Part shown: positions 1 through 64,000 of the stretch, one piece after another
Numbering within the stretch: the stretch's first letter is position 1
Layout: each line of letters opens with the position of its first letter
Assembly (NCBI RefSeq): GCF_018598185.1
Contig: NZ_JAHESC010000017.1
Location: 1-64,000, forward strand
Length of the DNA: 64,000 nucleotides
Reading direction: 5' to 3'
Source: Dawidia soli
Lineage (GTDB): Bacteria; Bacteroidota; Bacteroidia; Cytophagales; Cyclobacteriaceae
Translations under genes and position numbers: made by a program
Notes under the pieces: generated by a model
What the model was told of the DNA's origin: nothing
What the model saw: the letters and a program-made list of their open reading frames with translations, nothing else
Database searches by the model: none

Positions 1-76
1 GGGGCTCACGCCCGGAATTTACTATTTTCTTCGTACGCGGCAAGCCGCGGGGTATTTACCCGAACGTGAATAAAAA

Positions 77-100
77 AACGCCCCGGGGTCCCGGGGCGTT
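77..100 (-). terminator. Rho-independent terminator of the hsp20 gene
   Basis: Ten-base-pair perfect inverted repeat (arms 77-86 and 91-100, loop 87-90), very GC-rich. Read on the minus strand it runs straight into a T-tract (complement of the A-run at 72-78). It lies just after the stop of the small heat-shock gene. Confidence 0.85.
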
Positions 101-108
101 ATGATCTT

Positions 109-489
109 TTAGTCTTCGTCTATTGTCAGCTTTTTATGATACCCGCTGGAAAGCTCGTTGAAGGGCATCCGCACGACAAGCTCCTGGCCTTCGTACTCGG
201 CGCGAATGCCGCTGATGTCAACATAGTACGGTATCGTTTTGCTATATACTACTTGCGGCATTTGCACTACTTTTTCGCGTACCGTAATGGGTATGAGGTA
301 AAATACCGACAGTGTATTATTGTGAACTTCTGCCTGCAGCACTTCCTTTTCCATACCGGGCACCCGTGCGCGAAGCTCGCGACCGTCTGCTTGTTGGTGG
401 AAGACTACGCTTGGTTCGCTGATGCCTCCGTTTATGGTGTTCAGAACATCAACCGACGTTAACAGGTCCTGGAAATTGTTCTTTTTCAT
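109..489 (-). CDS. Hsp20/alpha-crystallin-like small heat-shock protein
   Basis: A 126-residue protein that fits the small heat-shock family: ATP-independent holdase chaperones built on a beta-sandwich, acting in the cytoplasm. The sequence shows a short N-terminal arm, an alpha-crystallin-like stretch from about residue 35 (RARVPGMEKE, then the NNTLSVFYLI strand) and a late strand with QELVVRMPF near residue 104. It is shorter than many Hsp20 proteins and the final GxL-type strand is atypical, so the call is by fold pattern rather than strong motif. The ATG is preceded by an AAGGAG-like ribosome site, unusual for this phylum and supportive of the start. Single gene with its own terminator. 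Confidence 0.7.
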   Translation of the reverse strand: MKKNNFQDLLTSVDVLNTINGGISEPSVVFHQQADGRELRARVPGMEKEVLQAEVHNNTLSVFYLIPITVREKVVQMPQVVYSKTIPYYVDISGIRAEYEGQELVVRMPFNELSSGYHKKLTIDED

Positions 490-650
490 AATTCATTTCT
501 CCTTCTTGCAACGGATAGGGTCAATCGGTGTACCAACACATTTTTTAAGACATACGGGCAGCCGGCCGGAATGCGTGCCAGAAGCGAATACGCCGTAAAT
601 GTGCGGGAAAAGGCGATCAGAAAACAAGTTCCCGGAAGAGCAAAAAAAAA

Positions 651-669
651 GCCTGCCTTTTAGGCAGGC
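651..669 (-). terminator. Terminator of the Sus/GH30 operon
   Basis: Eight-base-pair perfect hairpin (651-658 with 662-669, loop TTT). On the minus strand it is followed by the complement of a nine-base A-run at 642-650. It sits 26 bases past the GH30 stop and so closes the susC-susD-GH30 unit. Confidence 0.85.
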
Positions 670-694
670 CATTTTGGCGTTTAACCGGAATGGT

Positions 695-2155
695 CTAGGG
701 CCAGGTATAGGTGGCTACCGCTCCCGGCGACAGCGCCGTGGCAGCTACTTTATCATTGTAGCGAATGCCAAATCGTTTGGCTTCGTTGCTGTCGTTGACC
801 ACAATCAGTACTTTTTCGCCCGAGGCATTTAGAAACGCGACATTGTACAAGTCTCCCGTTATGGTCGACGCTATACGCACCGCACCCGGTCGTACAAACT
901 TCGAGGCATGCGCGATAATGTAGTACGACACGTTGCGTGTGACGGCGTCGTTATCGATCGTCAATGCCCCCTGACACATGGTACATCCGCCGTCGTCGGT
1001 GTGAGGCTTGAACTCGGGGTCGGCAGCCAGGTTCCACTCCAGCACGTTGCGACTCCAATTGCGCGTAGCCCCGATGATGAGGTGACGGGTATGCCAACGC
1101 AGGTCGTCACCGAATGCACTTTGAGGTGAGGTCCACTGCTCGGTGAAATAAACATGTTTGTCGGGATGTGCCTGGTGCACTTCCGATAATGCTTCGATCT
1201 CGCCCAGGTAAAGATGGAAGGCCGAACCGTCGATGTATTTCCTGGCCTCTGCATCGTTCAACACTTCGATAGGATAGTTGGGATGATCACAATTGTGATC
1301 GAAGACCACGATCTTCGTTTTTATACCAGCCTTTTCAAATGCGGGTCCCAGATTGTTTTTTACGAACGCCGCTTGCTCGGCTGACGTCATCAGCATGCTG
1401 GGGGTATTCTTGGGGTTCTCGGGTTCATTCTGCAGCGTGATGGCGTCTATGATTACCCCTTCCGCAGCCATGTCTTGTATATAACGCACAAAGTAGTTTG
1501 CATAGGTTTCGTAAAACTCGGTCTTCAGGCTTCCCCCTTTCGGGTGACCGTTGGTCTTCATCCAAGCGGGCGCCGACCATGGGCTGCCCATGATCTTTAT
1601 GTCAGGATTAATTGCCAGTATTTGTTTGAGCGCCGGTATGAGGTATTTCCTGTCTTCCTCCAGCGTAAAGCCTTTTAGCTCGGGGTCAGTTTTACCGGTG
1701 GGCAGATCGTTGTATGAGAAGACGTGGTCGTCCAGGTCGGAGGCACCCATGCTTACCCGCAGGTAGCTTATCCCAATGTTCGTGCCGTCCCACTGAAATA
1801 ACTCTTTGAGCAGTGCTTCTCGTTTGGCCGGCGTCAGTCGCTGAATGTGGTAGGCACTTCCACCGGTCAGGGCGTAACCGAACCCGTCGATCGTCTGATA
1901 CCGTTGGGTCGAGTCCACCTCGATTACAGGCAAGTCGCTGGGCTCCGTGCTAAATGCCAGTGGTTGCTGGTCCTTCGCCAGCAGGGATGACCTGTCGCCG
2001 GTGGTTAAGTACGAATGGAGGGACGACGCCTCAACTTCTGTTTCGGATGTTGTCTGTTTTTCCTGGTCGTTCCGTTGGCATCCTTGCCATAGAATACTTG
2101 TCAGCACCAGTGCTATGCCCAGGGCATTCGTTTTTACGTTTGAATTTATTCTCAT
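695..2155 (-). CDS. GH30 family glycoside hydrolase lipoprotein
   Basis: A 486-residue retaining glycosidase of clan GH-A. An N-terminal signal ends in a lipobox-like WQGC with Cys26, so it is probably tethered to the outer membrane. The (beta/alpha)8 barrel starts around residue 80 (QTIDGFGYALTGGSA is typical of GH30). The acid/base is Glu244 in TLQNEPEN and the nucleophile Glu339 in YFTEQW; SPWSAPAWMKTN at 191-202 is another family signature. A small C-terminal beta domain follows (from about 425). GH30 covers beta-1,6-glucanases, glucosylceramidases and xylanases; secreted SusCD-linked members in this phylum are often beta-1,6-glucanases, which is my inference here. Third gene of the operon, 47 bases after susD. 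Confidence 0.9.
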   Translation of the reverse strand: MRINSNVKTNALGIALVLTSILWQGCQRNDQEKQTTSETEVEASSLHSYLTTGDRSSLLAKDQQPLAFSTEPSDLPVIEVDSTQRYQTIDGFGYALTGGSAYHIQRLTPAKREALLKELFQWDGTNIGISYLRVSMGASDLDDHVFSYNDLPTGKTDPELKGFTLEEDRKYLIPALKQILAINPDIKIMGSPWSAPAWMKTNGHPKGGSLKTEFYETYANYFVRYIQDMAAEGVIIDAITLQNEPENPKNTPSMLMTSAEQAAFVKNNLGPAFEKAGIKTKIVVFDHNCDHPNYPIEVLNDAEARKYIDGSAFHLYLGEIEALSEVHQAHPDKHVYFTEQWTSPQSAFGDDLRWHTRHLIIGATRNWSRNVLEWNLAADPEFKPHTDDGGCTMCQGALTIDNDAVTRNVSYYIIAHASKFVRPGAVRIASTITGDLYNVAFLNASGEKVLIVVNDSNEAKRFGIRYNDKVAATALSPGAVATYTWP

Positions 2156-2202
2156 CTTTATATGTCAGAAGAACCCTGGTTGTACAGGGCTCTTCCTTTC
2201 TT

Positions 2203-3669
2203 TTAGAAGTATCCGTTGTTTTGTGTCAGCTTTTCGTTCTTATCGCGTTCGTTTTGCGGTATGGGCCAGAACAGTCGGTCTTCCGTTAACGTGTAGCCCA
2301 GGCTGTTGCCGTTTCCGTCGCGGAAGGCATTCATTACTTCAAGCGCTCGTCCGGTGCGTTTCAGATCGTACCAACGCTGCCCTTCAAAGACAAGCTCTAA
2401 GCGACGTTCCTTTTCGATGGCCAGGAGCATATCGGCTTCCGTCGTCGGCGTGATCGGGTCAAGGTCTACGCGGGCACGGATCTCATTTACCAGATCGGCG
2501 GCGGCTTCGAGTTGGCCGTCATGGGTCAACGCTTCGGCCTTCAGCAGCATGATGTCCGCCAGGCGAAACAAAATATAGTTTTGCGTGCCGCTGGTGTTCC
2601 TGTATTTATAGGCATAGGGGAAGTTCGTCAGTGGCCAATAACGGTCCGACCATTTCCCGGTAACATCTGCAAAGCGGATGGATGCATCTCTGCGAATCTC
2701 ATCACCCTCCGCATCAAACGCTGCCACGAGATCGTTGGTGGGTGTATTGAATTTTTTCCAGTCGATGCCGTAGAACATACCCGCGCCCCAGTTGCCTGTG
2801 CCGGCGTCCCAGCCGTCATAGGTTATTTCAAAGATTGCTTCCGATGAATTCTCATGCGTTCCGTCCCACAACTGATCGAACTCCGGCAACAGCTCGAATC
2901 CGGCCGCCAATACTGCATCGGCGTGTTCATGAACTTTATTCCAGTCGTGCGGTTCGATCGTAGCGTATACCTTTGCCAGCAGAAAATGGGCTGTGCTTTT
3001 GGTTACGATGTTCCGGTTAACAGAAGCTGCTCTTGCGTTGGCGACGGCCAGTTCCAGGTCTTGTATGATCTGCTGGTATACGTCGGCTTGCGGCGCGCGT
3101 GCTACGTATATTTTATCCAGATCATCAACGTCCCATTCTGTTATTTCATGTATCAGCAATGGCACGTCACCAAACTGACGCACTAGTTCGAAATACATGA
3201 ATCCACGAATAAATGCGGCTTCACCCTTTATCTCGGCTCTTCTGGCCTCCATCAACGCCGCGTCGGTCACCTCATCGATGTGATCCAGTACCGTGTTCGT
3301 CTTGGCGATCGTGCCATACAGATAACGCCAGTCGCGAAGTACATTATTATTTACCGATTCGATAGCATATTCATCGATCTGAAAATTATTAGGGTTGTCG
3401 GCGCCAGCATAGGCGTTGTCCGACTGTGCGTCACCATTCACATAATAATCCAATTGAAAATATTCATTTCTAAAATCTCCATAACACCCCGCCAGAACGG
3501 CCTCTGCCTGATCTGCTGTTGTGAATCCGGTCGAACCTGGAGTATTCCCTAAATCATCGTTTGTTTGCCTGGAAAGCGGATCTCTTTCCAGGAAATCGTC
3601 GCATCTTTGCAGCAGCATGCCCGTTGTCAACAGCATGCTTATATAGCTATATCGCATTATTTTTTTCAT
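2203..3669 (-). CDS. SusD/RagB-family outer-membrane glycan-binding lipoprotein
   Basis: A 488-residue SusD homologue: the surface lid that captures oligosaccharide and sits over a SusC barrel. The signal peptide ends with Cys23 in LLQRCDDF, a lipoprotein site, followed by the FLERDPLSRQ start common in SusD proteins. TPR-like helices lie around residues 80-250, and the C-terminal RagB/SusD block carries RLADIMLLKAEAL and RRLELVFEGQRWYDLKR, both family hallmarks, ending in LFWPIPQNERDKN. It follows susC by 11 bases and precedes the GH30 gene, so the pair probably imports the products or substrate of that enzyme. No SusE/SusF-type gene is present. Confidence 0.95.
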   Translation of the reverse strand: MKKIMRYSYISMLLTTGMLLQRCDDFLERDPLSRQTNDDLGNTPGSTGFTTADQAEAVLAGCYGDFRNEYFQLDYYVNGDAQSDNAYAGADNPNNFQIDEYAIESVNNNVLRDWRYLYGTIAKTNTVLDHIDEVTDAALMEARRAEIKGEAAFIRGFMYFELVRQFGDVPLLIHEITEWDVDDLDKIYVARAPQADVYQQIIQDLELAVANARAASVNRNIVTKSTAHFLLAKVYATIEPHDWNKVHEHADAVLAAGFELLPEFDQLWDGTHENSSEAIFEITYDGWDAGTGNWGAGMFYGIDWKKFNTPTNDLVAAFDAEGDEIRRDASIRFADVTGKWSDRYWPLTNFPYAYKYRNTSGTQNYILFRLADIMLLKAEALTHDGQLEAAADLVNEIRARVDLDPITPTTEADMLLAIEKERRLELVFEGQRWYDLKRTGRALEVMNAFRDGNGNSLGYTLTEDRLFWPIPQNERDKNEKLTQNNGYF

Positions 3670-3680
3670 GGCTCGTCTGT

Positions 3681-6626
3681 TTAGAATGTAACATTTAGTC
3701 CCAGGATGACCGTTCTCGATTGTGGATAAGTTCCATAGTCGATACCAAGTTCAGTCCCTCTGCCGGTAACGGTTGAATATGCATTCACTTCCGGGTCATA
3801 GCCAGAGTAGTTTGTCCAAGTCAACAGGTTCTGACCCGTGGCATAGACGGACAATTTAGTTATCCCCAATTTCTCAAACTGGCTCGTGTTTACGTTGTAC
3901 GCAAGGGTCACGTTCTTTACACGAAGATAAGAACCATCCTCCACGAATCGTGTCGAATTCCGGATCGCTGCTACACCATAGCCTGCGCGCGGCATATCGG
4001 TATTGCGGTTATTTTCCGTCCAACGATTCAGCACCGCTGTCGATTGGTTCTTTGAATCATACATACCTTCCAGTTCCATGCGCGTTGCGTTGTAAATATC
4101 GTTTCCATAGGACCCCTGCAAGAAGATATTCAAATCGAAACGCTTATACGACAGATTATTGGTCAAGCCGAAGATAAATTTCGGCTGTGCATTGCCAATA
4201 ACCGTGCGGTCGGCATCGTTTAACCCGTTACCGGTAAAATCGCGAAAAAGAGGATTTCCGTTGTCGGGATCTACGCCCTCGTAAACGTAGCCAAAGAATG
4301 TGCCCAGGGAGCTTCCTTCCGTCATCCGAACAAGGTATTGATCGCCGTTGCTATACATCGGCGCATAGTAATACACGTCATTGTAGTTCAGCTCCATAAT
4401 CTTATTCCGGTTCATGGAGATATTAAAGTCCGTTGTCCATCGCAGATCGCTCTCTACGTTAATGGACGATATGGCAAATTCAAGACCTTTGTTCTCTACC
4501 TTACCCGAGTTTCGGCGAAGATAATCGAACCCTGTATAGTAGGGGAATCCCACGTCCAGCAACAAGCCGTCTGTCTTTTTGAGGTAGGCGTCAAACGTAA
4601 AGGTCAATCGCGAATTCAGCACAGAAAGATCGATGCCGATATTTGTCTGTGTTGTTTCCTCCCATTGGATACCCGTGCCGCCCAATGTCGACTCTTTCAC
4701 AAACTCCGGTCCTTGCCCCAGGTCTGATCTGCGACGGAATCCCCATTGCGTATAGTAAGCGTAGTTATTGATGCCTTCCTGGTTTCCATTCTTACCCCAG
4801 CCCGCACGCAACTTCAGGTCGTTGATAAACGTGACACTTTGCATAAACGGCTCTGCCGAAATTCTCCAACCAGCGGATACCGAAGGGAATGTACCCCAGT
4901 GACGGCCAGGAGCAAACTTTGAGGATCCATCCCGGCGTACGGTAGCTGTAAACAGGTATTTACCATCATAGTCATAGTTCACACGTGCCAGCATCGATGC
5001 CAGCGCCCAATCGTTGGCTTCCGTGTAGGCATTCACAATTTGGTTCGCTGCGTTCAACGTTTGTACACCCGGTACACTCGGAAAGTCCTTTGCCTCGATA
5101 AACGTACGTTCCCATGTCGATTCCTGTGCCGTCATACCCGCCAACACGTTCACGTTGTGAACACCGAACGATTTTGTGTAGTTGAATGTATTCTCGCTCA
5201 ACCATGCAAATGTTGTCGATTGATCCGTACGACCGATGCCGTGATTGGCTGGGTCTCTGCCGAATACGGTTCTAAATGGATCCAGGAAATAGTCATTGCG
5301 ATGAATGGTATAGTCCACACCAAAGTTCGTTCGGAAGGAAAGCCCTTCGAGAATCTTCACTTCTGCATTGAGATTGCCAATCAGGCGATCATCGGTTGTG
5401 CCTTCATCGGCACCTTCCATAAATGCGACGGGGTTTTCCCATGAAGGTTGGAAGGGGTTCGGCGCAAATTGTCCGCTGCCGTCCGGATTGTAAATTGTCA
5501 GGAACGGCGGCGTTGTCAATGCACTTAAGATTACACCGCCGCGACCTCCGGCTTTGTTGTCTTCCGTGTTCTTATACTTGGAACGTACGAAGTTGAAATT
5601 CGTACCCATCTTGAGCCACTCCTTCACCTGGTTGTCGAGGTTCAGGCGCAACGTATAGCGGTTATATTCCGATGGATTTATGATGCCTTTGTTGTTGAGA
5701 TAGCCACCCGACACATAGTATTGGCTTTTATCGGTACCGCCGGAATAAGACAACTGGTAGTTTTGAAATGAACCCGTTCCGTAGGTCTCATCCTGCCAAT
5801 TTGTATTCTGCGTGAGCGCCGGATCCACTATCGTGTTGTTGATCTCGCTCATCAGCTCGCGATATTGTTCGGTGTTCAGCACGTCGAGCTTCCTGGTCAC
5901 TTCGGTTACACCGACGTTTGCTAAGAACTGAAGCTGGGGTGTATTGGCTTTACCGCGCTTTGTTGTGACCAGTACCACACCGTTGGCTGCACGGGCACCA
6001 TAGATCGCGGCAGACGAAGCGTCTTTCAATACGCTCATGCTTTCGATGTCATTGGCGTTGATACCTCGGATGTCAGTTGTAGGTACGCCGTCGACTACAT
6101 ACAGGGGCTCGTTGCCGGCTTGTACGGAAGTGGCACCGCGCACGCGAATGGAAATCTCGCCACCCGGCTTGCCGGATGTCTGTGTTACCTGCACACCGGC
6201 CGCTTTACCTTGCAGGGCTTCTGCCGCGGAAGTCAGGGGGCGATCTTTGATGGCGGTTTGGTCGACGATGGCCACCGCTGTGGTCAGATCCTTTTTCCGT
6301 TGGGTACCGTATCCTACCACCACGACCTGTTCGAGAGTGGTCAGGTCTTCTTCCATTTTCACATCGATGACCGAGCGGTTATCTATGGGAATCTCTAAAA
6401 TCTGGTAGCCGATGAACGAAAAGACCAGCGTTCCTTCGATCGCTTCCAGTTTGTAGTTGCCGTCGCCATCGGTGATGGTACCGGTGGTCGTACCTTTTAG
6501 CACGACGTTTACGCCGGGCAGCGACTGGCCATCCGGTGAAGTAACTTTCCCGGAGACGCTGCTGTTTTGGGCCCACAGGGCGGCCGACAACAGCATGCTC
6601 CACAGTAGGAGTAAACCTCTTTTCAT
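3681..6626 (-). CDS. SusC/RagA-family TonB-dependent outer-membrane transporter
   Basis: A 981-residue SusC-like receptor that imports oligosaccharides across the outer membrane using TonB energy. Order: signal peptide (1-19), carboxypeptidase-regulatory-like beta domain (about 22-100, SGKVTSPDGQSLPGVNVVLKG), TonB-box-like EQVVVVGYGTQ (about 99-109), plug domain with the SusC signature PLYVVDGVP and DASSAAIYGARAANGVV, then the 22-strand barrel to the C-terminus, which ends in an aromatic residue (NVTF). First gene of the SusC-SusD-GH30 operon. The base composition looks somewhat more AT-rich than the 40-64 kb part of the window. Regulation probably acts through the 310-base upstream region. 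Confidence 0.96.
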   Translation of the reverse strand: MKRGLLLLWSMLLSAALWAQNSSVSGKVTSPDGQSLPGVNVVLKGTTTGTITDGDGNYKLEAIEGTLVFSFIGYQILEIPIDNRSVIDVKMEEDLTTLEQVVVVGYGTQRKKDLTTAVAIVDQTAIKDRPLTSAAEALQGKAAGVQVTQTSGKPGGEISIRVRGATSVQAGNEPLYVVDGVPTTDIRGINANDIESMSVLKDASSAAIYGARAANGVVLVTTKRGKANTPQLQFLANVGVTEVTRKLDVLNTEQYRELMSEINNTIVDPALTQNTNWQDETYGTGSFQNYQLSYSGGTDKSQYYVSGGYLNNKGIINPSEYNRYTLRLNLDNQVKEWLKMGTNFNFVRSKYKNTEDNKAGGRGGVILSALTTPPFLTIYNPDGSGQFAPNPFQPSWENPVAFMEGADEGTTDDRLIGNLNAEVKILEGLSFRTNFGVDYTIHRNDYFLDPFRTVFGRDPANHGIGRTDQSTTFAWLSENTFNYTKSFGVHNVNVLAGMTAQESTWERTFIEAKDFPSVPGVQTLNAANQIVNAYTEANDWALASMLARVNYDYDGKYLFTATVRRDGSSKFAPGRHWGTFPSVSAGWRISAEPFMQSVTFINDLKLRAGWGKNGNQEGINNYAYYTQWGFRRRSDLGQGPEFVKESTLGGTGIQWEETTQTNIGIDLSVLNSRLTFTFDAYLKKTDGLLLDVGFPYYTGFDYLRRNSGKVENKGLEFAISSINVESDLRWTTDFNISMNRNKIMELNYNDVYYYAPMYSNGDQYLVRMTEGSSLGTFFGYVYEGVDPDNGNPLFRDFTGNGLNDADRTVIGNAQPKFIFGLTNNLSYKRFDLNIFLQGSYGNDIYNATRMELEGMYDSKNQSTAVLNRWTENNRNTDMPRAGYGVAAIRNSTRFVEDGSYLRVKNVTLAYNVNTSQFEKLGITKLSVYATGQNLLTWTNYSGYDPEVNAYSTVTGRGTELGIDYGTYPQSRTVILGLNVTF

Positions 6627-6686
6627 ATTGTTTTAGTTTGGTTGAGTTGTTGAACCAAATTTAGAGGAGTGTTTTCTAATCGCGAT

Positions 6687-6715
6687 ACAACTTACTGATC
6701 GGTAGATAGTTACAA
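6687..6715 (-). promoter_or_regulatory. Candidate Bacteroidota sigma-A promoter of susC
   Basis: On the minus strand a TTG (complement of 6713-6715) is followed after 18 bases by TAAGTTGT (complement of 6687-6694), close to the phylum consensus TTG / TAnnTTTG. It would give a leader of about 50 bases before the susC ATG. The -7 box is imperfect. Confidence 0.35.
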
Positions 6716-6815
6716 AAAATGATACGCTTCAGTCGCAAGTAAAAAATGCCCTTTCTGAGACAGTTTGAGGGATTGCGATCAGAAGCTGAAAGCGGTACTG
6801 ATACGCCAGGAAAAC

Positions 6816-6829
6816 TGCAAACGTTTACG
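6816..6829. promoter_or_regulatory. LacI-type operator-like palindrome
   Basis: TGCAAACGTTTACG matches the general LacI/GalR-family operator pattern (TGnAAnCGnTTnCA) except at the last base, with the central CG dyad intact. It lies about 100 bases upstream of the candidate susC -33 element. No LacI-family gene lies in this window, so the cognate regulator is unknown. Confidence 0.4.
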
Positions 6830-6936
6830 GCAGCAGTGATGGTAAAAAAAAGAATATCAATCGATTACGATTTCGAACGCAGTGTTCGGATTTATTTTTC
6901 AAAATCGCTAAGTGTCTATTAGTCAGAGCACTAAAA

Positions 6937-8826
6937 TCATTTCTCTTCCTCTACTAAAATGGAATTCCAGCCTTCCCGCAGGTGCAGGGCGCCATGGCGG
7001 CGTCTTTCCTTCATCGTTTTCTTGATGCGCGAACTATAGGTCCAGCAGGTGCTCTGGCGGATGCCGAGGATCTCGGAAAGTTTGTGAGAAGATATGTTTC
7101 CCTGGGAACTGTAAACCAGGAAGATCATGTAAAACGCTTTGTTGATAGGCAATCGGGTGTTCTGCAGCACGGTGTAGGCCGTCACCGACTCGTCGTACCC
7201 GCATTTGGAGCAGCGCCGGCTGTAGGGGCTTTTCCCGGCACTGTACTGTGCGTGACCACATTTACGACAGGCATAATCGTTGTGCCATTTTATGTCGGCC
7301 AGGAACTTCAGGCAGCTATCATCGTCCGGATACATCGCGCTGAATTCTTCGAAGTCTACTTCTTTGGATAGTATGCGGGCTTCTTTGACCTCGGCTACGT
7401 CGTGCTTGAGCTGGTCGTTGTCGCGGGCGAGCAGGATGTTCATGGCGGCGATCTCTTCTGCCTGCCGGGCCAGCCGGACGTTGGCTTCCTCCAACCGGTG
7501 ATTCTGCTCTTCGATGAGCTCTGTCTTTTGTACGATCTGGGCCGTTTTCATCCGCACCTGCTCCTCCAGCTCCTGGTTCAGGCCGTCTTTGAGGCGTTGG
7601 TTTTCGTGCAGCTGTTCGATGGTCTTCTCCTGGGCTTCGGCTTTTTCGATGCGGAGCATGCGAATCTTATCACTGATCGCGAATGACAGGAAAAGCATTT
7701 CGAGGATAAAGCAAAAGCCCAGGCTATAATGTGACAGTTGCCCAAAGGGCATCCACTCGAAGTCAAAATACAACGACACTTTGCTTACCACACCGAATAG
7801 CAGGATGCTATAGCCTATGACCAAAAACCGGGCGGCGGAATAACCTTTGGCCCACCGGTGCACACCGGCGTAGAACGCCACTGCAAATGGTACGATCTCA
7901 ATGAACCGGACGGCAAACCAGTCATGCACGATGAACAGACTTACCAGGAGGAATATGGTCCTGAATGCAAAGGCTCCCAGGATAAGCTTAAATAATGGCG
8001 GCACCTCTTTTCGGAGGTTGAGCACAGACGCTGCAAAGAAAAGCGCAAAGGTCGAGGCAAGGTATAGGGCTATGCCGGGTGCATATTGGTTCCAGGTTAT
8101 TGCCCGCGGCCATAAATATTGAAACGCTATGCCGTCGGCGCTCATTTCGTATACACCGATGCCCACCAGGTAGAGCATGTATAACAGGTAGTGGCTTTCG
8201 CGCACAGCGGCATACATCAGCAGGTTATAAAAAGAGAATACCAGGATCATGCCGTAGAATATGCCAAAGAAGAAATATTCATCCGTAGCATACTCAAACA
8301 GGTAGTCTGCCGAGCGGAGTACCACGATCGCTTCGGCTTGCTGGGCCGAGCGAAGGCGGAAGTAATACGTTACCTCTTCGGCTTTGTCGTTGGCGATGGG
8401 GATGACAAAGTTTTTGTGCTTTAGCGGCCTGGCGGAGAATTCCTGGTGGTCACCGTACCTATTGCGTATGTATCCACGCGAGGTCGGTGTGTAAAAATCA
8501 ATACTGTCTATGGTCTGATCAAAGAATTCAATCACCCAGCGCGTTTGCTGTGTCGGCGCGAGCTTTATTTTCACCCGGTGCCAGTATGCGGCATTTCGGT
8601 GTTTGTTTTCCGGGTTAAAGGTTACACTGGGGTTAAAGCGGCTATTCCAGGCCGGGCTGCTCACATCGTCTATGGTAAGCTTGCCTGAAAGATCTTCGAG
8701 ATATTGAATTTCCTGAAAGGAGAATATGTGTTGCCCCGCTACATTTTCCAGCGCGACGGCGGGTTGAGCCTGGCCAACGTAGCATAGACTCCAACAAGTG
8801 GCAAGGGCAATTAGCTTCTTCTTCAT
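6937..8826 (-). CDS. 7TM-DISM membrane sensor fused to coiled coil and transposase-type zinc ribbon
   Basis: A 629-residue protein with an unusual layout. Signal peptide (1-20); periplasmic 7TMR-DISMED2-like beta domain (about 30-175, YWHRVKIKL, RNRYGDHQEF); seven transmembrane helices (about 184-386); long coiled coil (391-485); a four-cysteine zinc ribbon (Cys520, Cys523, Cys539, Cys542) resembling the IS1595-type transposase N-terminal domain, including preceding FEEFSAMYPDDDSCLKFL; then a helix-turn-helix-like tail (about 575-605, SHKLSEILGIRQSTCWTYSSRI). 7TM-DISM receptors sense extracellular, often carbohydrate, ligands. A zinc ribbon plus HTH in place of a kinase or cyclase suggests direct DNA binding from the membrane. 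It lies just upstream of the Sus operon in the same direction, so regulation of that operon is a reasonable inference. No DDE nuclease is present, so it is not a transposase. Confidence 0.85.
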   Translation of the reverse strand: MKKKLIALATCWSLCYVGQAQPAVALENVAGQHIFSFQEIQYLEDLSGKLTIDDVSSPAWNSRFNPSVTFNPENKHRNAAYWHRVKIKLAPTQQTRWVIEFFDQTIDSIDFYTPTSRGYIRNRYGDHQEFSARPLKHKNFVIPIANDKAEEVTYYFRLRSAQQAEAIVVLRSADYLFEYATDEYFFFGIFYGMILVFSFYNLLMYAAVRESHYLLYMLYLVGIGVYEMSADGIAFQYLWPRAITWNQYAPGIALYLASTFALFFAASVLNLRKEVPPLFKLILGAFAFRTIFLLVSLFIVHDWFAVRFIEIVPFAVAFYAGVHRWAKGYSAARFLVIGYSILLFGVVSKVSLYFDFEWMPFGQLSHYSLGFCFILEMLFLSFAISDKIRMLRIEKAEAQEKTIEQLHENQRLKDGLNQELEEQVRMKTAQIVQKTELIEEQNHRLEEANVRLARQAEEIAAMNILLARDNDQLKHDVAEVKEARILSKEVDFEEFSAMYPDDDSCLKFLADIKWHNDYACRKCGHAQYSAGKSPYSRRCSKCGYDESVTAYTVLQNTRLPINKAFYMIFLVYSSQGNISSHKLSEILGIRQSTCWTYSSRIKKTMKERRRHGALHLREGWNSILVEEEK

Positions 8827-8919
8827 GTCTCCCCCGGGGCTTTTCCAAATACAATGTTAAAGCACCCCGGCAAGGGAAACAACTATTGTCGACAAATGGG
8901 TTCCGCTACTGGCCGTATG

Positions 8920-9723
8920 TCAGATATCTGACCGTTTTAGCTTGCGGTAGCTGATATAATTAAAGACGAGTGTCCACGCGAGTACGATCGCTACTGCGCC
9001 GGGGCTGATGTAGTCACGGATCTCCGAGAACGCATACCGGGGGAACGGAAATGTGATTAGGTTCCGGATCGATTCCATCGGGAAAAACGGGATCAGACCG
9101 GGTAGATAGTCGTCAACGTTTGACGTGATGATAAACTCGATCAATTGCGACAGCAGCAGCAGAATGATGGTGAGACCCGAGCGTTGTATCAGGATGCCGA
9201 GCATCAGCGCGTATGACAGGAAGAAAAATACTTCCAGAAAATAGGCCGGGAGGAACTCCAGGTCGGTCACCATTCTGCCCCACTCCAGCGAGGGACTATA
9301 GATCATACCTGTCACGAGGCCTATCACGAAGATCATCGTTGCACTCATGAGACTCAGCAACACGTTTGTCAGGATCTTGGATAACAGGAACTCACCCCGG
9401 CTCAGGCCGTCAATAATATTCTGCCGCAAGGTGCGATAGGTGTATTCATTGGTGATCGAGATCACCACCATGACGGCCAGGATCACCTTCAGCAGGCCGG
9501 CGCACCAGATCAGGTTGAGCCATACGTCGGGAAAGTGATAGAGCGGAATCCGGTTGATGTTTATTTCCTGTCCGAAGCCATCGATGAAGCTGGCGAGCCA
9601 TTTAAGAAATTCCATGCCGCTGGCGGCACCGAAGCCCAGCGTTAGAAAATATAAACCACATACTACCCAGAAGGTGCGGTAGCTGGACATTTTCTTAAGG
9701 TCTATGCGTAACAGGTGAAGCAT
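8920..9723 (-). CDS. ABC-2 type transporter permease
   Basis: A 267-residue integral membrane protein with six predicted helices (near residues 17-35, 70-95, 110-140, 150-175, 180-200 and 240-258). NEYTYRTLRQNIIDGLSR is the usual cytoplasmic motif of ABC-2 permeases, where the permease contacts its ATPase. It follows the ATPase gene by 17 bases and must pair with it as an exporter. The substrate is not evident. It closes the run that begins with the ECF sigma factor. Confidence 0.88.
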   Translation of the reverse strand: MLHLLRIDLKKMSSYRTFWVVCGLYFLTLGFGAASGMEFLKWLASFIDGFGQEININRIPLYHFPDVWLNLIWCAGLLKVILAVMVVISITNEYTYRTLRQNIIDGLSRGEFLLSKILTNVLLSLMSATMIFVIGLVTGMIYSPSLEWGRMVTDLEFLPAYFLEVFFFLSYALMLGILIQRSGLTIILLLLSQLIEFIITSNVDDYLPGLIPFFPMESIRNLITFPFPRYAFSEIRDYISPGAVAIVLAWTLVFNYISYRKLKRSDI

Positions 9724-9740
9724 GCGCGGCGGCGTTGTGT

Positions 9741-10631
9741 TTATGATTCGGCGAGTATTTCCAAGAACTGTTGTTCCAGGCTTTTCTGGCGGGTGACCAG
9801 GTGTGAGGCGACGATATCTTTCTCAAAGAGAAAGCGATTGAGGTCGGCTGCTTTGTACTGCTCACGCAGCTGCACCTGAAAACTGCCGTTTTCACGATTG
9901 ACAGAGGATGTACCCGGGAAGGCCAGCAGCACGTGTGACAAGTCGGGAGCGTTGGCTTTTACTTCTACGGTCTCCGTGCCCTTGCCGACGTCATGTACGG
10001 GCCCATGGTGTATCAATGTGCCTTTCTTCAAAATAGCAAAGTGTGTACATACACGTTGTACTTCGTCGAGTAAGTGGCTGGCCAGGATGATCGTCTTTCC
10101 TCCTGCTGCAATCCGAATGATCAGCTCACGAATGCCTGCAATGCCCATGGGGTCCAAACCGTTGGTGGGCTCATCGAGGATCAGCACGTCTGGATCGTTC
10201 AACAGCGCCGAGGCAATCGCGAGGCGTTGCTTCATGCCCAGCGAGTACGTTTTGTAGGCATCGTGTTGGCGTTCCGTTAGCTCTACCAATGCCAGTACGT
10301 TGTCAATGTTTGCGACCGGGCACTGTTTGATCATGGCATTGAGCTCGAGATTTTTCCGGCCGCTGAGGTATGGATAGAAGATCGGATGTTCCAGCACAGC
10401 GCCGATCCGTCTGCGCATGTGGTCGGTCGGTGGCTGGCCAAACCAGGAGAAACTGCCGGCCGTGGGGTTTACTACGCCCATGAGCATCCCCAAGGTCGTT
10501 GTTTTGCCGCTGCCATTGGGCCCCAGCATTCCGAATACCTGCCCGGCTTTTACTTGCAAGCTTATGTTGTTGACGGCTTGTATGCGGCCGAAGTTCTTGC
10601 CGAGGTTATTTATCGCCAGTACGGTTTCCAC
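9741..10631 (-). CDS. ABC transporter ATP-binding protein
   Basis: A 296-residue ATPase for the permease encoded next. Walker A is GPNGSGKT (37-44), the signature is YSLGMKQR (129-136), and Walker B is VLILDEP (149-155), followed by NGLDP and the switch histidine in ILASHLLDE. The last 80 residues form the C-terminal extension common in ABC-2 exporters of the antibiotic/bacitracin-resistance type. Substrate unknown. It begins 57 bases after a DUF4252 gene and may be co-transcribed with it. Confidence 0.93.
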   Translation of the reverse strand: METVLAINNLGKNFGRIQAVNNISLQVKAGQVFGMLGPNGSGKTTTLGMLMGVVNPTAGSFSWFGQPPTDHMRRRIGAVLEHPIFYPYLSGRKNLELNAMIKQCPVANIDNVLALVELTERQHDAYKTYSLGMKQRLAIASALLNDPDVLILDEPTNGLDPMGIAGIRELIIRIAAGGKTIILASHLLDEVQRVCTHFAILKKGTLIHHGPVHDVGKGTETVEVKANAPDLSHVLLAFPGTSSVNRENGSFQVQLREQYKAADLNRFLFEKDIVASHLVTRQKSLEQQFLEILAES

Positions 10632-10688
10632 CAGTTGAATCGGTTAGTGCTTTTATCTGTAGGTGTCTATAATACGGCTGGCAATACA

Positions 10689-11198
10689 TCACTGGCCATC
10701 TTTATTTGTAAAATTTTTGATCTTCTCGCCGATCTCACTGTTTTCATTTACCGTACGGTAAAGGCTACTGATCTTGTCCATGGCGATCCGTCCGAGGATA
10801 TCGAGTACAAACAGGTTCTCTGCATCGTTGACCAATACGAGCATGCCTTTTGTTACACCGTTCTTTTCTTTTACGAACACATCAAAGTTTTTCCCCTGGT
10901 AACGGCTGGACATCATTTCTTCGAATTGCTCGGTTTTATAGTCTGCCACCAGCTTTTGATAATCATTTATCGAAAAACCGTTTGCCTTTTTGATCATCAG
11001 GAACCGCATCTTTTCTATATCTTCGATCAGGGCATCGAAGTCCTTGTCGTTCGTCTGGTTAAGCATGCGGAGTGTATTGTTATAGAAAAACAAGGTCAGG
11101 GCGTCGCTATGTTTCTTATACAGCGCTTCGGTCACCGGGCTTTGGGCATTGGCCCAGCCTACAGCTGCCAGCAGCAGGAGTGTTATGATGTATCGCAT
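10689..11198 (-). CDS. DUF4252 family exported protein (copy 2)
   Basis: A 169-residue protein with a clear signal peptide (1-18, ending ANAQ). The rest is a compact mixed fold typical of DUF4252, a Bacteroidota family of unknown function often found beside ECF sigma factors. It is a paralogue of the upstream gene: both carry F-E-E-[LM]-M-S-x-R and a following ExGxxxxLVxxxxxxxxFxxxxxxGxI pattern. I see no lipobox, so the product is probably periplasmic. It follows the other copy after 123 bases that hold a palindromic repeat. Confidence 0.8.
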   Translation of the reverse strand: MRYIITLLLLAAVGWANAQSPVTEALYKKHSDALTLFFYNNTLRMLNQTNDKDFDALIEDIEKMRFLMIKKANGFSINDYQKLVADYKTEQFEEMMSSRYQGKNFDVFVKEKNGVTKGMLVLVNDAENLFVLDILGRIAMDKISSLYRTVNENSEIGEKIKNFTNKDGQ

Positions 11199-11275
11199 AA
11201 GAGGTTGTTGATTGTATAGACAGTTGTTGTGGGAGCAGATACGCCCGTCTGGAGACTAGCGGACGTCACGGTGGA

Positions 11276-11308
11276 CACAAGTCTTCGGCGATGAAGCAAA
11301 GACTTGTG
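11276..11308. repeat. Palindromic extragenic repeat, family A, copy 1
   Basis: Perfect ten-base arms CACAAGTCTT (11276-11285) and AAGACTTGTG (11299-11308) around a 13-base loop, between the two DUF4252 genes. A closely related palindrome (CACAAGTC ... GACTTGCG) occurs at 39349-39379. A terminator role is unlikely because no T-run follows on either strand. Confidence 0.6.
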
Positions 11309-11321
11309 CCAACCCGAGCAA

Positions 11322-11849
11322 TTATTCCTGTTTCTTGCCGTCTTTCATGTTCTCGAGCTTTTCGAGCCCGCTCACATTCATCTTACGGCCGATGCGTGAT
11401 ACCTGTTTCAGGTCGATCTCGCCAAAGAGGCTCATAACCATAAAATCTTTCGTGCCACCCATGATCATCACCAGCTCCGAAATCTTGCCGCCGCTTTCTT
11501 TAATATAGAATTTCATGTCTTTGTCCTTGTCACGCACGGACATGAGCTCTTCAAACTCTTTGGTAGGAATGAGCGCAAAAGCTTCCTTGTATAGCGAGCG
11601 GGCGTCGGATGTATTTTCCTTGCCGAGGATTCGTAGCCCCTTGAGCTTGCTGATGGCGTTCAGCACTTCCTGATCTTCTTTGTTTTCCACTTCCATGTTG
11701 GTGAAGAGGCTAAACATTTTGCTGCTGATCGTCACTTGTGTGAATGATTCGTCTCCCTGATACTTATTGAAGAACTTGGAGATAACGTCTTGTGCAAAGA
11801 CGCCGTGTGCTGCCATCATTACTATGATTACTATATATATCTTTTTCAT
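11322..11849 (-). CDS. DUF4252 family exported protein (copy 1)
   Basis: A 175-residue protein of unknown function. I chose the ATG at 11849 because it starts a proper signal peptide (MKKIYIVIIVMMAAHGVFAQ); the frame stays open to 12029, but that extension is Lys/Arg-rich and overlaps the upstream gene. The mature part contains FEELMSVRDKDKDMKFYIKE, which matches the paralogue downstream. It starts 40 bases after the probable anti-sigma gene, so it is likely part of the sigma-factor operon and may be one of its outputs or modulators. Confidence 0.82.
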   Translation of the reverse strand: MKKIYIVIIVMMAAHGVFAQDVISKFFNKYQGDESFTQVTISSKMFSLFTNMEVENKEDQEVLNAISKLKGLRILGKENTSDARSLYKEAFALIPTKEFEELMSVRDKDKDMKFYIKESGGKISELVMIMGGTKDFMVMSLFGEIDLKQVSRIGRKMNVSGLEKLENMKDGKKQE

Positions 11850-11889
11850 GGTGTTTCCGTTTACTGTTCGTTCCTGTCTGTTACTCTTT

Positions 11890-12402
11890 TCAGAGCTTTT
11901 GTTCCTGTGTTGTTTTCTCTTTTCTAATTTCTTCCTGTGCCTCGTTAAACATGTTGATCTTCCGGGCTTGCTTTTCGGCTTTTCCAAAGCTTTGGGAAAT
12001 GAGCAGCAGGGCCTTTTTTGTTTCTTCAAATGCCAGCTTGGGGTCGCTGTAGGTATCTACCACTTCTGGGTCTGTAGATTCCTGCATTTCTTTGTGTACG
12101 AACCATGTGGCCAGGCACAGCACCGAGACGCCCGCTGCTATCCGCAGGGTATTATAGACCAGCTTTCGCACGCGCCCTGTCCTGGCCGCGGGCAGATGGC
12201 TTACGACGGTGGCGTTAAACGAAGCGTCGTCGAGTGATTTTTTTTTGGTCTCGTCGAAGTAACGGAACATGGCGGCGGTTTCTTTCCACGGTTCTGGGGC
12301 CTCGTGGATGCGGAACCATTCGCGTAGTTGCTGCTCTTCTTCTTGCGAGGTCTCGGCCTCCCAATATTTCTTCAGCAGGGCTTCGATCTTATTAGAGTCC
12401 AT
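11890..12402 (-). CDS. Single-pass membrane protein, probable anti-sigma partner
   Basis: A 170-residue protein with a cytoplasmic N-terminal half (1-80), one transmembrane helix (about 82-102, LRIAAGVSVLCLATWFVH) and an outer, charged, coiled C-terminal tail. The N-terminus (IEALLKKYWEAETSQEEEQQLREWF) resembles the start of Bacteroidota anti-sigma-like proteins. Its start overlaps the end of the ECF sigma gene by 11 bases, the usual sign of translational coupling between a sigma factor and its antagonist. No zinc-binding HxxxCxxC motif is visible, so if it is an anti-sigma factor it is not of the ZAS type. Confidence 0.65.
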   Translation of the reverse strand: MDSNKIEALLKKYWEAETSQEEEQQLREWFRIHEAPEPWKETAAMFRYFDETKKKSLDDASFNATVVSHLPAARTGRVRKLVYNTLRIAAGVSVLCLATWFVHKEMQESTDPEVVDTYSDPKLAFEETKKALLLISQSFGKAEKQARKINMFNEAQEEIRKEKTTQEQKL

Positions 12403-12904
12403 AGGCGTTCATCTTGGTGAGTTTTTCGCGCACTGTGTTCCGTGCTCTGAACAGGTTTACTTTTACCTGATTCATATCCAGTTCCAGTATTTCGCAGATC
12501 TCGTTGTAGCTGTATCCTTCTACATCCCGAAGGTGTATGATCTGCCGTTGTTTTTCGGGCAGGGCTTCGATGATTTGACCGATACGGTGCATACTTTCGC
12601 GGATCTCCGTTGTTTCGTGCGGTGTCAACGCTTCCTGACGAACGTCGAAGGTCTCTTCCATCGGCCGGGTTTGCCGGCGGCTGTTGGAGCGGATGCGATC
12701 CAGCGAGAGATTGCGGGTGATGCGCATACACCAGGCCTCCCAGTTCTGTATCTCGTTCATCTGCTCGCGACCGTTCCAAACCCGAATGAATACCTCCTGG
12801 ACCACGTCTTTCGCATCTTCTTCGCTCCCCAGAAAGCGTAGGGCGAAGCGAAAGAGCTTGTTTTTGGCAGGCAGCACCCGGTTTTGAAAGGATTCGAGGT
12901 TCAT
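12392..12904 (-). CDS. ECF-type RNA polymerase sigma factor
   Basis: A 170-residue sigma-70 family protein of the ECF group: only region 2 (about 10-80, with DAKDVVQEVFIRVW and NWEAWCMRITRNLSLDRIR) and region 4 (about 108-160, LPEKQRQIIHLRDVEGYSY then a helix-turn-helix NQVKVNLFRARNTVREKL). It directs polymerase to a small regulon, usually envelope related. First gene of the run sigma, membrane partner, two DUF4252 genes, ABC exporter. It starts 48 bases after the vWA-protein gene on the same strand. Confidence 0.93.
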   Translation of the reverse strand: MNLESFQNRVLPAKNKLFRFALRFLGSEEDAKDVVQEVFIRVWNGREQMNEIQNWEAWCMRITRNLSLDRIRSNSRRQTRPMEETFDVRQEALTPHETTEIRESMHRIGQIIEALPEKQRQIIHLRDVEGYSYNEICEILELDMNQVKVNLFRARNTVREKLTKMNAYGL

Positions 12905-12952
12905 GTACTGAATTTCAAAGGCAAGACGCCCGCGCTTCAGGTTTGTTACACA

Positions 12953-15661
12953 TTATTTCTTCTTTTTCGCTTTTACTTCGCGAATCAGCTTAAGATCAAC
13001 GTTTTGCGGTGAAATAGCGGCGTAGTTGCCTTTGCCCGACGCAGCCAGCTTTTCGAGGCTCTGCGAGGCCCCCATTCCTTTGCCAAAGTTAAAGATGGAC
13101 AGGAAGATATCTTCCCGCGAAAATTTATCGATCAGTCCTGATACGTCGCTGTCCACCGAAAACTCGCCGTCGGTCGCCAGCAGGATACGGTTGTTCCCGC
13201 CGCGTATATAGTGCTGGTCAGCCAGTTTATAGGCCAGCCTCAGGCCTGCGTTACCATCGGTTTTTCCGGATGATTGCAGATCGTCGATTGCCCGGCGTAT
13301 TTTTTCCTCTTCTTTAAAGGAAGCTGCGGTCAATAGTGTTTTCGGTTTGCCTGAAAAGGCGATGATCGTCACCTGGTCTTCCGTGCGCATCATCGACAGC
13401 AGGTCGAGCACTGATTTCTTCAATAGTGGCAATTTGCCGGGTTGGTTCATCGACCCCGATACATCGAGCAGCAGCACCAGGTGGTTAGTTGCGTAGCCTT
13501 CCATGGATCGAACGTCTTCCCCGGCGTCTGACAGATAGACGGTGTCACGACGCTCGATGTAAATGGTATCATGCTGTACGGTGTGGGTGTTCTGCCCAAC
13601 CCCGGGCGTGACCCCAGGGGGATTTTGTTCCGATGTTTTAGCGGGTGGGTCGCTCGCCGGCACCTTTGTCGCTGCCTGGCGCGCGGGGCGCTTCTCCGGC
13701 AACGGCTGGCCTGCGTATCGCGGCAAAAATAACTGGGGTTGTTTGACCTTCTTGAGCAGCAGGACCTCGTGCGACAGCGCACAGAATTTATTGTAGTCAT
13801 CCACTACATCGTTGTAGTGGTATACCATGTAATAATACGGGTGTTCCCGGCGGGCATCGACGGCAGGTGAAAGCTTGCGCAACTCTTCGCTCAACTTGCG
13901 CGACGATTCGGGCAGGTCTTCGTATGGAGTATACGGGCAGTTGCCGTTACTACGGCCGATCTTTTCAATCCCCTTCATATTCTCATACTCCCGGGCAATT
14001 ACGTTGCGGAGGCTTGCGTCAATGGCGGTTGTCGAAATGGTGACGGGGGTTTCATTGTCATAGTGCTGTTTTGCCTGGAACAAGGCATCGCGGTCGAGGT
14101 CCGCCAGGTCTTCGAGGGCTTTTCCGGCGATATACCATGACGCCGCCTTGTTTGTCGCCGGCCAGGCATTAAAGGTTTGGCGCACATCGGTGTAAAGCTT
14201 TTCCTTTTTTTCGTCCCACACCTTCATGAGCTCTTTCTCACGGTCCAACATTTCCGTCATTCTTGCCAGGCGATCTTTTTCATATCGTTTTTCCTGTACT
14301 TCGATCTGGAGTGCCGCCGCCAGGGCATCCATTTCCTGCAGGATGGTGAGTATCTGTGTGGCTTCGGCGTTTAACGTTGCCGCTACTGCGGGCGGCAGGG
14401 ATTTGCTTGCCGTGATGGCCTGCTGGTGTGCGGAGAGCGGGACGGTGAAGTCGGAATAATTAAAGTTCATGGCCCCGTGCCGTTCGAAAGATTCCAATTT
14501 CCGGTAATAGTCGGCACTGCTGCTGAGGTTTGTCAATACCATTTGCATGTACCGTGTCTGGTGCCAGGTTTCATTTATGTAATCGATGTAGCGGTCCAAG
14601 GATGTGTATACGGACCTCGACATCGGCGTGGTGGACGGGGTGATGACGAGCGGCGGCACGGGAGCCTCCTGAAAAGGTTTGAGCACGACGGCCGGCGGTA
14701 TTGCTCTGGTCCGGATGTCATAGAGGGGGAAGTAGGCAAATGCTTTCAGACCACGATACCCGTCGGCGGCGACGTAATCCAGCAGGCTGTTGTATCCCGA
14801 GACCAGTGTGCCGTTATAATAGTTGATCAGGTCTGCGTATACCTTGTTGCTATGAGCATCGGATTTTTGCGCATCAAAGTTATATTCATCCCAACCCCGT
14901 CGTTTTACATCGAGGATCGTGTTCCAGCTTTCTATCAGGTTGGACCAGGAAAACGACGCCGGGTATTTTAACCCGGTGGTGGTCTTTTTCAGGTCTTCGA
15001 CCAGCGTCATCGTTGTTAAGACGCTCTGCTGTAGTGGCTGAACCGGCCAGCCGGTGTGCGTTTCCTGTTGCAGGTTAAATGTCCAGGCGTCGAGCAGCGC
15101 CCGCTCTTGCGCAAGGGCTGCCCGTAGTTTATCGTCGGCCTGTCGGTATGGGCCTGTGGCGGGTACCAACTTTTTATACGCGACTTCCAACGCGGCCTGC
15201 AACGCGGCTTGTTTTTCTTTATAGTCCCTCAGCAAGCCCTGCACGGTTGTTACGACGTCGCGGGCTTTGGCATAGTTGTCTTGCTTATAGTCTTCGAGCT
15301 TGTGGTAGGTATCGAGGGCCTTGCATTGGGCATCGATCTTTTCGGCCGCGCCGCGCAGGTCGTTCAGCCGGGCATTCAGGGGGGCGGCCTGGCTGCCGAG
15401 GGTGGCGCTGAGTGTCAGGGCGTTTTTGAGGTAGTAGTCTTCCAGTTGCACGGGGCAGGTGTACCGCGGCGCGGACCAACCTGTAGGCTTCGCGAGCGAT
15501 GGGTAATAACCGATAAGACTTTGGACCACCCGGGTAACTTCACCCGCCGAGTGGTTGGCATATTCCACGTAGCTGTTGAGCGCTTTTTGCTGGGCGGGTG
15601 TAATGGCGGTTGCCAGACCCGGAACACATATTAAAAGGAGGGTTTTTATGAGGGGACGCAT
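12953..15661 (-). CDS. Large secreted protein with C-terminal von Willebrand factor A domain
   Basis: A 902-residue exported protein: signal peptide (1-19), then about 600 residues of mainly helical, coiled-coil-rich sequence with no family I recognise (four cysteines), a Pro/Thr/Ala-rich linker (about 650-700), and a vWA domain from 727. The metal-ion site is intact: DVSGS at 733-737, a conserved Thr in the SSGKTDGNAGL segment (about 797-807), and LATDGEFS near 828-835. vWA domains mediate metal-dependent protein contacts. A Lys-rich tail ends the protein. Divergent from cardiolipin synthase across 78 bases. Function of the N-terminal region is unknown. Confidence 0.8.
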   Translation of the reverse strand: MRPLIKTLLLICVPGLATAITPAQQKALNSYVEYANHSAGEVTRVVQSLIGYYPSLAKPTGWSAPRYTCPVQLEDYYLKNALTLSATLGSQAAPLNARLNDLRGAAEKIDAQCKALDTYHKLEDYKQDNYAKARDVVTTVQGLLRDYKEKQAALQAALEVAYKKLVPATGPYRQADDKLRAALAQERALLDAWTFNLQQETHTGWPVQPLQQSVLTTMTLVEDLKKTTTGLKYPASFSWSNLIESWNTILDVKRRGWDEYNFDAQKSDAHSNKVYADLINYYNGTLVSGYNSLLDYVAADGYRGLKAFAYFPLYDIRTRAIPPAVVLKPFQEAPVPPLVITPSTTPMSRSVYTSLDRYIDYINETWHQTRYMQMVLTNLSSSADYYRKLESFERHGAMNFNYSDFTVPLSAHQQAITASKSLPPAVAATLNAEATQILTILQEMDALAAALQIEVQEKRYEKDRLARMTEMLDREKELMKVWDEKKEKLYTDVRQTFNAWPATNKAASWYIAGKALEDLADLDRDALFQAKQHYDNETPVTISTTAIDASLRNVIAREYENMKGIEKIGRSNGNCPYTPYEDLPESSRKLSEELRKLSPAVDARREHPYYYMVYHYNDVVDDYNKFCALSHEVLLLKKVKQPQLFLPRYAGQPLPEKRPARQAATKVPASDPPAKTSEQNPPGVTPGVGQNTHTVQHDTIYIERRDTVYLSDAGEDVRSMEGYATNHLVLLLDVSGSMNQPGKLPLLKKSVLDLLSMMRTEDQVTIIAFSGKPKTLLTAASFKEEEKIRRAIDDLQSSGKTDGNAGLRLAYKLADQHYIRGGNNRILLATDGEFSVDSDVSGLIDKFSREDIFLSIFNFGKGMGASQSLEKLAASGKGNYAAISPQNVDLKLIREVKAKKKK

Positions 15662-15739
15662 GGCCCGAACTTACCAAATAAGACAAATAATGTAAAGCCG
15701 GTTGTTTCTCTCCAGTCAAGTAACGTTCTTACGCTGGCT

Positions 15740-17197
15740 ATGTTCGCGCTTACTCCCAAACTCGCCTTATTGATCGTTCTGTATTCCATCACGTTGTTTA
15801 CGGTCGTACGCATTATTATGGATTCGCGGAATCCTTCGAAGGCGTTGGGCTACCTGGTGCTGGCCATTACTGTACCGGTCGTTGGAGCGATCGTTTATTT
15901 TTCGTTTGGGGTCAATTATCGCAAAAAGCGGATCTATAATAAGAAGCTGATTGCCAATGACCGGTTATTGCAGCGCATCCGGGAGCGGATCATTACCACT
16001 ACGCACCAGATCCTGGAAAGCAACCGGCATAAGCTCGACGGCCAGCGGGATATGGTCAACTTACTGCTAAACGATTCGTTCGAGCCATTGTCATCCAACA
16101 AGGTCAAATTATTGATCAACGGCGAGTCCAAGTTTCCGGAAGTACTTGCCGAGCTCGAACTGGCTACGCAAACGATTCACCTCGAATATTATATTTATGA
16201 GGACGATGTTGTCGGCAATCAGCTAAAGGAGGTGCTGATCCGGAAAGCGCGCGCGGGTGTAAAGGTGCGGTTCGTCTATGACGACTTTGGCAGCAAGGGG
16301 TTGAAGCGGAAGTTTTTTCGCGACATGGATGCCGCGGGCGTCGAGTCGTTTCCGTTCTTTAAGGTGCACCTGCCGTTTATCGCCAGCCGGTTAAACTATC
16401 GCAATCACCGGAAGATCATCGTCATCGATGGCCATGTAGGTTTTGTGGGTGGTATCAATGTAGCCGATCACTATGTCAACGACCGCCCCGGGCAATCGTT
16501 ATTCTGGCGCGACACCCATATTAAGATCTCGGGGCCGGCAGTCCAAAGCCTGCAGTATCACTTTCTGGCCGACTGGAATTTCTGCTCACAACAGGATCTG
16601 CACCCCGACACCACGATCTTCCCGGATTCCGCCAGAATGCCTAAGGGCGATTCGCTGGTACAAATTGTAGCGAGCGGGCCAGACTACCCGCGGGCGAGTA
16701 TCATGCTGTGTTATTTTACAGCGATCGTCAATGCCCGGAAACGGGTATATATCACTTCACCCTATTTCATCCCCAACAACAGCATCAACGACGCGATCAA
16801 AAAAGCGGCGCTTAGCGGGAAGGACGTGCGCCTGCTTGTCCCACTGGAGGCGGACTTACGGTTTGTCAATGCCGCTTCGCGCTCATATTACGAAGAATTG
16901 CTGGAATGTGGTGTGAAGATCTACCGCTACAAAAAGGGGTTTGTGCACGCCAAGACTATAGTGGCGGACGATAACCTGGCTATCGTCGGTACGGCCAATA
17001 TCGACTTCCGTAGCTTTGAATTTAACTTTGAGGTAGGTGCTGTAGTCTATGGGGAGCGGGTCTGCGCGGAGCTTACGGCCCAGTTCCTGGAAGATCAGGC
17101 CCAAAGCGAAGAGCTTTCGTTGGAGATGCTTACATCCCGCAGCTGGTTCCATCATGTTGTGGATAAAGCGGCCCGATTGTTTTCGCCCCTGTTGTGA
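15740..17197 (+). CDS. cls: Cardiolipin synthase (phospholipase D superfamily)
   Basis: A 485-residue membrane enzyme that condenses two phosphatidylglycerols to cardiolipin and glycerol. Two N-terminal transmembrane helices (about 6-26 and 36-56, the PLDc_N region) are followed by two HKD active-site motifs: His223-Lys225-Asp230 in NHRKIIVIDG and His403-Lys405-Asp410 in VHAKTIVADD, each followed by the usual GGIN and GTANID. Length matches bacterial ClsA. Divergent from the vWA gene. Confidence 0.94.
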   Translation: MFALTPKLALLIVLYSITLFTVVRIIMDSRNPSKALGYLVLAITVPVVGAIVYFSFGVNYRKKRIYNKKLIANDRLLQRIRERIITTTHQILESNRHKLDGQRDMVNLLLNDSFEPLSSNKVKLLINGESKFPEVLAELELATQTIHLEYYIYEDDVVGNQLKEVLIRKARAGVKVRFVYDDFGSKGLKRKFFRDMDAAGVESFPFFKVHLPFIASRLNYRNHRKIIVIDGHVGFVGGINVADHYVNDRPGQSLFWRDTHIKISGPAVQSLQYHFLADWNFCSQQDLHPDTTIFPDSARMPKGDSLVQIVASGPDYPRASIMLCYFTAIVNARKRVYITSPYFIPNNSINDAIKKAALSGKDVRLLVPLEADLRFVNAASRSYYEELLECGVKIYRYKKGFVHAKTIVADDNLAIVGTANIDFRSFEFNFEVGAVVYGERVCAELTAQFLEDQAQSEELSLEMLTSRSWFHHVVDKAARLFSPLL

Positions 17198-17277
17198 TCT
17201 GGCTTTATCCGGCACGGTCGGAACTGATCTGTTTATTTTGCTGTAAAGTCTTTATTTTAGAGAACAATTTGCCTGCA

Positions 17278-17685
17278 ATGGAAACCCGGGGTACGATCGT
17301 TGCTTTTCTGGAATTCAACCACGCCATTGAAGCGAACCTTGCCAAGACCAAGTTGGACGCCTATGGCATTCCATGTTTTTTGACGGAGGAGAACCTGTCG
17401 AATTTGTATCCGGGGCAGCCTTTTGCGGCCTTCCGGGTTCGGCTGCATTTATTCGCAGAAGATGCGGAACGTGCCCGCCAGGTTCTGGACGGTGGAAATA
17501 TGCAATTAAGCGAAGATTCCACACCGCGTTGTCCCGCTTGCCAGTCGATTTCGTTGGAACGTGACTTTCCCCAAAAGCTTCATGACACCTTTCTAACAGG
17601 TTTGCGGGTCTTATTCTTTGGTATATTCTCGCCTCAAGAAAAGATATACCGGTGCCGGGATTGTCACCATGAATTTACCGGGTGA
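17278..17685 (+). CDS. DUF2007-type protein with C-terminal zinc ribbon
   Basis: A 135-residue cytoplasmic protein. Residues 1-72 match the DUF2007 (putative signal-transducing) pattern: FLEFNHAIEANLAKTKLDAYGI, then an RLHLFAEDAERARQVL strand-helix. Residues 84 onward form a zinc-ribbon-like module with CPAC and CRDC pairs separated by a hydrophobic segment (FLTGLRVLFFGIF). I start at the ATG at 17278; the open frame extends to 17194, overlapping the cls stop, but that part lacks family similarity. Function unknown. Confidence 0.75.
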   Translation: METRGTIVAFLEFNHAIEANLAKTKLDAYGIPCFLTEENLSNLYPGQPFAAFRVRLHLFAEDAERARQVLDGGNMQLSEDSTPRCPACQSISLERDFPQKLHDTFLTGLRVLFFGIFSPQEKIYRCRDCHHEFTG

Positions 17686-17694
17686 GGCCTGGTA

Positions 17695-17702
17695 TATATT
17701 TG
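17695..17702 (+). promoter_or_regulatory. Candidate -7 promoter box TATATTTG
   Basis: A perfect TAnnTTTG match 46 bases upstream of the LOG-like gene. No well-placed TTG -33 element is visible, so this is only half of the expected promoter. Confidence 0.35.
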
Positions 17703-17747
17703 TAAATCGAGAATCGAACAGTAATTTAGCAGTAACTAACTCTTTAT

Positions 17748-18254
17748 ATGTCAGCAAAAATTATCATCGGTGTAATGGGACCTGGCGAGAATGCCTCTCC
17801 CGAAGACAATGAAATGGCCTTTGAACTGGGGCGTGCTATTGCCAAAGAGGGATGGGCCGTGCTGACGGGCGGCCGCAGCTTTGGGGTGATGGATGCCGCC
17901 ATGAAGGGTGCACGCGATGTCAACGGTCTCACCATTGGCGTATTGCCCGATGCCCATGATAAAAATGCTTCTGAAAATGCCCAGATCAAGATCGTTACCG
18001 GTATGGGTAGCGGGCGTAACATGATCAATGTTCTTTCCAGCAATATCATCGTTGTTCTGGGCATGGCTGCCGGCACTGCCTCAGAAGTGGCGCTTGCGAT
18101 CAAGTCCAACAAAAAGGTAATTCTGTTGCACCAGGATGAGATTACGATACGGTTCTTTAAGAACATCGGTACCTATCGCGTTCTGATCGCTAAGGACGTG
18201 GACGAGACGATTACGCAGATCAAAGATTATCTCGCCGTTCACCAGCTGCGATAA
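17748..18254 (+). CDS. LOG/TIGR00725-family nucleotide-binding Rossmann protein
   Basis: A 168-residue protein of the SLOG superfamily. It shows the two phosphate-binding loops of the family in divergent form: LTGGRSFGVMDAAMKGA (39-55) in place of GGGxxGLMG, and MAAGTASEVALAI (106-118) in place of PGGxGTxxE. Related LOG proteins release the base from nucleotide 5'-monophosphates; TIGR00725 members are uncharacterised and some bind molybdopterin. The conserved glutamate (GTASE) is present. Single gene. Confidence 0.8.
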   Translation: MSAKIIIGVMGPGENASPEDNEMAFELGRAIAKEGWAVLTGGRSFGVMDAAMKGARDVNGLTIGVLPDAHDKNASENAQIKIVTGMGSGRNMINVLSSNIIVVLGMAAGTASEVALAIKSNKKVILLHQDEITIRFFKNIGTYRVLIAKDVDETITQIKDYLAVHQLR

Positions 18255-18262
18255 AAAAAGGA

Positions 18263-18282
18263 GGAGGCTCCAAAGAGCCTCC
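18263..18282 (-). terminator. Hairpin beside A/T tract after the LOG-like gene
   Basis: Eight-base-pair stem (18263-18270 with 18275-18282) with loop CAAA. The T-tract lies on the minus-strand side (complement of 18253-18259), so it best fits a minus-strand or bidirectional terminator, although its position nine bases past the plus-strand stop suggests use by that gene. Confidence 0.55.
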
Positions 18283-18352
18283 CAGGATCCTTTCTTCCTA
18301 AACCCCAACAGTATTACTGTATATCGGTTTTAATGTGCATGTCCCCAGCTTT

Positions 18353-18371
18353 ACAGAATTTGGAATTCTGT
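18353..18371. promoter_or_regulatory. Perfect inverted repeat ACAGAATT-TGG-AATTCTGT
   Basis: Eight-base perfect arms around a three-base centre in an AT-rich part of the intergenic region, the size of a typical dimeric repressor site. No gene starts close by, so its target is unclear. Confidence 0.35.
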
Positions 18372-18651
18372 TTAGAACGGCACATTTTTAAGAGGAAAGT
18401 GATCTAATCACGTTGATATGGTAAAAAGCTGTGCCATGGTTTTTCCGGCGACGGTGCCGCAGGAAGGCAGCTGAGATACTGTCTACACATGGGCCGAAGG
18501 GCTCCGCCGCGGATTGCGACTTCGGCCGGTTGCCACGGGGATTTAGCCATGCCCTCTCCCCAGCCCTTTTAGTACTAGCTCATCACCGGGTTAGCACTGG
18601 GATAGATCTAGGCCAACTCTTGCGTAGCCATGCTTCCGCCCTTTTGATGCC

Positions 18652-18681
18652 AAAAAAGGGGCTTCCCCGGGGGAGCCCCTT
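18652..18681 (-). terminator. Terminator of the PA2169-DUF4142-ytxH operon
   Basis: Strong GC hairpin (18656-18663 with 18674-18681, with further CCCC/GGGG pairing inside). On the minus strand it runs into a T6 tract (complement of 18652-18657). It lies about 95 bases after the YtxH gene. Confidence 0.75.
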
Positions 18682-18773
18682 GTGATCTTTTGCAGCTTTG
18701 CGTCAGCTTCCAGTATCAGTGGATTCCGAGAAAGGCTTACACAAAAGATCGTTATATAAACGGGTTTTATTCG

Positions 18774-19064
18774 TTAATGATGTGTGGAAGCGCGCCGGCG
18801 TGCGGATTCTTTCAGGTTGCTGATGCCTTGCTCGGCTTCCGAGGTCAGATTTTCTGCTTCACCTTCGGCTTGTTCCTTCATTTCCGCCAGGTACTTTCTG
18901 CCCTTGCCCATCCATTGTGTGATTTCGCCCAGCCAATCGTCTGTCGTATTCTTGATATTCTTACGCAGATCCGATCCTTTTTCAGGCGCGATCAACATAC
19001 CCAGTACCACCCCGGCGGCGGCTGCGCCAAGAATGCCTACGATTACTTTTGATGTACTTGTCAT
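18774..19064 (-). CDS. YtxH domain-containing protein
   Basis: A 96-residue protein from the ATG at 19064 (the frame continues 16 codons upstream into the previous gene's end, but the YtxH domain begins at this Met). A glycine/alanine-rich membrane helix (about 5-22, IVGILGAAAAGVVLGMLIAPEKG) is followed by the conserved S-D-L-R-K-N-I motif and a long amphipathic helix (30-85). YtxH proteins are small, stress-associated and of unknown mechanism. Last gene of a three-gene minus-strand run. Confidence 0.85.
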   Translation of the reverse strand: MTSTSKVIVGILGAAAAGVVLGMLIAPEKGSDLRKNIKNTTDDWLGEITQWMGKGRKYLAEMKEQAEGEAENLTSEAEQGISNLKESARRRASTHH

Positions 19065-19092
19065 GATGTTTCCGTATTTAAAGGTTAAACAA

Positions 19093-19668
19093 TTATCTGG
19101 AAGCGGTAACATTTGACTCCAGCGCTTTCACTTTGTCGAGGTGCTCGCGCAGATGGGGCAGTGTTTGTTCTATCCAGATTTTAAGATCGGCATCCTGGGT
19201 CTTTTCCAGGCGGGCTTCAAACTCCTTAATGCTTTTTTCGTGTTTATCTACCAGCTCCTTGCTCCACTTCTTATTGAATTCCTGCACGTCCTTTTCTTCA
19301 CGAAGTTTTTCGATCGTCTTTTGCTCAGCATCGTTCGCCTCGGTCGGAACGGTGATCACTTTTGCACTGGCAAACGACTGGAGCTCGCCGAGGATCTTAT
19401 TGTGTCCGGCTTCCAACTCCTGGGCTATCTCTTTTACCTCCGGGTTATTCGATTTCTCCTTTGCCAGTATGGCCAGCGAAATCTCCGCGTAGTTCGATGC
19501 TACTGTCTCTGCTACGAACGCTGCATCTTTCTCGTCCTTGCGATCTTCAAATTTCTCTTCGTTCGCCTCCTCTGCTACTTCGTTGGTATTTTCAACCTTC
19601 TTTGGTCCGCAGCTGAACGCTACTACGCCGGCGATAAAGAGCGGGAATATTCTGGTGATACGTTTCAT
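19093..19668 (-). CDS. DUF4142 family ferritin-like lipoprotein
   Basis: A 191-residue exported protein. The signal peptide ends in AFSCGP, a lipobox with Cys20, so a membrane-anchored lipoprotein is likely. The mature part is a four-helix bundle of the DUF4142 type (AAFVAETVASNYAEISLAILAKEK, then QELEAGHNKILGEL and TLPHLREHLDKVKALES), a fold related to ferritin-like proteins. Function unknown; family members often sit in stress loci. It lies 37 bases after the PA2169-type gene and 28 before ytxH. Confidence 0.85.
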   Translation of the reverse strand: MKRITRIFPLFIAGVVAFSCGPKKVENTNEVAEEANEEKFEDRKDEKDAAFVAETVASNYAEISLAILAKEKSNNPEVKEIAQELEAGHNKILGELQSFASAKVITVPTEANDAEQKTIEKLREEKDVQEFNKKWSKELVDKHEKSIKEFEARLEKTQDADLKIWIEQTLPHLREHLDKVKALESNVTASR

Positions 19669-19705
19669 TGTCGTGTTTGTTTTATGATTACCGATTTATT
19701 TTCGA

Positions 19706-20191
19706 TTAATGGGAGGATTTTTCCGCGCTTGCATACTCGTCACGATAACGCTTAATGCGGTCATGCGAAGATTTTAACGATGCGCGTTCCTTCTCGATCA
19801 TTGCACGTATATCGGTCGGCCAGGTCACGTCGGTCGCCAACGCCGTTTTATAGGCTTCGAGGGCTTTGTCCTCCCCATACTCACACAGTTGTAATGATGC
19901 CAATACATCATTACCGGCGAACGTTGTTTTAACATCCATCCACACCCGATAAATGTCGCCGGCGGTTGTCGTATCGGTAGCGGGCTCGCCTCCTAATTGT
20001 ACCACGGCCTGTGTCAGCTCTGTGCGATGTTTGCGGCTATCGTCTGCCATTTTGATAAAAATGCTTTTTATTTCTGCTTCGGAGAAGTCTCTGATTTCTT
20101 CCACTGCCTTTTCATATCCTTCAATGCGGTCGTAGTTAATACGAATAAGGTCATTGAGGACGGCAATCAGCTTTTCATTATTTGCTTTCAT
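19706..20191 (-). CDS. PA2169-type four-helix-bundle protein (DUF2383)
   Basis: A 161-residue soluble helical protein starting LIAVLNDLIRINYDRIEGYEKAVEEI, a close match to the PA2169/DUF2383 pattern. Family members resemble ferritin-like bundles and are stress induced in other bacteria. Helices run roughly 5-34, 38-66, 76-110 and 126-155. First gene of the three-gene stress run, divergent from the DUF6232 gene across 309 bases. Confidence 0.85.
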   Translation of the reverse strand: MKANNEKLIAVLNDLIRINYDRIEGYEKAVEEIRDFSEAEIKSIFIKMADDSRKHRTELTQAVVQLGGEPATDTTTAGDIYRVWMDVKTTFAGNDVLASLQLCEYGEDKALEAYKTALATDVTWPTDIRAMIEKERASLKSSHDRIKRYRDEYASAEKSSH

Positions 20192-20500
20192 AACTTTAAC
20201 AGTTTATGTGGTCTTTGTTCACGGAACCTTTGAAAAATTGATGCCAGAGCGCGTATTTGCAATACCGGTTTATATTAAACCAAACTTTTTTCTGTTGTGT
20301 GGGTGATGACATCCCCAGTATACGGTATATCGTCTACAGTATCGCTTGATGCCATGAAACCATTGACTGAAGCCTCTTTACACAAGCTGTAGCATTTTTT
20401 ACACAGGCCGTTATCCGCTTTTGAGTGAAATCACTGCATGCGGTTTTGTGGCATGGAGTTTTCAAATACCTTCACAGTAGACAACAAACAATAAAATACT
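20192..20500. promoter_or_regulatory. Divergent promoter region with 21-base-spaced direct repeat
   Basis: 309 non-coding bases between two divergent stress genes. It contains the direct repeat TTTACACAAG (20377-20386) and TTTACACAGG (20398-20407), offset by 21 bases or two helical turns, a typical spacing for a regulator binding one DNA face. I see no clean TAnnTTTG box for either gene. Confidence 0.35.
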
Positions 20501-20980
20501 ATGATACCGGATAGAGTATTGTATACCGATGGTCACGATGTTACGATCACGGATTCGACGTTTCAGGTAAAGAACACGTCGTATAGTTTAAAGGGCATTA
20601 TTAAGCACGGGTTGCTTATTCTCAAGCCGCATCGTCTGCCCGGCATTTTGCTGCTGGTGATCGGGCTGCTGCTTTGTATAGCCGGTGTGCTGGCGCTTAT
20701 TCCGGCCAGCAGCGTTCCGGACTCCTACATCAATGGTACGTACGTCAGCGCCAATACGATGGCGATCTGGATCGGCGGTGCTTTGGCATTGATCGGGCTG
20801 CTCATCACCGGCCTGATACGCGAACGTTATGCCGTTCGGATCGCCACTGCTGAAGGAGAAAAAAATGCGGTTGTCAGCACGCAGAAGGAGTATATTACCC
20901 AAATTGTCAATGCTCTGAATGAAGGGCTGCGTTTAACGAAGCCTGCTCCGAGCCGGCCTTTTATTACCGTAAAAGAATAA
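20501..20980 (+). CDS. DUF6232-like two-helix membrane protein
   Basis: A 159-residue protein: N-terminal beta-rich cytoplasmic part (TDSTFQVKNTSYSLKGI), two transmembrane helices (47-69 and 87-106) joined by a short outer loop, and a C-terminal cytoplasmic segment with a KEYITQIVNALNEGL helix. This is the layout of DUF6232 family proteins, whose function is unknown. Divergent from the stress operon and convergent with the BON gene. Confidence 0.7.
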   Translation: MIPDRVLYTDGHDVTITDSTFQVKNTSYSLKGIIKHGLLILKPHRLPGILLLVIGLLLCIAGVLALIPASSVPDSYINGTYVSANTMAIWIGGALALIGLLITGLIRERYAVRIATAEGEKNAVVSTQKEYITQIVNALNEGLRLTKPAPSRPFITVKE

Positions 20981-21000
20981 CGGCGGGTTCAGACAATAAA

Positions 21001-21035
21001 AAAGGCCGTCCAACGAAAATCGTCGGACGGCCTTT
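21001..21035. terminator. Bidirectional terminator between convergent genes
   Basis: Eleven-base-pair outer stem (21001-21011 with 21025-21035) plus an inner ACGA/TCGT stem, flanked by an A-run on the left and T-run on the right. It serves both the DUF6232 gene and the BON gene. Confidence 0.88.
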
Positions 21036-21048
21036 TTTATTCTACTTG

Positions 21049-22095
21049 TTACGATTCCACCAGGCCATTGCGGCTTTTGCTTCGTTCTGTGGTCGTTTGC
21101 GAGCTTCGGGGTGTGGTGGTAAAAGAGCCTGTGCTCTCTCCTACTTCACTTTGTACACGAATCCGATTCTCGACGTTTCGGACACCCGAGACTCCTTCGG
21201 CTATATCTTCCGCACGACGTTTGTCGTGGCGGTCTGTTACTTTTCCGCTGAGTACAACTTCGCCGTTGGTCACGGATACTTCCACGTCGCTGGCGTCGAT
21301 ATACGGGTTATCACTCAGACGGTCGTTGACATCTTCTTTAATCCGGTCGTCGGAGCGGCTATAACCTCTCGGACCTTTACCCCGATGCTGGGCGGTGAAG
21401 CGACGGTCCATTTCGCGGCGACGTTCGGCATCTTCATTTCCAAACCAGGACGAAATTTCATCGCGTGTTTTATCCCACATGCCCCGGTCGCGATATTGAT
21501 CGCTACCATAACTGCCCATGGTGCCGTAATTGCCGATGTTGCTGCCCTGGTCGTAGCGCTGTCCCCGATTATAATCGTAGGACCGGCCATACCCGGATCC
21601 GAAGTTGCTGTTTCCGTAGCCTCCCGAGCTGCCATAGTTGCTATAGTTACCGCGATCGTATTGGTGACCGTAGTTGCCATAGTTGCGGTTACCCCGGTCA
21701 TATTGACCGTATCTTCCGTAGCTGCTATAGTCGTCGTCATCGTGGTATCCGCGGTTGCCGTAGCCACCTTCGTAGCTGCCGCCCTCGTACGACTGGCGAT
21801 TGCCAAAGTAATCGGTGTTAAAGTCACGGTCATAATTTCTGGACGTATCGCCCGAATTGCCGTAACGTGACTGTCCATAGTTTGTATAGCCGGTGTTGCC
21901 ATAGTCGCCCTGGCGGCTGCGCCCGTACCAGCTATTTTCGTTGTAGTCATTCCCCTGCTGCGCACCCCAGCTGGTACCGTGCTCATTTCCGTAGTCACGG
22001 TTTTCATTGCCGTAGTTACGATTGCTGTCTTCGCGGTTATAATTGTAAGGACGTTGGGATCTCTGACCCCGCTGGCCACGATTGTAGTTTGACAT
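21049..22095 (-). CDS. BON-domain protein with long Tyr/Gly/Asn/Arg-rich disordered region
   Basis: A 348-residue protein in three parts. Residues 1 to about 205 are almost only Tyr, Gly, Asn, Arg, Ser, Asp and Gln, in irregular NYG/GYG/YDRG units, with RGQRGQR at the start: a composition typical of disordered, phase-separating or RNA-binding segments. Residues 216-235 hold a charged conserved-looking motif (SWFGNEDAERRREMD). Residues about 249-316 form a BON domain (IKEDVNDRLSDNPYIDASDVEVSV, GEVVLSGKVTDR, VENRIRV), a fold that contacts membranes or other proteins. No signal peptide is visible, so it is probably cytoplasmic. The tail is Ser/Thr-rich. Likely stress related by context. Confidence 0.85.
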   Translation of the reverse strand: MSNYNRGQRGQRSQRPYNYNREDSNRNYGNENRDYGNEHGTSWGAQQGNDYNENSWYGRSRQGDYGNTGYTNYGQSRYGNSGDTSRNYDRDFNTDYFGNRQSYEGGSYEGGYGNRGYHDDDDYSSYGRYGQYDRGNRNYGNYGHQYDRGNYSNYGSSGGYGNSNFGSGYGRSYDYNRGQRYDQGSNIGNYGTMGSYGSDQYRDRGMWDKTRDEISSWFGNEDAERRREMDRRFTAQHRGKGPRGYSRSDDRIKEDVNDRLSDNPYIDASDVEVSVTNGEVVLSGKVTDRHDKRRAEDIAEGVSGVRNVENRIRVQSEVGESTGSFTTTPRSSQTTTERSKSRNGLVES

Positions 22096-22246
22096 GAGAT
22101 TTTTTTTAGTTGTGAAACATTTTTTATTGAACGTTCACAACGGGCGTCAAAACTATGCCTGTCGAAATAGCACGATGGAAGTACTCGTTGAGCAGTGCTT
22201 TACTCAAACGGTTGAACAACGATTCTACTATGGGACGTGACGGCTG

Positions 22247-22582
22247 TTATCCAAACATTTTATTGATCTCTTCGAGCACAAGTGGTTTTTCAAGGATGCG
22301 GAAAGAGGATGCCGAAGTTTTCGGTACGTGATATGCGCTGATCAGGTTTAGTTGTGACAACGGATAATTTACCAGGATGTATTCTGTCTTACCCCAGCCA
22401 AGTCCGTCGGGAAGATTATTGTCTAAAAAGATGAAGTCGGGTTTTTCCTGTTCGAGTAGTTTCATTCCTTCGGCCAGTGTCTGGGCATGGTATACCTCAT
22501 AGTTCTTCTGTGAAAAGAAATTCTTCATCAGGATACCAAAATCCCTTTCATCGTCGATCAACAGTATCTTCCTGGTCTTCAT
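22247..22582 (-). CDS. Stand-alone receiver domain (CheY-like) protein
   Basis: A 111-residue single-domain response regulator from the ATG at 22582 (a GTG four codons earlier is possible). It keeps the acidic pair Asp10-Asp11 (LLIDDE), the phosphoacceptor Asp54 (FIFLDNNLPDG), a serine at the switch position (Ser82, NLISAY) and Lys99 (LEKPL). It has no output domain, so it must act by protein contact or phosphotransfer. It lies 93 bases downstream of the cyclic glucan synthase on the same strand. No histidine kinase is nearby. Confidence 0.88.
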   Translation of the reverse strand: MKTRKILLIDDERDFGILMKNFFSQKNYEVYHAQTLAEGMKLLEQEKPDFIFLDNNLPDGLGWGKTEYILVNYPLSQLNLISAYHVPKTSASSFRILEKPLVLEEINKMFG

Positions 22583-22675
22583 ACAACTATCCACTAAAAA
22601 CTCTTACCAAACCGATCTCATTAATTTTACGCTAATTTTCGTGCCATCCGTTTAAAACTTTGTTTAAACTGTGCA

Positions 22676-25600
22676 TCATATTACCCATTCCGGCGTCTTT
22701 ACTGTAATGCGCACGGCGTGACTGGCCTTGTCGTCCAGCAGGTTTATATAGTGGCCCTCCTGGCGCACATTGTCTACCCATACTTCGATCTCTTCGCCCC
22801 CTGGTACCCGGTCGAGCTGCAGGGTGTAGATCGTGTCGTGGAACCGATATTGCATACTTACAGAAGGCCATTCGGCCGGCAAGCAGGGTGTTATCAGCAG
22901 GCGGTCACCCTGGCGTTTTAAACCAAAGAACCACTCAATGATCAGCTGATATACCCAGCCCGCCGAACCTGTGTACCAGGTCCAGCCGCCGCGGCCTTCG
23001 TGTGGTGCGACCCCATAAACGTCTGCCGCGATGACATAGGGCTCCGCTTTGTACACCGCAATCTCTTTCGGGTTGCGTCCGTGGTTTAGCGGGTTGATCA
23101 TGTCGAGCAGCTCCCATGTGCGTTGATGGTCGCCCAATTTCGCAAAGGCCATGATCATCCACACAGCGGCATGTGTATATTGGCCGCCGTTCTCGCGCAC
23201 ACCGGGTACATAGCCTTTTATATAGCCCGGGTCTTTTTCTGACTTGTCAAACGGAGGATCGAGTAGCTGGATCAGGGCACGATCACGCCGTACCAGATCT
23301 TTGTTTACGGCTTCCATGGCTGTCTGCGACCGGTCGGGATCGCCTCCTTCCGACAATACGGACCAGCTTTGTGAGATCGAGTCTATACGGCATTCTGTAT
23401 TGCGTGAGGAGCCGAGCGGTGTGCCATCGTCGTAATACGCCCGCACGTACCAGCCGCCGTCCCACGCGTTGTCGTGTATATTTCGTTTCAATTGCAGCGC
23501 CTGGTGTGCGCACTCGCCCGCGAAGGCAGCGTCGTTGCGCGCGCGCGCAAGCGCTTCTGTACGCCTCAACACATCATACAGGAAGAATGCCAGCCATACG
23601 CTTTCGCCCTTGCCATGGATCCCTACCATGCTCATGCCGTCGTTCCAATCGCCGGAACCAATGAGGGGCAATCCGTTCGCACCGAATTGCAGGCCTCTGC
23701 GCACGGCGCGGCGACAGTGCTCATAGAGGCTTGCGCGTTCGTCGGACACCGCCGGCAGATCATAGTAAGACTCTTCCTGCATGTTCAGCGGGCGGCCTTC
23801 CAGGAAGGATACTTCTTCGTCCAGGATGGCGATATCGTCTGTCGCTTCCACGTACCGGCTTACGGCAAAGGGCAGCCACAGGAAGTCGTCGGAGCATTGC
23901 GTACGAACCCCGCGGCCCAGCGGCGGGTGCCACCAGTGCTGCACATCGCCTTCGCGGAACTGGCGCGAGGCGGCCAGCAAGATCTGCTGCCGTGTTAGGG
24001 CCGGCGCTGCATGTACCAGCGCCAGCACGTCCTGCAGCTGATCGCGGAAGCCGAAGGCACCTCCCGATTGATAGAAGCCGCTTCGACCCCACAGGCGCGA
24101 AGACATGACCTGGTATAACAGCCAGCCATTGGTCAATATATTCAGTGCACTGCTGGGCGTTTGGATGCTGACCGATGACAACGTGTGATTCCAATATTGA
24201 TGTACGCGTGCCAGCGCCTCCCGTGCCGCTTTAGCCCCCTTGAATCTGCGAACGGTTTCTGTTGCTTCAAACATGGTACGGCCGCCGCCGAGTCGGAAAA
24301 CGATTTCCTGCTCGGCACCATCTTCCAGTTCCAACGGCACCTGTATCGCGGCGCAAGGATCGAGACCGGCACCTGCTTTCCCGGACAGGTATTGGCGGCG
24401 CATGGCGTCAGGTTGTTGCAACGTACCGTTCCGGCCCAGGAATTCCTGTCTGTCGGTGGTATAGGTATAGGTTGAAGCGTCTACGTCCAGGAATGCTGCA
24501 TAGTTGGAGAATTCCGTACTGTAGGCATTTTTAGCGATGATTGCGCGTGTTGTCACATCCTGTTCTGCGACGACGTGCAGGAGTGATTTCTCCCGCAGAT
24601 CGGCCAGTACCCACTCGACATAGGCGGTGGCACTCAGTTTGCGGGAACGTCCGGATATGTTCCGGATCTTTAACGTTGTAAATTTCACGGACGCTTCCCG
24701 GTCGACATAAATCCATACTTCGGTGCTTACGCCATCGTACTGGTGTTCAAACACCGTATACCCAAAGCCGTGGCGTGTGGTGTATACCGGGCCGGCCGTA
24801 GCGGGCTGTGGTGTGGGTGACCAGTAGCGACCTGTGTCTTCGTCGCGTATGTAGAACGCTTCACCGGCGCGGCCGGTAACCGCATCGTTATACCAGGGTG
24901 TAAGCCGGTATTCGTGCGCATTTTCTATCCAGGTGTACGACGGGCCGCTTTCGGTCACGACCGTGCCAAAGTGATTGTTCGCGATAACGTTGATCCAGGG
25001 CAGGGGCGTGTGCGTGTCCGAGCTGGTGCGGATCACGTATTCGCGTCCGTCGGCGGTAAAGCCGCCGTGGCCGTTGAAGAACTGCAACGGCGGCGCCTCC
25101 GTTGTTTCCTCCGCCACGGCGGGCGGGCCGGGCCGGGCCTGCAAATACGCAATGCCAGGCTTTGGCAACGAGCGGCGTTTGATCTGCTCGGCCAGACTTC
25201 CGCGCGTGTCGGATATGATCACGCGGGCGATCGTTTGGAGCAGCACCCAATCTTCTCCCGACACCTGGTCGGCCGAGCGGATAAATATTCCACCCTGGCG
25301 CCCGGAGTTCATCCCGACGCCGGCGGCGATCAGGCTTTGTATCTGATCTTGCAATACCTGGCGGTATCCGGTGTGGTCTTCGTTTAAGATCACCAGGTCC
25401 ACGGCCAGGCCTTTTAGTTGCCAGTATGCATGAGCTTGTACCATCTGCCGGGCGAGTGCCACGTTGGTGGAATCTGACAGACGAAGTAATACGATCGGCA
25501 GGTCGCCCGATATAGCGTATGCCCACAACGCCGACTGGCCGCGTTGGTTTCGCACCTGCACGGTGCGGCTGGCACGCAGCGTGGGGTTGGCATAGATTAC

Positions 25601-28600
25601 GGCGCTGGCCAGGCGCCCGAATAATTGGGCATCGCCTTCGGTGGCGTTGATCTGCCGTAGCACTACCTGGCTATGCGTCCATGACAACTCAAATGCACGG
25701 TCGCGCAGGTACGGGTCCTGGTACTTGTCTACGAGGATTTTTATCTCTTCGCGTGTCCTGGCCATGCCGGTGACGATATCGAAGGTGACGTTTTCTCCGG
25801 GTGGCAATGTGATGCGGTATTGTACCGATACAACGGGGTCTAAAACAGACCCTTGCGAGTTACTCAACGGTTCGTGCATGCGCATCACCCGCGGGTTGGC
25901 CAGGGTGTGGCCGCGTCCGATAAATTTGTCGCGGTCGGTTTCGTAGGCTACGGTATCGATGCCTTGCCCGATCACCTTCATCATGTGCAGCATCCACGGT
26001 GGCTGCTCGTCGTGGCTGCGCGCGCGGCGCGTAGCCAGTATGGCATGCTGCGACTCTTCGATGGATGTCTGCACAAACAGGTTGCTAAAAGCGGGATGGG
26101 CGGCATCGGCAATGGGTGCCGCCAGGACTACTTCGGCATAGCTCGTGACCTCTATACGGCGTTTGCGACCGGACCGGTTTATTATATGTATGCGGCGGAT
26201 CTCGATATCGTCCTCGGGCGATACGATGATCTCTGTATGGGTTTCGATGTCGAGGTCACGGCGGCGGTATTCTACGCGCCCCTGCGAGAACACAGCTTCG
26301 TAACGTTCGGCGGGCCGCAATACGGGTTGATGGGCTGTCGACCAACAGGCATCACGATCCAGGTCGCGGATATAGCAGAACATGCCCCAGTTGTCGCAGG
26401 TAGTGTCTTCACGCCAGCGAGTCACGGCTACCTCTTTCCAACGGCTGTAGCCTCCGCCGGCGTTCGTGAGCATAACGTGGTACCGGCCGTTCGAAAGCAG
26501 CTGCACTTCAGGCACCGGCGTGTCCGCCGTGTTGATAACGCGCATTTCGGGTACGGCCGGTGTGAGTGTAACTTCCTGCATTTCGGTCGCCGCCGAGTAG
26601 AAGCTCGTGGTGCGCGGTACCCGCTCCTGCAGCAGCAACAATACCGTCTGGCATTGCGGATCCGCTTCGAACCTTTTTTGCATGGGCTGGTCGAGCAGTA
26701 CATAGGCCAGCGACAGCAGGCCCATGCCCTGGTGGTGGGCCATGAAGGTTTGGATCAGTACCCGCGATTGTCCGCGGGGCAGGCGCGCGGGAGTATAATC
26801 CGCAGCTTCGAAGAACCCGTACTGGCCTTCAAAGCCCTGGTCGCGCAGTGTAGCCAGGTTGTTGTACGCTTCTTCGGGGGCTACCATCAGCGCCATGACG
26901 GTGGCATAGGGTGCAATGACGAGGTCGTCGCCGAGGCCGCGTTTAAAACCCAGGCCCGGTACACCAAAGGCCCTGTATTGATACGTGAGATGTGCGTCTA
27001 CTACGTTATAGCACGATTCTGATATACCCCAGGGTACATTGTGCTGGCGGCCGTACTCTATCTGTCGTTGTACGGTGCCGCGCATGGTCTCGTCGAGCAG
27101 GGTGTTGTGGTAGCTCGGCATGACCAGCATTGGCATGAGGTATTCGAACATCGAGCCGCTCCACGACAACAGCACCGGCGTGTGGCCAGCCGTTGTCAGG
27201 CGACGCCCCAGTGCAAACCAGCTCTTTTGCGGCAGCTTGCCTTGTGCAATGCCCACGAAAGTAGCCAGGCGTGCTTCGGAAGCCAGCAGGTCGTAATAGC
27301 TTGCATCGGCACGGTGGCTTTCGACATTGTAGCCGATGGTCAGCAGGTGTTGTGATCTATCGTACAGGAAATCGTACTCCATGTCGGCCAGGTAGGCACA
27401 TTGTTCGCCGAGATCGGCGATGCGCGCCAGCTGCCGACGGCTATACGTCGCGGCGGCGTGCAGGGTGGTTCGGAACTGGTCTGCCCACGCCATTTCTTCG
27501 GGCGTCAGCATTTTCCCAGACAGTCGTGCGATCTCCTCTTCCACGAGGTGTTCGGCCTGTATAACCTGTGCGAACGTCGGCACGTCCGCCAGTAAGCTCA
27601 TTTCCTGAAACTTCGCCGGGGGCGGGCCGATGGCTAACCAGGGTGCTACTGCATCCATCTCCGTTAAGAACGTTTGAATTTGTTTGTCAAATACAACGAT
27701 CCACCGGTGTGTCTCCGTGCGCGCATCGAGCCGATTTAACACTGCCGTTCCCTTTATGCGCACCTGGCTCAGAAGCGTGCGCAGCGCATCCAACGTCAGG
27801 AATTCCTTTTGAAGCATTTGTGCAAGCTCCCGGGCAATACTTTGGTATATACCCCGGTGTATTTCGGGAAGCTTTTGCAGTATGATCCGCACGGTATCGT
27901 GCAGACCCGCCAGTACGTGCCGCTCGATCACTTTCCGATCGGGCATTTGTAGCAATCCCTGGCGCAGCGTGATCAAATGCCCGGCCAGGTTGCCGCTGTC
28001 GACCGTGGACACGTAGCGTGGGTGCAGCACCTGTAAGCTTTGTGTATCGTACCAATTGTAGAAGTGGCCTTTGTAACGTTCCAGGCGGTTGAGGGTTGAG
28101 AACGTATGTTCTGTACGTTGCAGAAACTGCGTAGCGGGGATATAACCAAAGTCCACCGCTGTAAGGTTGGCCAGTAGCGACAGGCCTATATTGGTCGGCG
28201 ACGTACGATGGGCCACCACGGGTATAGGATATTGCTGCAGGTTGTCGGGAGGCAGCCAGTTGTCTGGTTCCGCCACAAGATCTTCAAAGAAGGCCCACGT
28301 CTTGCGTGCCAGCTCACGCAGGGTGTCCTGGCGCTCCGCGCTCAGCTCGCCGGAAACCGTCGGCAGGGGTTGGTTCAACCACCAGACGATGGCCGGTGCC
28401 AGCGCCCACACCAACAGGAACGGCGCCGCCGCTACCCATGCCGTGGGGTTCCAATGCAGGATGGCTGCGCTCGTGGCGAAGGCAACCAGCGGCGAAATGA
28501 ACATGGAGAGGTACGTTTCCGGAAGTGTTTCCGGGCGGCCGCTTTGCATAAAGCCCGAGGGGTTCCATTCGAGCAACCGCCGGCGGCTGATCATCATGCG

Positions 28601-31375
28601 CCATCCGGTGCGCACAATGGCGTCAAGACTGATCAGGGCTTCGTATGGCAGGCATACGATGGTAAAGGCTGCCTGTGCCAGCGTGTGGTAGGTGCTACGT
28701 ATGTTGTTTATGAGGTGCTGGCGGAGTTTGATCTCCGCAGGTTTATGCATCAGGCCCCACGCCGATACCGCCAGGGCCGGGAATACGATGACGCCCGTTA
28801 CGCATACGGTCCAAAACCAGGTTGCCGGCAAGACCAGCCATGCGAGCAGATAGAAGACCATCATGGCTATTGGTACAACGCTGCGGCGCAGGTTGTCGAA
28901 TATCTTCCAGCGTGCGAGGGCGTTCAGTGGGTTGCCGATGAACCGCCCCTTGGCGTCGGGGATCCATGGCAACGACCAGCTTCCTATCTGCCAGTCACCG
29001 CGGATCCAGCGATGTCGCCGGCTGACGTCTACGCTGTAACGCGACGGATATTCTTCATAGAACTGTACGTCGCTTGCGTAGCCACACCGGGTGTAGGAGC
29101 CTTCCAGCAAGTCATGGCTGAGAATACGGTTTTCGGGGAAGCGGTTGTTTAACACCTTCTCGAAGGTGTCGACATGGTAGATGCCTTTTCCAATAAACGA
29201 CCCTTCATTGAAGACGTCCTGGTATACATCCGACACCATTTTGGTATAGGGGTCGATGCCGGAGTCGTTTTCATGCATGCGCGTATACCGCGTGCGTGTG
29301 GCGCCGTGTAAGCTGATAGCAATGCGGGGCTGGATGATGCTATAGCCTTGTACCACGCGGCGCTTCTTGTCGCTGTACTGGGGTTGGTTTAACGGGTGCG
29401 CCATCGTGCCTACCAGGCTCCATCCGGCGTCGCGCGGCAATTGGGTATCGGTATCCAGGGTGATGACATATTGTACGGTCTTATAAAGATACTCCTCCCC
29501 GACAATCACAGAGAATCTGTTCTTCGCTCCGCCGCGCAACAGTTGATTGAGCTCCGAGAGCTTGCCCCGCTTGCGCTCGTATCCCATCCATACTTTCTCC
29601 ACGGAGTTCCACAAGCGGGGGCGGTGAAAGAGAAAGAAGGTATCGTTGACATCCCGGTTATATTTTTTATTGAGGGCGATGACGCCGTCCCGGGCGATCT
29701 GTACCAGCAGTGGGTCGGCGGGCAGGTTTTGTTGGTCGGAATCTTTTAAGTCCGTCAGAAGTCCGAAGAGTAAATTGGGGTCACGGTTGGCCAGGTAGCG
29801 TACCTCGAGGTCCTCCAGCAACTTCTCGACCTGGCGCGGATTGACCAATAGCGTGGGGACCACGACCAGGGTTCGGTTCTCTTCGGGTATCCCTCCCGAA
29901 AAGTCCATTTTGGGCAACTGACAGGGTTTGACGGATAGTGTTGACAGCCAGTTGACGATGGCGAGCGCAATCTGACTGGCACATACCAATGCGACAATAC
30001 CCGTTACCAGCCACCATCCCCACGCAACGTTACGGGAGAACCCGCCTTCTACTCCTATTGCCATCACCAGCAGGGTCAACGCGGTGGTTCCGATCACATA
30101 CCAGGCGTAGCGGCGCCGTGCGGTCCAGCGACGCATGCCTTCGGCAGCGGTCAGCCTGATGCGCACGGCGGCTTCGGTCTTCTTTACTCCTTCTCCTATC
30201 AGGTAATACCCGACGTGCAACGTCCGTACGTCGCGTGTGCCCCCGGCGTGTTCCTTTGCGAATTCGAGCGCGATGCGCGCCACTTCGTATTCGGCGGCGC
30301 CGCTTTGTTTGGCAATTCGCTCTACGGTATGGCGATATTGATCACGGGTGTGAAAATCCATGTTGGCGTATACCGCCGCGGGGTCGGCACGCAAAGTCTG
30401 TTCCACCATACTCATGGTTTCGACAAACTCGCGCCAGTCGGTCTTTACCAGGAAGCGCAGGCTGCTGATGCTGTTGCTCATCGATACCTGGTCGGCGGCT
30501 TGTTTTTGGTTTTCCTCCTGCACCAGCGCGTTGATGGTCTGTCCGCTCTCGGAAAGGTTTTGCTCGATCCACGAGGCCGGCAGCGTCAGGTCCGGTCCTT
30601 TCCATTGCAGCTTGCGTGTAAACGCCGCCACAAAGGCGCTGACCATCGGCGGGTTGGAACGGGCCATGTCGGCGATGTCGAGCACCAGATCTTTGGGATG
30701 TTTCTCGGCCGTCTCCAGAATGCGCTGGGCCCAGTCGTTGGCGAGGTCTTCGTCTGCACGGTCGATGGCGATGCGTGCCGCAACGCGGCTGAGGTTTTCG
30801 AGTAACGCCAGGCGCAGCATGATCGGTACGGCCCACAGCTCGCCCAATGTCAGGTAGCTGAGCTTCTGATAGGCGGCGATGAAGCTGCTGAGGCTGTGCA
30901 TGTCCACATGGCCGTCGCTGTGCGCGATGATCTCGATCGCGATGTCGTATACCCGGGGCAGGCCGGCAGACTTGCCTTTTTCCAGCCGCGGTAAACCTTT
31001 GCTGTAGCCCTTGGGCAGGTGGCGTTTGGCCAGGCGTATCTGTTCTTCGATGAGATAGAAGTTGTCGAGCAGCCACTCCCCTGCCGGCGTTATGATCTTC
31101 TTTTCTTTAACGGCGTCCTGTAACAGCCGGGTTACCTGGAATAACACGTCTTCGTTCACGGCCAGGCGGCCCAGCAACAGCTCGGGAGTTTTGTTGCCTG
31201 TGAGTTTGTGCGTGCCTGCCAGAAATTGTGCGTGCTGATCCATTTGCTCCGCGCTGAAAAGCTCCGATCGCAAGGGCGGCTTTTCGTTTACATCCTGACG
31301 GTTAATACCGTCTCGCTGCAGGTACTGGCGCAACTGGGAGAAAAACTCTTCGATGGACGTTGTATTTACCTTCAT
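22676..31375 (-). CDS. ndvB: Cyclic beta-1,2-glucan synthase (NdvB/ChvB-like)
   Basis: A 2899-residue inner-membrane enzyme, the full length of rhizobial and Brucella cyclic glucan synthases. Order: N-terminal region (1-415), two transmembrane helices (about 421-477), GT84-type glycosyltransferase (about 500-800) with LDTDTQLPRD near 637-646, four further membrane helices (about 828-1000), a glycoamylase-like block (about 1330-1620, SQHLLTIGYN, GFKRGLGDDLVIAPYAT), two GH94-type beta-sandwich modules (about 1625-1900 and 2110-2400), and a GH94 catalytic barrel (about 2420-2830) with the general-acid motif DWND at 2576-2579 in GSGDWNDGM. In the known family it makes a protein-linked beta-1,2-glucan from UDP-glucose, cyclises it and trims its length by phosphorolysis; products are periplasmic and osmoregulated. 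No dedicated exporter (NdvA) is in the window. Confidence 0.93.
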   Translation of the reverse strand: MKVNTTSIEEFFSQLRQYLQRDGINRQDVNEKPPLRSELFSAEQMDQHAQFLAGTHKLTGNKTPELLLGRLAVNEDVLFQVTRLLQDAVKEKKIITPAGEWLLDNFYLIEEQIRLAKRHLPKGYSKGLPRLEKGKSAGLPRVYDIAIEIIAHSDGHVDMHSLSSFIAAYQKLSYLTLGELWAVPIMLRLALLENLSRVAARIAIDRADEDLANDWAQRILETAEKHPKDLVLDIADMARSNPPMVSAFVAAFTRKLQWKGPDLTLPASWIEQNLSESGQTINALVQEENQKQAADQVSMSNSISSLRFLVKTDWREFVETMSMVEQTLRADPAAVYANMDFHTRDQYRHTVERIAKQSGAAEYEVARIALEFAKEHAGGTRDVRTLHVGYYLIGEGVKKTEAAVRIRLTAAEGMRRWTARRRYAWYVIGTTALTLLVMAIGVEGGFSRNVAWGWWLVTGIVALVCASQIALAIVNWLSTLSVKPCQLPKMDFSGGIPEENRTLVVVPTLLVNPRQVEKLLEDLEVRYLANRDPNLLFGLLTDLKDSDQQNLPADPLLVQIARDGVIALNKKYNRDVNDTFFLFHRPRLWNSVEKVWMGYERKRGKLSELNQLLRGGAKNRFSVIVGEEYLYKTVQYVITLDTDTQLPRDAGWSLVGTMAHPLNQPQYSDKKRRVVQGYSIIQPRIAISLHGATRTRYTRMHENDSGIDPYTKMVSDVYQDVFNEGSFIGKGIYHVDTFEKVLNNRFPENRILSHDLLEGSYTRCGYASDVQFYEEYPSRYSVDVSRRHRWIRGDWQIGSWSLPWIPDAKGRFIGNPLNALARWKIFDNLRRSVVPIAMMVFYLLAWLVLPATWFWTVCVTGVIVFPALAVSAWGLMHKPAEIKLRQHLINNIRSTYHTLAQAAFTIVCLPYEALISLDAIVRTGWRMMISRRRLLEWNPSGFMQSGRPETLPETYLSMFISPLVAFATSAAILHWNPTAWVAAAPFLLVWALAPAIVWWLNQPLPTVSGELSAERQDTLRELARKTWAFFEDLVAEPDNWLPPDNLQQYPIPVVAHRTSPTNIGLSLLANLTAVDFGYIPATQFLQRTEHTFSTLNRLERYKGHFYNWYDTQSLQVLHPRYVSTVDSGNLAGHLITLRQGLLQMPDRKVIERHVLAGLHDTVRIILQKLPEIHRGIYQSIARELAQMLQKEFLTLDALRTLLSQVRIKGTAVLNRLDARTETHRWIVVFDKQIQTFLTEMDAVAPWLAIGPPPAKFQEMSLLADVPTFAQVIQAEHLVEEEIARLSGKMLTPEEMAWADQFRTTLHAAATYSRRQLARIADLGEQCAYLADMEYDFLYDRSQHLLTIGYNVESHRADASYYDLLASEARLATFVGIAQGKLPQKSWFALGRRLTTAGHTPVLLSWSGSMFEYLMPMLVMPSYHNTLLDETMRGTVQRQIEYGRQHNVPWGISESCYNVVDAHLTYQYRAFGVPGLGFKRGLGDDLVIAPYATVMALMVAPEEAYNNLATLRDQGFEGQYGFFEAADYTPARLPRGQSRVLIQTFMAHHQGMGLLSLAYVLLDQPMQKRFEADPQCQTVLLLLQERVPRTTSFYSAATEMQEVTLTPAVPEMRVINTADTPVPEVQLLSNGRYHVMLTNAGGGYSRWKEVAVTRWREDTTCDNWGMFCYIRDLDRDACWSTAHQPVLRPAERYEAVFSQGRVEYRRRDLDIETHTEIIVSPEDDIEIRRIHIINRSGRKRRIEVTSYAEVVLAAPIADAAHPAFSNLFVQTSIEESQHAILATRRARSHDEQPPWMLHMMKVIGQGIDTVAYETDRDKFIGRGHTLANPRVMRMHEPLSNSQGSVLDPVVSVQYRITLPPGENVTFDIVTGMARTREEIKILVDKYQDPYLRDRAFELSWTHSQVVLRQINATEGDAQLFGRLASAVIYANPTLRASRTVQVRNQRGQSALWAYAISGDLPIVLLRLSDSTNVALARQMVQAHAYWQLKGLAVDLVILNEDHTGYRQVLQDQIQSLIAAGVGMNSGRQGGIFIRSADQVSGEDWVLLQTIARVIISDTRGSLAEQIKRRSLPKPGIAYLQARPGPPAVAEETTEAPPLQFFNGHGGFTADGREYVIRTSSDTHTPLPWINVIANNHFGTVVTESGPSYTWIENAHEYRLTPWYNDAVTGRAGEAFYIRDEDTGRYWSPTPQPATAGPVYTTRHGFGYTVFEHQYDGVSTEVWIYVDREASVKFTTLKIRNISGRSRKLSATAYVEWVLADLREKSLLHVVAEQDVTTRAIIAKNAYSTEFSNYAAFLDVDASTYTYTTDRQEFLGRNGTLQQPDAMRRQYLSGKAGAGLDPCAAIQVPLELEDGAEQEIVFRLGGGRTMFEATETVRRFKGAKAAREALARVHQYWNHTLSSVSIQTPSSALNILTNGWLLYQVMSSRLWGRSGFYQSGGAFGFRDQLQDVLALVHAAPALTRQQILLAASRQFREGDVQHWWHPPLGRGVRTQCSDDFLWLPFAVSRYVEATDDIAILDEEVSFLEGRPLNMQEESYYDLPAVSDERASLYEHCRRAVRRGLQFGANGLPLIGSGDWNDGMSMVGIHGKGESVWLAFFLYDVLRRTEALARARNDAAFAGECAHQALQLKRNIHDNAWDGGWYVRAYYDDGTPLGSSRNTECRIDSISQSWSVLSEGGDPDRSQTAMEAVNKDLVRRDRALIQLLDPPFDKSEKDPGYIKGYVPGVRENGGQYTHAAVWMIMAFAKLGDHQRTWELLDMINPLNHGRNPKEIAVYKAEPYVIAADVYGVAPHEGRGGWTWYTGSAGWVYQLIIEWFFGLKRQGDRLLITPCLPAEWPSVSMQYRFHDTIYTLQLDRVPGGEEIEVWVDNVRQEGHYINLLDDKASHAVRITVKTPEWVI

Positions 31376-31501
31376 GGATACAGGGCTTAGGGATCGTGGG
31401 TATGGTTTTCCCGGATAGATATGTAGAGAATAAGCGTTCCAGCGCCGGATATGACCAGTATGGGGAAAGTCGTCTACAGTGTGCTGATTCGCGTAAACAC
31501 A

Positions 31502-31975
31502 ATGACCATGAAGGAAGATATCAAACAGAAAACTGAAGCGTTCTTCGGGGAATATGAAGATCGGTTCAATCGGGGACTGTCCGGGAAGCCTGATGTTGAG
31601 GGCACGGCTGCCGCTTTCGCGGACAGCTTTATCGAATCAAGCCCCGCGGGTGTGCATGCAGGGAAGAACGGGGATGAATTTCGCAAGGCGATCCCACAGG
31701 GGATCGAGTTCTATAAAAGTATTGGAACGCGATCCATGAACGTTAAGAAGCTGGACGTAACGCTCATCGATGACTTCCACGTGATGGCCCGGGTTCACTG
31801 GGATTCGCGGTATCGGCAAGAGGGGCGTGACGTGGCGATCGAGTTTGACGTGGTGTATTTTCTAAGAGACTTTGACGGAGGGTTGAAGATCTTTGCATAT
31901 GTCACGGGCGATGAGCAAAAAGTTTTGGAACAATACGGTTTAGTCTCGAAGAATACGACGCCCCAGGAGGTTTGA
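31502..31975 (+). CDS. NTF2/SnoaL-like fold protein
   Basis: A 157-residue small protein with a helix (KQKTEAFFGEYEDRFNRGL), then curved beta strands (MNVKKLDVTLIDDFHVMARVHWDSRY, DVAIEFDVVYFLRDFDGGLKIFAYVTGDEQ), the arrangement of NTF2/SnoaL-like alpha+beta barrels. Some members are enzymes, others only bind ligands. I start at the ATG at 31502 (another lies at 31508); the frame remains open to 31451, but the added residues are not family-like. Divergent from the glucan synthase. Specific function unknown. Confidence 0.68.
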   Translation: MTMKEDIKQKTEAFFGEYEDRFNRGLSGKPDVEGTAAAFADSFIESSPAGVHAGKNGDEFRKAIPQGIEFYKSIGTRSMNVKKLDVTLIDDFHVMARVHWDSRYRQEGRDVAIEFDVVYFLRDFDGGLKIFAYVTGDEQKVLEQYGLVSKNTTPQEV

Positions 31976-32001
31976 CATCGAGATCCTTACTTCGTAAAAC
32001 A

Positions 32002-32031
32002 AAAAGAGGCTACCGGTAGGCAGCCTCTTTT
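32002..32031. terminator. Bidirectional terminator
   Basis: Hairpin with arms AAAAGAGGC (32002-32010) and GCCTCTTTT (32023-32031), with TACC/GGTA pairing inside and A- and T-runs on opposite sides. It separates the convergent NTF2-like and OmpA-family genes. Confidence 0.8.
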
Positions 32032-32053
32032 GTTCTTATTGCTTTTTACGTTC

Positions 32054-33811
32054 TTATTTCTTGACGATCGTGAATTCTACTCGGCGGTTGTTGGCGCGGC
32101 CGGCATCGGTGTCGTTGGTATCGATGGGCTTGGATTCGCCGTAGCCGTGCGCGGTCAGACGGAAGCTTTCGATGCCCTGGCTCACCAGATAATCTACCAC
32201 GGATTGCGAGCGGCCTTGTGACAGGTTGGCGTTGTAATCGTCGGAGCCTTTGCTGTCGGTGTGGCCTGCGATTTCGATCTCTACGGTCGCATTTTGTTTC
32301 AGGAAGTCGGCTACTTTGTTCAGCTCGGTGAAGGACTCTTTCTTCAACGTTGTTTTATCGAAGTCGAAGTATATATTTTTCAGGCGTACGGTGACGCCGA
32401 TCTCGATCGGTTCGAGGTACAGGTCGCGGGTAGCCGGCGAGAGCTCTTCGCTTTCCAACTGTACGCTGTCGGTGGCATTGAGATACCCTTCGGCGTTGGC
32501 ACTCAGCATGTACCAGCCGAGCCTGGGCACTTCTTTTTCGAAGGCGCCTTTCTCCGCCGGTACTTTAAAGGTGGTCTTGCGGTCCTGGCGCAGGGTCACG
32601 TCTACTCTTGCGGCGATCAGCTTTTCGGTTTTCTTATCGTATACATTTCCCATCACGATCAGTTTCTTCGCTACGGGTTTTAACAAAATTTCCACGAATA
32701 GGGTAGTGTCGGCCGTTAATACCGGAAGCTTCAGTGATTGTTCTTTCGGTAAAAATCCTTCCGCGGAAGCGGCCACAGTAATGGCTTGTGTTTCGGGCAA
32801 TTTGGTTTCGAATTTGCCTGTAGTGTTTGATTTCAGCTTCAGGGGTTCTTTTTCCTTGATCTTGACATCCAAGGCGGCGACGATGGGATCCTGTGTTTTT
32901 TCGTTTAACACTACGCCCGTAAGGTTTACCGTGAATGTCTTGGGTACGAGCTGGTATAAGTCGAGCTGCGCTCCTTCCAGGGCCTTGTTGGCGCGGCTGG
33001 TAAAGATATTTCCTTCGCGGTCGATGGTGAAGTAAAAGTCGAGGGCGTTGGTGTTGATAGGCTTGCCCATGTTTACGGGATCCGACCATTTTTTCCAGGT
33101 GTCGTCCAGGCGTGTCGTTTTATAAATATCGACGCCGCCCTGACGCCCGGGTGCCTGGCGCGCGCTACCGAAGTATAAGGTCTTCTGGTCGGGGCTGATG
33201 AAAGGGCCCACTTCGTCGGTGGTGGTGCTGAGGCCCATTTTTTCCGGCCGCGACCAGCTGCCATCGGGTTGCGCATGGCTCAGGTACAGGTCGCTCAGCT
33301 GGGCGTTATCTTTCTCGCTGAAGTATAGTATCATGAACTTTTGATCGGCAGACATGCTGGCACCATAAAAGCGCCCTTTGTTCATAGACTTAAAGTCTTT
33401 TACGTCCAGCTCTTTCAGTGAGCCGTTGGAGACGATGGAGAATCCTTTTTCACCTTTCGAGCGGCCACCGCGAATGAAGAGGCTTCCATCGTCGAACACG
33501 GTAAAGACCTGGTTGGAGGGATGGATGTTATACGGGTTGCCCAAGTGTTCCGCTACGCCCCACACGCCATTCGCATCTTTTTTAGAGACCCAGATATCCT
33601 GGGAGTCGTCTTTTCCGAATGTGTTGTCGGGGTGGTTCTGCACAAAGAAATAGAGGGTATTGCCATCGGGCGAAACTACCGGTGCTGCTTCGTGACGGAA
33701 GGTGTTTACATTCTTGTCCATTTTCACGAGCTCATACCGCAGCATGGATTGCTGCTGCGCACGAGCACAGAACGTAAGCGACACCAGGAATAAAAGTAAT
33801 AACGATCTCAT
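32054..33811 (-). CDS. PD40/OmpA-family outer-membrane protein
   Basis: A 585-residue exported protein: signal peptide (1-18), WD40-like PD40 beta-propeller (about 35-290; PVVSPDGNTLYFF and GPFISPDQKTLYFGSAR repeats), two carboxypeptidase-regulatory-like beta modules (about 295-375 and 380-460), and an OmpA C-terminal domain (about 470-585). The peptidoglycan-binding residues lie in NLSQGRSQSV and GRANNRRVEF. The architecture is common in Bacteroidota, where such proteins tie the outer membrane to the cell wall and some take part in T9SS or gliding. Single gene with a terminator. Confidence 0.9.
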   Translation of the reverse strand: MRSLLLLFLVSLTFCARAQQQSMLRYELVKMDKNVNTFRHEAAPVVSPDGNTLYFFVQNHPDNTFGKDDSQDIWVSKKDANGVWGVAEHLGNPYNIHPSNQVFTVFDDGSLFIRGGRSKGEKGFSIVSNGSLKELDVKDFKSMNKGRFYGASMSADQKFMILYFSEKDNAQLSDLYLSHAQPDGSWSRPEKMGLSTTTDEVGPFISPDQKTLYFGSARQAPGRQGGVDIYKTTRLDDTWKKWSDPVNMGKPINTNALDFYFTIDREGNIFTSRANKALEGAQLDLYQLVPKTFTVNLTGVVLNEKTQDPIVAALDVKIKEKEPLKLKSNTTGKFETKLPETQAITVAASAEGFLPKEQSLKLPVLTADTTLFVEILLKPVAKKLIVMGNVYDKKTEKLIAARVDVTLRQDRKTTFKVPAEKGAFEKEVPRLGWYMLSANAEGYLNATDSVQLESEELSPATRDLYLEPIEIGVTVRLKNIYFDFDKTTLKKESFTELNKVADFLKQNATVEIEIAGHTDSKGSDDYNANLSQGRSQSVVDYLVSQGIESFRLTAHGYGESKPIDTNDTDAGRANNRRVEFTIVKK

Positions 33812-33870
33812 AGCGTAGAGGTTAGATATTAGGGAGTAAAGTTAAGACAATAACAGGAATGGCCACACAC

Positions 33871-33892
33871 AAAAAAACCGGGATAAACCCGG
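33871..33892 (-). terminator. Terminator of the cytochrome b-like membrane protein gene
   Basis: Hairpin CCGGG/CCCGG (33878-33882 with 33888-33892), followed on the minus strand by a T7 tract (complement of 33871-33877). The short stem makes it moderate in strength. Confidence 0.65.
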
Positions 33893-33918
33893 CTTCATCG
33901 AACGAAAAGTATGTTCTG

Positions 33919-34353
33919 TTATCTTCCGACAATTTTTACACCTCCCAGCACCAGCACGATCAGGATGATCACCAGGGCAATCGTGTTAAAGAGGAAGAGT
34001 CTTTTATGCTTGGCGGCGGGGTCGGTCATGCGCTTGGATGTCGAGCGGGCAATCGTGATCAGCACGACGGCCACCAGCATCCCCGTGATGTGCTCGGCCG
34101 TGAAGTAGCGGTAGTAGTCCGTCATGGCCTCGGGGCCGAAGTTTACGCGAGGGCTGACAAAGTAGAGGAACAGGCCCAGCAGCAATTGGATGTGCGTGAA
34201 GATGAGCAGAAACAGGCTGAGCAAGTTGTCGCCCTTGGCAAAAGGACGCTTGTTGATCAGGCCCATCAGCGATTTCACGATCACGACGATCAACAGCAAC
34301 AGCACCAGGTAGCGGACGCCGGAATGTGCCTCTAAAAGAATTTTATAAAGCAT
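33919..34353 (-). CDS. Four-helix membrane protein, cytochrome b-like
   Basis: A 144-residue integral membrane protein with four helices (about 14-36, 46-68, 84-105, 118-142). The ATG at 34353 gives MLYKILLEAHSGVRYLVLLL, the usual start for this Bacteroidota family, which databases often label cytochrome B; histidines at residues 10, 54 and 88 lie in or next to helices and could bind haem, but I cannot show this. Seven codons upstream in frame are less likely to be coding. Divergent from the beta-propeller gene. Confidence 0.6.
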   Translation of the reverse strand: MLYKILLEAHSGVRYLVLLLLIVVIVKSLMGLINKRPFAKGDNLLSLFLLIFTHIQLLLGLFLYFVSPRVNFGPEAMTDYYRYFTAEHITGMLVAVVLITIARSTSKRMTDPAAKHKRLFLFNTIALVIILIVLVLGGVKIVGR

Positions 34354-34435
34354 AAAAGTTGAATTTTGGCCCAAATTAGCACAGCCGGGCCAAAGTTCCG
34401 AACCCTGGGAGGCTTCTTTGGTGCCGGTAAAAAGC

Positions 34436-34443
34436 TATCTTTG
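34436..34443 (+). promoter_or_regulatory. Promoter -7 box of the beta-propeller gene
   Basis: TATCTTTG is a perfect TAnnTTTG match 30 bases upstream of the ATG at 34474. A TTTG at 34417-34420 could be the -33 element, though the 15-base gap is short. The box lies inside the open frame upstream of 34474 and supports that start. Confidence 0.5.
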
Positions 34444-34473
34444 AATAAAGGCGTTCACCCTAACCCCTACCGC

Positions 34474-35325
34474 ATGAACCGACCTGTGTCTTTCCTGTTG
34501 TTTTCAGGCTTGCTGCTGCTTTTTTTGGTCTTTCCGGCCGCTGCGCAGAAGCTCACCCTCGCCTGGCAAACCGACACGGTGTTCCGAGTGCCTGAATCTG
34601 TTCTGATCGATCCTTCCCGCAAAGTTTGTTACGTTTCCAATATCGACGGTGCCGCTGGTGAAAAGGATGGCAAGGGATTTATCTCGAAAATATCGCCGGA
34701 GGGCAAAATCCTGAGCCTGCAGTGGGTCACCGGTCTTGATGCGCCCAAGGGCATGGGCCTTGTTGGCCCCCATCTATATGTAGCGGATCTTTTTCAGGTG
34801 GTTGTGATCGATGTGGCCGCCGGCAAGATCGTACGCCGCATCGATGTGCCGGATTCCAAATTCCTGAATGACATTACGGTAGGCAAAGGCAACGCCGTGT
34901 ACGTTTCTGACTCCGGCACGGGCAGGATCCACGTGATCCGGGATAACAAAGCGACGTTGTATTTTGAAAGCCCGCTTTTCCAGCGCATCAACGGGTTACT
35001 TGCCCATCCGGCGGGTATTTATGTGGCCGATGTCGGCAACGGCGTGCTCTACTGTCTGAAGGAGGGGAAAGAACTGGTAAAGATCTCGGACGTGGCGACG
35101 GGCGGAAATGACGGTATCGTGCCGGTGGGCAACCAGGAATTTATCGTGTCCTGCTGGCCCGGCGAGGTGTATTTTGTCGATGCCCAGGGAAAATCGCATC
35201 CAATGCTGGACACGCGGGAGCAAAAACTGAACTGCGCCGACGTCGACTATGACCCCACCCGAAAATGGCTATATATTCCGACATTTTTTGGCAACCGCAT
35301 CATGACCTATACGTTTCAAAAATGA
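34474..35325 (+). CDS. Exported SMP-30/NHL-type beta-propeller protein
   Basis: A 283-residue secreted protein. The ATG at 34474 begins a clear signal peptide (SFLLFSGLLLLFLVFPAAAQ), so the longer open frame from 34366 is not used. The mature part has repeated strand sets ending in D-x-x-N/G turns (VCYVSNIDGA, LYVADLFQVVVIDV, VYVSDSGTGRIHVI, IYVADVGNGVLYCL), typical of SMP-30/gluconolactonase or NHL propellers. Catalytic metal ligands cannot be assigned by eye. Substrate unknown. Confidence 0.75.
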   Translation: MNRPVSFLLFSGLLLLFLVFPAAAQKLTLAWQTDTVFRVPESVLIDPSRKVCYVSNIDGAAGEKDGKGFISKISPEGKILSLQWVTGLDAPKGMGLVGPHLYVADLFQVVVIDVAAGKIVRRIDVPDSKFLNDITVGKGNAVYVSDSGTGRIHVIRDNKATLYFESPLFQRINGLLAHPAGIYVADVGNGVLYCLKEGKELVKISDVATGGNDGIVPVGNQEFIVSCWPGEVYFVDAQGKSHPMLDTREQKLNCADVDYDPTRKWLYIPTFFGNRIMTYTFQK

Positions 35326-35354
35326 TTCTATATCTTTAAGCAATTTTTACGAAC

Positions 35355-36062
35355 ATGGATTCCTTCAACACGCCTACAGTTCCTTCCGTCGATCAGGTGC
35401 TGGCCGAACAACAACGTTACATGGTAAAAGTTTATGGCTGGATGAGCCTCGGGCTGATCCTGACCGGACTGGTCGCCTGGTATACCGCTTCTTCCGAAGC
35501 GTTGCTCAATTTTATTTTCGGCACGAAGTGGATGTTCTTCGGCCTGATCATTTTAGAATTGATTTCCGTGGGCATCCTGGTGAGCATGATCAACCGCATG
35601 TCCGCCAACCTGGCTACGGCTGTGTTCTTTATCTATGCGGTACTGAACGGGCTCACCCTCTCGTGTATCTTTATTGTTTACACAACGTCGTCGATCGCCT
35701 CAACATTCTTCGTTACAGCGGGTACTTTCGCCGTCATGAGCATCTACGGTTATTACACCAAGACCGATCTGAGCAAATGGGGTAACCTCCTGTTCATGGG
35801 ACTCATCGGATTGATCATTGCTTCGGTGGCGAACTGGTTTATGAAAAGCGAAACGCTGTATTGGATCACGACATACGCCGGTGTATTGATCTTCGTAGGC
35901 CTGACCGCATACGACACGCAGAAGATCAAAAACATGAACATCATCGGTAACGAAGGCAGCGATGAAGATCACAAGGAGGCCATCATGGGTGCACTGACCC
36001 TGTACCTCGACTTCATCAACCTGTTCCTGTACCTGCTGCGGATCTTCGGTCGTCGCCGATAA
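35355..36062 (+). CDS. Bax inhibitor-1/YccA family membrane protein
   Basis: A 235-residue protein with seven transmembrane helices spread from residue 26 to 230. Motifs of the family include VYGWMSLGLILTGLVAWY at 24-41, the ILELISVGILVSMINRMS segment, and the C-terminal AYDTQKIKNM with the aspartates of the pH-sensitive pair. Members conduct or leak calcium, or modulate membrane proteolysis (YccA inhibits FtsH). The layout is normal for this family. It lies 29 bases after the propeller gene. Confidence 0.92.
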   Translation: MDSFNTPTVPSVDQVLAEQQRYMVKVYGWMSLGLILTGLVAWYTASSEALLNFIFGTKWMFFGLIILELISVGILVSMINRMSANLATAVFFIYAVLNGLTLSCIFIVYTTSSIASTFFVTAGTFAVMSIYGYYTKTDLSKWGNLLFMGLIGLIIASVANWFMKSETLYWITTYAGVLIFVGLTAYDTQKIKNMNIIGNEGSDEDHKEAIMGALTLYLDFINLFLYLLRIFGRRR

Positions 36063-36145
36063 GTCGCCTGCGTGCAACCGGTTTTAATACATCAACCTTA
36101 TAGCCGACGGCACTCCCGTGGGCTATATTTTTTTTCCAGCGTTCT

Positions 36146-37444
36146 ATGAGTAAATTTTTTGTAAAAGAATTGGCCGAGCTGGAGCAAGCCTCCATCATTA
36201 CGCCCGATACCGCCGAGCGTATTCGCGCGTATTACGCTCAAAAGCCCGGCCTTGCGGCAAACCGTCTGGTGATCGTATTTGGCATCCTGGGTGCGTTGCT
36301 GACGGGCCTGGGCGTTATCCTCATCATCGCCCACAACTGGGATGTGCTCGGCAAGGTACCAAAGCTGGCGCTGGCGCTGCTGCCGTTGTTGCTGGGGCAG
36401 GCGGCCTGTGCTTTTACGCTGATTAAGAAAGCCGAAAGCACGGCGTGGCGCGAGGGTGCCGCTACGTTCCTCTTTTTATCTATCGGTGCTGCGATCGCCA
36501 TTGTGAGCCAGGTGTACCAGATCGACGGCTCGCTGGGAGGATTTCTGCTGATCTGGATGTTATTGGCTTTTCCGATCCAGTATATCCTCCGATCGTCCGT
36601 TGCGTCCCTGCTATTGCTCGGTGGCATCACGTGGTATGCCTGCGACATCGCTTACTTTGATCGGTCCAACGGTGTTGCCTGGTGGTATCTTGCGCTGCTG
36701 GTGTTGTCGTTCCCTTACTATTACCGGTTATACCGCGATCACAGCGGAAGCAATTTCTTTGCTTTTCATGCCTGGCTTCTGCCCCTGTCATTGCTTTGTG
36801 CGCTGGGCATGTTCAACCATCTCTTTTCGACTACTGCCGATGAAGAGCTGACTGCTTTATTATATATCAACCTCATGAGCTTGCTGGTGCTGGTGGGGCA
36901 TTTTGAAAAACTTCGCCAACGCCGGTTGATCGTCAACGGTTTTCTGGTCTGCGGAAGCCTGGGCACCATCGGTATGCTGTTGTTTTTCACGTTCGAAGAT
37001 TTCTGGGAAAGTGTGTCGCGGTTAGGCATGGCGGAAACCCTGGACGTCCGTGTAGCGGCTCCGTATTGGATCTCCCTCCTGCTCACCCTGGCCTTGTTGG
37101 TGTATATGCTGTATCGCTATCGTGGCACCGCGATCAATGCCAAGGTTTCGGCCTTTGCCGTTGTCCTGGCACTTTTTCTTCTCGGATTTACGCAACCGGA
37201 CGTCAGCCGAATATTGGCCAACGTTGCCGTCTTTGTTTTCGGTGTGTTCACCATTCGTGACGGAGCACAACAGAACAAGCTGAGTATTCTGAACTACGGC
37301 CTGCTCATTGTCGCATTGCTGATCGTGTGTCGTTTTTTCGATACCGACATGAGTTTTATAGCCCGGGGGCTGTTGTTCATCGCCGTAGGCGTGGGCTTCT
37401 TTGTTGCCAATCTGCGCGTGCTGCGCAACCGGCGTAACGCATAA
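36146..37444 (+). CDS. DUF2157 multi-pass membrane protein
   Basis: A 432-residue protein. The N-terminal 30 residues (ELAELEQASIITPDTAERIRAYYAQ) form the short cytoplasmic DUF2157 segment; about 12-13 hydrophobic helices follow, starting with LVIVFGILGALLTGLGVILIIAHNW. Function unknown. In Bacteroidota and others this family is regularly encoded beside a GDYXXLXY protein, as here (17-base gap), so the two probably work as a membrane complex. Confidence 0.85.
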   Translation: MSKFFVKELAELEQASIITPDTAERIRAYYAQKPGLAANRLVIVFGILGALLTGLGVILIIAHNWDVLGKVPKLALALLPLLLGQAACAFTLIKKAESTAWREGAATFLFLSIGAAIAIVSQVYQIDGSLGGFLLIWMLLAFPIQYILRSSVASLLLLGGITWYACDIAYFDRSNGVAWWYLALLVLSFPYYYRLYRDHSGSNFFAFHAWLLPLSLLCALGMFNHLFSTTADEELTALLYINLMSLLVLVGHFEKLRQRRLIVNGFLVCGSLGTIGMLLFFTFEDFWESVSRLGMAETLDVRVAAPYWISLLLTLALLVYMLYRYRGTAINAKVSAFAVVLALFLLGFTQPDVSRILANVAVFVFGVFTIRDGAQQNKLSILNYGLLIVALLIVCRFFDTDMSFIARGLLFIAVGVGFFVANLRVLRNRRNA

Positions 37445-37461
37445 TATTTACGGATCATACC

Positions 37462-38034
37462 ATGCAAAAAACATTGATCATCGTTGCCTTTGTTGCCATG
37501 TGCATCGCGCAGTGGTTTATTCCCTTTAACACGATCCTTCATCAGGAGACGATCTTATCGGAGGGCCGGTTATTTAAATTGCGGACGGAACCGATCGACC
37601 CGAGTGACCCTTTCCGGGGAAAATATATCACGCTGCGTTTTGCGGAAGATGAAGTGGCGGTAACCGACCCGCAGGCGTGGCAGGATCATGAGTATATGTA
37701 TATTACGCTGGCGGACTCGGCCGGCTATGGTCGTGTTTCACGGGCCTCGCTCTATGAACAGGAAGGTGACGACTGCATCAAGGTGCGGATCTCGTACGTG
37801 TATGAAGGAAATCCGGGAGCGGTCGTATTTGAGTATCCTTTTGAACGCTTTTATCTGGAGGAATCAAAGGCTTCAGCAGCTGAACGACTGTATTGGGAAT
37901 CACGCTCGGACTCGACACAGCAGGTGTACGCCGTGATCCGTGTGCGCAACGGGCAGGCGGCGTTGGAGAATGTCATGATCAACGAGCGGCCTATTGCTGA
38001 TATCGTGCGCGCGCTGAACGAAAAGCCGGAGTAA
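37462..38034 (+). CDS. GDYXXLXY-family membrane-anchored protein
   Basis: A 190-residue protein with one N-terminal transmembrane helix (about 4-22) and an exported beta-rich domain. The name motif appears as a variant, RGKYITLRF at about 53-61 (Lys for Asp), after DPSDPF. Partner of the DUF2157 protein upstream. Function unknown. Confidence 0.78.
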   Translation: MQKTLIIVAFVAMCIAQWFIPFNTILHQETILSEGRLFKLRTEPIDPSDPFRGKYITLRFAEDEVAVTDPQAWQDHEYMYITLADSAGYGRVSRASLYEQEGDDCIKVRISYVYEGNPGAVVFEYPFERFYLEESKASAAERLYWESRSDSTQQVYAVIRVRNGQAALENVMINERPIADIVRALNEKPE

Positions 38035-38099
38035 CGAACCGTTCATCCGGTACAGGCTGGTATTGGTAAGTCTCTGTTCGGCTGAAGAAGCCGATGTTC

Positions 38100-38107
38100 T
38101 ATCTTTG
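38100..38107 (+). promoter_or_regulatory. Candidate -7 promoter box TATCTTTG
   Basis: A perfect TAnnTTTG match 17 bases upstream of the sugar dehydrogenase ATG, which would give a very short leader. No TTG lies at the right distance upstream, so the evidence is partial. Confidence 0.4.
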
Positions 38108-38124
38108 TTCCTTTATATCTATCC

Positions 38125-39264
38125 ATGAAAAAATACGTACTTCTGTTTTTGTCGGGCATGACCTTCGGCCTGACACAATGTTCTGATAAGCCGGGGCAAT
38201 CCACGACGTTCGACGGCCCGGTGATCACCTCTGAAAAACAAGCATTCGGTGTCGACACGGTAGCAACCGGGTTGGAAAACCCGTGGGGTATTGCATTCCT
38301 TCCGGACGGACGCATCCTGGTGACCGAACGCAAGGGCGAGATCCGCATCATCCAGGACGGGAAGCTGCTGGAGGAAAAGATTGAAAATGTTCCCGCTGTC
38401 TATGCTAACGGGCAAGGCGGTTTGCTTGATATCGTTGCACACCCCGATTATTCCAATAATGGCTGGATCTATTTAAGCTACGCAAAGCCGGGTGAAGGCG
38501 GGGGTGGCACCACCATCGCCCGCACCAAGCTGGAAGGCAACGCATTTACGGATTACCACGAGCTGTTCTCGGCGCAGCCGTTTGCCAACTCCGATGTGCA
38601 CTTTGGATCGCGCATCGTGTTTGACGGCAAAGGGCACATCTTCTTTTCATCCGGCGAGCGCGGTACAAAAATGAACGCGCAGAAGCTCAGCAACCACCTG
38701 GGCAAAGTATTGCGGTTGAATGAAGACGGCACGGTGCCGACGGATAATCCCTTCGTGGGGATTGACAGTGCCCGATCGGAGATCTGGAGCTATGGGCACC
38801 GTAATCCGCAGGGCCTGGTGTACGATGCCGCCACGGAAACGCTGTGGGACGTCGAACATGGACCGAAGGGCGGTGACGAACTCAACAAGGTGGAGAAAGG
38901 CAGGAATTATGGTTGGCCCGTCATTACCTATGGTATAAACTACGACGGTACGCCGATCACGGATATTACCGCGAAGGAAGGAATGGAACAGCCGGTACAT
39001 TATTGGGTGCCGTCTATTGCGACGTGCGGTCTCGTGCGAGTAAGCGGTGAGAAATACCCGGGTTGGAAAGGGAATTTCCTGGTAGGTGCATTGGCGCTGA
39101 CGCATGTGCACCGCGTGGAAGTGAGCGCGGAGAACAAGTCGGTGCACGATGAGAAGCTGCTGGATAAAATCGGAAGGGTGCGCGCGGTGGTGCAGTCGGC
39201 GGATGGATTTTTGTATGTGGCGACGGAGAGTCCGGGAATGATTTTGAAGATTATTCCGCAGTAG
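38125..39264 (+). CDS. PQQ-dependent aldose sugar dehydrogenase lipoprotein
   Basis: A 379-residue glucose/sorbosone dehydrogenase homologue of the YliI (Asd) type: a six-bladed propeller that oxidises aldoses in the periplasm with pyrroloquinoline quinone. The signal ends in GLTQCSDK with Cys19 as a lipobox. Motifs: ENPWGIAFLPDGRILVTER, IVAHPDYSNNGWIYLSYA, IWSYGHRNPQGLVYD and WDVEHGPKGGDELN (cofactor and calcium region). Length fits the family. No PQQ synthesis genes lie in the window. Own terminator follows. Confidence 0.9.
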   Translation: MKKYVLLFLSGMTFGLTQCSDKPGQSTTFDGPVITSEKQAFGVDTVATGLENPWGIAFLPDGRILVTERKGEIRIIQDGKLLEEKIENVPAVYANGQGGLLDIVAHPDYSNNGWIYLSYAKPGEGGGGTTIARTKLEGNAFTDYHELFSAQPFANSDVHFGSRIVFDGKGHIFFSSGERGTKMNAQKLSNHLGKVLRLNEDGTVPTDNPFVGIDSARSEIWSYGHRNPQGLVYDAATETLWDVEHGPKGGDELNKVEKGRNYGWPVITYGINYDGTPITDITAKEGMEQPVHYWVPSIATCGLVRVSGEKYPGWKGNFLVGALALTHVHRVEVSAENKSVHDEKLLDKIGRVRAVVQSADGFLYVATESPGMILKIIPQ

Positions 39265-39275
39265 TTGTATATAGT

Positions 39276-39301
39276 AAGCCAGGTCTGCGACCTGGCTTTT
39301 T
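39276..39301 (+). terminator. Terminator of the sugar dehydrogenase gene
   Basis: Ten-base-pair perfect stem (39276-39285 with 39289-39298), loop TGC, followed by a T5 run. Eleven bases past the stop codon. Confidence 0.88.
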
Positions 39302-39320
39302 AATACCCCTGCGGGTCAAC

Positions 39321-39380
39321 TGCAGTCACAGACTGCATACCGTTTCAGGCACAAGTCACCGCTTCGCTCAGACTTGCGCC
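39321..39380. repeat. Palindromic extragenic repeats, including family A copy 2
   Basis: Two adjacent palindromes between convergent genes. TGCAGTC-ACA-GACTGCA (39321-39337) has perfect seven-base arms. GGCACAAGTC/GACTTGCGCC (39348-39357 with 39371-39380) has one mismatch and matches the CACAAGTC...GACTTG palindrome at 11276-11308. Confidence 0.6.
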
Positions 39381-39402
39381 AGATGCTTGGCGCACCGTTG
39401 TA

Positions 39403-42252
39403 TTACATACCCATCATCACAAAGGCGCCCCAATAATACGGGTCTTTGTACTTTGTCATCAACTGCAGCTGGGCTTGCTTGAAGGCTTTTTGTTTGTTGC
39501 CCAGTTTGATCCACTGCGTATAGAAGTTGCTCATCAGCATTTGTGTGGCGGCATCGTCTACTTTCCAGAGGCTCATGATAAGCGCTTCGGCACCGGCCAC
39601 CAGGAAGGCACGCTGCAGGCCGTACACACCCTCTCCTGCCTTTACGTCGCCAAGGCCGGTCTCACAGGCGCTCAGCACTACCAGGCCGGTACCGTCCAGG
39701 TTCAGGTTCATCGCTTCGTAGGCGGTCAGAACGCCGTTGTCGTTGCTCTCCAGGTCCGGCATGCGTGTACCGCTGGCGGTGCCAGAGGCTCCTGCCAGCA
39801 GCAGCCCCGAGCGCAGCAACGGATTGTTGCCGGCGTTTTCCAGTTGCACGCCAAAGGCGTTGCCGGTTTGCTCCACATCCTGCAGGAAGTAGCCGTGTGT
39901 GGCGACGTGCAGCAGCGTGGGCGCTTTTACCGCCTTGAGGTTCTTTTCCGTAGCGGTCTTCTGCATGTATTGTGTTACCTGGTATGCAGAGGCTTTTAAT
40001 ACTTTGTTGACGTTGTCTATCTCGACTTTCGTACCCGGCAGCGGCGCAATGTCGCCTGCGCCATAGTCGGGAAAGCCCAGCAGTGTCGCATTCTTTTTAT
40101 TGGCGCGGGGCTTGCGGGCTTTCAGGGCGATCAGGTCTTTGGAATTTCCCAGCACCACGACGTCGTAGCGATTGACGACGTAGTCCCCCCCGGGCTTTTT
40201 GAGCGTATTCAGGTTCAGTTGATTGTATGCGCCGTCAAGCGAAACATATAGCAGCTTTTTGCCCGTCAGCGCGGGTTCGATGCGCGCCCAGAATTGATCG
40301 TACGAGTAGTCGTCGGCATTGTGCGTCTGGATAGCATTGCGATAAAATTTGGCATAGCGGGTGTCGAGCTGTTGGCCGTTCTCCAGTACCACCAGGGTAG
40401 GCGACGCGGCGCCCCGGGTCAATATCAATGCTAAATAGCGTGCGTCGGCAGCAAATTTCTGATCGAACTTCTGCACGCGTACAATCTCTACCACAGCCTC
40501 GGCATCGGTCAACTGACCGGCCAGCTGGCCGAACGTGATCTTCTGTGCGGTATAGCCCGACGAGAAGTCTGCCGAGCGTTGCGACAGACTGCGTTCCATG
40601 GCATTGGCGGCACGCTCTAACGAGTCGAGGTTGATCTTCTGCAGTTTCAACTCGTCCTTCGAGTAGGCATAGAGACGTGCGAGCGTTTCTTTTTGATCCA
40701 GCCAGGTAACGTAGTCGCCGATCAGCACGGGGTCTTTGCTGGCGAAGATCGTTTGTTTCACCTTGTTGGTCGAGTTGAGCAGCAGCGCTTTGGTGGCGAT
40801 GCGGTAATCGAACAACGCCGCTACCACCTGTGGATTTTCAGGACTGGCTTCGACCGCAAAGTTATAGAACCGCTGAAAGCGCGGCGACAGCACATCCCAG
40901 TACTTGGTCTTTTCGGCTTCGCTCATCGGCGGGAAGTATTTGCTGACGAAGTCGAGCGATTTGTCCATCGCCTCGCGATACATCGTAAAGGCTTTGTCCC
41001 ATACCTTTTGTTTCCAGTAGAGTATCGCCAGGTCTTCCTGCGACTGCACGTACAGCGGGTGGCTCTTGCCCAGCGTTGTTTCGCGTACGCTCAGCGCCTT
41101 TTCGAGCAGCGGCCCGGCTTCGCTATACCGGCCTCTGTACCGGTAGAAGTTGCCCTGGTCGCTCACGGCCCGGGCATACGCCGGGCTCTCCTCGGTGAGC
41201 TTTGATCTATAGATCGCCGCCGAGCGCTTCAGCAGGTCTTCCACGTTGTCTTCCTTGCCCATGACCATGTACAGCGCGGCCTGGTTGTTGAGCATGGCCG
41301 CATAGTCGGGGTTGTTCTTGCCCAGCCGTTTTTCCATGCCGGTATAGATCGTTTCGGCTTCGGTATATTTCCCCATCTGCTGGTATAACAAGGCGAGGTT
41401 GGCCAGAAAGCGCAGGTTATTTTTGGATCTGGTGCCCTGGATCTTTTCGGCTATCGCGACAGCTTCCTTCAATTTCTTCTCGGCTTCTTCCAGGCGGCCG
41501 ATGGTTTGAAACAGCATGGCCTGGTTATTCAGCACGATGGCATGTTGCATGGCCGCCTGCAGGTTGTTGGCGTTGATGACCGCCTCTGCGGCTTCCAGGT
41601 CCTTCTCGGCTTCGTTATAGCGGGCCAGGTTATACTTCAATACGCCGTAGTTGTTTTTTGATGCTGCCACGCTCAGGTTATCCGCACCGAACCTGGCCAC
41701 GCGCATGTCGAGGGCTTCGGCGGTGGCGCCTTCGGCTTGCGTGAAGCGGCCCATGGTATTGTAGAGCAGGCCCTGGTCTGACAACGTTTTGATATAGCCG
41801 ATATCTTCGCGCAGGCCGGCTTTTTCGTAGGCACCTTTGGCGGCGGTGAATTTGGCTTCCGCCATTTTGAACTTACCGTTGGCGTACCACACCTCGCCCA
41901 TCTCGCGGTGGAAGCGTGCTTTTTCGGCATCGCTCAGCTCATCGTTTTTGAGATAGGATGAGCCCAGGCCCACGACAGACGTAAAGCGGGCGGCACTTTC
42001 ACCTTTTTCCTTGAGATCGAACAGACCGGAGTTGTCGCTGACGAGTATGGCGTAGTCAAAGTCGGTGGAGTCGAATTCGGCGCGCGCCTTCTCCATGTCC
42101 TTGATCACGATGGTGGCTACCTTGTCGCGATTTTCCTTGGTGTTCAGTTTCTTGCCCGTGTCGACTGCGGCCTTTTGGAGGTCTTTCAGCAGTTGGGCAT
42201 TCAGGGTAAACGGAAGGGAGAGACACAGGAGGGTTATCCAGCCAAGTTTCAT
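39403..42252 (-). CDS. Exported TPR-CHAT protease-like protein
   Basis: A 949-residue protein: signal peptide (1-19, ending LNAQ), a long TPR array (about 85-430; repeated A-x-x-x-x-x-A-L/A units such as GRLEEAEKKLKEAVAIAEK), a helical middle (430-640) and a C-terminal CHAT domain (about 650-949). CHAT domains are caspase-like cysteine proteases; the catalytic pair is present as His786 (HVATHGYF) and Cys863 (LSACETGLG). The export signal is notable because many characterised CHAT proteins act in the cytoplasm. Substrate unknown; no obvious partner gene is adjacent. Confidence 0.9.
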   Translation of the reverse strand: MKLGWITLLCLSLPFTLNAQLLKDLQKAAVDTGKKLNTKENRDKVATIVIKDMEKARAEFDSTDFDYAILVSDNSGLFDLKEKGESAARFTSVVGLGSSYLKNDELSDAEKARFHREMGEVWYANGKFKMAEAKFTAAKGAYEKAGLREDIGYIKTLSDQGLLYNTMGRFTQAEGATAEALDMRVARFGADNLSVAASKNNYGVLKYNLARYNEAEKDLEAAEAVINANNLQAAMQHAIVLNNQAMLFQTIGRLEEAEKKLKEAVAIAEKIQGTRSKNNLRFLANLALLYQQMGKYTEAETIYTGMEKRLGKNNPDYAAMLNNQAALYMVMGKEDNVEDLLKRSAAIYRSKLTEESPAYARAVSDQGNFYRYRGRYSEAGPLLEKALSVRETTLGKSHPLYVQSQEDLAILYWKQKVWDKAFTMYREAMDKSLDFVSKYFPPMSEAEKTKYWDVLSPRFQRFYNFAVEASPENPQVVAALFDYRIATKALLLNSTNKVKQTIFASKDPVLIGDYVTWLDQKETLARLYAYSKDELKLQKINLDSLERAANAMERSLSQRSADFSSGYTAQKITFGQLAGQLTDAEAVVEIVRVQKFDQKFAADARYLALILTRGAASPTLVVLENGQQLDTRYAKFYRNAIQTHNADDYSYDQFWARIEPALTGKKLLYVSLDGAYNQLNLNTLKKPGGDYVVNRYDVVVLGNSKDLIALKARKPRANKKNATLLGFPDYGAGDIAPLPGTKVEIDNVNKVLKASAYQVTQYMQKTATEKNLKAVKAPTLLHVATHGYFLQDVEQTGNAFGVQLENAGNNPLLRSGLLLAGASGTASGTRMPDLESNDNGVLTAYEAMNLNLDGTGLVVLSACETGLGDVKAGEGVYGLQRAFLVAGAEALIMSLWKVDDAATQMLMSNFYTQWIKLGNKQKAFKQAQLQLMTKYKDPYYWGAFVMMGM

Positions 42253-42303
42253 AGACGGGTCTTTTGGGAGACCAAATTTACAAAAGTCTTGTCGCTATCA
42301 ATT

Positions 42304-42339
42304 AAAAAAAACAGGCCGTTCCTCACCGAGGAACGGCCT
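42304..42339 (-). terminator. Terminator of the TIM-barrel isomerase gene
   Basis: Perfect 12-base-pair stem (42313-42324 with 42328-42339), loop ACC, followed on the minus strand by a T-tract (complement of 42304-42310). It lies between the isomerase stop and the CHAT gene start and separates the two units. Confidence 0.85.
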
Positions 42340-42368
42340 ATTTTGAATACCCCCACGGTTATGTAGGG

Positions 42369-43289
42369 TTAAAAGCTGTCACTTTCGCGATAGGCCTTGA
42401 TCAACGCCAGCTCGCCTTCCTTGCCGCTTTTGGCGTTGCCATGCTCCATGCCCATGATGCCGCGGTAGCCACGGTCGTGGATGTATTTGAAAATGTTCTT
42501 ATAGTTGATCTCGCCCGTGGTGGGCTCGTTGCGTCCCGGGTTGTCGCCGATCTGGAAATAGGCGATCTCGTCCCAACATTTCTCGATGTTCGGTATGATG
42601 TTGCCTTCGTTGCGCTGCATGTGGTATATATCATACAGGATCTTGCACGACGGACTGTCTACCGCTTTGCAGATCTCATAGGTCTGGTCGGAGTACCGCA
42701 GGAAGAGCTCGGGGGTGTCGCTGAGTGGTTCCAGTACCATGATGAGGCCACCCTGTTCCAGGATCTCGGCGCCGCGGCGCAGGGCATCCACGACGTTGGC
42801 GGTTTGAATGCCGATGGGCAGGCGGCGTTCGTAGAAGCCCGGCACGACGGTGGCCCACTTGGCGTTGACGCGCTTGGCCAGCTCGACAGAGCGTTTGCAG
42901 GTATCGATAAAGGCGTCTTTAAATTCCTGCTTGCCGGAGGTCAGTGATATTTTCCAGTTGTTGCCGGTGTCGACCACAAACACGCCCATGGTCATGCCGA
43001 GTTTGGCGAGGGTTGCGCCGATCTTGTCTTGTTGCTCTTTCGGGCGGCCCAGCATGCCGTTGTCTTCAATGCCGCGAAAGCCCTGATCGTGCATGAACTT
43101 GATCTGGTCCACGAAGTCCTTTCCGCCGTGGTTGGCGAACATGCCGTCGTGGGGAGCATAGTTGAGCTTGAACGGTTTTTCGGCAGGAGCCGTGTCGCGC
43201 GCGGTGGCGGCGGTTGCCAGGGCGCCGCCGAGCGTTACGGTAGAGGCGGCAGCGGCCAGGCTTTTGCTTAAAAAGTTTCTGCGTTTCAT
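42369..43289 (-). CDS. Tat-exported TIM-barrel isomerase (hydroxypyruvate isomerase-like)
   Basis: A 306-residue sugar-phosphate isomerase/epimerase-type protein of the xylose-isomerase-like TIM-barrel superfamily. It begins with a twin-arginine signal (KRRNFLSK followed by an Ala-rich stretch to about residue 30), so it should be exported folded. Metal-site-type residues appear in MVLEPLSD (Glu near 186), KILYDIYHMQR (Asp near 219), and GIMGMEHGNAK (Glu near 283). The pattern IYHMQRNEGNI is typical of hydroxypyruvate isomerase. The natural substrate is unclear. Divergent from the RNA methyltransferase gene. Confidence 0.85.
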   Translation of the reverse strand: MKRRNFLSKSLAAAASTVTLGGALATAATARDTAPAEKPFKLNYAPHDGMFANHGGKDFVDQIKFMHDQGFRGIEDNGMLGRPKEQQDKIGATLAKLGMTMGVFVVDTGNNWKISLTSGKQEFKDAFIDTCKRSVELAKRVNAKWATVVPGFYERRLPIGIQTANVVDALRRGAEILEQGGLIMVLEPLSDTPELFLRYSDQTYEICKAVDSPSCKILYDIYHMQRNEGNIIPNIEKCWDEIAYFQIGDNPGRNEPTTGEINYKNIFKYIHDRGYRGIMGMEHGNAKSGKEGELALIKAYRESDSF

Positions 43290-43376
43290 GGTTATCGGGG
43301 TTTAGAGGCCGGGTCGTTTTGGTACAAGGTAAAAATTCTCTCCTTATTCCCCTAGCCTCGTTATCTTCGCACCCAC

Positions 43377-44570
43377 ATGAAACTCTACGTCAACATTGCC
43401 CGCGCCGTGATCGAGGCCCTGGACCTGATCTTCGGACAAGGCAAGTACGCCGACAAGGTGATCGAAAAGGTATTAAAGCAAAATCCGAAGTGGGGCGCCC
43501 GTGACCGGCGGTTCATTGCCGAGACCACGTACGACATCGTGCGCTGGTACCGGCTGCTGCAGACCCTGACCGACACCCCCTCGAACGACTATTGGTCCAT
43601 GCTGGGCTGCTGGTGCATTCTGCACAACGTGCCCCTGCCTGACTGGGAGGAGTTCCAACACCTGAAACCTGAAAAGATCCAACAGCGGCTCGAGAAGTTC
43701 AAGCAGATCCGCCGCATTTATGAATCCGTGCCCGACTGGCTCGATACACTCGGCGAGCAGGAGCTTGGCTCCCGCTGGGACAGCGAGCTGCATGCCCTCA
43801 ACGAAGAAGCAGAGGTTGTGCTGCGCACCAATACGCTCAAGACCTCTGCCCGCGCGCTGAAGGCGCTGTTGCTGGAAGACAACGTAGAGACTGCGACGCT
43901 GGCGGAGGCACCGGACGCCCTGGTGCTGGAACGTCGGCAGAATGTGTTCCGGCTGCCGGCCTTTAAACAAGGCCTTTTCGAAGTGCAGGACGCCGCGTCA
44001 CAGCTCATCGCGCCGTTCATGCGCCTGGAGCCCGGCATGCGCGTGATCGATGCCTGCGCCGGCGCGGGTGGCAAGACGCTGCACATCGCGTCGCTGCTCC
44101 AGAACAAAGGACGCATCCTGGCCATGGACACGGAGGAATGGAAACTCGACGAGCTCAAAAAACGCGCCCGCCGGGCAGAAGCGAGTAATATCGAGACCCG
44201 CGTGATCGAATCGTCCAAGACGGTCAAGCGCCTGGAGAAATCAGCGGACAGGCTACTGCTCGATGTACCCTGCTCGGGCCTGGGTGTCTTAAAACGCAAC
44301 CCCGACGCCAAGTGGAAACTCTCGCCGGAGTTTGTTCAGAACGTGCGCGAGCTGCAGCAGCACATCATCAACGACTATTGCGAGATGCTCAAGCCCGGCG
44401 GCCTGATGGTATACTCTACGTGCAGCATCATGCCGTCTGAAAATGAAGAGCAGGTAAAAAAATTCCTGGCCACGCAAAACGGCCGTTTCGACCTGTTGGA
44501 GGAAGCGCACGCCTGGCCGTCAGGAGGATTTGACGGATTTTATATGGCCCTGCTGCGCCGTCTCTCCTAG
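43377..44570 (+). CDS. RsmB/NOP-family RNA cytosine-C5 methyltransferase
   Basis: A 397-residue SAM-dependent enzyme of the RsmB group (16S rRNA m5C967 in E. coli). N-terminal NusB-like helical part (1-115), then a Rossmann methyltransferase domain. SAM loop ACAGAGGKTLHIASLL (226-241); two catalytic cysteines Cys299 (DVPCSGLGVLKRNPD) and Cys349 (YSTCSIMPSENEEQ). All key residues are present. Whether it modifies 16S rRNA at the same base cannot be told from sequence. Plus-strand start of the run towards the SUMF1 and Gfo/Idh genes. Confidence 0.92.
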   Translation: MKLYVNIARAVIEALDLIFGQGKYADKVIEKVLKQNPKWGARDRRFIAETTYDIVRWYRLLQTLTDTPSNDYWSMLGCWCILHNVPLPDWEEFQHLKPEKIQQRLEKFKQIRRIYESVPDWLDTLGEQELGSRWDSELHALNEEAEVVLRTNTLKTSARALKALLLEDNVETATLAEAPDALVLERRQNVFRLPAFKQGLFEVQDAASQLIAPFMRLEPGMRVIDACAGAGGKTLHIASLLQNKGRILAMDTEEWKLDELKKRARRAEASNIETRVIESSKTVKRLEKSADRLLLDVPCSGLGVLKRNPDAKWKLSPEFVQNVRELQQHIINDYCEMLKPGGLMVYSTCSIMPSENEEQVKKFLATQNGRFDLLEEAHAWPSGGFDGFYMALLRRLS

Positions 44571-44661
44571 CGATACGCCCACATGCGGCGTTGGCATAGA
44601 TGAACGGTTGCAGACGGAGGCGGGTTTCTCTATATTGAGGCCTCTAACCCTTTTTACCGAC

Positions 44662-45642
44662 GTGAAACATACGCCCTTCCGCCTGCTGTACTGCACCGTG
44701 CTGACCCTTGTCCTGGCTTTTTCCTGTATCTTTACTATCGCTCCCGCGCAAGAATTTTTGGCGTATGAGCAGGCCGTGCCCGGCTCGTCGGTAAAGTTCA
44801 AGATGATCCCGATCCAGGGCGGCAGCTTTACGCTGGGCAGTGCGGCGGCCGAAACCGGGCGCGAAGAAGACGAAGGCCCGCAAAAGAAAGTAGAGGTCTC
44901 GGCATTCTGGATGGAGGAGCACGAAGTGACGTTTGCCGAATGGGACGCTTTCTTCAAGAACATGGATGTGCCGCAGACAAAGGCCATCGACGTTGACGCC
45001 GTGTCGCGTCCCACCGCGCAGTATATCGACCTGACGTGGGGCATGGGCCGTGAGCCCCAGCACCCGGCCAACAGCATGAGCCAGCAGGCGTGCATCATGT
45101 ATTGCAAGTGGCTCTATGCCAAGACCGGGATCTTTTACCGCCTGCCGACAGAGGCTGAATGGGAGTATGCCTGCCGCGCGGGCACGACAACGGCCTATAG
45201 CTTTGGCAACGACGCCCGGCAGCTGCCGGAGCATGGTTACTTCGCCGGCAACAGCGGTGGCAAATATCACCTGGTAAAACAACTGAAGCCCAATGCGTGG
45301 GGGTTGTACGACATGCACGGCAACCTGAGCGAGTGGACGCAGGACCAATACGATGCCGCTGCTTATAACGCGTTGGCCGACGGTGTAAAAGATCCCACCG
45401 TGGCACCGGCTTCGCGATACCCGCGAGCGGCCCGGGGTGGCTCCTACGTGGACGACGCCAGCGTGCTGCGCACGGCCAACCGCATTCCGTCCAATGCCGC
45501 GTGGAACAAACGCGACCCCCAGATCCCGAAAAGCCGCTGGTGGTTGACCGACGGCATGTATATGGGTTTCCGCATCGTACGTCCGCTGGCGCAGCCTACG
45601 GCGGCGGAAGCGGATGCGTTTTACGCGTCGTACCTGAAATAA
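44662..45642 (+). CDS. SUMF1-fold (formylglycine-generating enzyme-like) exported protein
   Basis: A 326-residue protein starting with GTG at 44662, which opens a signal peptide (FRLLYCTVLTLVLAFSCIFTIAPAQ); the frame extends upstream over the methyltransferase stop but without family similarity. The SUMF1/FGE-sulfatase fold is clear: MIPIQGGSFTLGS, EHEVTFAEWDAFF, YRLPTEAEWEYACRAGTTT, NAWGLYDMHGNLSEWTQD, RAARGGSYVDDASVLR, MGFRIVRP. The cysteine pair that binds copper in true formylglycine-generating enzymes is missing from the RGGS segment, so a different role (as in GldK/EgtB-like relatives) is more likely. Next gene is a Tat oxidoreductase. Confidence 0.85.
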   Translation: MKHTPFRLLYCTVLTLVLAFSCIFTIAPAQEFLAYEQAVPGSSVKFKMIPIQGGSFTLGSAAAETGREEDEGPQKKVEVSAFWMEEHEVTFAEWDAFFKNMDVPQTKAIDVDAVSRPTAQYIDLTWGMGREPQHPANSMSQQACIMYCKWLYAKTGIFYRLPTEAEWEYACRAGTTTAYSFGNDARQLPEHGYFAGNSGGKYHLVKQLKPNAWGLYDMHGNLSEWTQDQYDAAAYNALADGVKDPTVAPASRYPRAARGGSYVDDASVLRTANRIPSNAAWNKRDPQIPKSRWWLTDGMYMGFRIVRPLAQPTAAEADAFYASYLK

Positions 45643-45787
45643 CAGGGCAACGTCAACCCGCATTCCGACCGGGCGTATAAAACCGGGCGGCAGGGAATGC
45701 ACGAACGTGTATATTCACTTCGCTTCGGACACCACCGGAGTATTGTATACAACAGCCAGTAAACGAACGATACCAAACACTAAAACC

Positions 45788-47116
45788 ATGAAAGAAGATA
45801 AACAATCACGCCGGGAGTTTGTGAAGCAATCCTCCCTGCTGGCCGGTGGCCTGGTGGCCGCACCGTTCCTGTCAAATGCCGGCGGCTTTTTCAACTCGGT
45901 AGATGATACGATCAAGGTCGCACTCATAGGCTGCGGTGGCCGGGGCACCGGTGCCGCCATGCAGGCGCTGCTCACCAAGCAGAACGTCAAGCTTGTCGCC
46001 ATGGCCGATGCCTTCCGCGATCGCCTGGACAGCGCCTATGCCGCGCTGACCGATGAGAATTCGGAAGAAGGCAACGTAAAGGCCAAGGTAGCGGTACCCG
46101 AAGCAAACAAGTTCGTGGGCTTCGATGCGTACCAGAAAGCCATTCCGCTGGCCGACGTGGTGATCCTCACGACACCACCCGGCTTCCGTCCCATTCACTT
46201 CGAAGAGGCCGTTCGCCAGGGTAAGCATATTTTTATGGAAAAGCCTGTGGCGACGGACCCCGCCGGGGTTCAACGCGTGCTGCGCGCGGCGGAAGAAGCC
46301 AAGAAGAAAAAGCTCAACGTGGTGGTAGGCCTGCAACGCCACTATCAGAACTCTTACCGCGAGCTGTTGAAGCGCGTGAAGGACGGTATGATCGGCGAGA
46401 TCACCTCGGGCCAGGTATGGTGGAACAACGACGGCGTGTGGGTGAATATGCGCAAGCCCGGTCAAACCGAAATGGAATACCAAATGCGCAACTGGTATTA
46501 TTTTAACTGGCTCTGCGGCGATCATATCAACGAACAGCATATACACAACATCGATGTGATGAACTGGTTCAAGGGGGCCTATCCGGTGAAGGCGTTCGGC
46601 CTGGGCGGCCGCCAGGTGCGCACCGGCAAAGAGTATGGCGAGATCTATGATCACCACTATGTAGAGTATCACTATGCCGACGGCACCGTGCTGAACAGCC
46701 AGTGCCGCCATATCAAAGGTACATACGCTATCGTAGATGAGATGCTCGTCGGTACGAAGGGTGTCGTGAAGTGTGGCGCAGCCGAGATCACCAGCAAGGG
46801 CAAGGCCCTGTATAAGTATGACCGGAAGAATGAGAATAATCCTTATCAGACAGAACACGACGAATTGTTCGCTGCGATCGCAAAAGGCGAATTCAAGTTT
46901 GCCGATGCAGAGAACGGTGCGAAGTCTACGCTGACCGCGATCATGGGTCGTATGGCTACGTATTCGGGGCAGGTGATCGAGTGGGATAAGACACTTAACT
47001 CAGGGCTCAGCATCATGCCGACGACATTTGCCTGGGATGCCGACATGCCGGTGAAGCCGGATGCGAATGGATTTTATCCGATCGCTACGCCGGGCGTGAC
47101 ACGGTATTTTTCTTAG
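45788..47116 (+). CDS. Tat-exported Gfo/Idh/MocA-family oxidoreductase
   Basis: A 442-residue NAD(P)-dependent sugar oxidoreductase. The ATG at 45788 begins a twin-arginine signal (SRREFVKQSSLLAGG); 27 codons upstream are open but not needed. The Rossmann motif is VALIGCGGRGTG (44-55) and the catalytic-region motif MEKPVATD lies at 150-157 (Lys152). The C-terminal half is the alpha/beta domain with NWLCGDHINEQHIHNIDVMNW, typical of periplasmic members that act on glycan units or inositols. Together with the Tat TIM-barrel protein at 42.4 kb it suggests periplasmic sugar chemistry. Confidence 0.92.
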   Translation: MKEDKQSRREFVKQSSLLAGGLVAAPFLSNAGGFFNSVDDTIKVALIGCGGRGTGAAMQALLTKQNVKLVAMADAFRDRLDSAYAALTDENSEEGNVKAKVAVPEANKFVGFDAYQKAIPLADVVILTTPPGFRPIHFEEAVRQGKHIFMEKPVATDPAGVQRVLRAAEEAKKKKLNVVVGLQRHYQNSYRELLKRVKDGMIGEITSGQVWWNNDGVWVNMRKPGQTEMEYQMRNWYYFNWLCGDHINEQHIHNIDVMNWFKGAYPVKAFGLGGRQVRTGKEYGEIYDHHYVEYHYADGTVLNSQCRHIKGTYAIVDEMLVGTKGVVKCGAAEITSKGKALYKYDRKNENNPYQTEHDELFAAIAKGEFKFADAENGAKSTLTAIMGRMATYSGQVIEWDKTLNSGLSIMPTTFAWDADMPVKPDANGFYPIATPGVTRYFS

Positions 47117-47140
47117 ACCACAGGTATTTATTCTATACAC

Positions 47141-47209
47141 GCCCTGAAAGAGCGTGACAATTCGAGACACCTATGCGTCCGATTGTTGCGCCCTTTCAGG
47201 GCTTTTTTT
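47141..47209 (+). terminator. Long hairpin terminator built from a GCCCTGAAAG repeat
   Basis: A 21-base stem (47141-47161 with 47182-47202; 18 Watson-Crick pairs, two G-U, one mismatch), loop of 20 bases, then seven Ts (47203-47209). It lies 24 bases past the oxidoreductase stop. Its arms belong to the repeat described in the next entry. Confidence 0.75.
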
Positions 47210-47268
47210 CACCTCTGCTGTAAACCCAGGCCTACAGCCTGGGCTGATATGTTTCGCCCCTTCAGGGC
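47141..47268. repeat. REP-like palindromic element (family B)
   Basis: A compound element: GCCCTGAAAG arms of the first hairpin, then CCCAGGC/GCCTGGG (47225-47231 with 47237-47243), then GCCCCTTCAGGGC (47256-47268), a third copy of the GCCCTGAA word in reverse. This run of motifs resembles dispersed extragenic repeats I know from Bacteroidota genomes. No transposase is adjacent. Confidence 0.6.
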
Positions 47269-47333
47269 TTCTTTCTGCTTGTTTCTTGGGAAAAGTTTCG
47301 GAACTTTCGCGGTCGATTTTTTAATACAACGCT

Positions 47334-48083
47334 TTGAAAGTCATTCGATCCATTCTGCTTACGCTGTACAAGGTGTGGGTTTTCCTGGTGTTTACCGTGT
47401 TTATGCTGATCCTGCTGCCCGGCATTATTGTGCCGTTTATGCTGGGGCAGCGCTTCGGACACATCGGCTATGCGTTTTTGTATGCGTGGTCGTGGATCTT
47501 CAGCCAGCTCACCTTCATTCGCTACGAGTTCTATGGCACGGAAAATATCCAGCGCGGCGCATCCTACATCTATGTCAGCAACCACACGTCGTTCCTCGAT
47601 ATTCCGGGCATCCGGATGATCATTCCCGGGCAGTTCCGGCCGCTGGCGAAAAAAGAATTGAAGAAGATCCCCGTGTTCGGATGGATTGCACAAGCAGCGA
47701 CGATCATTGTAGACCGGTCCAGCCCCGAGAGCCGCAAGCGTAGCATCGACAAGCTGAAGATGTTTTTGAAACAGGGCATCTCGATCCTCATCTTTGCGGA
47801 AGGCACGCAGAACCGTTCGAAAGAATTGCTGCAGCCGTTCAAAGACGGGGCGTTCCGCATTGCCGTCGATACACAGCAGCCTATATTACCGATGGTGGTA
47901 TTGGGTGCGGGGCCATTGATGCGACCGGGCACGATCGACATGCGACCGGGTACGATCCGTATTTATGTAGGCCCCCCGATCGAAACCACGGGGCTTACCA
48001 CCGCAGACACGGTGGCGCTCAAAGACAAGACCTTTGCGATCATGCATGCTATGATCGTACAGAACACCCCTATAAAAAAGTAA
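47334..48083 (+). CDS. plsC: 1-acyl-sn-glycerol-3-phosphate acyltransferase
   Basis: A 249-residue PlsC-family enzyme that adds the second acyl chain in phosphatidic acid synthesis at the inner membrane. Two N-terminal hydrophobic helices (about 5-35 and 45-62) precede the HX4D catalytic motif NHTSFLDI (His84, Asp89) and the glycerophosphate-binding FAEGTQNRS (Glu156-Gly157-Thr158). Length and spacing are normal. Ornithine- or other lipid-specific acylation cannot be excluded. Confidence 0.92.
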   Translation: MKVIRSILLTLYKVWVFLVFTVFMLILLPGIIVPFMLGQRFGHIGYAFLYAWSWIFSQLTFIRYEFYGTENIQRGASYIYVSNHTSFLDIPGIRMIIPGQFRPLAKKELKKIPVFGWIAQAATIIVDRSSPESRKRSIDKLKMFLKQGISILIFAEGTQNRSKELLQPFKDGAFRIAVDTQQPILPMVVLGAGPLMRPGTIDMRPGTIRIYVGPPIETTGLTTADTVALKDKTFAIMHAMIVQNTPIKK

Positions 48084-48220
48084 ATCCGGATAGCCTTCGC
48101 AGTATGCATGAAAGCCTATCCGGATAATACTCTCGCTTGGAGCCTAAGCGCGAATGCGTGTGTGTCTGAGCCGTGCGGGTGTGTCTGAACTAACCCAAAT
48201 CATTAATTCAAGATCTTTAT

Positions 48221-50419
48221 CTATACCTTCAACGCCACCGTCACGTTCATCGAGCGGCCGTCTGAAGACCAGACACCTGGACCCGGATAGAAGCTGGGGC
48301 GTTTTGTGAAGTATTGTTTATCCATGATGTTGTTCATATTAACTCTTACCATCCATTGCGGCGTGATGCGAAACGATGCATTGAAGTCCAGCAAACCATA
48401 AGAAGGTACCCGGCCCACGGCGCCCGTCTTCGACGGCGTTACCGTGTTTAACGGGTCGGCATAGCTCTCGCCGGTATAACTATACAGTGCCGTCGCGCTC
48501 AGGCGGCGCCAGTAGAACGTAACACCGTTGCGCGAGATCACATCGGGCACGGTCTCTACTTTGTTCCCGCGAATGTCTATGTTCTCAGACTGCGCGCTGC
48601 CGCCGGCGTTCTTACCCGAACGTACCGCGGCATCGGTATACCGCGCATGGAAGAGGGCTGTCGAAGTGAAGATCGACAGGTTGCTGTAGTCACCCAGCCG
48701 CAGATTGTATTCCAGGAATATCTCGGCTCCGGTGGTCATGGAGTTACCGATGTTGGTGCGGTAGATATACGTGGTACCGTTATCAGGGTTCGTCTGCTCG
48801 AGTGTACCCAGGCGATTGTCGTAGCGCAGGCTGAATACCCCTACATCCCAGCGCAGGCCGTGGGTGGTGCCCCGATAGCCCGCTTCCAGGTTGTATCCCT
48901 TGGCGTCTTTCAGGTCTTTGTCTACGGTTTCATATACAGAGGCCGGTATGATGTCTTTGAAGATCACCGGGCGGTAGGCTTGCGACCAGCCGGCGTAGAC
49001 GTTGTGCCCCTTGCGGGTGATGTAGTCGATGTTCAGGCCACCCAATGCGAACGTATGATCGATCACATCGGGAAAGTTGCCGGCATCGTAGTAGGAGATG
49101 GTGCCGGACATTTTTGACTCCCCGGTTTCAACGCGGATACCGGGCGTGATCGACAGACCGCGCAATACGCGGAATGCATTTTCTGCAAATACCGCCACAT
49201 TGTTGGTCTTGAAGTGCAGGTCGCGGCCCCACGCAGGGTCGATCAACGACAAGTCGAAGCTCGAGCCGGTCGTGCCCTTGCCCAGCTGACGGCGGTGCAG
49301 GTCGTTGTTGAAGAGTTGTACGCCGCCGACCAATACGTGTTCTGTTTTTCCAAGCGTATAGGTGTGCAGCAGGCGCAGCTCCGAGGTATAGCTGTTGAAG
49401 TTGTCGATGTCCACCTGGCGCGACGCATAGGTGAGCGTGTTCGGATCGATCACGTCTTGAACCGTAGCCAGTTTATCGAGCTGTACACTGTTTCGGTCGC
49501 CCAGTACGGCCGATACCACCCACGACAGCCGGGTGCGGTCGGAGAGCTTCCAGTCGAGGGAGAGTGACGGCACATAGATCTCGGGGTTGAAATAGTTCCG
49601 GGAGCGTGTCGACTGCCGGGGATCGGCATGGAACATGCTGTCGGTCAACGGGCCGGGTATCTGATAAATATAGTTCGAGCGTGCTACCTCCGCCTGGATG
49701 GTCACGCGGTCGGTGGGACGATAGGCGAGCATGAACGACTGCGCATCGAAGTCCGAGTCGCTGTTATCCCGGTAGCCGTCGGACACACGCTTGTTGTAAT
49801 ATACGTAGTATTGGAATTTGCCGACCGTGCCGCTCAGTGCATGATACGTGCTAAAGAGTCCGAACGAGCCGACGGTATTGATGGTCTCGTAGGCAGCCAC
49901 GCGCGTGGTATCGGGGCGTTTGGATACATAGTTCAGCATGCCGCCGAACTGTGCGCCGTATTGCAGCGAACCCGTGCCGCGTACCATCTCGATGCGTTCC
50001 ACCGCTTCCATGGGCATGCTGTAGTGGCTGGCCGGGTAGCCGTACATGTCGGAGTTGGTAATGATACCATTTTTGCGAATGTTATACTCCCAGCCGCGGT
50101 GCGGGTCCAGGCCGCGGGTGGAAATGTTGGTTTGGTTGCCCGTGCCGTCCATGTCGTATACAAATACGCCGGGCACTTTGGCAAAGATCTGGCGCGGAGT
50201 TTTCTCGGCGATGTTGACGTTCATCTGCTGTACGTTCAGCACTTCGTTCTTGCGGCCGCCCAGCAGGTATGTGCCCTGGGTGGCGGGCAACCGCTCCACC
50301 TCATAGCGGCTGGATTGGATCACAACCTCTTTGAGTTGTTTCATCTTCAGCGAATCTGTCTGCGAAAACCCCGCTGTGATGCTGGCAATAAACACGATCG
50401 CGGTAAAAAGTCTTGTCAT
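48221..50419 (-). CDS. FecA-like TonB-dependent outer-membrane receptor
   Basis: A 732-residue receptor. Signal peptide (1-19), TonB-box-like LKEVVIQSS near 29-37, plug domain (about 60-190) with TNISTRGLDPHRGWEYNIRK and MVRGTGSLQYGAQFGGMLNYVSKRP, which follow the ferric-dicitrate receptor pattern, then a 22-strand barrel to the terminal VALKV. No carboxypeptidase-regulatory domain and no N-terminal signalling (STN) domain. Likely imports ferric citrate or a similar metal complex. Last gene of a minus-strand run with PAP2-like, barrel and AhpD-like genes. Confidence 0.92.
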   Translation of the reverse strand: MTRLFTAIVFIASITAGFSQTDSLKMKQLKEVVIQSSRYEVERLPATQGTYLLGGRKNEVLNVQQMNVNIAEKTPRQIFAKVPGVFVYDMDGTGNQTNISTRGLDPHRGWEYNIRKNGIITNSDMYGYPASHYSMPMEAVERIEMVRGTGSLQYGAQFGGMLNYVSKRPDTTRVAAYETINTVGSFGLFSTYHALSGTVGKFQYYVYYNKRVSDGYRDNSDSDFDAQSFMLAYRPTDRVTIQAEVARSNYIYQIPGPLTDSMFHADPRQSTRSRNYFNPEIYVPSLSLDWKLSDRTRLSWVVSAVLGDRNSVQLDKLATVQDVIDPNTLTYASRQVDIDNFNSYTSELRLLHTYTLGKTEHVLVGGVQLFNNDLHRRQLGKGTTGSSFDLSLIDPAWGRDLHFKTNNVAVFAENAFRVLRGLSITPGIRVETGESKMSGTISYYDAGNFPDVIDHTFALGGLNIDYITRKGHNVYAGWSQAYRPVIFKDIIPASVYETVDKDLKDAKGYNLEAGYRGTTHGLRWDVGVFSLRYDNRLGTLEQTNPDNGTTYIYRTNIGNSMTTGAEIFLEYNLRLGDYSNLSIFTSTALFHARYTDAAVRSGKNAGGSAQSENIDIRGNKVETVPDVISRNGVTFYWRRLSATALYSYTGESYADPLNTVTPSKTGAVGRVPSYGLLDFNASFRITPQWMVRVNMNNIMDKQYFTKRPSFYPGPGVWSSDGRSMNVTVALKV

Positions 50420-50504
50420 GTACTAATGGTAGTTCGAATTTTATAACCGGGAAAGGCGTTGACCGATAGCCTCTCCCGGTATGATTTAATGCGTTGTCCC
50501 GTTA

Positions 50505-52115
50505 TTAATCTGCTCCGTCCGTTGTGGCAAAGTTTATCGTAAAACCGCCGATCACCTGACCGTGCTTTAAGCCCATCTCGGCATCCGAACGATAATGTAT
50601 CGCGCCATACAGACGTGAGTAGGATGCTTCCGTGGCCTGGAGCAGGAAATACTGTGCTTGCTGCGGAAAGAGATAGGCCAATACGGCGGCCGCTGATCCC
50701 GAGAAAGTCGAGTGGCCCGAGGTAAAGGCGGGGAAGTTGGGCACGCCGGTGCCGGTCTTGATGGATGGGTCCATCTGGCTGGGACGCGGGTTGAAGTAAA
50801 AGAACTTTGTGTCCCAGCAGGCCACCGCGGCGTCATGCATGGTCATGTTGAGCAGTGCAAAGGCGCGCGCGGCACGCACCTCACTATAACGCGCTTCCTG
50901 GACGTACTCGGCGGCAATGTCGTTCCAGTGGCCGGGCGGTGTATAGGTGCCGGCGCCGTCGGCCCATTTGTGCACAATGGCCAGGCGTTCGCGCGTCAGG
51001 TTTTCAGAATACCATTTCACCTCTTCGGTTTCTTTTTTCATTTCGGCCGACGATGTCAACGGCGGCGGTACCGGGCGGCATTGTACCAGGTCTGCGTCTG
51101 TCATGCACCAGGCACGCGTACCTTTGTTCGCATCCTTGCGCAAGCCAAAGAATGGCAGCATCGGCGGGCGGGCCGGTGTCTCCAGGCTCTTCCAGGCAAG
51201 CTCACCGCGCTTGGTACAGCTATCGACCAGTGCCTGCCACAGCGCTTTGTTACCCCCGGCGGTGCCCATGCCATCGCCGCGCGCACGCGCGATGTACAGA
51301 TTCGCCACGGACTTGCCCAGCGCCAGCCCCGCGGCTATATCACTGGCAGTAGCCTTACCCGACCACAGCGCCGCATTGCGTTGTTCAGCCGCTTTTTTGG
51401 TGATTTCTTCTACCGCCGCGGGGAAGAGCAGCTTTAACATTTCTGCGGACACACCCGACATGACCGCATCCCTTGACGGGTAAGCAGGCAGATCCGTCTC
51501 CGGCATCAACGACTGGATGGAGGGGTCGTTCTTATACGGAGCCGGGCGATTGTATTGATACATATAATGCCACGCCGCCTTCAACGCTTCGTACTGGGCG
51601 ACGCTTACGTAGCTATAGGCACGCGCCGCATACGGCGGATTTGCAAACGGGAACATCGGGTCGGAGAAAGGATTTTCAGCATCCGGCGCCGGATACACAC
51701 CGACGGCATTCGGTTCGGGGGGCAGGTTGAAGCGCGCCACCATGCCACGCAGAATCTGGTTCCAGCGCAGCACGCCGCCTCCGCTCCAATATTCAATGAC
51801 ATCCCGCTGTTCCTTTGTAAGGTTCTTTTGCAGGTCTTTGATCGCCGTCAGCTCTGCTTTATAGGCGTCGGAGTTTACATCGGCCGGCGGGTTAAATACT
51901 TTTGGTGTTGAGTTCTCAACAATGCCGGTGATCTTTTCCATCGTCATGACGGACGCGTCCACGGGAGCCCAGTCGGCAGCATCTTCGTCGAGAGCAGCAG
52001 GCGCCTGGGGCACAAGGGGTTCGCCGTCTGAAAGGTCTTTGTTACAGCTTGCCAGTAGCAACAGGCTGGCGACGAAGGCTGTCTGTGTAAGGCGATATAC
52101 GTATTGAGCAATCAT
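50505..52115 (-). CDS. PAP2/vanadium-haloperoxidase-fold lipoprotein
   Basis: A 536-residue exported protein. The signal ends in LLLASCNKD with Cys24 in a lipobox. The C-terminal half carries all three elements of the PAP2/vanadate-site signature: K-x6-RP (Lys437 in KFFYFNPRP), SGH (His468 in FTSGHS) and SR-x5-H-x3-D (Ser500-Arg501, His507, Asp511). Such proteins are acid phosphatases or vanadium-dependent haloperoxidases; the large size and helical N-terminal half favour the haloperoxidase-like branch, but the activity cannot be decided by eye. Second from last in the run ending with the FecA-like receptor. Confidence 0.85.
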   Translation of the reverse strand: MIAQYVYRLTQTAFVASLLLLASCNKDLSDGEPLVPQAPAALDEDAADWAPVDASVMTMEKITGIVENSTPKVFNPPADVNSDAYKAELTAIKDLQKNLTKEQRDVIEYWSGGGVLRWNQILRGMVARFNLPPEPNAVGVYPAPDAENPFSDPMFPFANPPYAARAYSYVSVAQYEALKAAWHYMYQYNRPAPYKNDPSIQSLMPETDLPAYPSRDAVMSGVSAEMLKLLFPAAVEEITKKAAEQRNAALWSGKATASDIAAGLALGKSVANLYIARARGDGMGTAGGNKALWQALVDSCTKRGELAWKSLETPARPPMLPFFGLRKDANKGTRAWCMTDADLVQCRPVPPPLTSSAEMKKETEEVKWYSENLTRERLAIVHKWADGAGTYTPPGHWNDIAAEYVQEARYSEVRAARAFALLNMTMHDAAVACWDTKFFYFNPRPSQMDPSIKTGTGVPNFPAFTSGHSTFSGSAAAVLAYLFPQQAQYFLLQATEASYSRLYGAIHYRSDAEMGLKHGQVIGGFTINFATTDGAD

Positions 52116-52127
52116 GATGGGGTTCGG

Positions 52128-53042
52128 TTACGGGTTCTTTTTATTGAAGTCGAGGGTATACATGGCTCCGGCCAGGAAGGCGGTAGACTCGCCCACGTTG
52201 CGGCCTGTCAATGTGCGGTTAACGGCACCGCGTACCGCCAGACCTTGTGGCTTCGGCAAATAATACATGACGAGCACACCCGCCTTGATATAGTTCATGC
52301 GGTTGGACACGAACGGCATGTCTTGTTTGCGAATGTCGGCACCGCCGAGCGTGTTCTGCTGTATGTAATTCAGCTCGGCCTGCAGGGCGCCCTTGTGGTA
52401 GCCGGCCGAAACAAAGACATCAAACACGTTGGGCATTTTTACTTCGTCGGTGTTATACTGCTCGTTGCCGTCGAAGTAGGCGGGGCGATCCAGCGTGGTG
52501 TTGCTGCGCCAGGTATACCCGCCGGAGCCGTTTACAAACCAGCCTTGCTGCACTTTAAAGTGCGCGGTAAGACGGTACTGCAGGTTGGTGGTCTGGGTAC
52601 CGATCGACAGCGGGAAGAAGTCCGGCGTATAGTCCGACAACGGCGTCGACACATTGAAGACGGCAAAGGTGTTGAAAGCATTCTTGTCCGTCTTGTGGCC
52701 GAAGAAATTATACTTCACGCCTACCGTCAGGTCCTGGATACCTTCCAGGCCGCTCAGCGTGCCGGCGCTGGCCTTGGTCTTGATATACGGCACCATGGCA
52801 ATGACGTTCACTTTATTAATGATGCCGTACGTACCCATCCAGGCGACGCTTTGTGTCGTCACGTGGCCGATGTTGCCGTTGTCGCGCTTCTTTTCGCCTT
52901 GCCAGTAGTCGGTCCACTGGTCATGGGTATAAATAAACCCCGTACAGAATTTTTTGGAGCCCATCATGAGTCCGTCGGTAAAGTTCTGTGCAAACGAGAG
53001 GGCCGGTAGCAGCCCGATCAGGATCAGGTAGATTTTCTTCAT
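52128..53042 (-). CDS. Outer-membrane beta-barrel protein, function unknown
   Basis: A 304-residue protein with a signal peptide (1-18, ending LSFAQ) and alternating strands throughout (NVIAMVPYIKTKA, DLTVGVKYNFFG, NLQYRLTAHFKVQQGWFVNGSGGYTW, AGVLVMYYLPKPQGLAVRGAVNRTL), ending near an aromatic strand. It resembles the transporter/MetA-like barrels often seen next to copper or metal genes, but no ligand is evident. Separated by 12 bases from the PAP2-like gene and 5 from the AhpD-like gene, so clearly co-transcribed. Confidence 0.75.
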   Translation of the reverse strand: MKKIYLILIGLLPALSFAQNFTDGLMMGSKKFCTGFIYTHDQWTDYWQGEKKRDNGNIGHVTTQSVAWMGTYGIINKVNVIAMVPYIKTKASAGTLSGLEGIQDLTVGVKYNFFGHKTDKNAFNTFAVFNVSTPLSDYTPDFFPLSIGTQTTNLQYRLTAHFKVQQGWFVNGSGGYTWRSNTTLDRPAYFDGNEQYNTDEVKMPNVFDVFVSAGYHKGALQAELNYIQQNTLGGADIRKQDMPFVSNRMNYIKAGVLVMYYLPKPQGLAVRGAVNRTLTGRNVGESTAFLAGAMYTLDFNKKNP

Positions 53043-53047
53043 ATAGG

Positions 53048-53593
53048 TTATTTGGGTGTTGCTTGGGTGTATCCGTCAAAAGCCAACATGCGACCCATGT
53101 CGTTGTAGGCGGCATTGTCTCGCGGCGCCCAGGTAGCCAGGCCATCGACATAGCGGTTGTACATACAAAAGGCGGCGGCGATCAGTACCGTGTCGTGCAG
53201 CTCGCGGTCGGTGGCGCCCTGCTGGCGCGCTTTGTCGATATGCTCCTTTGTGACGTGCAGGCCACCGCGTTGTACCTGTGCGGCGATGTCGAGCAGCGCA
53301 CGCATTTTCGGCGACAGGTCGGTGTTCGGTAAACCCGCTTTGATCTCGTCGATCAGCGTCAGATCGCCACCGTAGTGGTGGGCGGCTGCCGCACCATGGC
53401 TGGTGTGGCAGAAATGGCATTCGTTCTTATGCGAGACATACGATGCGATGATCTCGCGCTCGCCGCGGGTCAGGGTACTTTCTCCGCGCAGCAGGATCTC
53501 TGCCAGCAGGTTTAACGGGGCGGCCGTCTCGGGCCGGAAATGCAGCAACCCTACAATGCCGGGTAGCTGCGCATTTACAGCAATGTGTGCCAT
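53048..53593 (-). CDS. AhpD-like carboxymuconolactone decarboxylase-family protein
   Basis: A 181-residue alkylhydroperoxidase-D-type protein. The redox motif is E-C-x-x-C-x-x-x-H (Cys59, Cys62, His66 from the ATG at 53593; NECHFCHTSH), with upstream Glu at the family position (TRGEREIIASYVS). DRELHDTVLIAAAFCMYNRYVDGL is the C-terminal helix pattern of peroxidase-related (TIGR01926-like) proteins. It should reduce peroxides using a dithiol partner in the cytoplasm. First gene of the run AhpD-like, barrel, PAP2-like, FecA-like. Confidence 0.85.
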   Translation of the reverse strand: MAHIAVNAQLPGIVGLLHFRPETAAPLNLLAEILLRGESTLTRGEREIIASYVSHKNECHFCHTSHGAAAAHHYGGDLTLIDEIKAGLPNTDLSPKMRALLDIAAQVQRGGLHVTKEHIDKARQQGATDRELHDTVLIAAAFCMYNRYVDGLATWAPRDNAAYNDMGRMLAFDGYTQATPK

Positions 53594-53692
53594 CACAAAG
53601 GATGATTGATTGAATGAAGAAGAATTGAAATCATCACGCGGGTGTGGACATTGCCAGCACCGCGATCGTGTTACGAAGGATACACCGCAGGA

Positions 53693-54235
53693 TTAAGCCC
53701 GTTCGGGCGGGTGTATAATAGAGGCTTGAAATGCGGGAATAAAAACGGTGAGGGCTGCGTGCCGGTAAACAGGTTGCGCCCAGCCTACCGACGACCGGTC
53801 CATGTCATGGGCACCGATCAGGTATTCTTTACCAAACGTGGGAACGATTGTTTTCGATTGATCCTGGCCCGACGCATCGTCGCTAAACGTTTTGACATAG
53901 TCGGTCATGGCGCGGTGGATGCGTTTGCTCTGCTGGTCGTTGACACATACTACATAGAGCGTGTCCTGGCTGAGCCGTTGTTTGATCATGTGGAAGAACT
54001 CCCCGTCGTGCTCGAACTCGCCGTCTACACGCACGTAGTCCTGACGGTCGCCGGCATAGGGAATGGACAGCGGTACCTTGAAGGTGATCGTTTGGGATTC
54101 GTCGTACTGGTCGGCATCAAAGCGCTGTACCAGTTGCTGCCGGTTTTGATATTGCAGTCCCATGAAAATACCGTAGAAGCCCAGCACATTAAAGAGCAGG
54201 AGCAGCAAGAGAGCTATCGCGACAATTCTTCTCAC
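53693..54235 (-). CDS. Membrane-anchored protein of unknown function
   Basis: A 180-residue protein I do not recognise. One N-terminal transmembrane helix (about 4-27) leaves a 150-residue outer domain with strands such as TITFKVPLSIPY and DYVRVDGEFEHDGEFFHMIKQ, a helix (KRIHRAMTDYVKTFS) and a C-terminal hydrophobic strand (ALTVFIPAF). Cysteine is almost absent. It is 100 bases upstream of the AhpD-like gene on the same strand and may belong to that run. Confidence 0.7.
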   Translation of the reverse strand: MRRIVAIALLLLLLFNVLGFYGIFMGLQYQNRQQLVQRFDADQYDESQTITFKVPLSIPYAGDRQDYVRVDGEFEHDGEFFHMIKQRLSQDTLYVVCVNDQQSKRIHRAMTDYVKTFSDDASGQDQSKTIVPTFGKEYLIGAHDMDRSSVGWAQPVYRHAALTVFIPAFQASIIHPPERA

Positions 54236-54339
54236 GGTTCGGTATGGGTGGATACATAGTTAAGGAATTTACACGTATTAAACAACGTACCGAAATCGTT
54301 TCCTAAGCCGATAGGCGGTCAAAACGCCTGAAATCTTCC

Positions 54340-54969
54340 CTACAACGGCACAAATACGACCTTTTTGGTCTCGAAAAATTCTTCCCTGAAATAGTCGGAC
54401 AGGTTGTAGATCTGGTGCAGCTTTTTGAGCTCGCCCAGCTCCTCGTCCAGGTCGCCACCCTTTAAATACAGAATGCCATTGTCGAGCGGGTGCGTGGACT
54501 GCTTGCACGTCTTGCGATGGATCCACTGATAGAATTCCTTGATGCGCGTCACGGCCCGGCTCACGATGAAGTCGTATTCGCCCTTTACCTGTTCCGCACG
54601 GATCTGCTCCCCTTTCACATTGGTCAGCCCCAGGCTCTCCGCCACGCCGTTCACGACCGTGATCTTTTTGCCGATGGAGTCCACCAGGTGGAAGCTCGTC
54701 TCGGGGAACAAGATCGCCAGCGGTATGCCGGGGAAGCCGCCACCGGTGCCGACGTCCAGCACACGGGCACCGGGTTTAAAGGCCATGACCTTGGCAATGC
54801 CCAGCGAGTGCAGCACATGGTTGACGTAGAGATTTTCGATGTCCTTACGGGAAACGACGTTGATCTTTTCGTTCCAGTCCCTGTAAAGATCAAAGAGCGC
54901 GGCGAATTGTTGCTTTTGCTTTTCCGTGAGGTCGGGAAAGTAATGGTAAATGATGCTGACGTCTTGCAC
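54340..54969 (-). CDS. rsmG: 16S rRNA (guanine-N7) methyltransferase RsmG
   Basis: A 209-residue SAM-dependent methyltransferase that makes m7G527 in 16S rRNA. Motifs: LYRDWNEKINVVSRKDIENLY at the start, SAM loop VLDVGTGGGFPGIPLAI (70-86), and FHLVDSIGKKITVV after it. Length is normal. It follows the sigma-factor gene by 16 bases in the run GT2, sigma, rsmG. Confidence 0.95.
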   Translation of the reverse strand: MQDVSIIYHYFPDLTEKQKQQFAALFDLYRDWNEKINVVSRKDIENLYVNHVLHSLGIAKVMAFKPGARVLDVGTGGGFPGIPLAILFPETSFHLVDSIGKKITVVNGVAESLGLTNVKGEQIRAEQVKGEYDFIVSRAVTRIKEFYQWIHRKTCKQSTHPLDNGILYLKGGDLDEELGELKKLHQIYNLSDYFREEFFETKKVVFVPL

Positions 54970-54985
54970 GACTGGTCTTCAGAAA

Positions 54986-55597
54986 TTAAATATGATCCCG
55001 CTTGTTCTTCACCATGTCGAACATCAGCTCGCGGGCACGGTGCAGCTGTGCCTTGACGGTGCCCAGGGGCGCGTCAAGCTCTTCGGCGATCTCTTCGTAC
55101 GAAAGCTCGTGGAAGTAGCGCAGGCGCACCAGCTTCTGGTACTTCGGCGGCAGCTTGTCCACAAACACCTGGATGAGCTCCGCCTTTTGCATGCGGATCG
55201 TTTCCTCCTGCGGGTCGAGGTTCTCATCCTCCACGTCGATGGACACGGACTGGCCATCGTCGTCGGTGAACGAGTTTTCAATGCTCAGGGTGTTGAGTTT
55301 CTTCTTGCGGATGAAGTCAATGGTATTGTTGGTGGCGATACGGAACAGCCACGTACTGAACGTAAAGTCTTTCTTAAAGCGGTGCAGGCTGCGAAAAGCC
55401 TTGGCAAACGACTCGATGGTGAGGTCTTCGGCATCGTCGACGTTCCGCACCATCTTCAGGATCATGTGATACACGGGGCGCTTGTAGCGCTGCATCAACC
55501 GCGCATAGGCGTTATCGTCCCCGTTCACCGCGTTATCTATCAGCCGGAAATCTTCGAGTGCTTTTGAGGAAAACCTGTTTTCTTCTAATTCTTCCAT
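54986..55597 (-). CDS. ECF-type RNA polymerase sigma factor
   Basis: A 203-residue sigma-70 family protein with region 2 (about 25-95, DDAEDLTIESFAKAFRSLHRFKKDFTFSTWLFRIATNNTIDFIRKKK) and region 4 (about 140-195, LPPKYQKLVRLRYFHELSYEEIAEELDAPLGTVKAQLHRARELM). The acidic linker (DDDGQSVSIDVEDENLDPQEE) is longer than in the 12.4 kb sigma factor. Its start overlaps the glycosyltransferase stop by 13 bases, and rsmG follows, so it is embedded in a housekeeping-like operon with no anti-sigma gene beside it. Confidence 0.93.
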   Translation of the reverse strand: MEELEENRFSSKALEDFRLIDNAVNGDDNAYARLMQRYKRPVYHMILKMVRNVDDAEDLTIESFAKAFRSLHRFKKDFTFSTWLFRIATNNTIDFIRKKKLNTLSIENSFTDDDGQSVSIDVEDENLDPQEETIRMQKAELIQVFVDKLPPKYQKLVRLRYFHELSYEEIAEELDAPLGTVKAQLHRARELMFDMVKNKRDHI

Positions 55598-56769
55598 CGT
55601 ACTTCTTTAGACACTAACGCAGTGAGGCCGGTGACAAGATAATAAAACGCATAAATAAAATCTAAGAGTGGCGCCATCCAGGCCTCAAACTTCTGGCCAA
55701 GTTTCTTGGAAGTTATGTGCAAAATCAGGGAAATAAGGCCGGTTCGGAGCACGAGCACGCCAATGACGGCGTACAGCGCGATCCACCACGGCTCGGACTG
55801 CAGGGGCAGCGCAACGAGCAAGCCGATGCCGAAAAACCACGTGAGCAGCCAGGTCACGGCAAAGACACCGAGCAGGAACCGATGCTTGAAGCGATAAAAT
55901 TTGCCGACGGACAGGTGGCGGGTCTTCTGCGTGTAGTAGGCGCCCCAGCGTGTGTGGGGAATGGAATACATCATCGACTCTTCGCCCACCACCACGCGCG
56001 TGTTCTTGCCGCGGGCATGCTGGTTCACAAAGAGGTCGTCGTCCCCTCCGGTCACATTCAGAAAGTTGTTAAAGCCTTTATTCTCCAGGAACATCGATCT
56101 GCGGTATGCCAGGTTGCGGCCCACACCCATAAACGGGTTGCCCAGCAACGCTAATCCGATATACTGGACCGCGGTCAGCAAGGTTTCAAAACGGATGAAA
56201 ATATTCAGAAAGCCGGGGATGCGGATGTACGGCGAGAAGCCCAGCACAAAGCTGACGGGCTGGTCAAAGCGTGCCGCCATGCTGCTGATCCAATGGCGGC
56301 CGTTCGGACGGCAATCGGCGTCGGTCAGCAGCAGCCATTCGTATTTGGCGGCTTTGATGCCCAGGGTCACGCCGTATTTTTTTCCATTGACGTGCGGCGG
56401 GGTACGATTGACGTGCACCATGCGCAGGCGGTGGTCTTTGAGCGCCTCCTCCCGCAGCCAGTCAAACGTGCCGTCGTTGGAACGGTCATCCACCACCACG
56501 ATCTCAAACTCGGGATAGTCCTGCGCCAGCAGGGCCGGGATCAGCTCCTTGAGATTGGCCTCCTCGTCGTGCGCGCAGATGACGACAGACACCGGCAGCT
56601 GCCGGCCGTCAGCCGACGCCGGCTGCTTTTTCGAAAAGGCTACCCAAAAAACGATCCAATAGATGATCTGTACGGCTGCGAGCGCGAAAAAAATGGCGAG
56701 TAGGATTTGCAAGGTGTCTTTTCGATTAGCGCTACAAAGATAAAAGGCCGTCTGTAGGATAAAAGCCAT
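55585..56769 (-). CDS. Membrane glycosyltransferase family 2
   Basis: A 394-residue GT-A enzyme. An N-terminal transmembrane helix (about 21-45) precedes the catalytic domain: VVICAHDEEANLKELIPALLAQ, VVVDDRSNDGT (92-101), the metal-binding DAD at 150-152 in LLLTDADCRP, and GGDDDLFVNQ. Three or four C-terminal helices (from about 285) anchor it. Layout matches inner-membrane glycosyltransferases that extend lipids or polysaccharides; donor and acceptor unknown. First gene of the run with sigma factor and rsmG. Confidence 0.9.
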   Translation of the reverse strand: MAFILQTAFYLCSANRKDTLQILLAIFFALAAVQIIYWIVFWVAFSKKQPASADGRQLPVSVVICAHDEEANLKELIPALLAQDYPEFEIVVVDDRSNDGTFDWLREEALKDHRLRMVHVNRTPPHVNGKKYGVTLGIKAAKYEWLLLTDADCRPNGRHWISSMAARFDQPVSFVLGFSPYIRIPGFLNIFIRFETLLTAVQYIGLALLGNPFMGVGRNLAYRRSMFLENKGFNNFLNVTGGDDDLFVNQHARGKNTRVVVGEESMMYSIPHTRWGAYYTQKTRHLSVGKFYRFKHRFLLGVFAVTWLLTWFFGIGLLVALPLQSEPWWIALYAVIGVLVLRTGLISLILHITSKKLGQKFEAWMAPLLDFIYAFYYLVTGLTALVSKEVRWKN

Positions 56770-56929
56770 GCCAAAGAGGTTTTTTACCGTCTACCGGAAT
56801 CCTGCAATTGTTACCAAAAACTAACGTATCGCGCACAGATTGCTAAAATGTAACTATACTCGTGGTATAGATTGCCACGGATACACTAATCACCAGTTTA
56901 CCGACTCCATCTAACCTGCGATCCCCTAC

Positions 56930-59900
56930 ATGATACCCCCGATTGTGTCCCGCAAGGACACGCAAAAGCGAATACTTTTTACCGTCGCCGCCTTGTGGCT
57001 GGCGGGGCACAGCTTCGCGCAGACCGCTGCCTTCACAGCCGATAAGACCTCGGGCTGTTTTCCGGTAACGGTAAATTTCACCGATCTGTCCACGGGTTCA
57101 CCCACATCGTGGGATTGGAACTTCGGCAACGGCAACGACTCCGACCTGCAACACCCCAGCGCCGTGTATGCGGGCCCCGGAACGTACACCGTCACGCTAC
57201 GGGTATCGGGCGGATCGACCGCTGTCAAAACCGCCTATATACACGTATACGATTACCCCACGGCCACCTTTACGACCCTCGCACCACCCACAGGCTGTAC
57301 ACCGCTCAAAGTGGACTTCCGCGACACCAGCACGCCAGGCTCGGGCAGCAACGCTACCTGGCTGTGGACGTTTGGCGACGGCAGCTCCAGCACCGAGCCC
57401 AACCCTACCTATACCTACTCCACGCCCGGCAACCGCCCCGTATCGTTGCGCGTCACCAACCAATACGGATGCTCCAAGTCGAGCACACAAAACTTTGTCT
57501 CGGAGGCCCACGGCCCCAACGCATCGTTCTCGCCGGACGAAGACGTTTTCTGCCAGGTACCCGCCACGGTAAAATTCACCAATAACACCACCGGCCGCGC
57601 GCCCCTCACCTACTCGTGGGACTTCAACGACGGCACCAGCAGCACTGCCGCCGCCCCGTCACACACGTTTCAGCAACAGGGTGGGTACACCGTTACCTTG
57701 CACGCCTTTGACGCCGACGGGTGCGAGGGCACCGCCAAAACAGTCATCAACGCCGGCAGTGAAGGCGGCCTGACGGTTACGCCTTCGGCCACCCGGGTGT
57801 GTATCGGCCAGGAGGTGACGTTCGATGCCCAAGTCACCACGCCGGCCCTCACCTGGGACTGGCAACTGGGCAACGGCGCCATTTCCGACAAGCAAGACCC
57901 CGGCCCGGTGGTCTATACCAAAGCGGATACCTATACCGTGCGCCTCGAAGCACAGCTGGTGGGAAAGGCCTGTAGCTCCGTGGTGACACGAACGATCGAA
58001 GTGATCGATGACCCGGTTCCGAATTTTACGACCTCCGCCGACTGTAATTATAACGTCACCTTTCAGAATACGTCTACCCATGCCACCCGTGTGGAGTGGT
58101 TCGTGAATGGCGTGCAGTACTCCACCGCTTCTTCGTTTGCATACACCTTTGCAGGACCGGGAAATTACAACGTGAAGCTGGTGGCCTACAACAGCCTCAA
58201 CTGCAGCAAGGAACTGAGTCTGTTCGTGCCGGTGGCCTCCAAACCACAAGCCCTCTTCGAGCCGAACAAAACGCAGTCGTGTACCGAGCCCTCCCTGGCC
58301 GGCTGCGCACCCTTTACCGTAAACTTTGTAAACAAATCCGTCGCCTCGTCATCCTTTACCTCACAGTGGGATTTTGGAGACAATACGACCTCTGCCAGCA
58401 AGGACCCGACACACACGTATGAAAAAGGATCTTTTGCCGTAAAACTCACGATCCGTACTGCCGGGGGGTGCACCAGCTCGATGAGCGCCGCGGTGAACGT
58501 GTCGGATGTCACGCCCGAGGCATCGTTCAGTGTTAACAAGACGAACGTCTGTGCGAAAGAGGCGGTGAGCTTTACCGGCACGGCTAAGAATGCCACCTAC
58601 GTATGCTGGGATTTTGGTGACGGCGGCACCGCCAACGGCGCGAGTGTGAGCCACGCCTACGAGAAACCCGGTACCTATACCGTTACGATGATCGCAAAGA
58701 ATGCCGGCTGTACAGATACCGAAACCAAAGTAGACCTGATCACCGTCGGCAGCCCGCTGGTGGAATTCAAGATCAAAAAGACCTGCTCGGACCCTTACCG
58801 CATCACGATCGAGGACACGTCTGCCGACTGTGACGAGAAGACGTGGGATTTTGGCGACGGAACCATCGTAACAGGCAACCAGACAACGTACCGGTATACC
58901 GCCACCGGCCCCTATACCGTCAAGCTTACCGGCACGAACAACACATCACACTGTACGGTAGAAGTACCCGCAACGGTGGTCATCCGCGATGTCGAAGCCG
59001 ATTTCAAGATCGACAATCCCAAGCCCTGCAAAGGGGCGCCCGTACAATTTGAGAGTACATCCAAAGACGCCCTGGGCCTGAACTGGAACTTTGGCAATGG
59101 CTCATACGGCGTAGGAGCAAAAGCCACGACGAAATTCGACCAGCCCGGAGATTTCAATGTAACGCTGACTGCCTCCGACGCCGACGGCTGCCTGTCGTTC
59201 AAAACGCTACCGGTAAGCGTACTCAACCTGCAAGGCAATTTTAACTTTGTTGCCAGCGGCGTGTCGTGCGACGCGCTGGCCGTGCAGTTCTACGATGCCT
59301 CGGTTGCCAATCCAAAAGTTGACTCCTGGGAATGGGACTTTGGCGACGGCAACACGTCAACGGAGACCAACCCGGCGAATACCTATAGCCAGCTCGGCCG
59401 CTACCCCGTTACCCTCACGCTGACCAACGCAGAGGGACGATGCTCGTTTATCCGCTACGATGCCATCGTCTTTACAAATCCCATCCCGGACTTTACGACA
59501 TCTACCGGCACGTTTGGCTTTTGCAAAGACGACGATATTCAGCTCGTCAACCTGTCGCAGTTTTCCACGACGCAACAGTGGGATTTTTCCACCGGCACAA
59601 CGTCCACCGCCGCGCACCCCGTTATTTCCTATTCCGACACAGCCCGCTACGTAGTGACACTGAAAGTCAAAGACAGCTATGGTTGTGAAAAGTCGGTCAG
59701 CAAATCGATCGAGATCACTAAACCGGTGGCCGACTTTCTGGCGACCGATATCTATGCGGATTGTCCGCAGCTCACCACAACGTTTGCCGACAAATCGAAG
59801 CGCAATATCAAAGTATGGGAATGGGACTTTGGCAACGGAGACATCCAACGCCACGAAAACCTCAAACAGTTCGACACCCTGTATTACACCTACCGGCGGC

Positions 59901-60745
59901 CCGGCACGTTTGATGTTACCCTGTACGCCACAGACGTGAACGGTTGTCGCGATACCGTCAGCTACAAAGAGCTGGTGCACGTGGGGGGGCCCGATGCTAC
60001 GTTTACAGATGATAACTTCGGCCTGGCCTGCAAAAACGACTCCATCGGTTTTATCGCCACACCGCTGAACGACGCCGTGAAAACCTACCGCTGGGACTTC
60101 GGCGACGGCAACGTGGCCGACTACGAAACACCTGTGACCGGCCACCAGTACACCAGCACGGGGGCACGAAATGTTTCCCTGACCGTGTTCGATGAAAAGG
60201 GTTGCGCCGTGGTGTCCGAAAGCGTCGTAACGGTCACGGTAAGCGACTCTTCGCTCATCGAATTTGATTATGGTCCCCGCTGTATTTTTGAAGGCGAGAG
60301 CTTCACCCTGCAGGCAGGGTCTGAAGAGCAGGGCCTGACCTGGTCGTGGGAAGTAGGCGATACGCCCGCGGGCACAGACGCCCAGGTGACCGTGGCGACC
60401 GAAACCCACGGCAACTACCTGGTAAAGCTGCATGGGCTGAACACGGCAGGCTGTACCTCTACCGTTATGGCCGAGGTACCCGTGCGGGCCAGGCTCACGA
60501 TGATCCCCAACATCTTTACTCCCAACGGCGACGGCATAAACGAAACGTTTGAGCTGCAAGGCCTGGAGCGCAGCGCCTGGGACCTGCACGTGTACAACCG
60601 CTGGGGCGGAACCGTGTACAAAAAGAAAAACTACCAGAACAATTGGACGGGTGGCGGCCTCGCCAGCGGCGTCTATTACTATACGGTGACCAACGCTTTC
60701 TGTCCTGACAGAAATTACAAAGGCATCGTTACCATATCCAAGTAG
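56930..60745 (+). CDS. Multi-PKD surface protein with T9SS type-B sorting domain
   Basis: A 1271-residue secreted protein: signal peptide (about 12-31, ending SFAQ), then about 13-14 tandem PKD modules, each marked by a W-[DENLT]-F-G-[DN]-G turn ([56 protein letters not shown]), and a C-terminal gliding-motility/CHU_C-type domain (about 1190-1271, [32 protein letters not shown]) that directs type IX secretion and surface attachment. PKD repeats act as spacers or in binding glycans and proteins. No catalytic domain is visible, so an adhesin is likely. Confidence 0.92.
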
Positions 60746-60837
60746 TAGTGTCTACCCTGTATAGGGTAGGTATTTTTCCAGACCGTCCCTTCCAAAAGGT
60801 GTTTATTGCCATTGCTGTCACATATAGGGTGCGTGCC

Positions 60838-60869
60838 TTGCTATCGATAATGAGTCTAAATTAGCTTTG
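60838..60869 (+). promoter_or_regulatory. Bacteroidota promoter of the siderophore receptor gene
   Basis: TTG (60838-60840), 21-base gap, then a perfect TAGCTTTG (60862-60869; consensus TAnnTTTG). It lies 27 bases before the ATG at 60897. A TTG codon inside the box could in theory start translation but is ruled out by this promoter. Confidence 0.65.
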
Positions 60870-60896
60870 CGGCTCATTCGTACGATCATCTATTCT

Positions 60897-63356
60897 ATGC
60901 ACCCTTTTTCCTCCAACCTTTTTAAGATCTGCCTGTTTGCTTTTGTACTCGGGTCCTTCGGAGCCCTGGCCCAGGGCAAAGTCACAGGCGTAGTCAGAAA
61001 CCCTGCCGGCGAGGCACTGCCGGGCGCTTTCGTTGTCGCGCAAGGCGCGAACGGCGGTACCGCCACAAACGCGGACGGCCGCTACGAGCTTAGCCTCCCC
61101 GCGGGAGACCACACCATCACCTGTACCATGGTGGGCTATGCGCCGCAGGCGCAGACCGTCTCCCTGGCCGATGGCAGCATCCGCACCCTGGACTTTCAAC
61201 TGGCCGAAAGCGACGCCGTCTTGCAACAAGTCGAGATCATCGGCCGTAAAGAACAGTCCTACAAGAACACACAGACCTTTATCGGTTCCAAGACCGAGCT
61301 GGCCGCCAAGGACCTGCCCCAATCCGCTGCCTTTGTTACGAAAGAGCTGATTGCCGACCAGGGCCTGATGCGGGTAGGCGAAACCGTCAAGAACATGAGC
61401 GGTGTGAACCAGTTCACGACCTATGACGACATCACCATCCGCGGCTATCGCATTAATGGCCAGAGCAACACACAGCTACTCAACGGACTGCGTACGGCAT
61501 CAGGCTTCTGGAAGCAACCCCTGGCAAACTATCTCGAACGGGTAGAAGTATTGAAGGGCCCCTCCTCCGCGCTGTTTGGCAACGCCTCCCCCGGCGGCGT
61601 GCTGAACCGTGTGACCAAGAAGCCGCTCGACTATAAACGCAATGCCATCGATTTTTCCTTCGGTAGTTTCAATACTTTCCGTGCACTCGGTGACTTTACC
61701 GGCCCGATCAACGACGAAGGCAAGCTGCTGTACCGCCTCAACTTCGGCTACGAAGACGCCAGCTCTTTCCGCGACCTGCAGTTCGACAAGAACATCGTCA
61801 TCGCGCCGTCGCTGTCGTTCCTCGCCTCAGAAAAGACCCGGCTCAACTTCGACGTGATCTATAACCAGTCCAACAGCCGCCTGGATCGCGGCCAGCCTAC
61901 GGTGAAGGGCGACCTGTATTCCACGCCGACGTCGCTTGCGCTGAATTCCGCCAACGACTATCTCAACGAAGTAAACATGAACATTTCGGCCTCGCTGAAC
62001 CACCAGTTCAACGAGCGGCTGGCCTTCACGCTGGCCTATATGAAAACGGCCTACAGCGAAGACCTGCTCGAGCACCGCAGCGCCAACGGCTATGCCGTAG
62101 ACCGCGACAGCACCGAGATCACCGACAAGGTGGCCATGCAGGTATTCCAACGCAAGCGCAAGCGATACGTCGACAACGTGTCGGCGTTCCTGAATTACAC
62201 GGCGCATACCGGCTCCGTGGAGCACAAGATCCTGGGTGGCTATGACTACGCCCGCGATGTACTGCCGCCCGGCGCGTCGCAGCTGACGGCCAGCGGCTAC
62301 CGCAATGCCGCCAATACCGCCGCGTCGTCGTATAAACCGAAAGACTCCCTCAAGTATATGCTCGACAAGGTTACCCGCATTCCGGTGCCGAACGTAGCCA
62401 GCTTTGACCTGAACAACCCGATAGCGTCGCAGGGCATGAAGGACATGAGCAAGTATTTCTTTGCCGTCGCGGCGCAAGCGCCGACCTACTACGAGCTGCA
62501 CGGCCTGTATGCGCAGGACCTGATCAAGATCGGCAAGCTGCAGGCATTGCTGGGCTTCCGGTACGAGCGCTACATCGACCGTGAAAACTATCGCACCGCC
62601 AAAGAGAAGAAAGTACGCCAGGAAGCGTTCCTGCCCCGTGTGGGCCTGGTGTACTCGGTCCTGCCGCAGGTCAACGTATACGGTACGTACGTAGAAGGCT
62701 ACAACCCGCAGACCGCATCGTCTATCTCCAACCCCAATGCCGGCGGACCGTTCGACCCGCTGCAAAGCCGCATGGTGGAATTCGGGGCGAAGAGCGAGTG
62801 GTTCAATAAACAGCTCTCGGTGACGATGGCCGTGTACCGCATCGACCAGAAAGGCACACTCATCAATGCCAGCGATCCCGGCAATCCCGACCTGCTGCGC
62901 CAGGTGGGCGAAGACCGCTCCGAAGGTGTAGAGCTCGATGTACTCGGCCACATTCTGCCGCACTGGAGCGTGCTGGTGACCTACTCGCACAACGAGGCCC
63001 ATATTACCGAAAGCCTCGACGAAGGAGACATCGGCCGCCAGATGCCGAACGCACCGCAGAACCAGGGCAGCTTCTGGACACGTTACTCCATTCCCCGTGG
63101 TCCGTGGACCGGCTTCGGTTTCGGCCTGGGCACCAACTATGTGGCCCGCCGCAATGTGAGCCTGAATGCTACGCAGACCCTGCCCGACTATTGGCTGACC
63201 GACGCCGCGCTGTATTATACCGTCAACAAAGTGCGCGTGCAGCTCAACGTCAACAACGTCCTGGACAAAACGTACTGGGTAGGCGGCTACGACTATGTGC
63301 GCCTCTTCCCGGGCAAACCGCGCAACTACCTGGTGACCTTAGGCTATACTTTCTGA
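60897..63356 (+). CDS. TonB-dependent siderophore receptor
   Basis: An 819-residue outer-membrane receptor from the ATG at 60897. Signal peptide (about 1-26), carboxypeptidase-regulatory-like domain (about 27-110, GVVRNPAGEALPGAFVVAQG), a TonB-box-like segment LQQVEIIGRK, plug domain with TIRGYRINGQ and VEVLKGPSSALFGNASPGGVLNRVTKKP, the pattern of siderophore receptors, and a 22-strand barrel ending in LVTLGYTF. The PepSY membrane gene follows after 10 bases, a common pairing in which the second protein reduces the ferric siderophore in the inner membrane. Confidence 0.94.
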   Translation: MHPFSSNLFKICLFAFVLGSFGALAQGKVTGVVRNPAGEALPGAFVVAQGANGGTATNADGRYELSLPAGDHTITCTMVGYAPQAQTVSLADGSIRTLDFQLAESDAVLQQVEIIGRKEQSYKNTQTFIGSKTELAAKDLPQSAAFVTKELIADQGLMRVGETVKNMSGVNQFTTYDDITIRGYRINGQSNTQLLNGLRTASGFWKQPLANYLERVEVLKGPSSALFGNASPGGVLNRVTKKPLDYKRNAIDFSFGSFNTFRALGDFTGPINDEGKLLYRLNFGYEDASSFRDLQFDKNIVIAPSLSFLASEKTRLNFDVIYNQSNSRLDRGQPTVKGDLYSTPTSLALNSANDYLNEVNMNISASLNHQFNERLAFTLAYMKTAYSEDLLEHRSANGYAVDRDSTEITDKVAMQVFQRKRKRYVDNVSAFLNYTAHTGSVEHKILGGYDYARDVLPPGASQLTASGYRNAANTAASSYKPKDSLKYMLDKVTRIPVPNVASFDLNNPIASQGMKDMSKYFFAVAAQAPTYYELHGLYAQDLIKIGKLQALLGFRYERYIDRENYRTAKEKKVRQEAFLPRVGLVYSVLPQVNVYGTYVEGYNPQTASSISNPNAGGPFDPLQSRMVEFGAKSEWFNKQLSVTMAVYRIDQKGTLINASDPGNPDLLRQVGEDRSEGVELDVLGHILPHWSVLVTYSHNEAHITESLDEGDIGRQMPNAPQNQGSFWTRYSIPRGPWTGFGFGLGTNYVARRNVSLNATQTLPDYWLTDAALYYTVNKVRVQLNVNNVLDKTYWVGGYDYVRLFPGKPRNYLVTLGYTF

Positions 63357-63366
63357 TATACCGATC

Positions 63367-64000
63367 ATGATCAAACAAGCTCTTCTTTTCTTACATCGCT
63401 GGCTCGGCATCATCACCGGCATCGTCGTTGTCGTGGTCAGCATCACCGGCGCCATCTTTGTATTTGAAGAAGAGCTTTTCCAGGTTTTCCATCCTTCTCT
63501 CACCCACGTTGAACCCGGTAAAACCCTGGTCGATATCAACACGCTGCAGGCTTCGGCACAAGCTGCCATCGGCAAAGAAAAGCCCATCAGCCTGGTTTTT
63601 ATCTACGGCGACCCTACGCGCGCCTACTGCTTCGTGGCCAGTAAGCGCCATGCCGACAGCAAGTCGTGGTGGGAAAAAGACGAGATCGCCTATTACAACC
63701 AGGTCTTTGTAGATCCCTATACCGGCCAGGTGCTCGGCGCGATCGACAAAAGCACCGAGTTCTTTTACCTCATGCGCCGCATCCACCAGAACCTGCTGCT
63801 GCGCCGTGACATCGGCAACATGGTGGTGGGCTGGTCCGTCGCCATCTTTGTTTTTATACTCATCACGGGCATTGTATTGTGGTGGCCGCAACGCGTGGCC
63901 CAGATCAAGCAGAGCATCACCGTCAAGTGGAATGCCAAGTGGAAGCGCGTCAACTACGACCTGCACAACGTGCTGGGCTTCTACAGTTTCATCTTCGCCC
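63367..64000 (+). CDS. PepSY-TM family membrane protein (3' end outside the window)
   Basis: The first 211 codons of an open frame that runs off the window edge without a stop. It begins IKQALLFLHRWLGIITGIVVVVVSITGAIFVFEEEL, the standard start of PepSY-associated membrane proteins: helix 1 at about 11-33, an outer PepSY-like domain (about 60-125, NQVFVDPYTGQVLGA), then helix 2 (about 150-175, WSVAIFVFILITGIVLWWP) and the conserved HNVLGFYSFIFA. Histidines in the helices fit haem binding. By pairing with the siderophore receptor it is a candidate inner-membrane ferric-siderophore reductase. Confidence 0.88.
   Translation, partial: MIKQALLFLHRWLGIITGIVVVVVSITGAIFVFEEELFQVFHPSLTHVEPGKTLVDINTLQASAQAAIGKEKPISLVFIYGDPTRAYCFVASKRHADSKSWWEKDEIAYYNQVFVDPYTGQVLGAIDKSTEFFYLMRRIHQNLLLRRDIGNMVVGWSVAIFVFILITGIVLWWPQRVAQIKQSITVKWNAKWKRVNYDLHNVLGFYSFIFA

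Follow-up and report, generated by a model that had tools for sequence, protein, structure and literature searches.

Introduction

The regulators of polysaccharide-utilization loci (PULs) in Bacteroides are given, in the excerpted text of PMC3878776, as SusR-like, HTCS and ECF/anti-sigma types. According to the same excerpts, both SusR-like regulators and HTCS have direct repeats as sites; the centre-to-centre distance is 67 or 77 bp for the predicted SusR-like sites, and the distance is about 21 bp for those of HTCS. One 7TMR-DISM protein with a ChiS-type DNA-binding domain has been presented (PMC8092284, excerpt), and InsA of IS1 presents a zinc finger and a helix-turn-helix (HTH) in common with the transposase and acts as a transcription regulator (PMC12428005, excerpt).

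In this work we analyzed 64,000 nucleotides of Dawidia soli (GCF_018598185.1, contig NZ_JAHESC010000017.1, positions 1-64,000 of the forward strand; hereafter, the window). We use Q as the working name for the 7TM-DISM / IS1595 ribbon-HTH regulator gene at 6937-8826 on the (-) strand. Since in many relatives this sensor lies beside sugar-uptake genes and is accompanied by a matching doubled DNA target, it is very likely that we are dealing with an undescribed type of switch for complex sugars. A search of openly available published papers returned no paper on PF12760 or a transposase zinc-ribbon and none on a 7TMR-DISM receptor with zinc ribbon and transposase.

In eukaryotes, the conversion of transposase DNA-binding domains into host transcription factors is well known. 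It would be unusual to find a bacterial transposase-derived domain carried by a transmembrane sensor, with an operator that phylogenetic footprinting makes readable. Many PULs of Cytophagales and Sphingobacteriales would thereby gain a candidate regulator, and the possible inheritance of an operator from the end of a transposon becomes a testable question. The candidate operator, the second copy in the same genome, the capture-consistent tree and the propeller-fused relatives presented below are additions to the first observation on this DNA.

Architecture of Q

The Q gene (6937..8826, (-) strand) encodes 629 aa, as established from the open reading frame, Pfam, NCBIfam and alignment. After a signal peptide, the protein presents a periplasmic 7TMR-DISMED2 sensor domain (residues 39-170, 8317..8712 (-); Pfam, 109.4 bits against a cut-off of 22, E 1.7e-31) and the 7TMR-DISM seven-helix membrane region (residues 183-387, 7666..8280 (-); Pfam, 137.4 bits against a cut-off of 29, E 8.1e-40), with hydrophobic stretches within 184-388. 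A coiled-coil-like helical linker follows, recognized from its own residues and its conservation (residues 392-484, 7375..7653 (-)), and leads to an IS1595-type four-Cys zinc ribbon supported by Pfam, alignment and AlphaFold2 (residues 500-544, 7195..7329 (-); Zn_ribbon_IS1595, PF12760, 28.1 bits against a cut-off of 25.4, E 2e-6). The last domain is an IS1595-transposase HTH (residues 556-611, 6994..7161 (-)), for which NCBIfam, profile alignment and AlphaFold2 were used: positions 1-57 of the 215 of the NCBIfam IS1595 transposase profile NF033547 align with residues 556-611 at E 8.7e-7, with a score of 29 bits that is under the whole-protein cut-off of 75. In the AlphaFold2 model of residues 480-629 (mean pLDDT 85, pTM 0.79), the ribbon region is predicted as short strands, followed by helices at 561-573, 580-587 and 591-610. 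Cys520, Cys523, Cys539 and Cys542 are Cys in 84/84 aligned rows, which take in the query, the own-genome copy L001, the paralog L002 and one 171-aa fragment.

The earlier note had described a 7TM-DISM receptor fused to a transposase-type ribbon and HTH, with these four Cys forming an IS1595-type ribbon. The Pfam and NCBIfam matches bear this description out at both ends, with the 7TM family at 183-387 and PF12760 above its cut-off in the C-terminus. It should be noted that Q is not a transposase, because the NF033547 match ends at profile position 57/215; Q itself stops 18 residues further on, and the DDE-type catalytic domain is absent. A Pfam search of Q at E <= 1 gave neither histidine kinase, receiver nor AraC HTH.

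Q therefore resembles several described proteins in part. Like 7TMR-DISM receptors it has DISMED2 and 7TM, both above the Pfam cut-offs, but its output is a transposase-derived ribbon-HTH and not a kinase, cyclase or similar domain. With HTCS it shares the condition of chimeric PUL sensor, and four relatives of Q even carry a Reg_prop/Y_Y_Y sensor; unlike HTCS, it lacks histidine kinase, receiver and AraC HTH. SusR-like proteins and Q are alike in being membrane proteins encoded beside susCD, with a periplasmic sensor and a cytoplasmic DNA-binding domain (presumptive in Q), and by analogy Q may work like SusR in layout, with an unrelated output domain. The putative SusR, a DUF6377 protein identified solely by its place beside GH97-susC-susD-susF, showed no ribbon match and no BLASTP similarity to Q, which places Q outside the SusR sequence family insofar as this is represented by DUF6377 through context. 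InsA, as excerpted in PMC12428005, differs in being soluble, still part of an IS and a repressor of its own element.

Origin of the ribbon-HTH tail

The profile of the Q tail was aligned with a profile of seven transposases by hhalign (99.9% probability, E 4.5e-34). The shared N-terminal ribbon and HTH extend over 124 columns and correspond to transposase residues 12-135, stopping shortly ahead of the first catalytic Asp (144). At the level of sequence this demonstrates that the Q ribbon-HTH has its origin in the DNA-binding N-terminus of an IS1595-type transposase, and the idea that a transposon DNA-binding module had been taken over agrees with it. The differences from IS1595-family transposases are that Q has no catalytic domain and that the module is joined to a membrane sensor.

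In a midpoint-rooted tree of the module (100 rows, 93 different), many forks are unresolved because the alignment has 136 columns. All 75 sensor-fused rows (71 fused to 7TM and 4 to a propeller; 69 different) formed one group, with an SH-aLRT of 94, slightly short of the 95 that the program marks with a star. This group is adjoined by nine transposase rows, and the remaining transposases lie further out. Such a tree fits a single capture, without proving it. In the whole Dawidia soli genome there are two PF12760 matches, both in 7TM proteins, and hence the search revealed no ribbon of this type in an IS1595 transposase there.

Relatives were collected by a scan of genome contigs, from which the best 80 of 122 relatives were taken; they belong to Cytophagales, Chitinophaga, Pedobacter, Mucilaginibacter and Solitalea. 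Among 41 family members scanned, 7TMR-DISM_7TM was present in all 41, and PF12760 reached E <= 1e-3 in 32 and did not in 9. With the tail as query, matches appeared in 77/295 genomes of the class and in 173/390 of the order, counts which include true transposases of ~300 aa. Many of the order-wide matches listed are in frames of ~600-700 aa, and some genomes have at least 10. In two related genomes, Q is adjoined on the opposite strand by another 7TM protein, of 668 aa in L164 and 656 aa in L174.

In four tail-bearing frames of about 997-1068 aa (L157:2806-6012, L158:2903-5896, L166:2875-5910 and L185:7526-10573), Reg_prop and Y_Y_Y replace the 7TM region. All four match the Q tail profile; PF12760 exceeds its cut-off in two, falls short of it in another (19.6 bits) and is unlisted in the last. 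Kinase, receiver and AraC HTH are not among the Pfam families listed for them, and the one in L157 directly precedes susC-susD.

Mean identity among orthologs (best 80 of 122) was 82% for the HTH, 65 for the ribbon, 54 for 7TM, 49 for the coiled coil and 42 for DISMED2. The transposase origin of the module would also suit a relic, that is, an IS1595 insertion that truncated a 7TM receptor and left a functionless tail. This we regard as extremely improbable: conservation among these orthologs is highest in the HTH, the four Cys are kept in every aligned row, the fused form is found in several families and often in several copies per genome among the matches listed, and Q contains no catalytic remnant past residue 611.

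We give about even credence to a broader proposal. A single capture of an IS1595 N-terminus would have founded a large class of membrane regulators in Bacteroidota, a fourth PUL type beside SusR, HTCS and ECF/anti-sigma; sensor exchange (7TM to beta-propeller) and multiplication within genomes would have followed, and paired operators would have evolved, with an AAGYG-like core derived from the inverted repeats at the ends of the ancestral IS.

Gene neighbourhood

After a gap of 310 bp, Q is followed on its own strand by genes for a susC-like TonB-dependent transporter (3681..6626 (-)), a susD-like lipoprotein (2203..3669 (-)) and a GH30 glycosidase (695..2155 (-)), all assigned by Pfam and all putative targets of Q. 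Its position directly upstream of a Sus operon, as first reported, is thereby confirmed. The best 80 of 122 loci hold 81 Q genes. Of these, 40/81 are followed on their own strand by susC and 15/81 by GH30; the others have an opposite-strand neighbour (8) or another gene (18). In the same loci (best 80 of 122), susC came next for 11/982 other non-edge genes; the gene calls of the neighbourhoods are our own greedy choice of ORFs. The earlier note had made its reading depend on a genomic link of the homologues to susC/susD, and such a link is found. The link is not universal, since susC lies downstream within 1.5 kb in 17 of 41 further loci picked for diversity, of which at least L147 shares its genome with one of the 80. 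Among the further likely targets near Q there are GH3, GH16 and GH5, which suggests the use of beta-glucans.

The own-genome paralog of Q precedes a second susC-susD and has a PF10091 glycoamylase gene immediately upstream (L088:7944-9842 and 9850-11229); our guess for this locus is a GH144-type use of beta-1,2-glucan. Elsewhere in the window (22676-31375, (-)) a protein of 2899 aa is encoded that combines GH94 supersandwich and GH94 catalytic domains with a glycoamylase domain, and which we take to resemble cyclic beta-1,2-glucan synthases.

A doubled box downstream of Q

The alignment of the gaps between Q and susC presents two conserved copies of a box in the same orientation, ending in GCGTATCA. 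In the window, copy 1 of this candidate operator is TTGCAGTTTTCCTGGCGTATCA (6799..6820 (-)) and copy 2 is TTGCGACTGAAGCGTATCA (6720..6738 (-)), both delimited by the gap alignment and pattern counts. The promoter-like box TAAATTTG (6656..6663 (-)) starts 64 bp past the start of the copy-2 core and matches the consensus TAnnTTTG of the Bacteroidota -7 box. Between copy 2 and this box, at about 6670-6715 (-), lies a stretch ATCAGT.AGTT that is conserved in many relatives.

A relaxed pattern was defined as [GC]CGTAT[CT][AG] occurring twice as a direct repeat, 70-100 bp apart, within 1.8 kb after Q. It was found in 65/80 loci (best 80 of 122), with observed spacings of 77-92 bp, against 7 pairs elsewhere in 1.63 Mb on both strands; four scrambled pair patterns gave 0 after Q and 1 to 7 elsewhere. 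Sorted by the next gene (best 80 of 122 loci), the pair was present before susC in 39/40, before GH30 in 15/15, before other genes in 10/17 and before opposite-strand neighbours in 1/8. Across the 7.48 Mb of the own genome there is one exact pair, that at 6720-6806 of the window (control 0). A single loose box is unspecific (15 versus 8). When repeats were sought blindly, the loci taken together gave a significant result, but most of them did not do so individually, and neither did the window. From these comparisons of aligned gaps, the doubled boxes after Q are demonstrably conserved. In L127 / L202 (G487:C19), a Q copy broken by one stop codon keeps the exact box pair, followed by susC.

Of the seven pairs elsewhere, four precede a GH30 gene or a gene of 771 aa (GH3 in L033) by 119-390 bp. 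Second box pairs 119-127 bp before the 771-aa gene, in L033 (near 16526-16610; GH3) and L075 (near 16571-16666), suggest a wider regulon.

The pair was also searched genome-wide. The order gave 24 matches in 23/380 genomes (control 9), of which 15 became loci and 3 of these 15 lie between Q and susC. A second family gave 27 matches in 25/151 genomes (control 6), with 7/27 located between Q and susC; another 4 are upstream of susC or GH30 at a distance of up to 1.5 kb. The remaining matches are mostly unexplained or due to chance.

Proposed function

Quite probably, Q controls a PUL of the beta-glucan type as a one-component transcription regulator bound to the membrane; its ligand, zinc, dimerisation, DNA binding and activation are inferred. 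The periplasmic DISMED2 and the 7TM region would sense a glycan breakdown product, and the signal would travel down the coiled coil, which may pair or reposition two cytoplasmic ribbon-HTH heads. These heads would bind the two direct-repeat boxes ~80 bp apart upstream of susC, and from the position of the boxes they most likely activate transcription of susC-susD-GH30. The candidate boxes, 65-92 bp apart before susC, have a layout similar to the 67 or 77 bp of the predicted SusR-like sites in the excerpts of PMC3878776.

Alternatively, Q could repress the locus until released by its ligand, in the manner of the truncated IS1 transposase InsA, whose zinc-finger/HTH repressor offers a precedent (PMC12428005, excerpt). 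We hold this to be rather unlikely, because box copy 2 is placed about 50-79 bp upstream of TAnnTTTG, and not on it, where that box is present (20 of 55 loci listed). A position upstream of the promoter-like box favours activation, which is the reason why we propose Q as an activator.

Box and regulator change together

The subfamilies of Q have boxes of their own. In subfamily C, TTTAARTG-type boxes lie 80-81 bp apart in 7/7 gaps (0-3/500 in shuffles), and in subfamily B, ATGTTTTT-type boxes lie 65-66 bp apart in 6/8 (4-19/500 in shuffles of those six); both patterns were written with the alignments already seen, so that the shuffle counts flatter them. In a fourth subfamily our pattern was found in 1/10, yet two conserved blocks exactly 80 bp apart were present in 7/10. 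The own paralog of Q also has a different box, and its identity with Q is 11/50 (22%) in the HTH, 24/57 in the ribbon and 86/203 in 7TM. An HTH that is 82% identical among orthologs (best 80 of 122), and 11/50 in a paralog with another box, behaves as expected of a DNA-reading head that switched its target.

These observations bear on whether the tail could be a protein- or RNA-binding module, with another regulator reading the doubled boxes. Zinc ribbons are able to bind proteins or RNA, and the weak top Foldseek matches are ribosomal zinc ribbons (E about 1). We nevertheless judge it decidedly improbable, given that the boxes differ with the Q subfamily, that they vanish where Q has no target after it (the opposite-strand cases in the best 80 of 122 loci), and that the divergence of the paralog's HTH tracks that of its box.

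As a separate observation, CACTT or CATTTAA occurs in the inverted repeats beside related IS1595-type transposases in L239, L240, L242 and L103; these sequences are complementary to AAGTG/TTAAATG, the core of the boxes in one subfamily.
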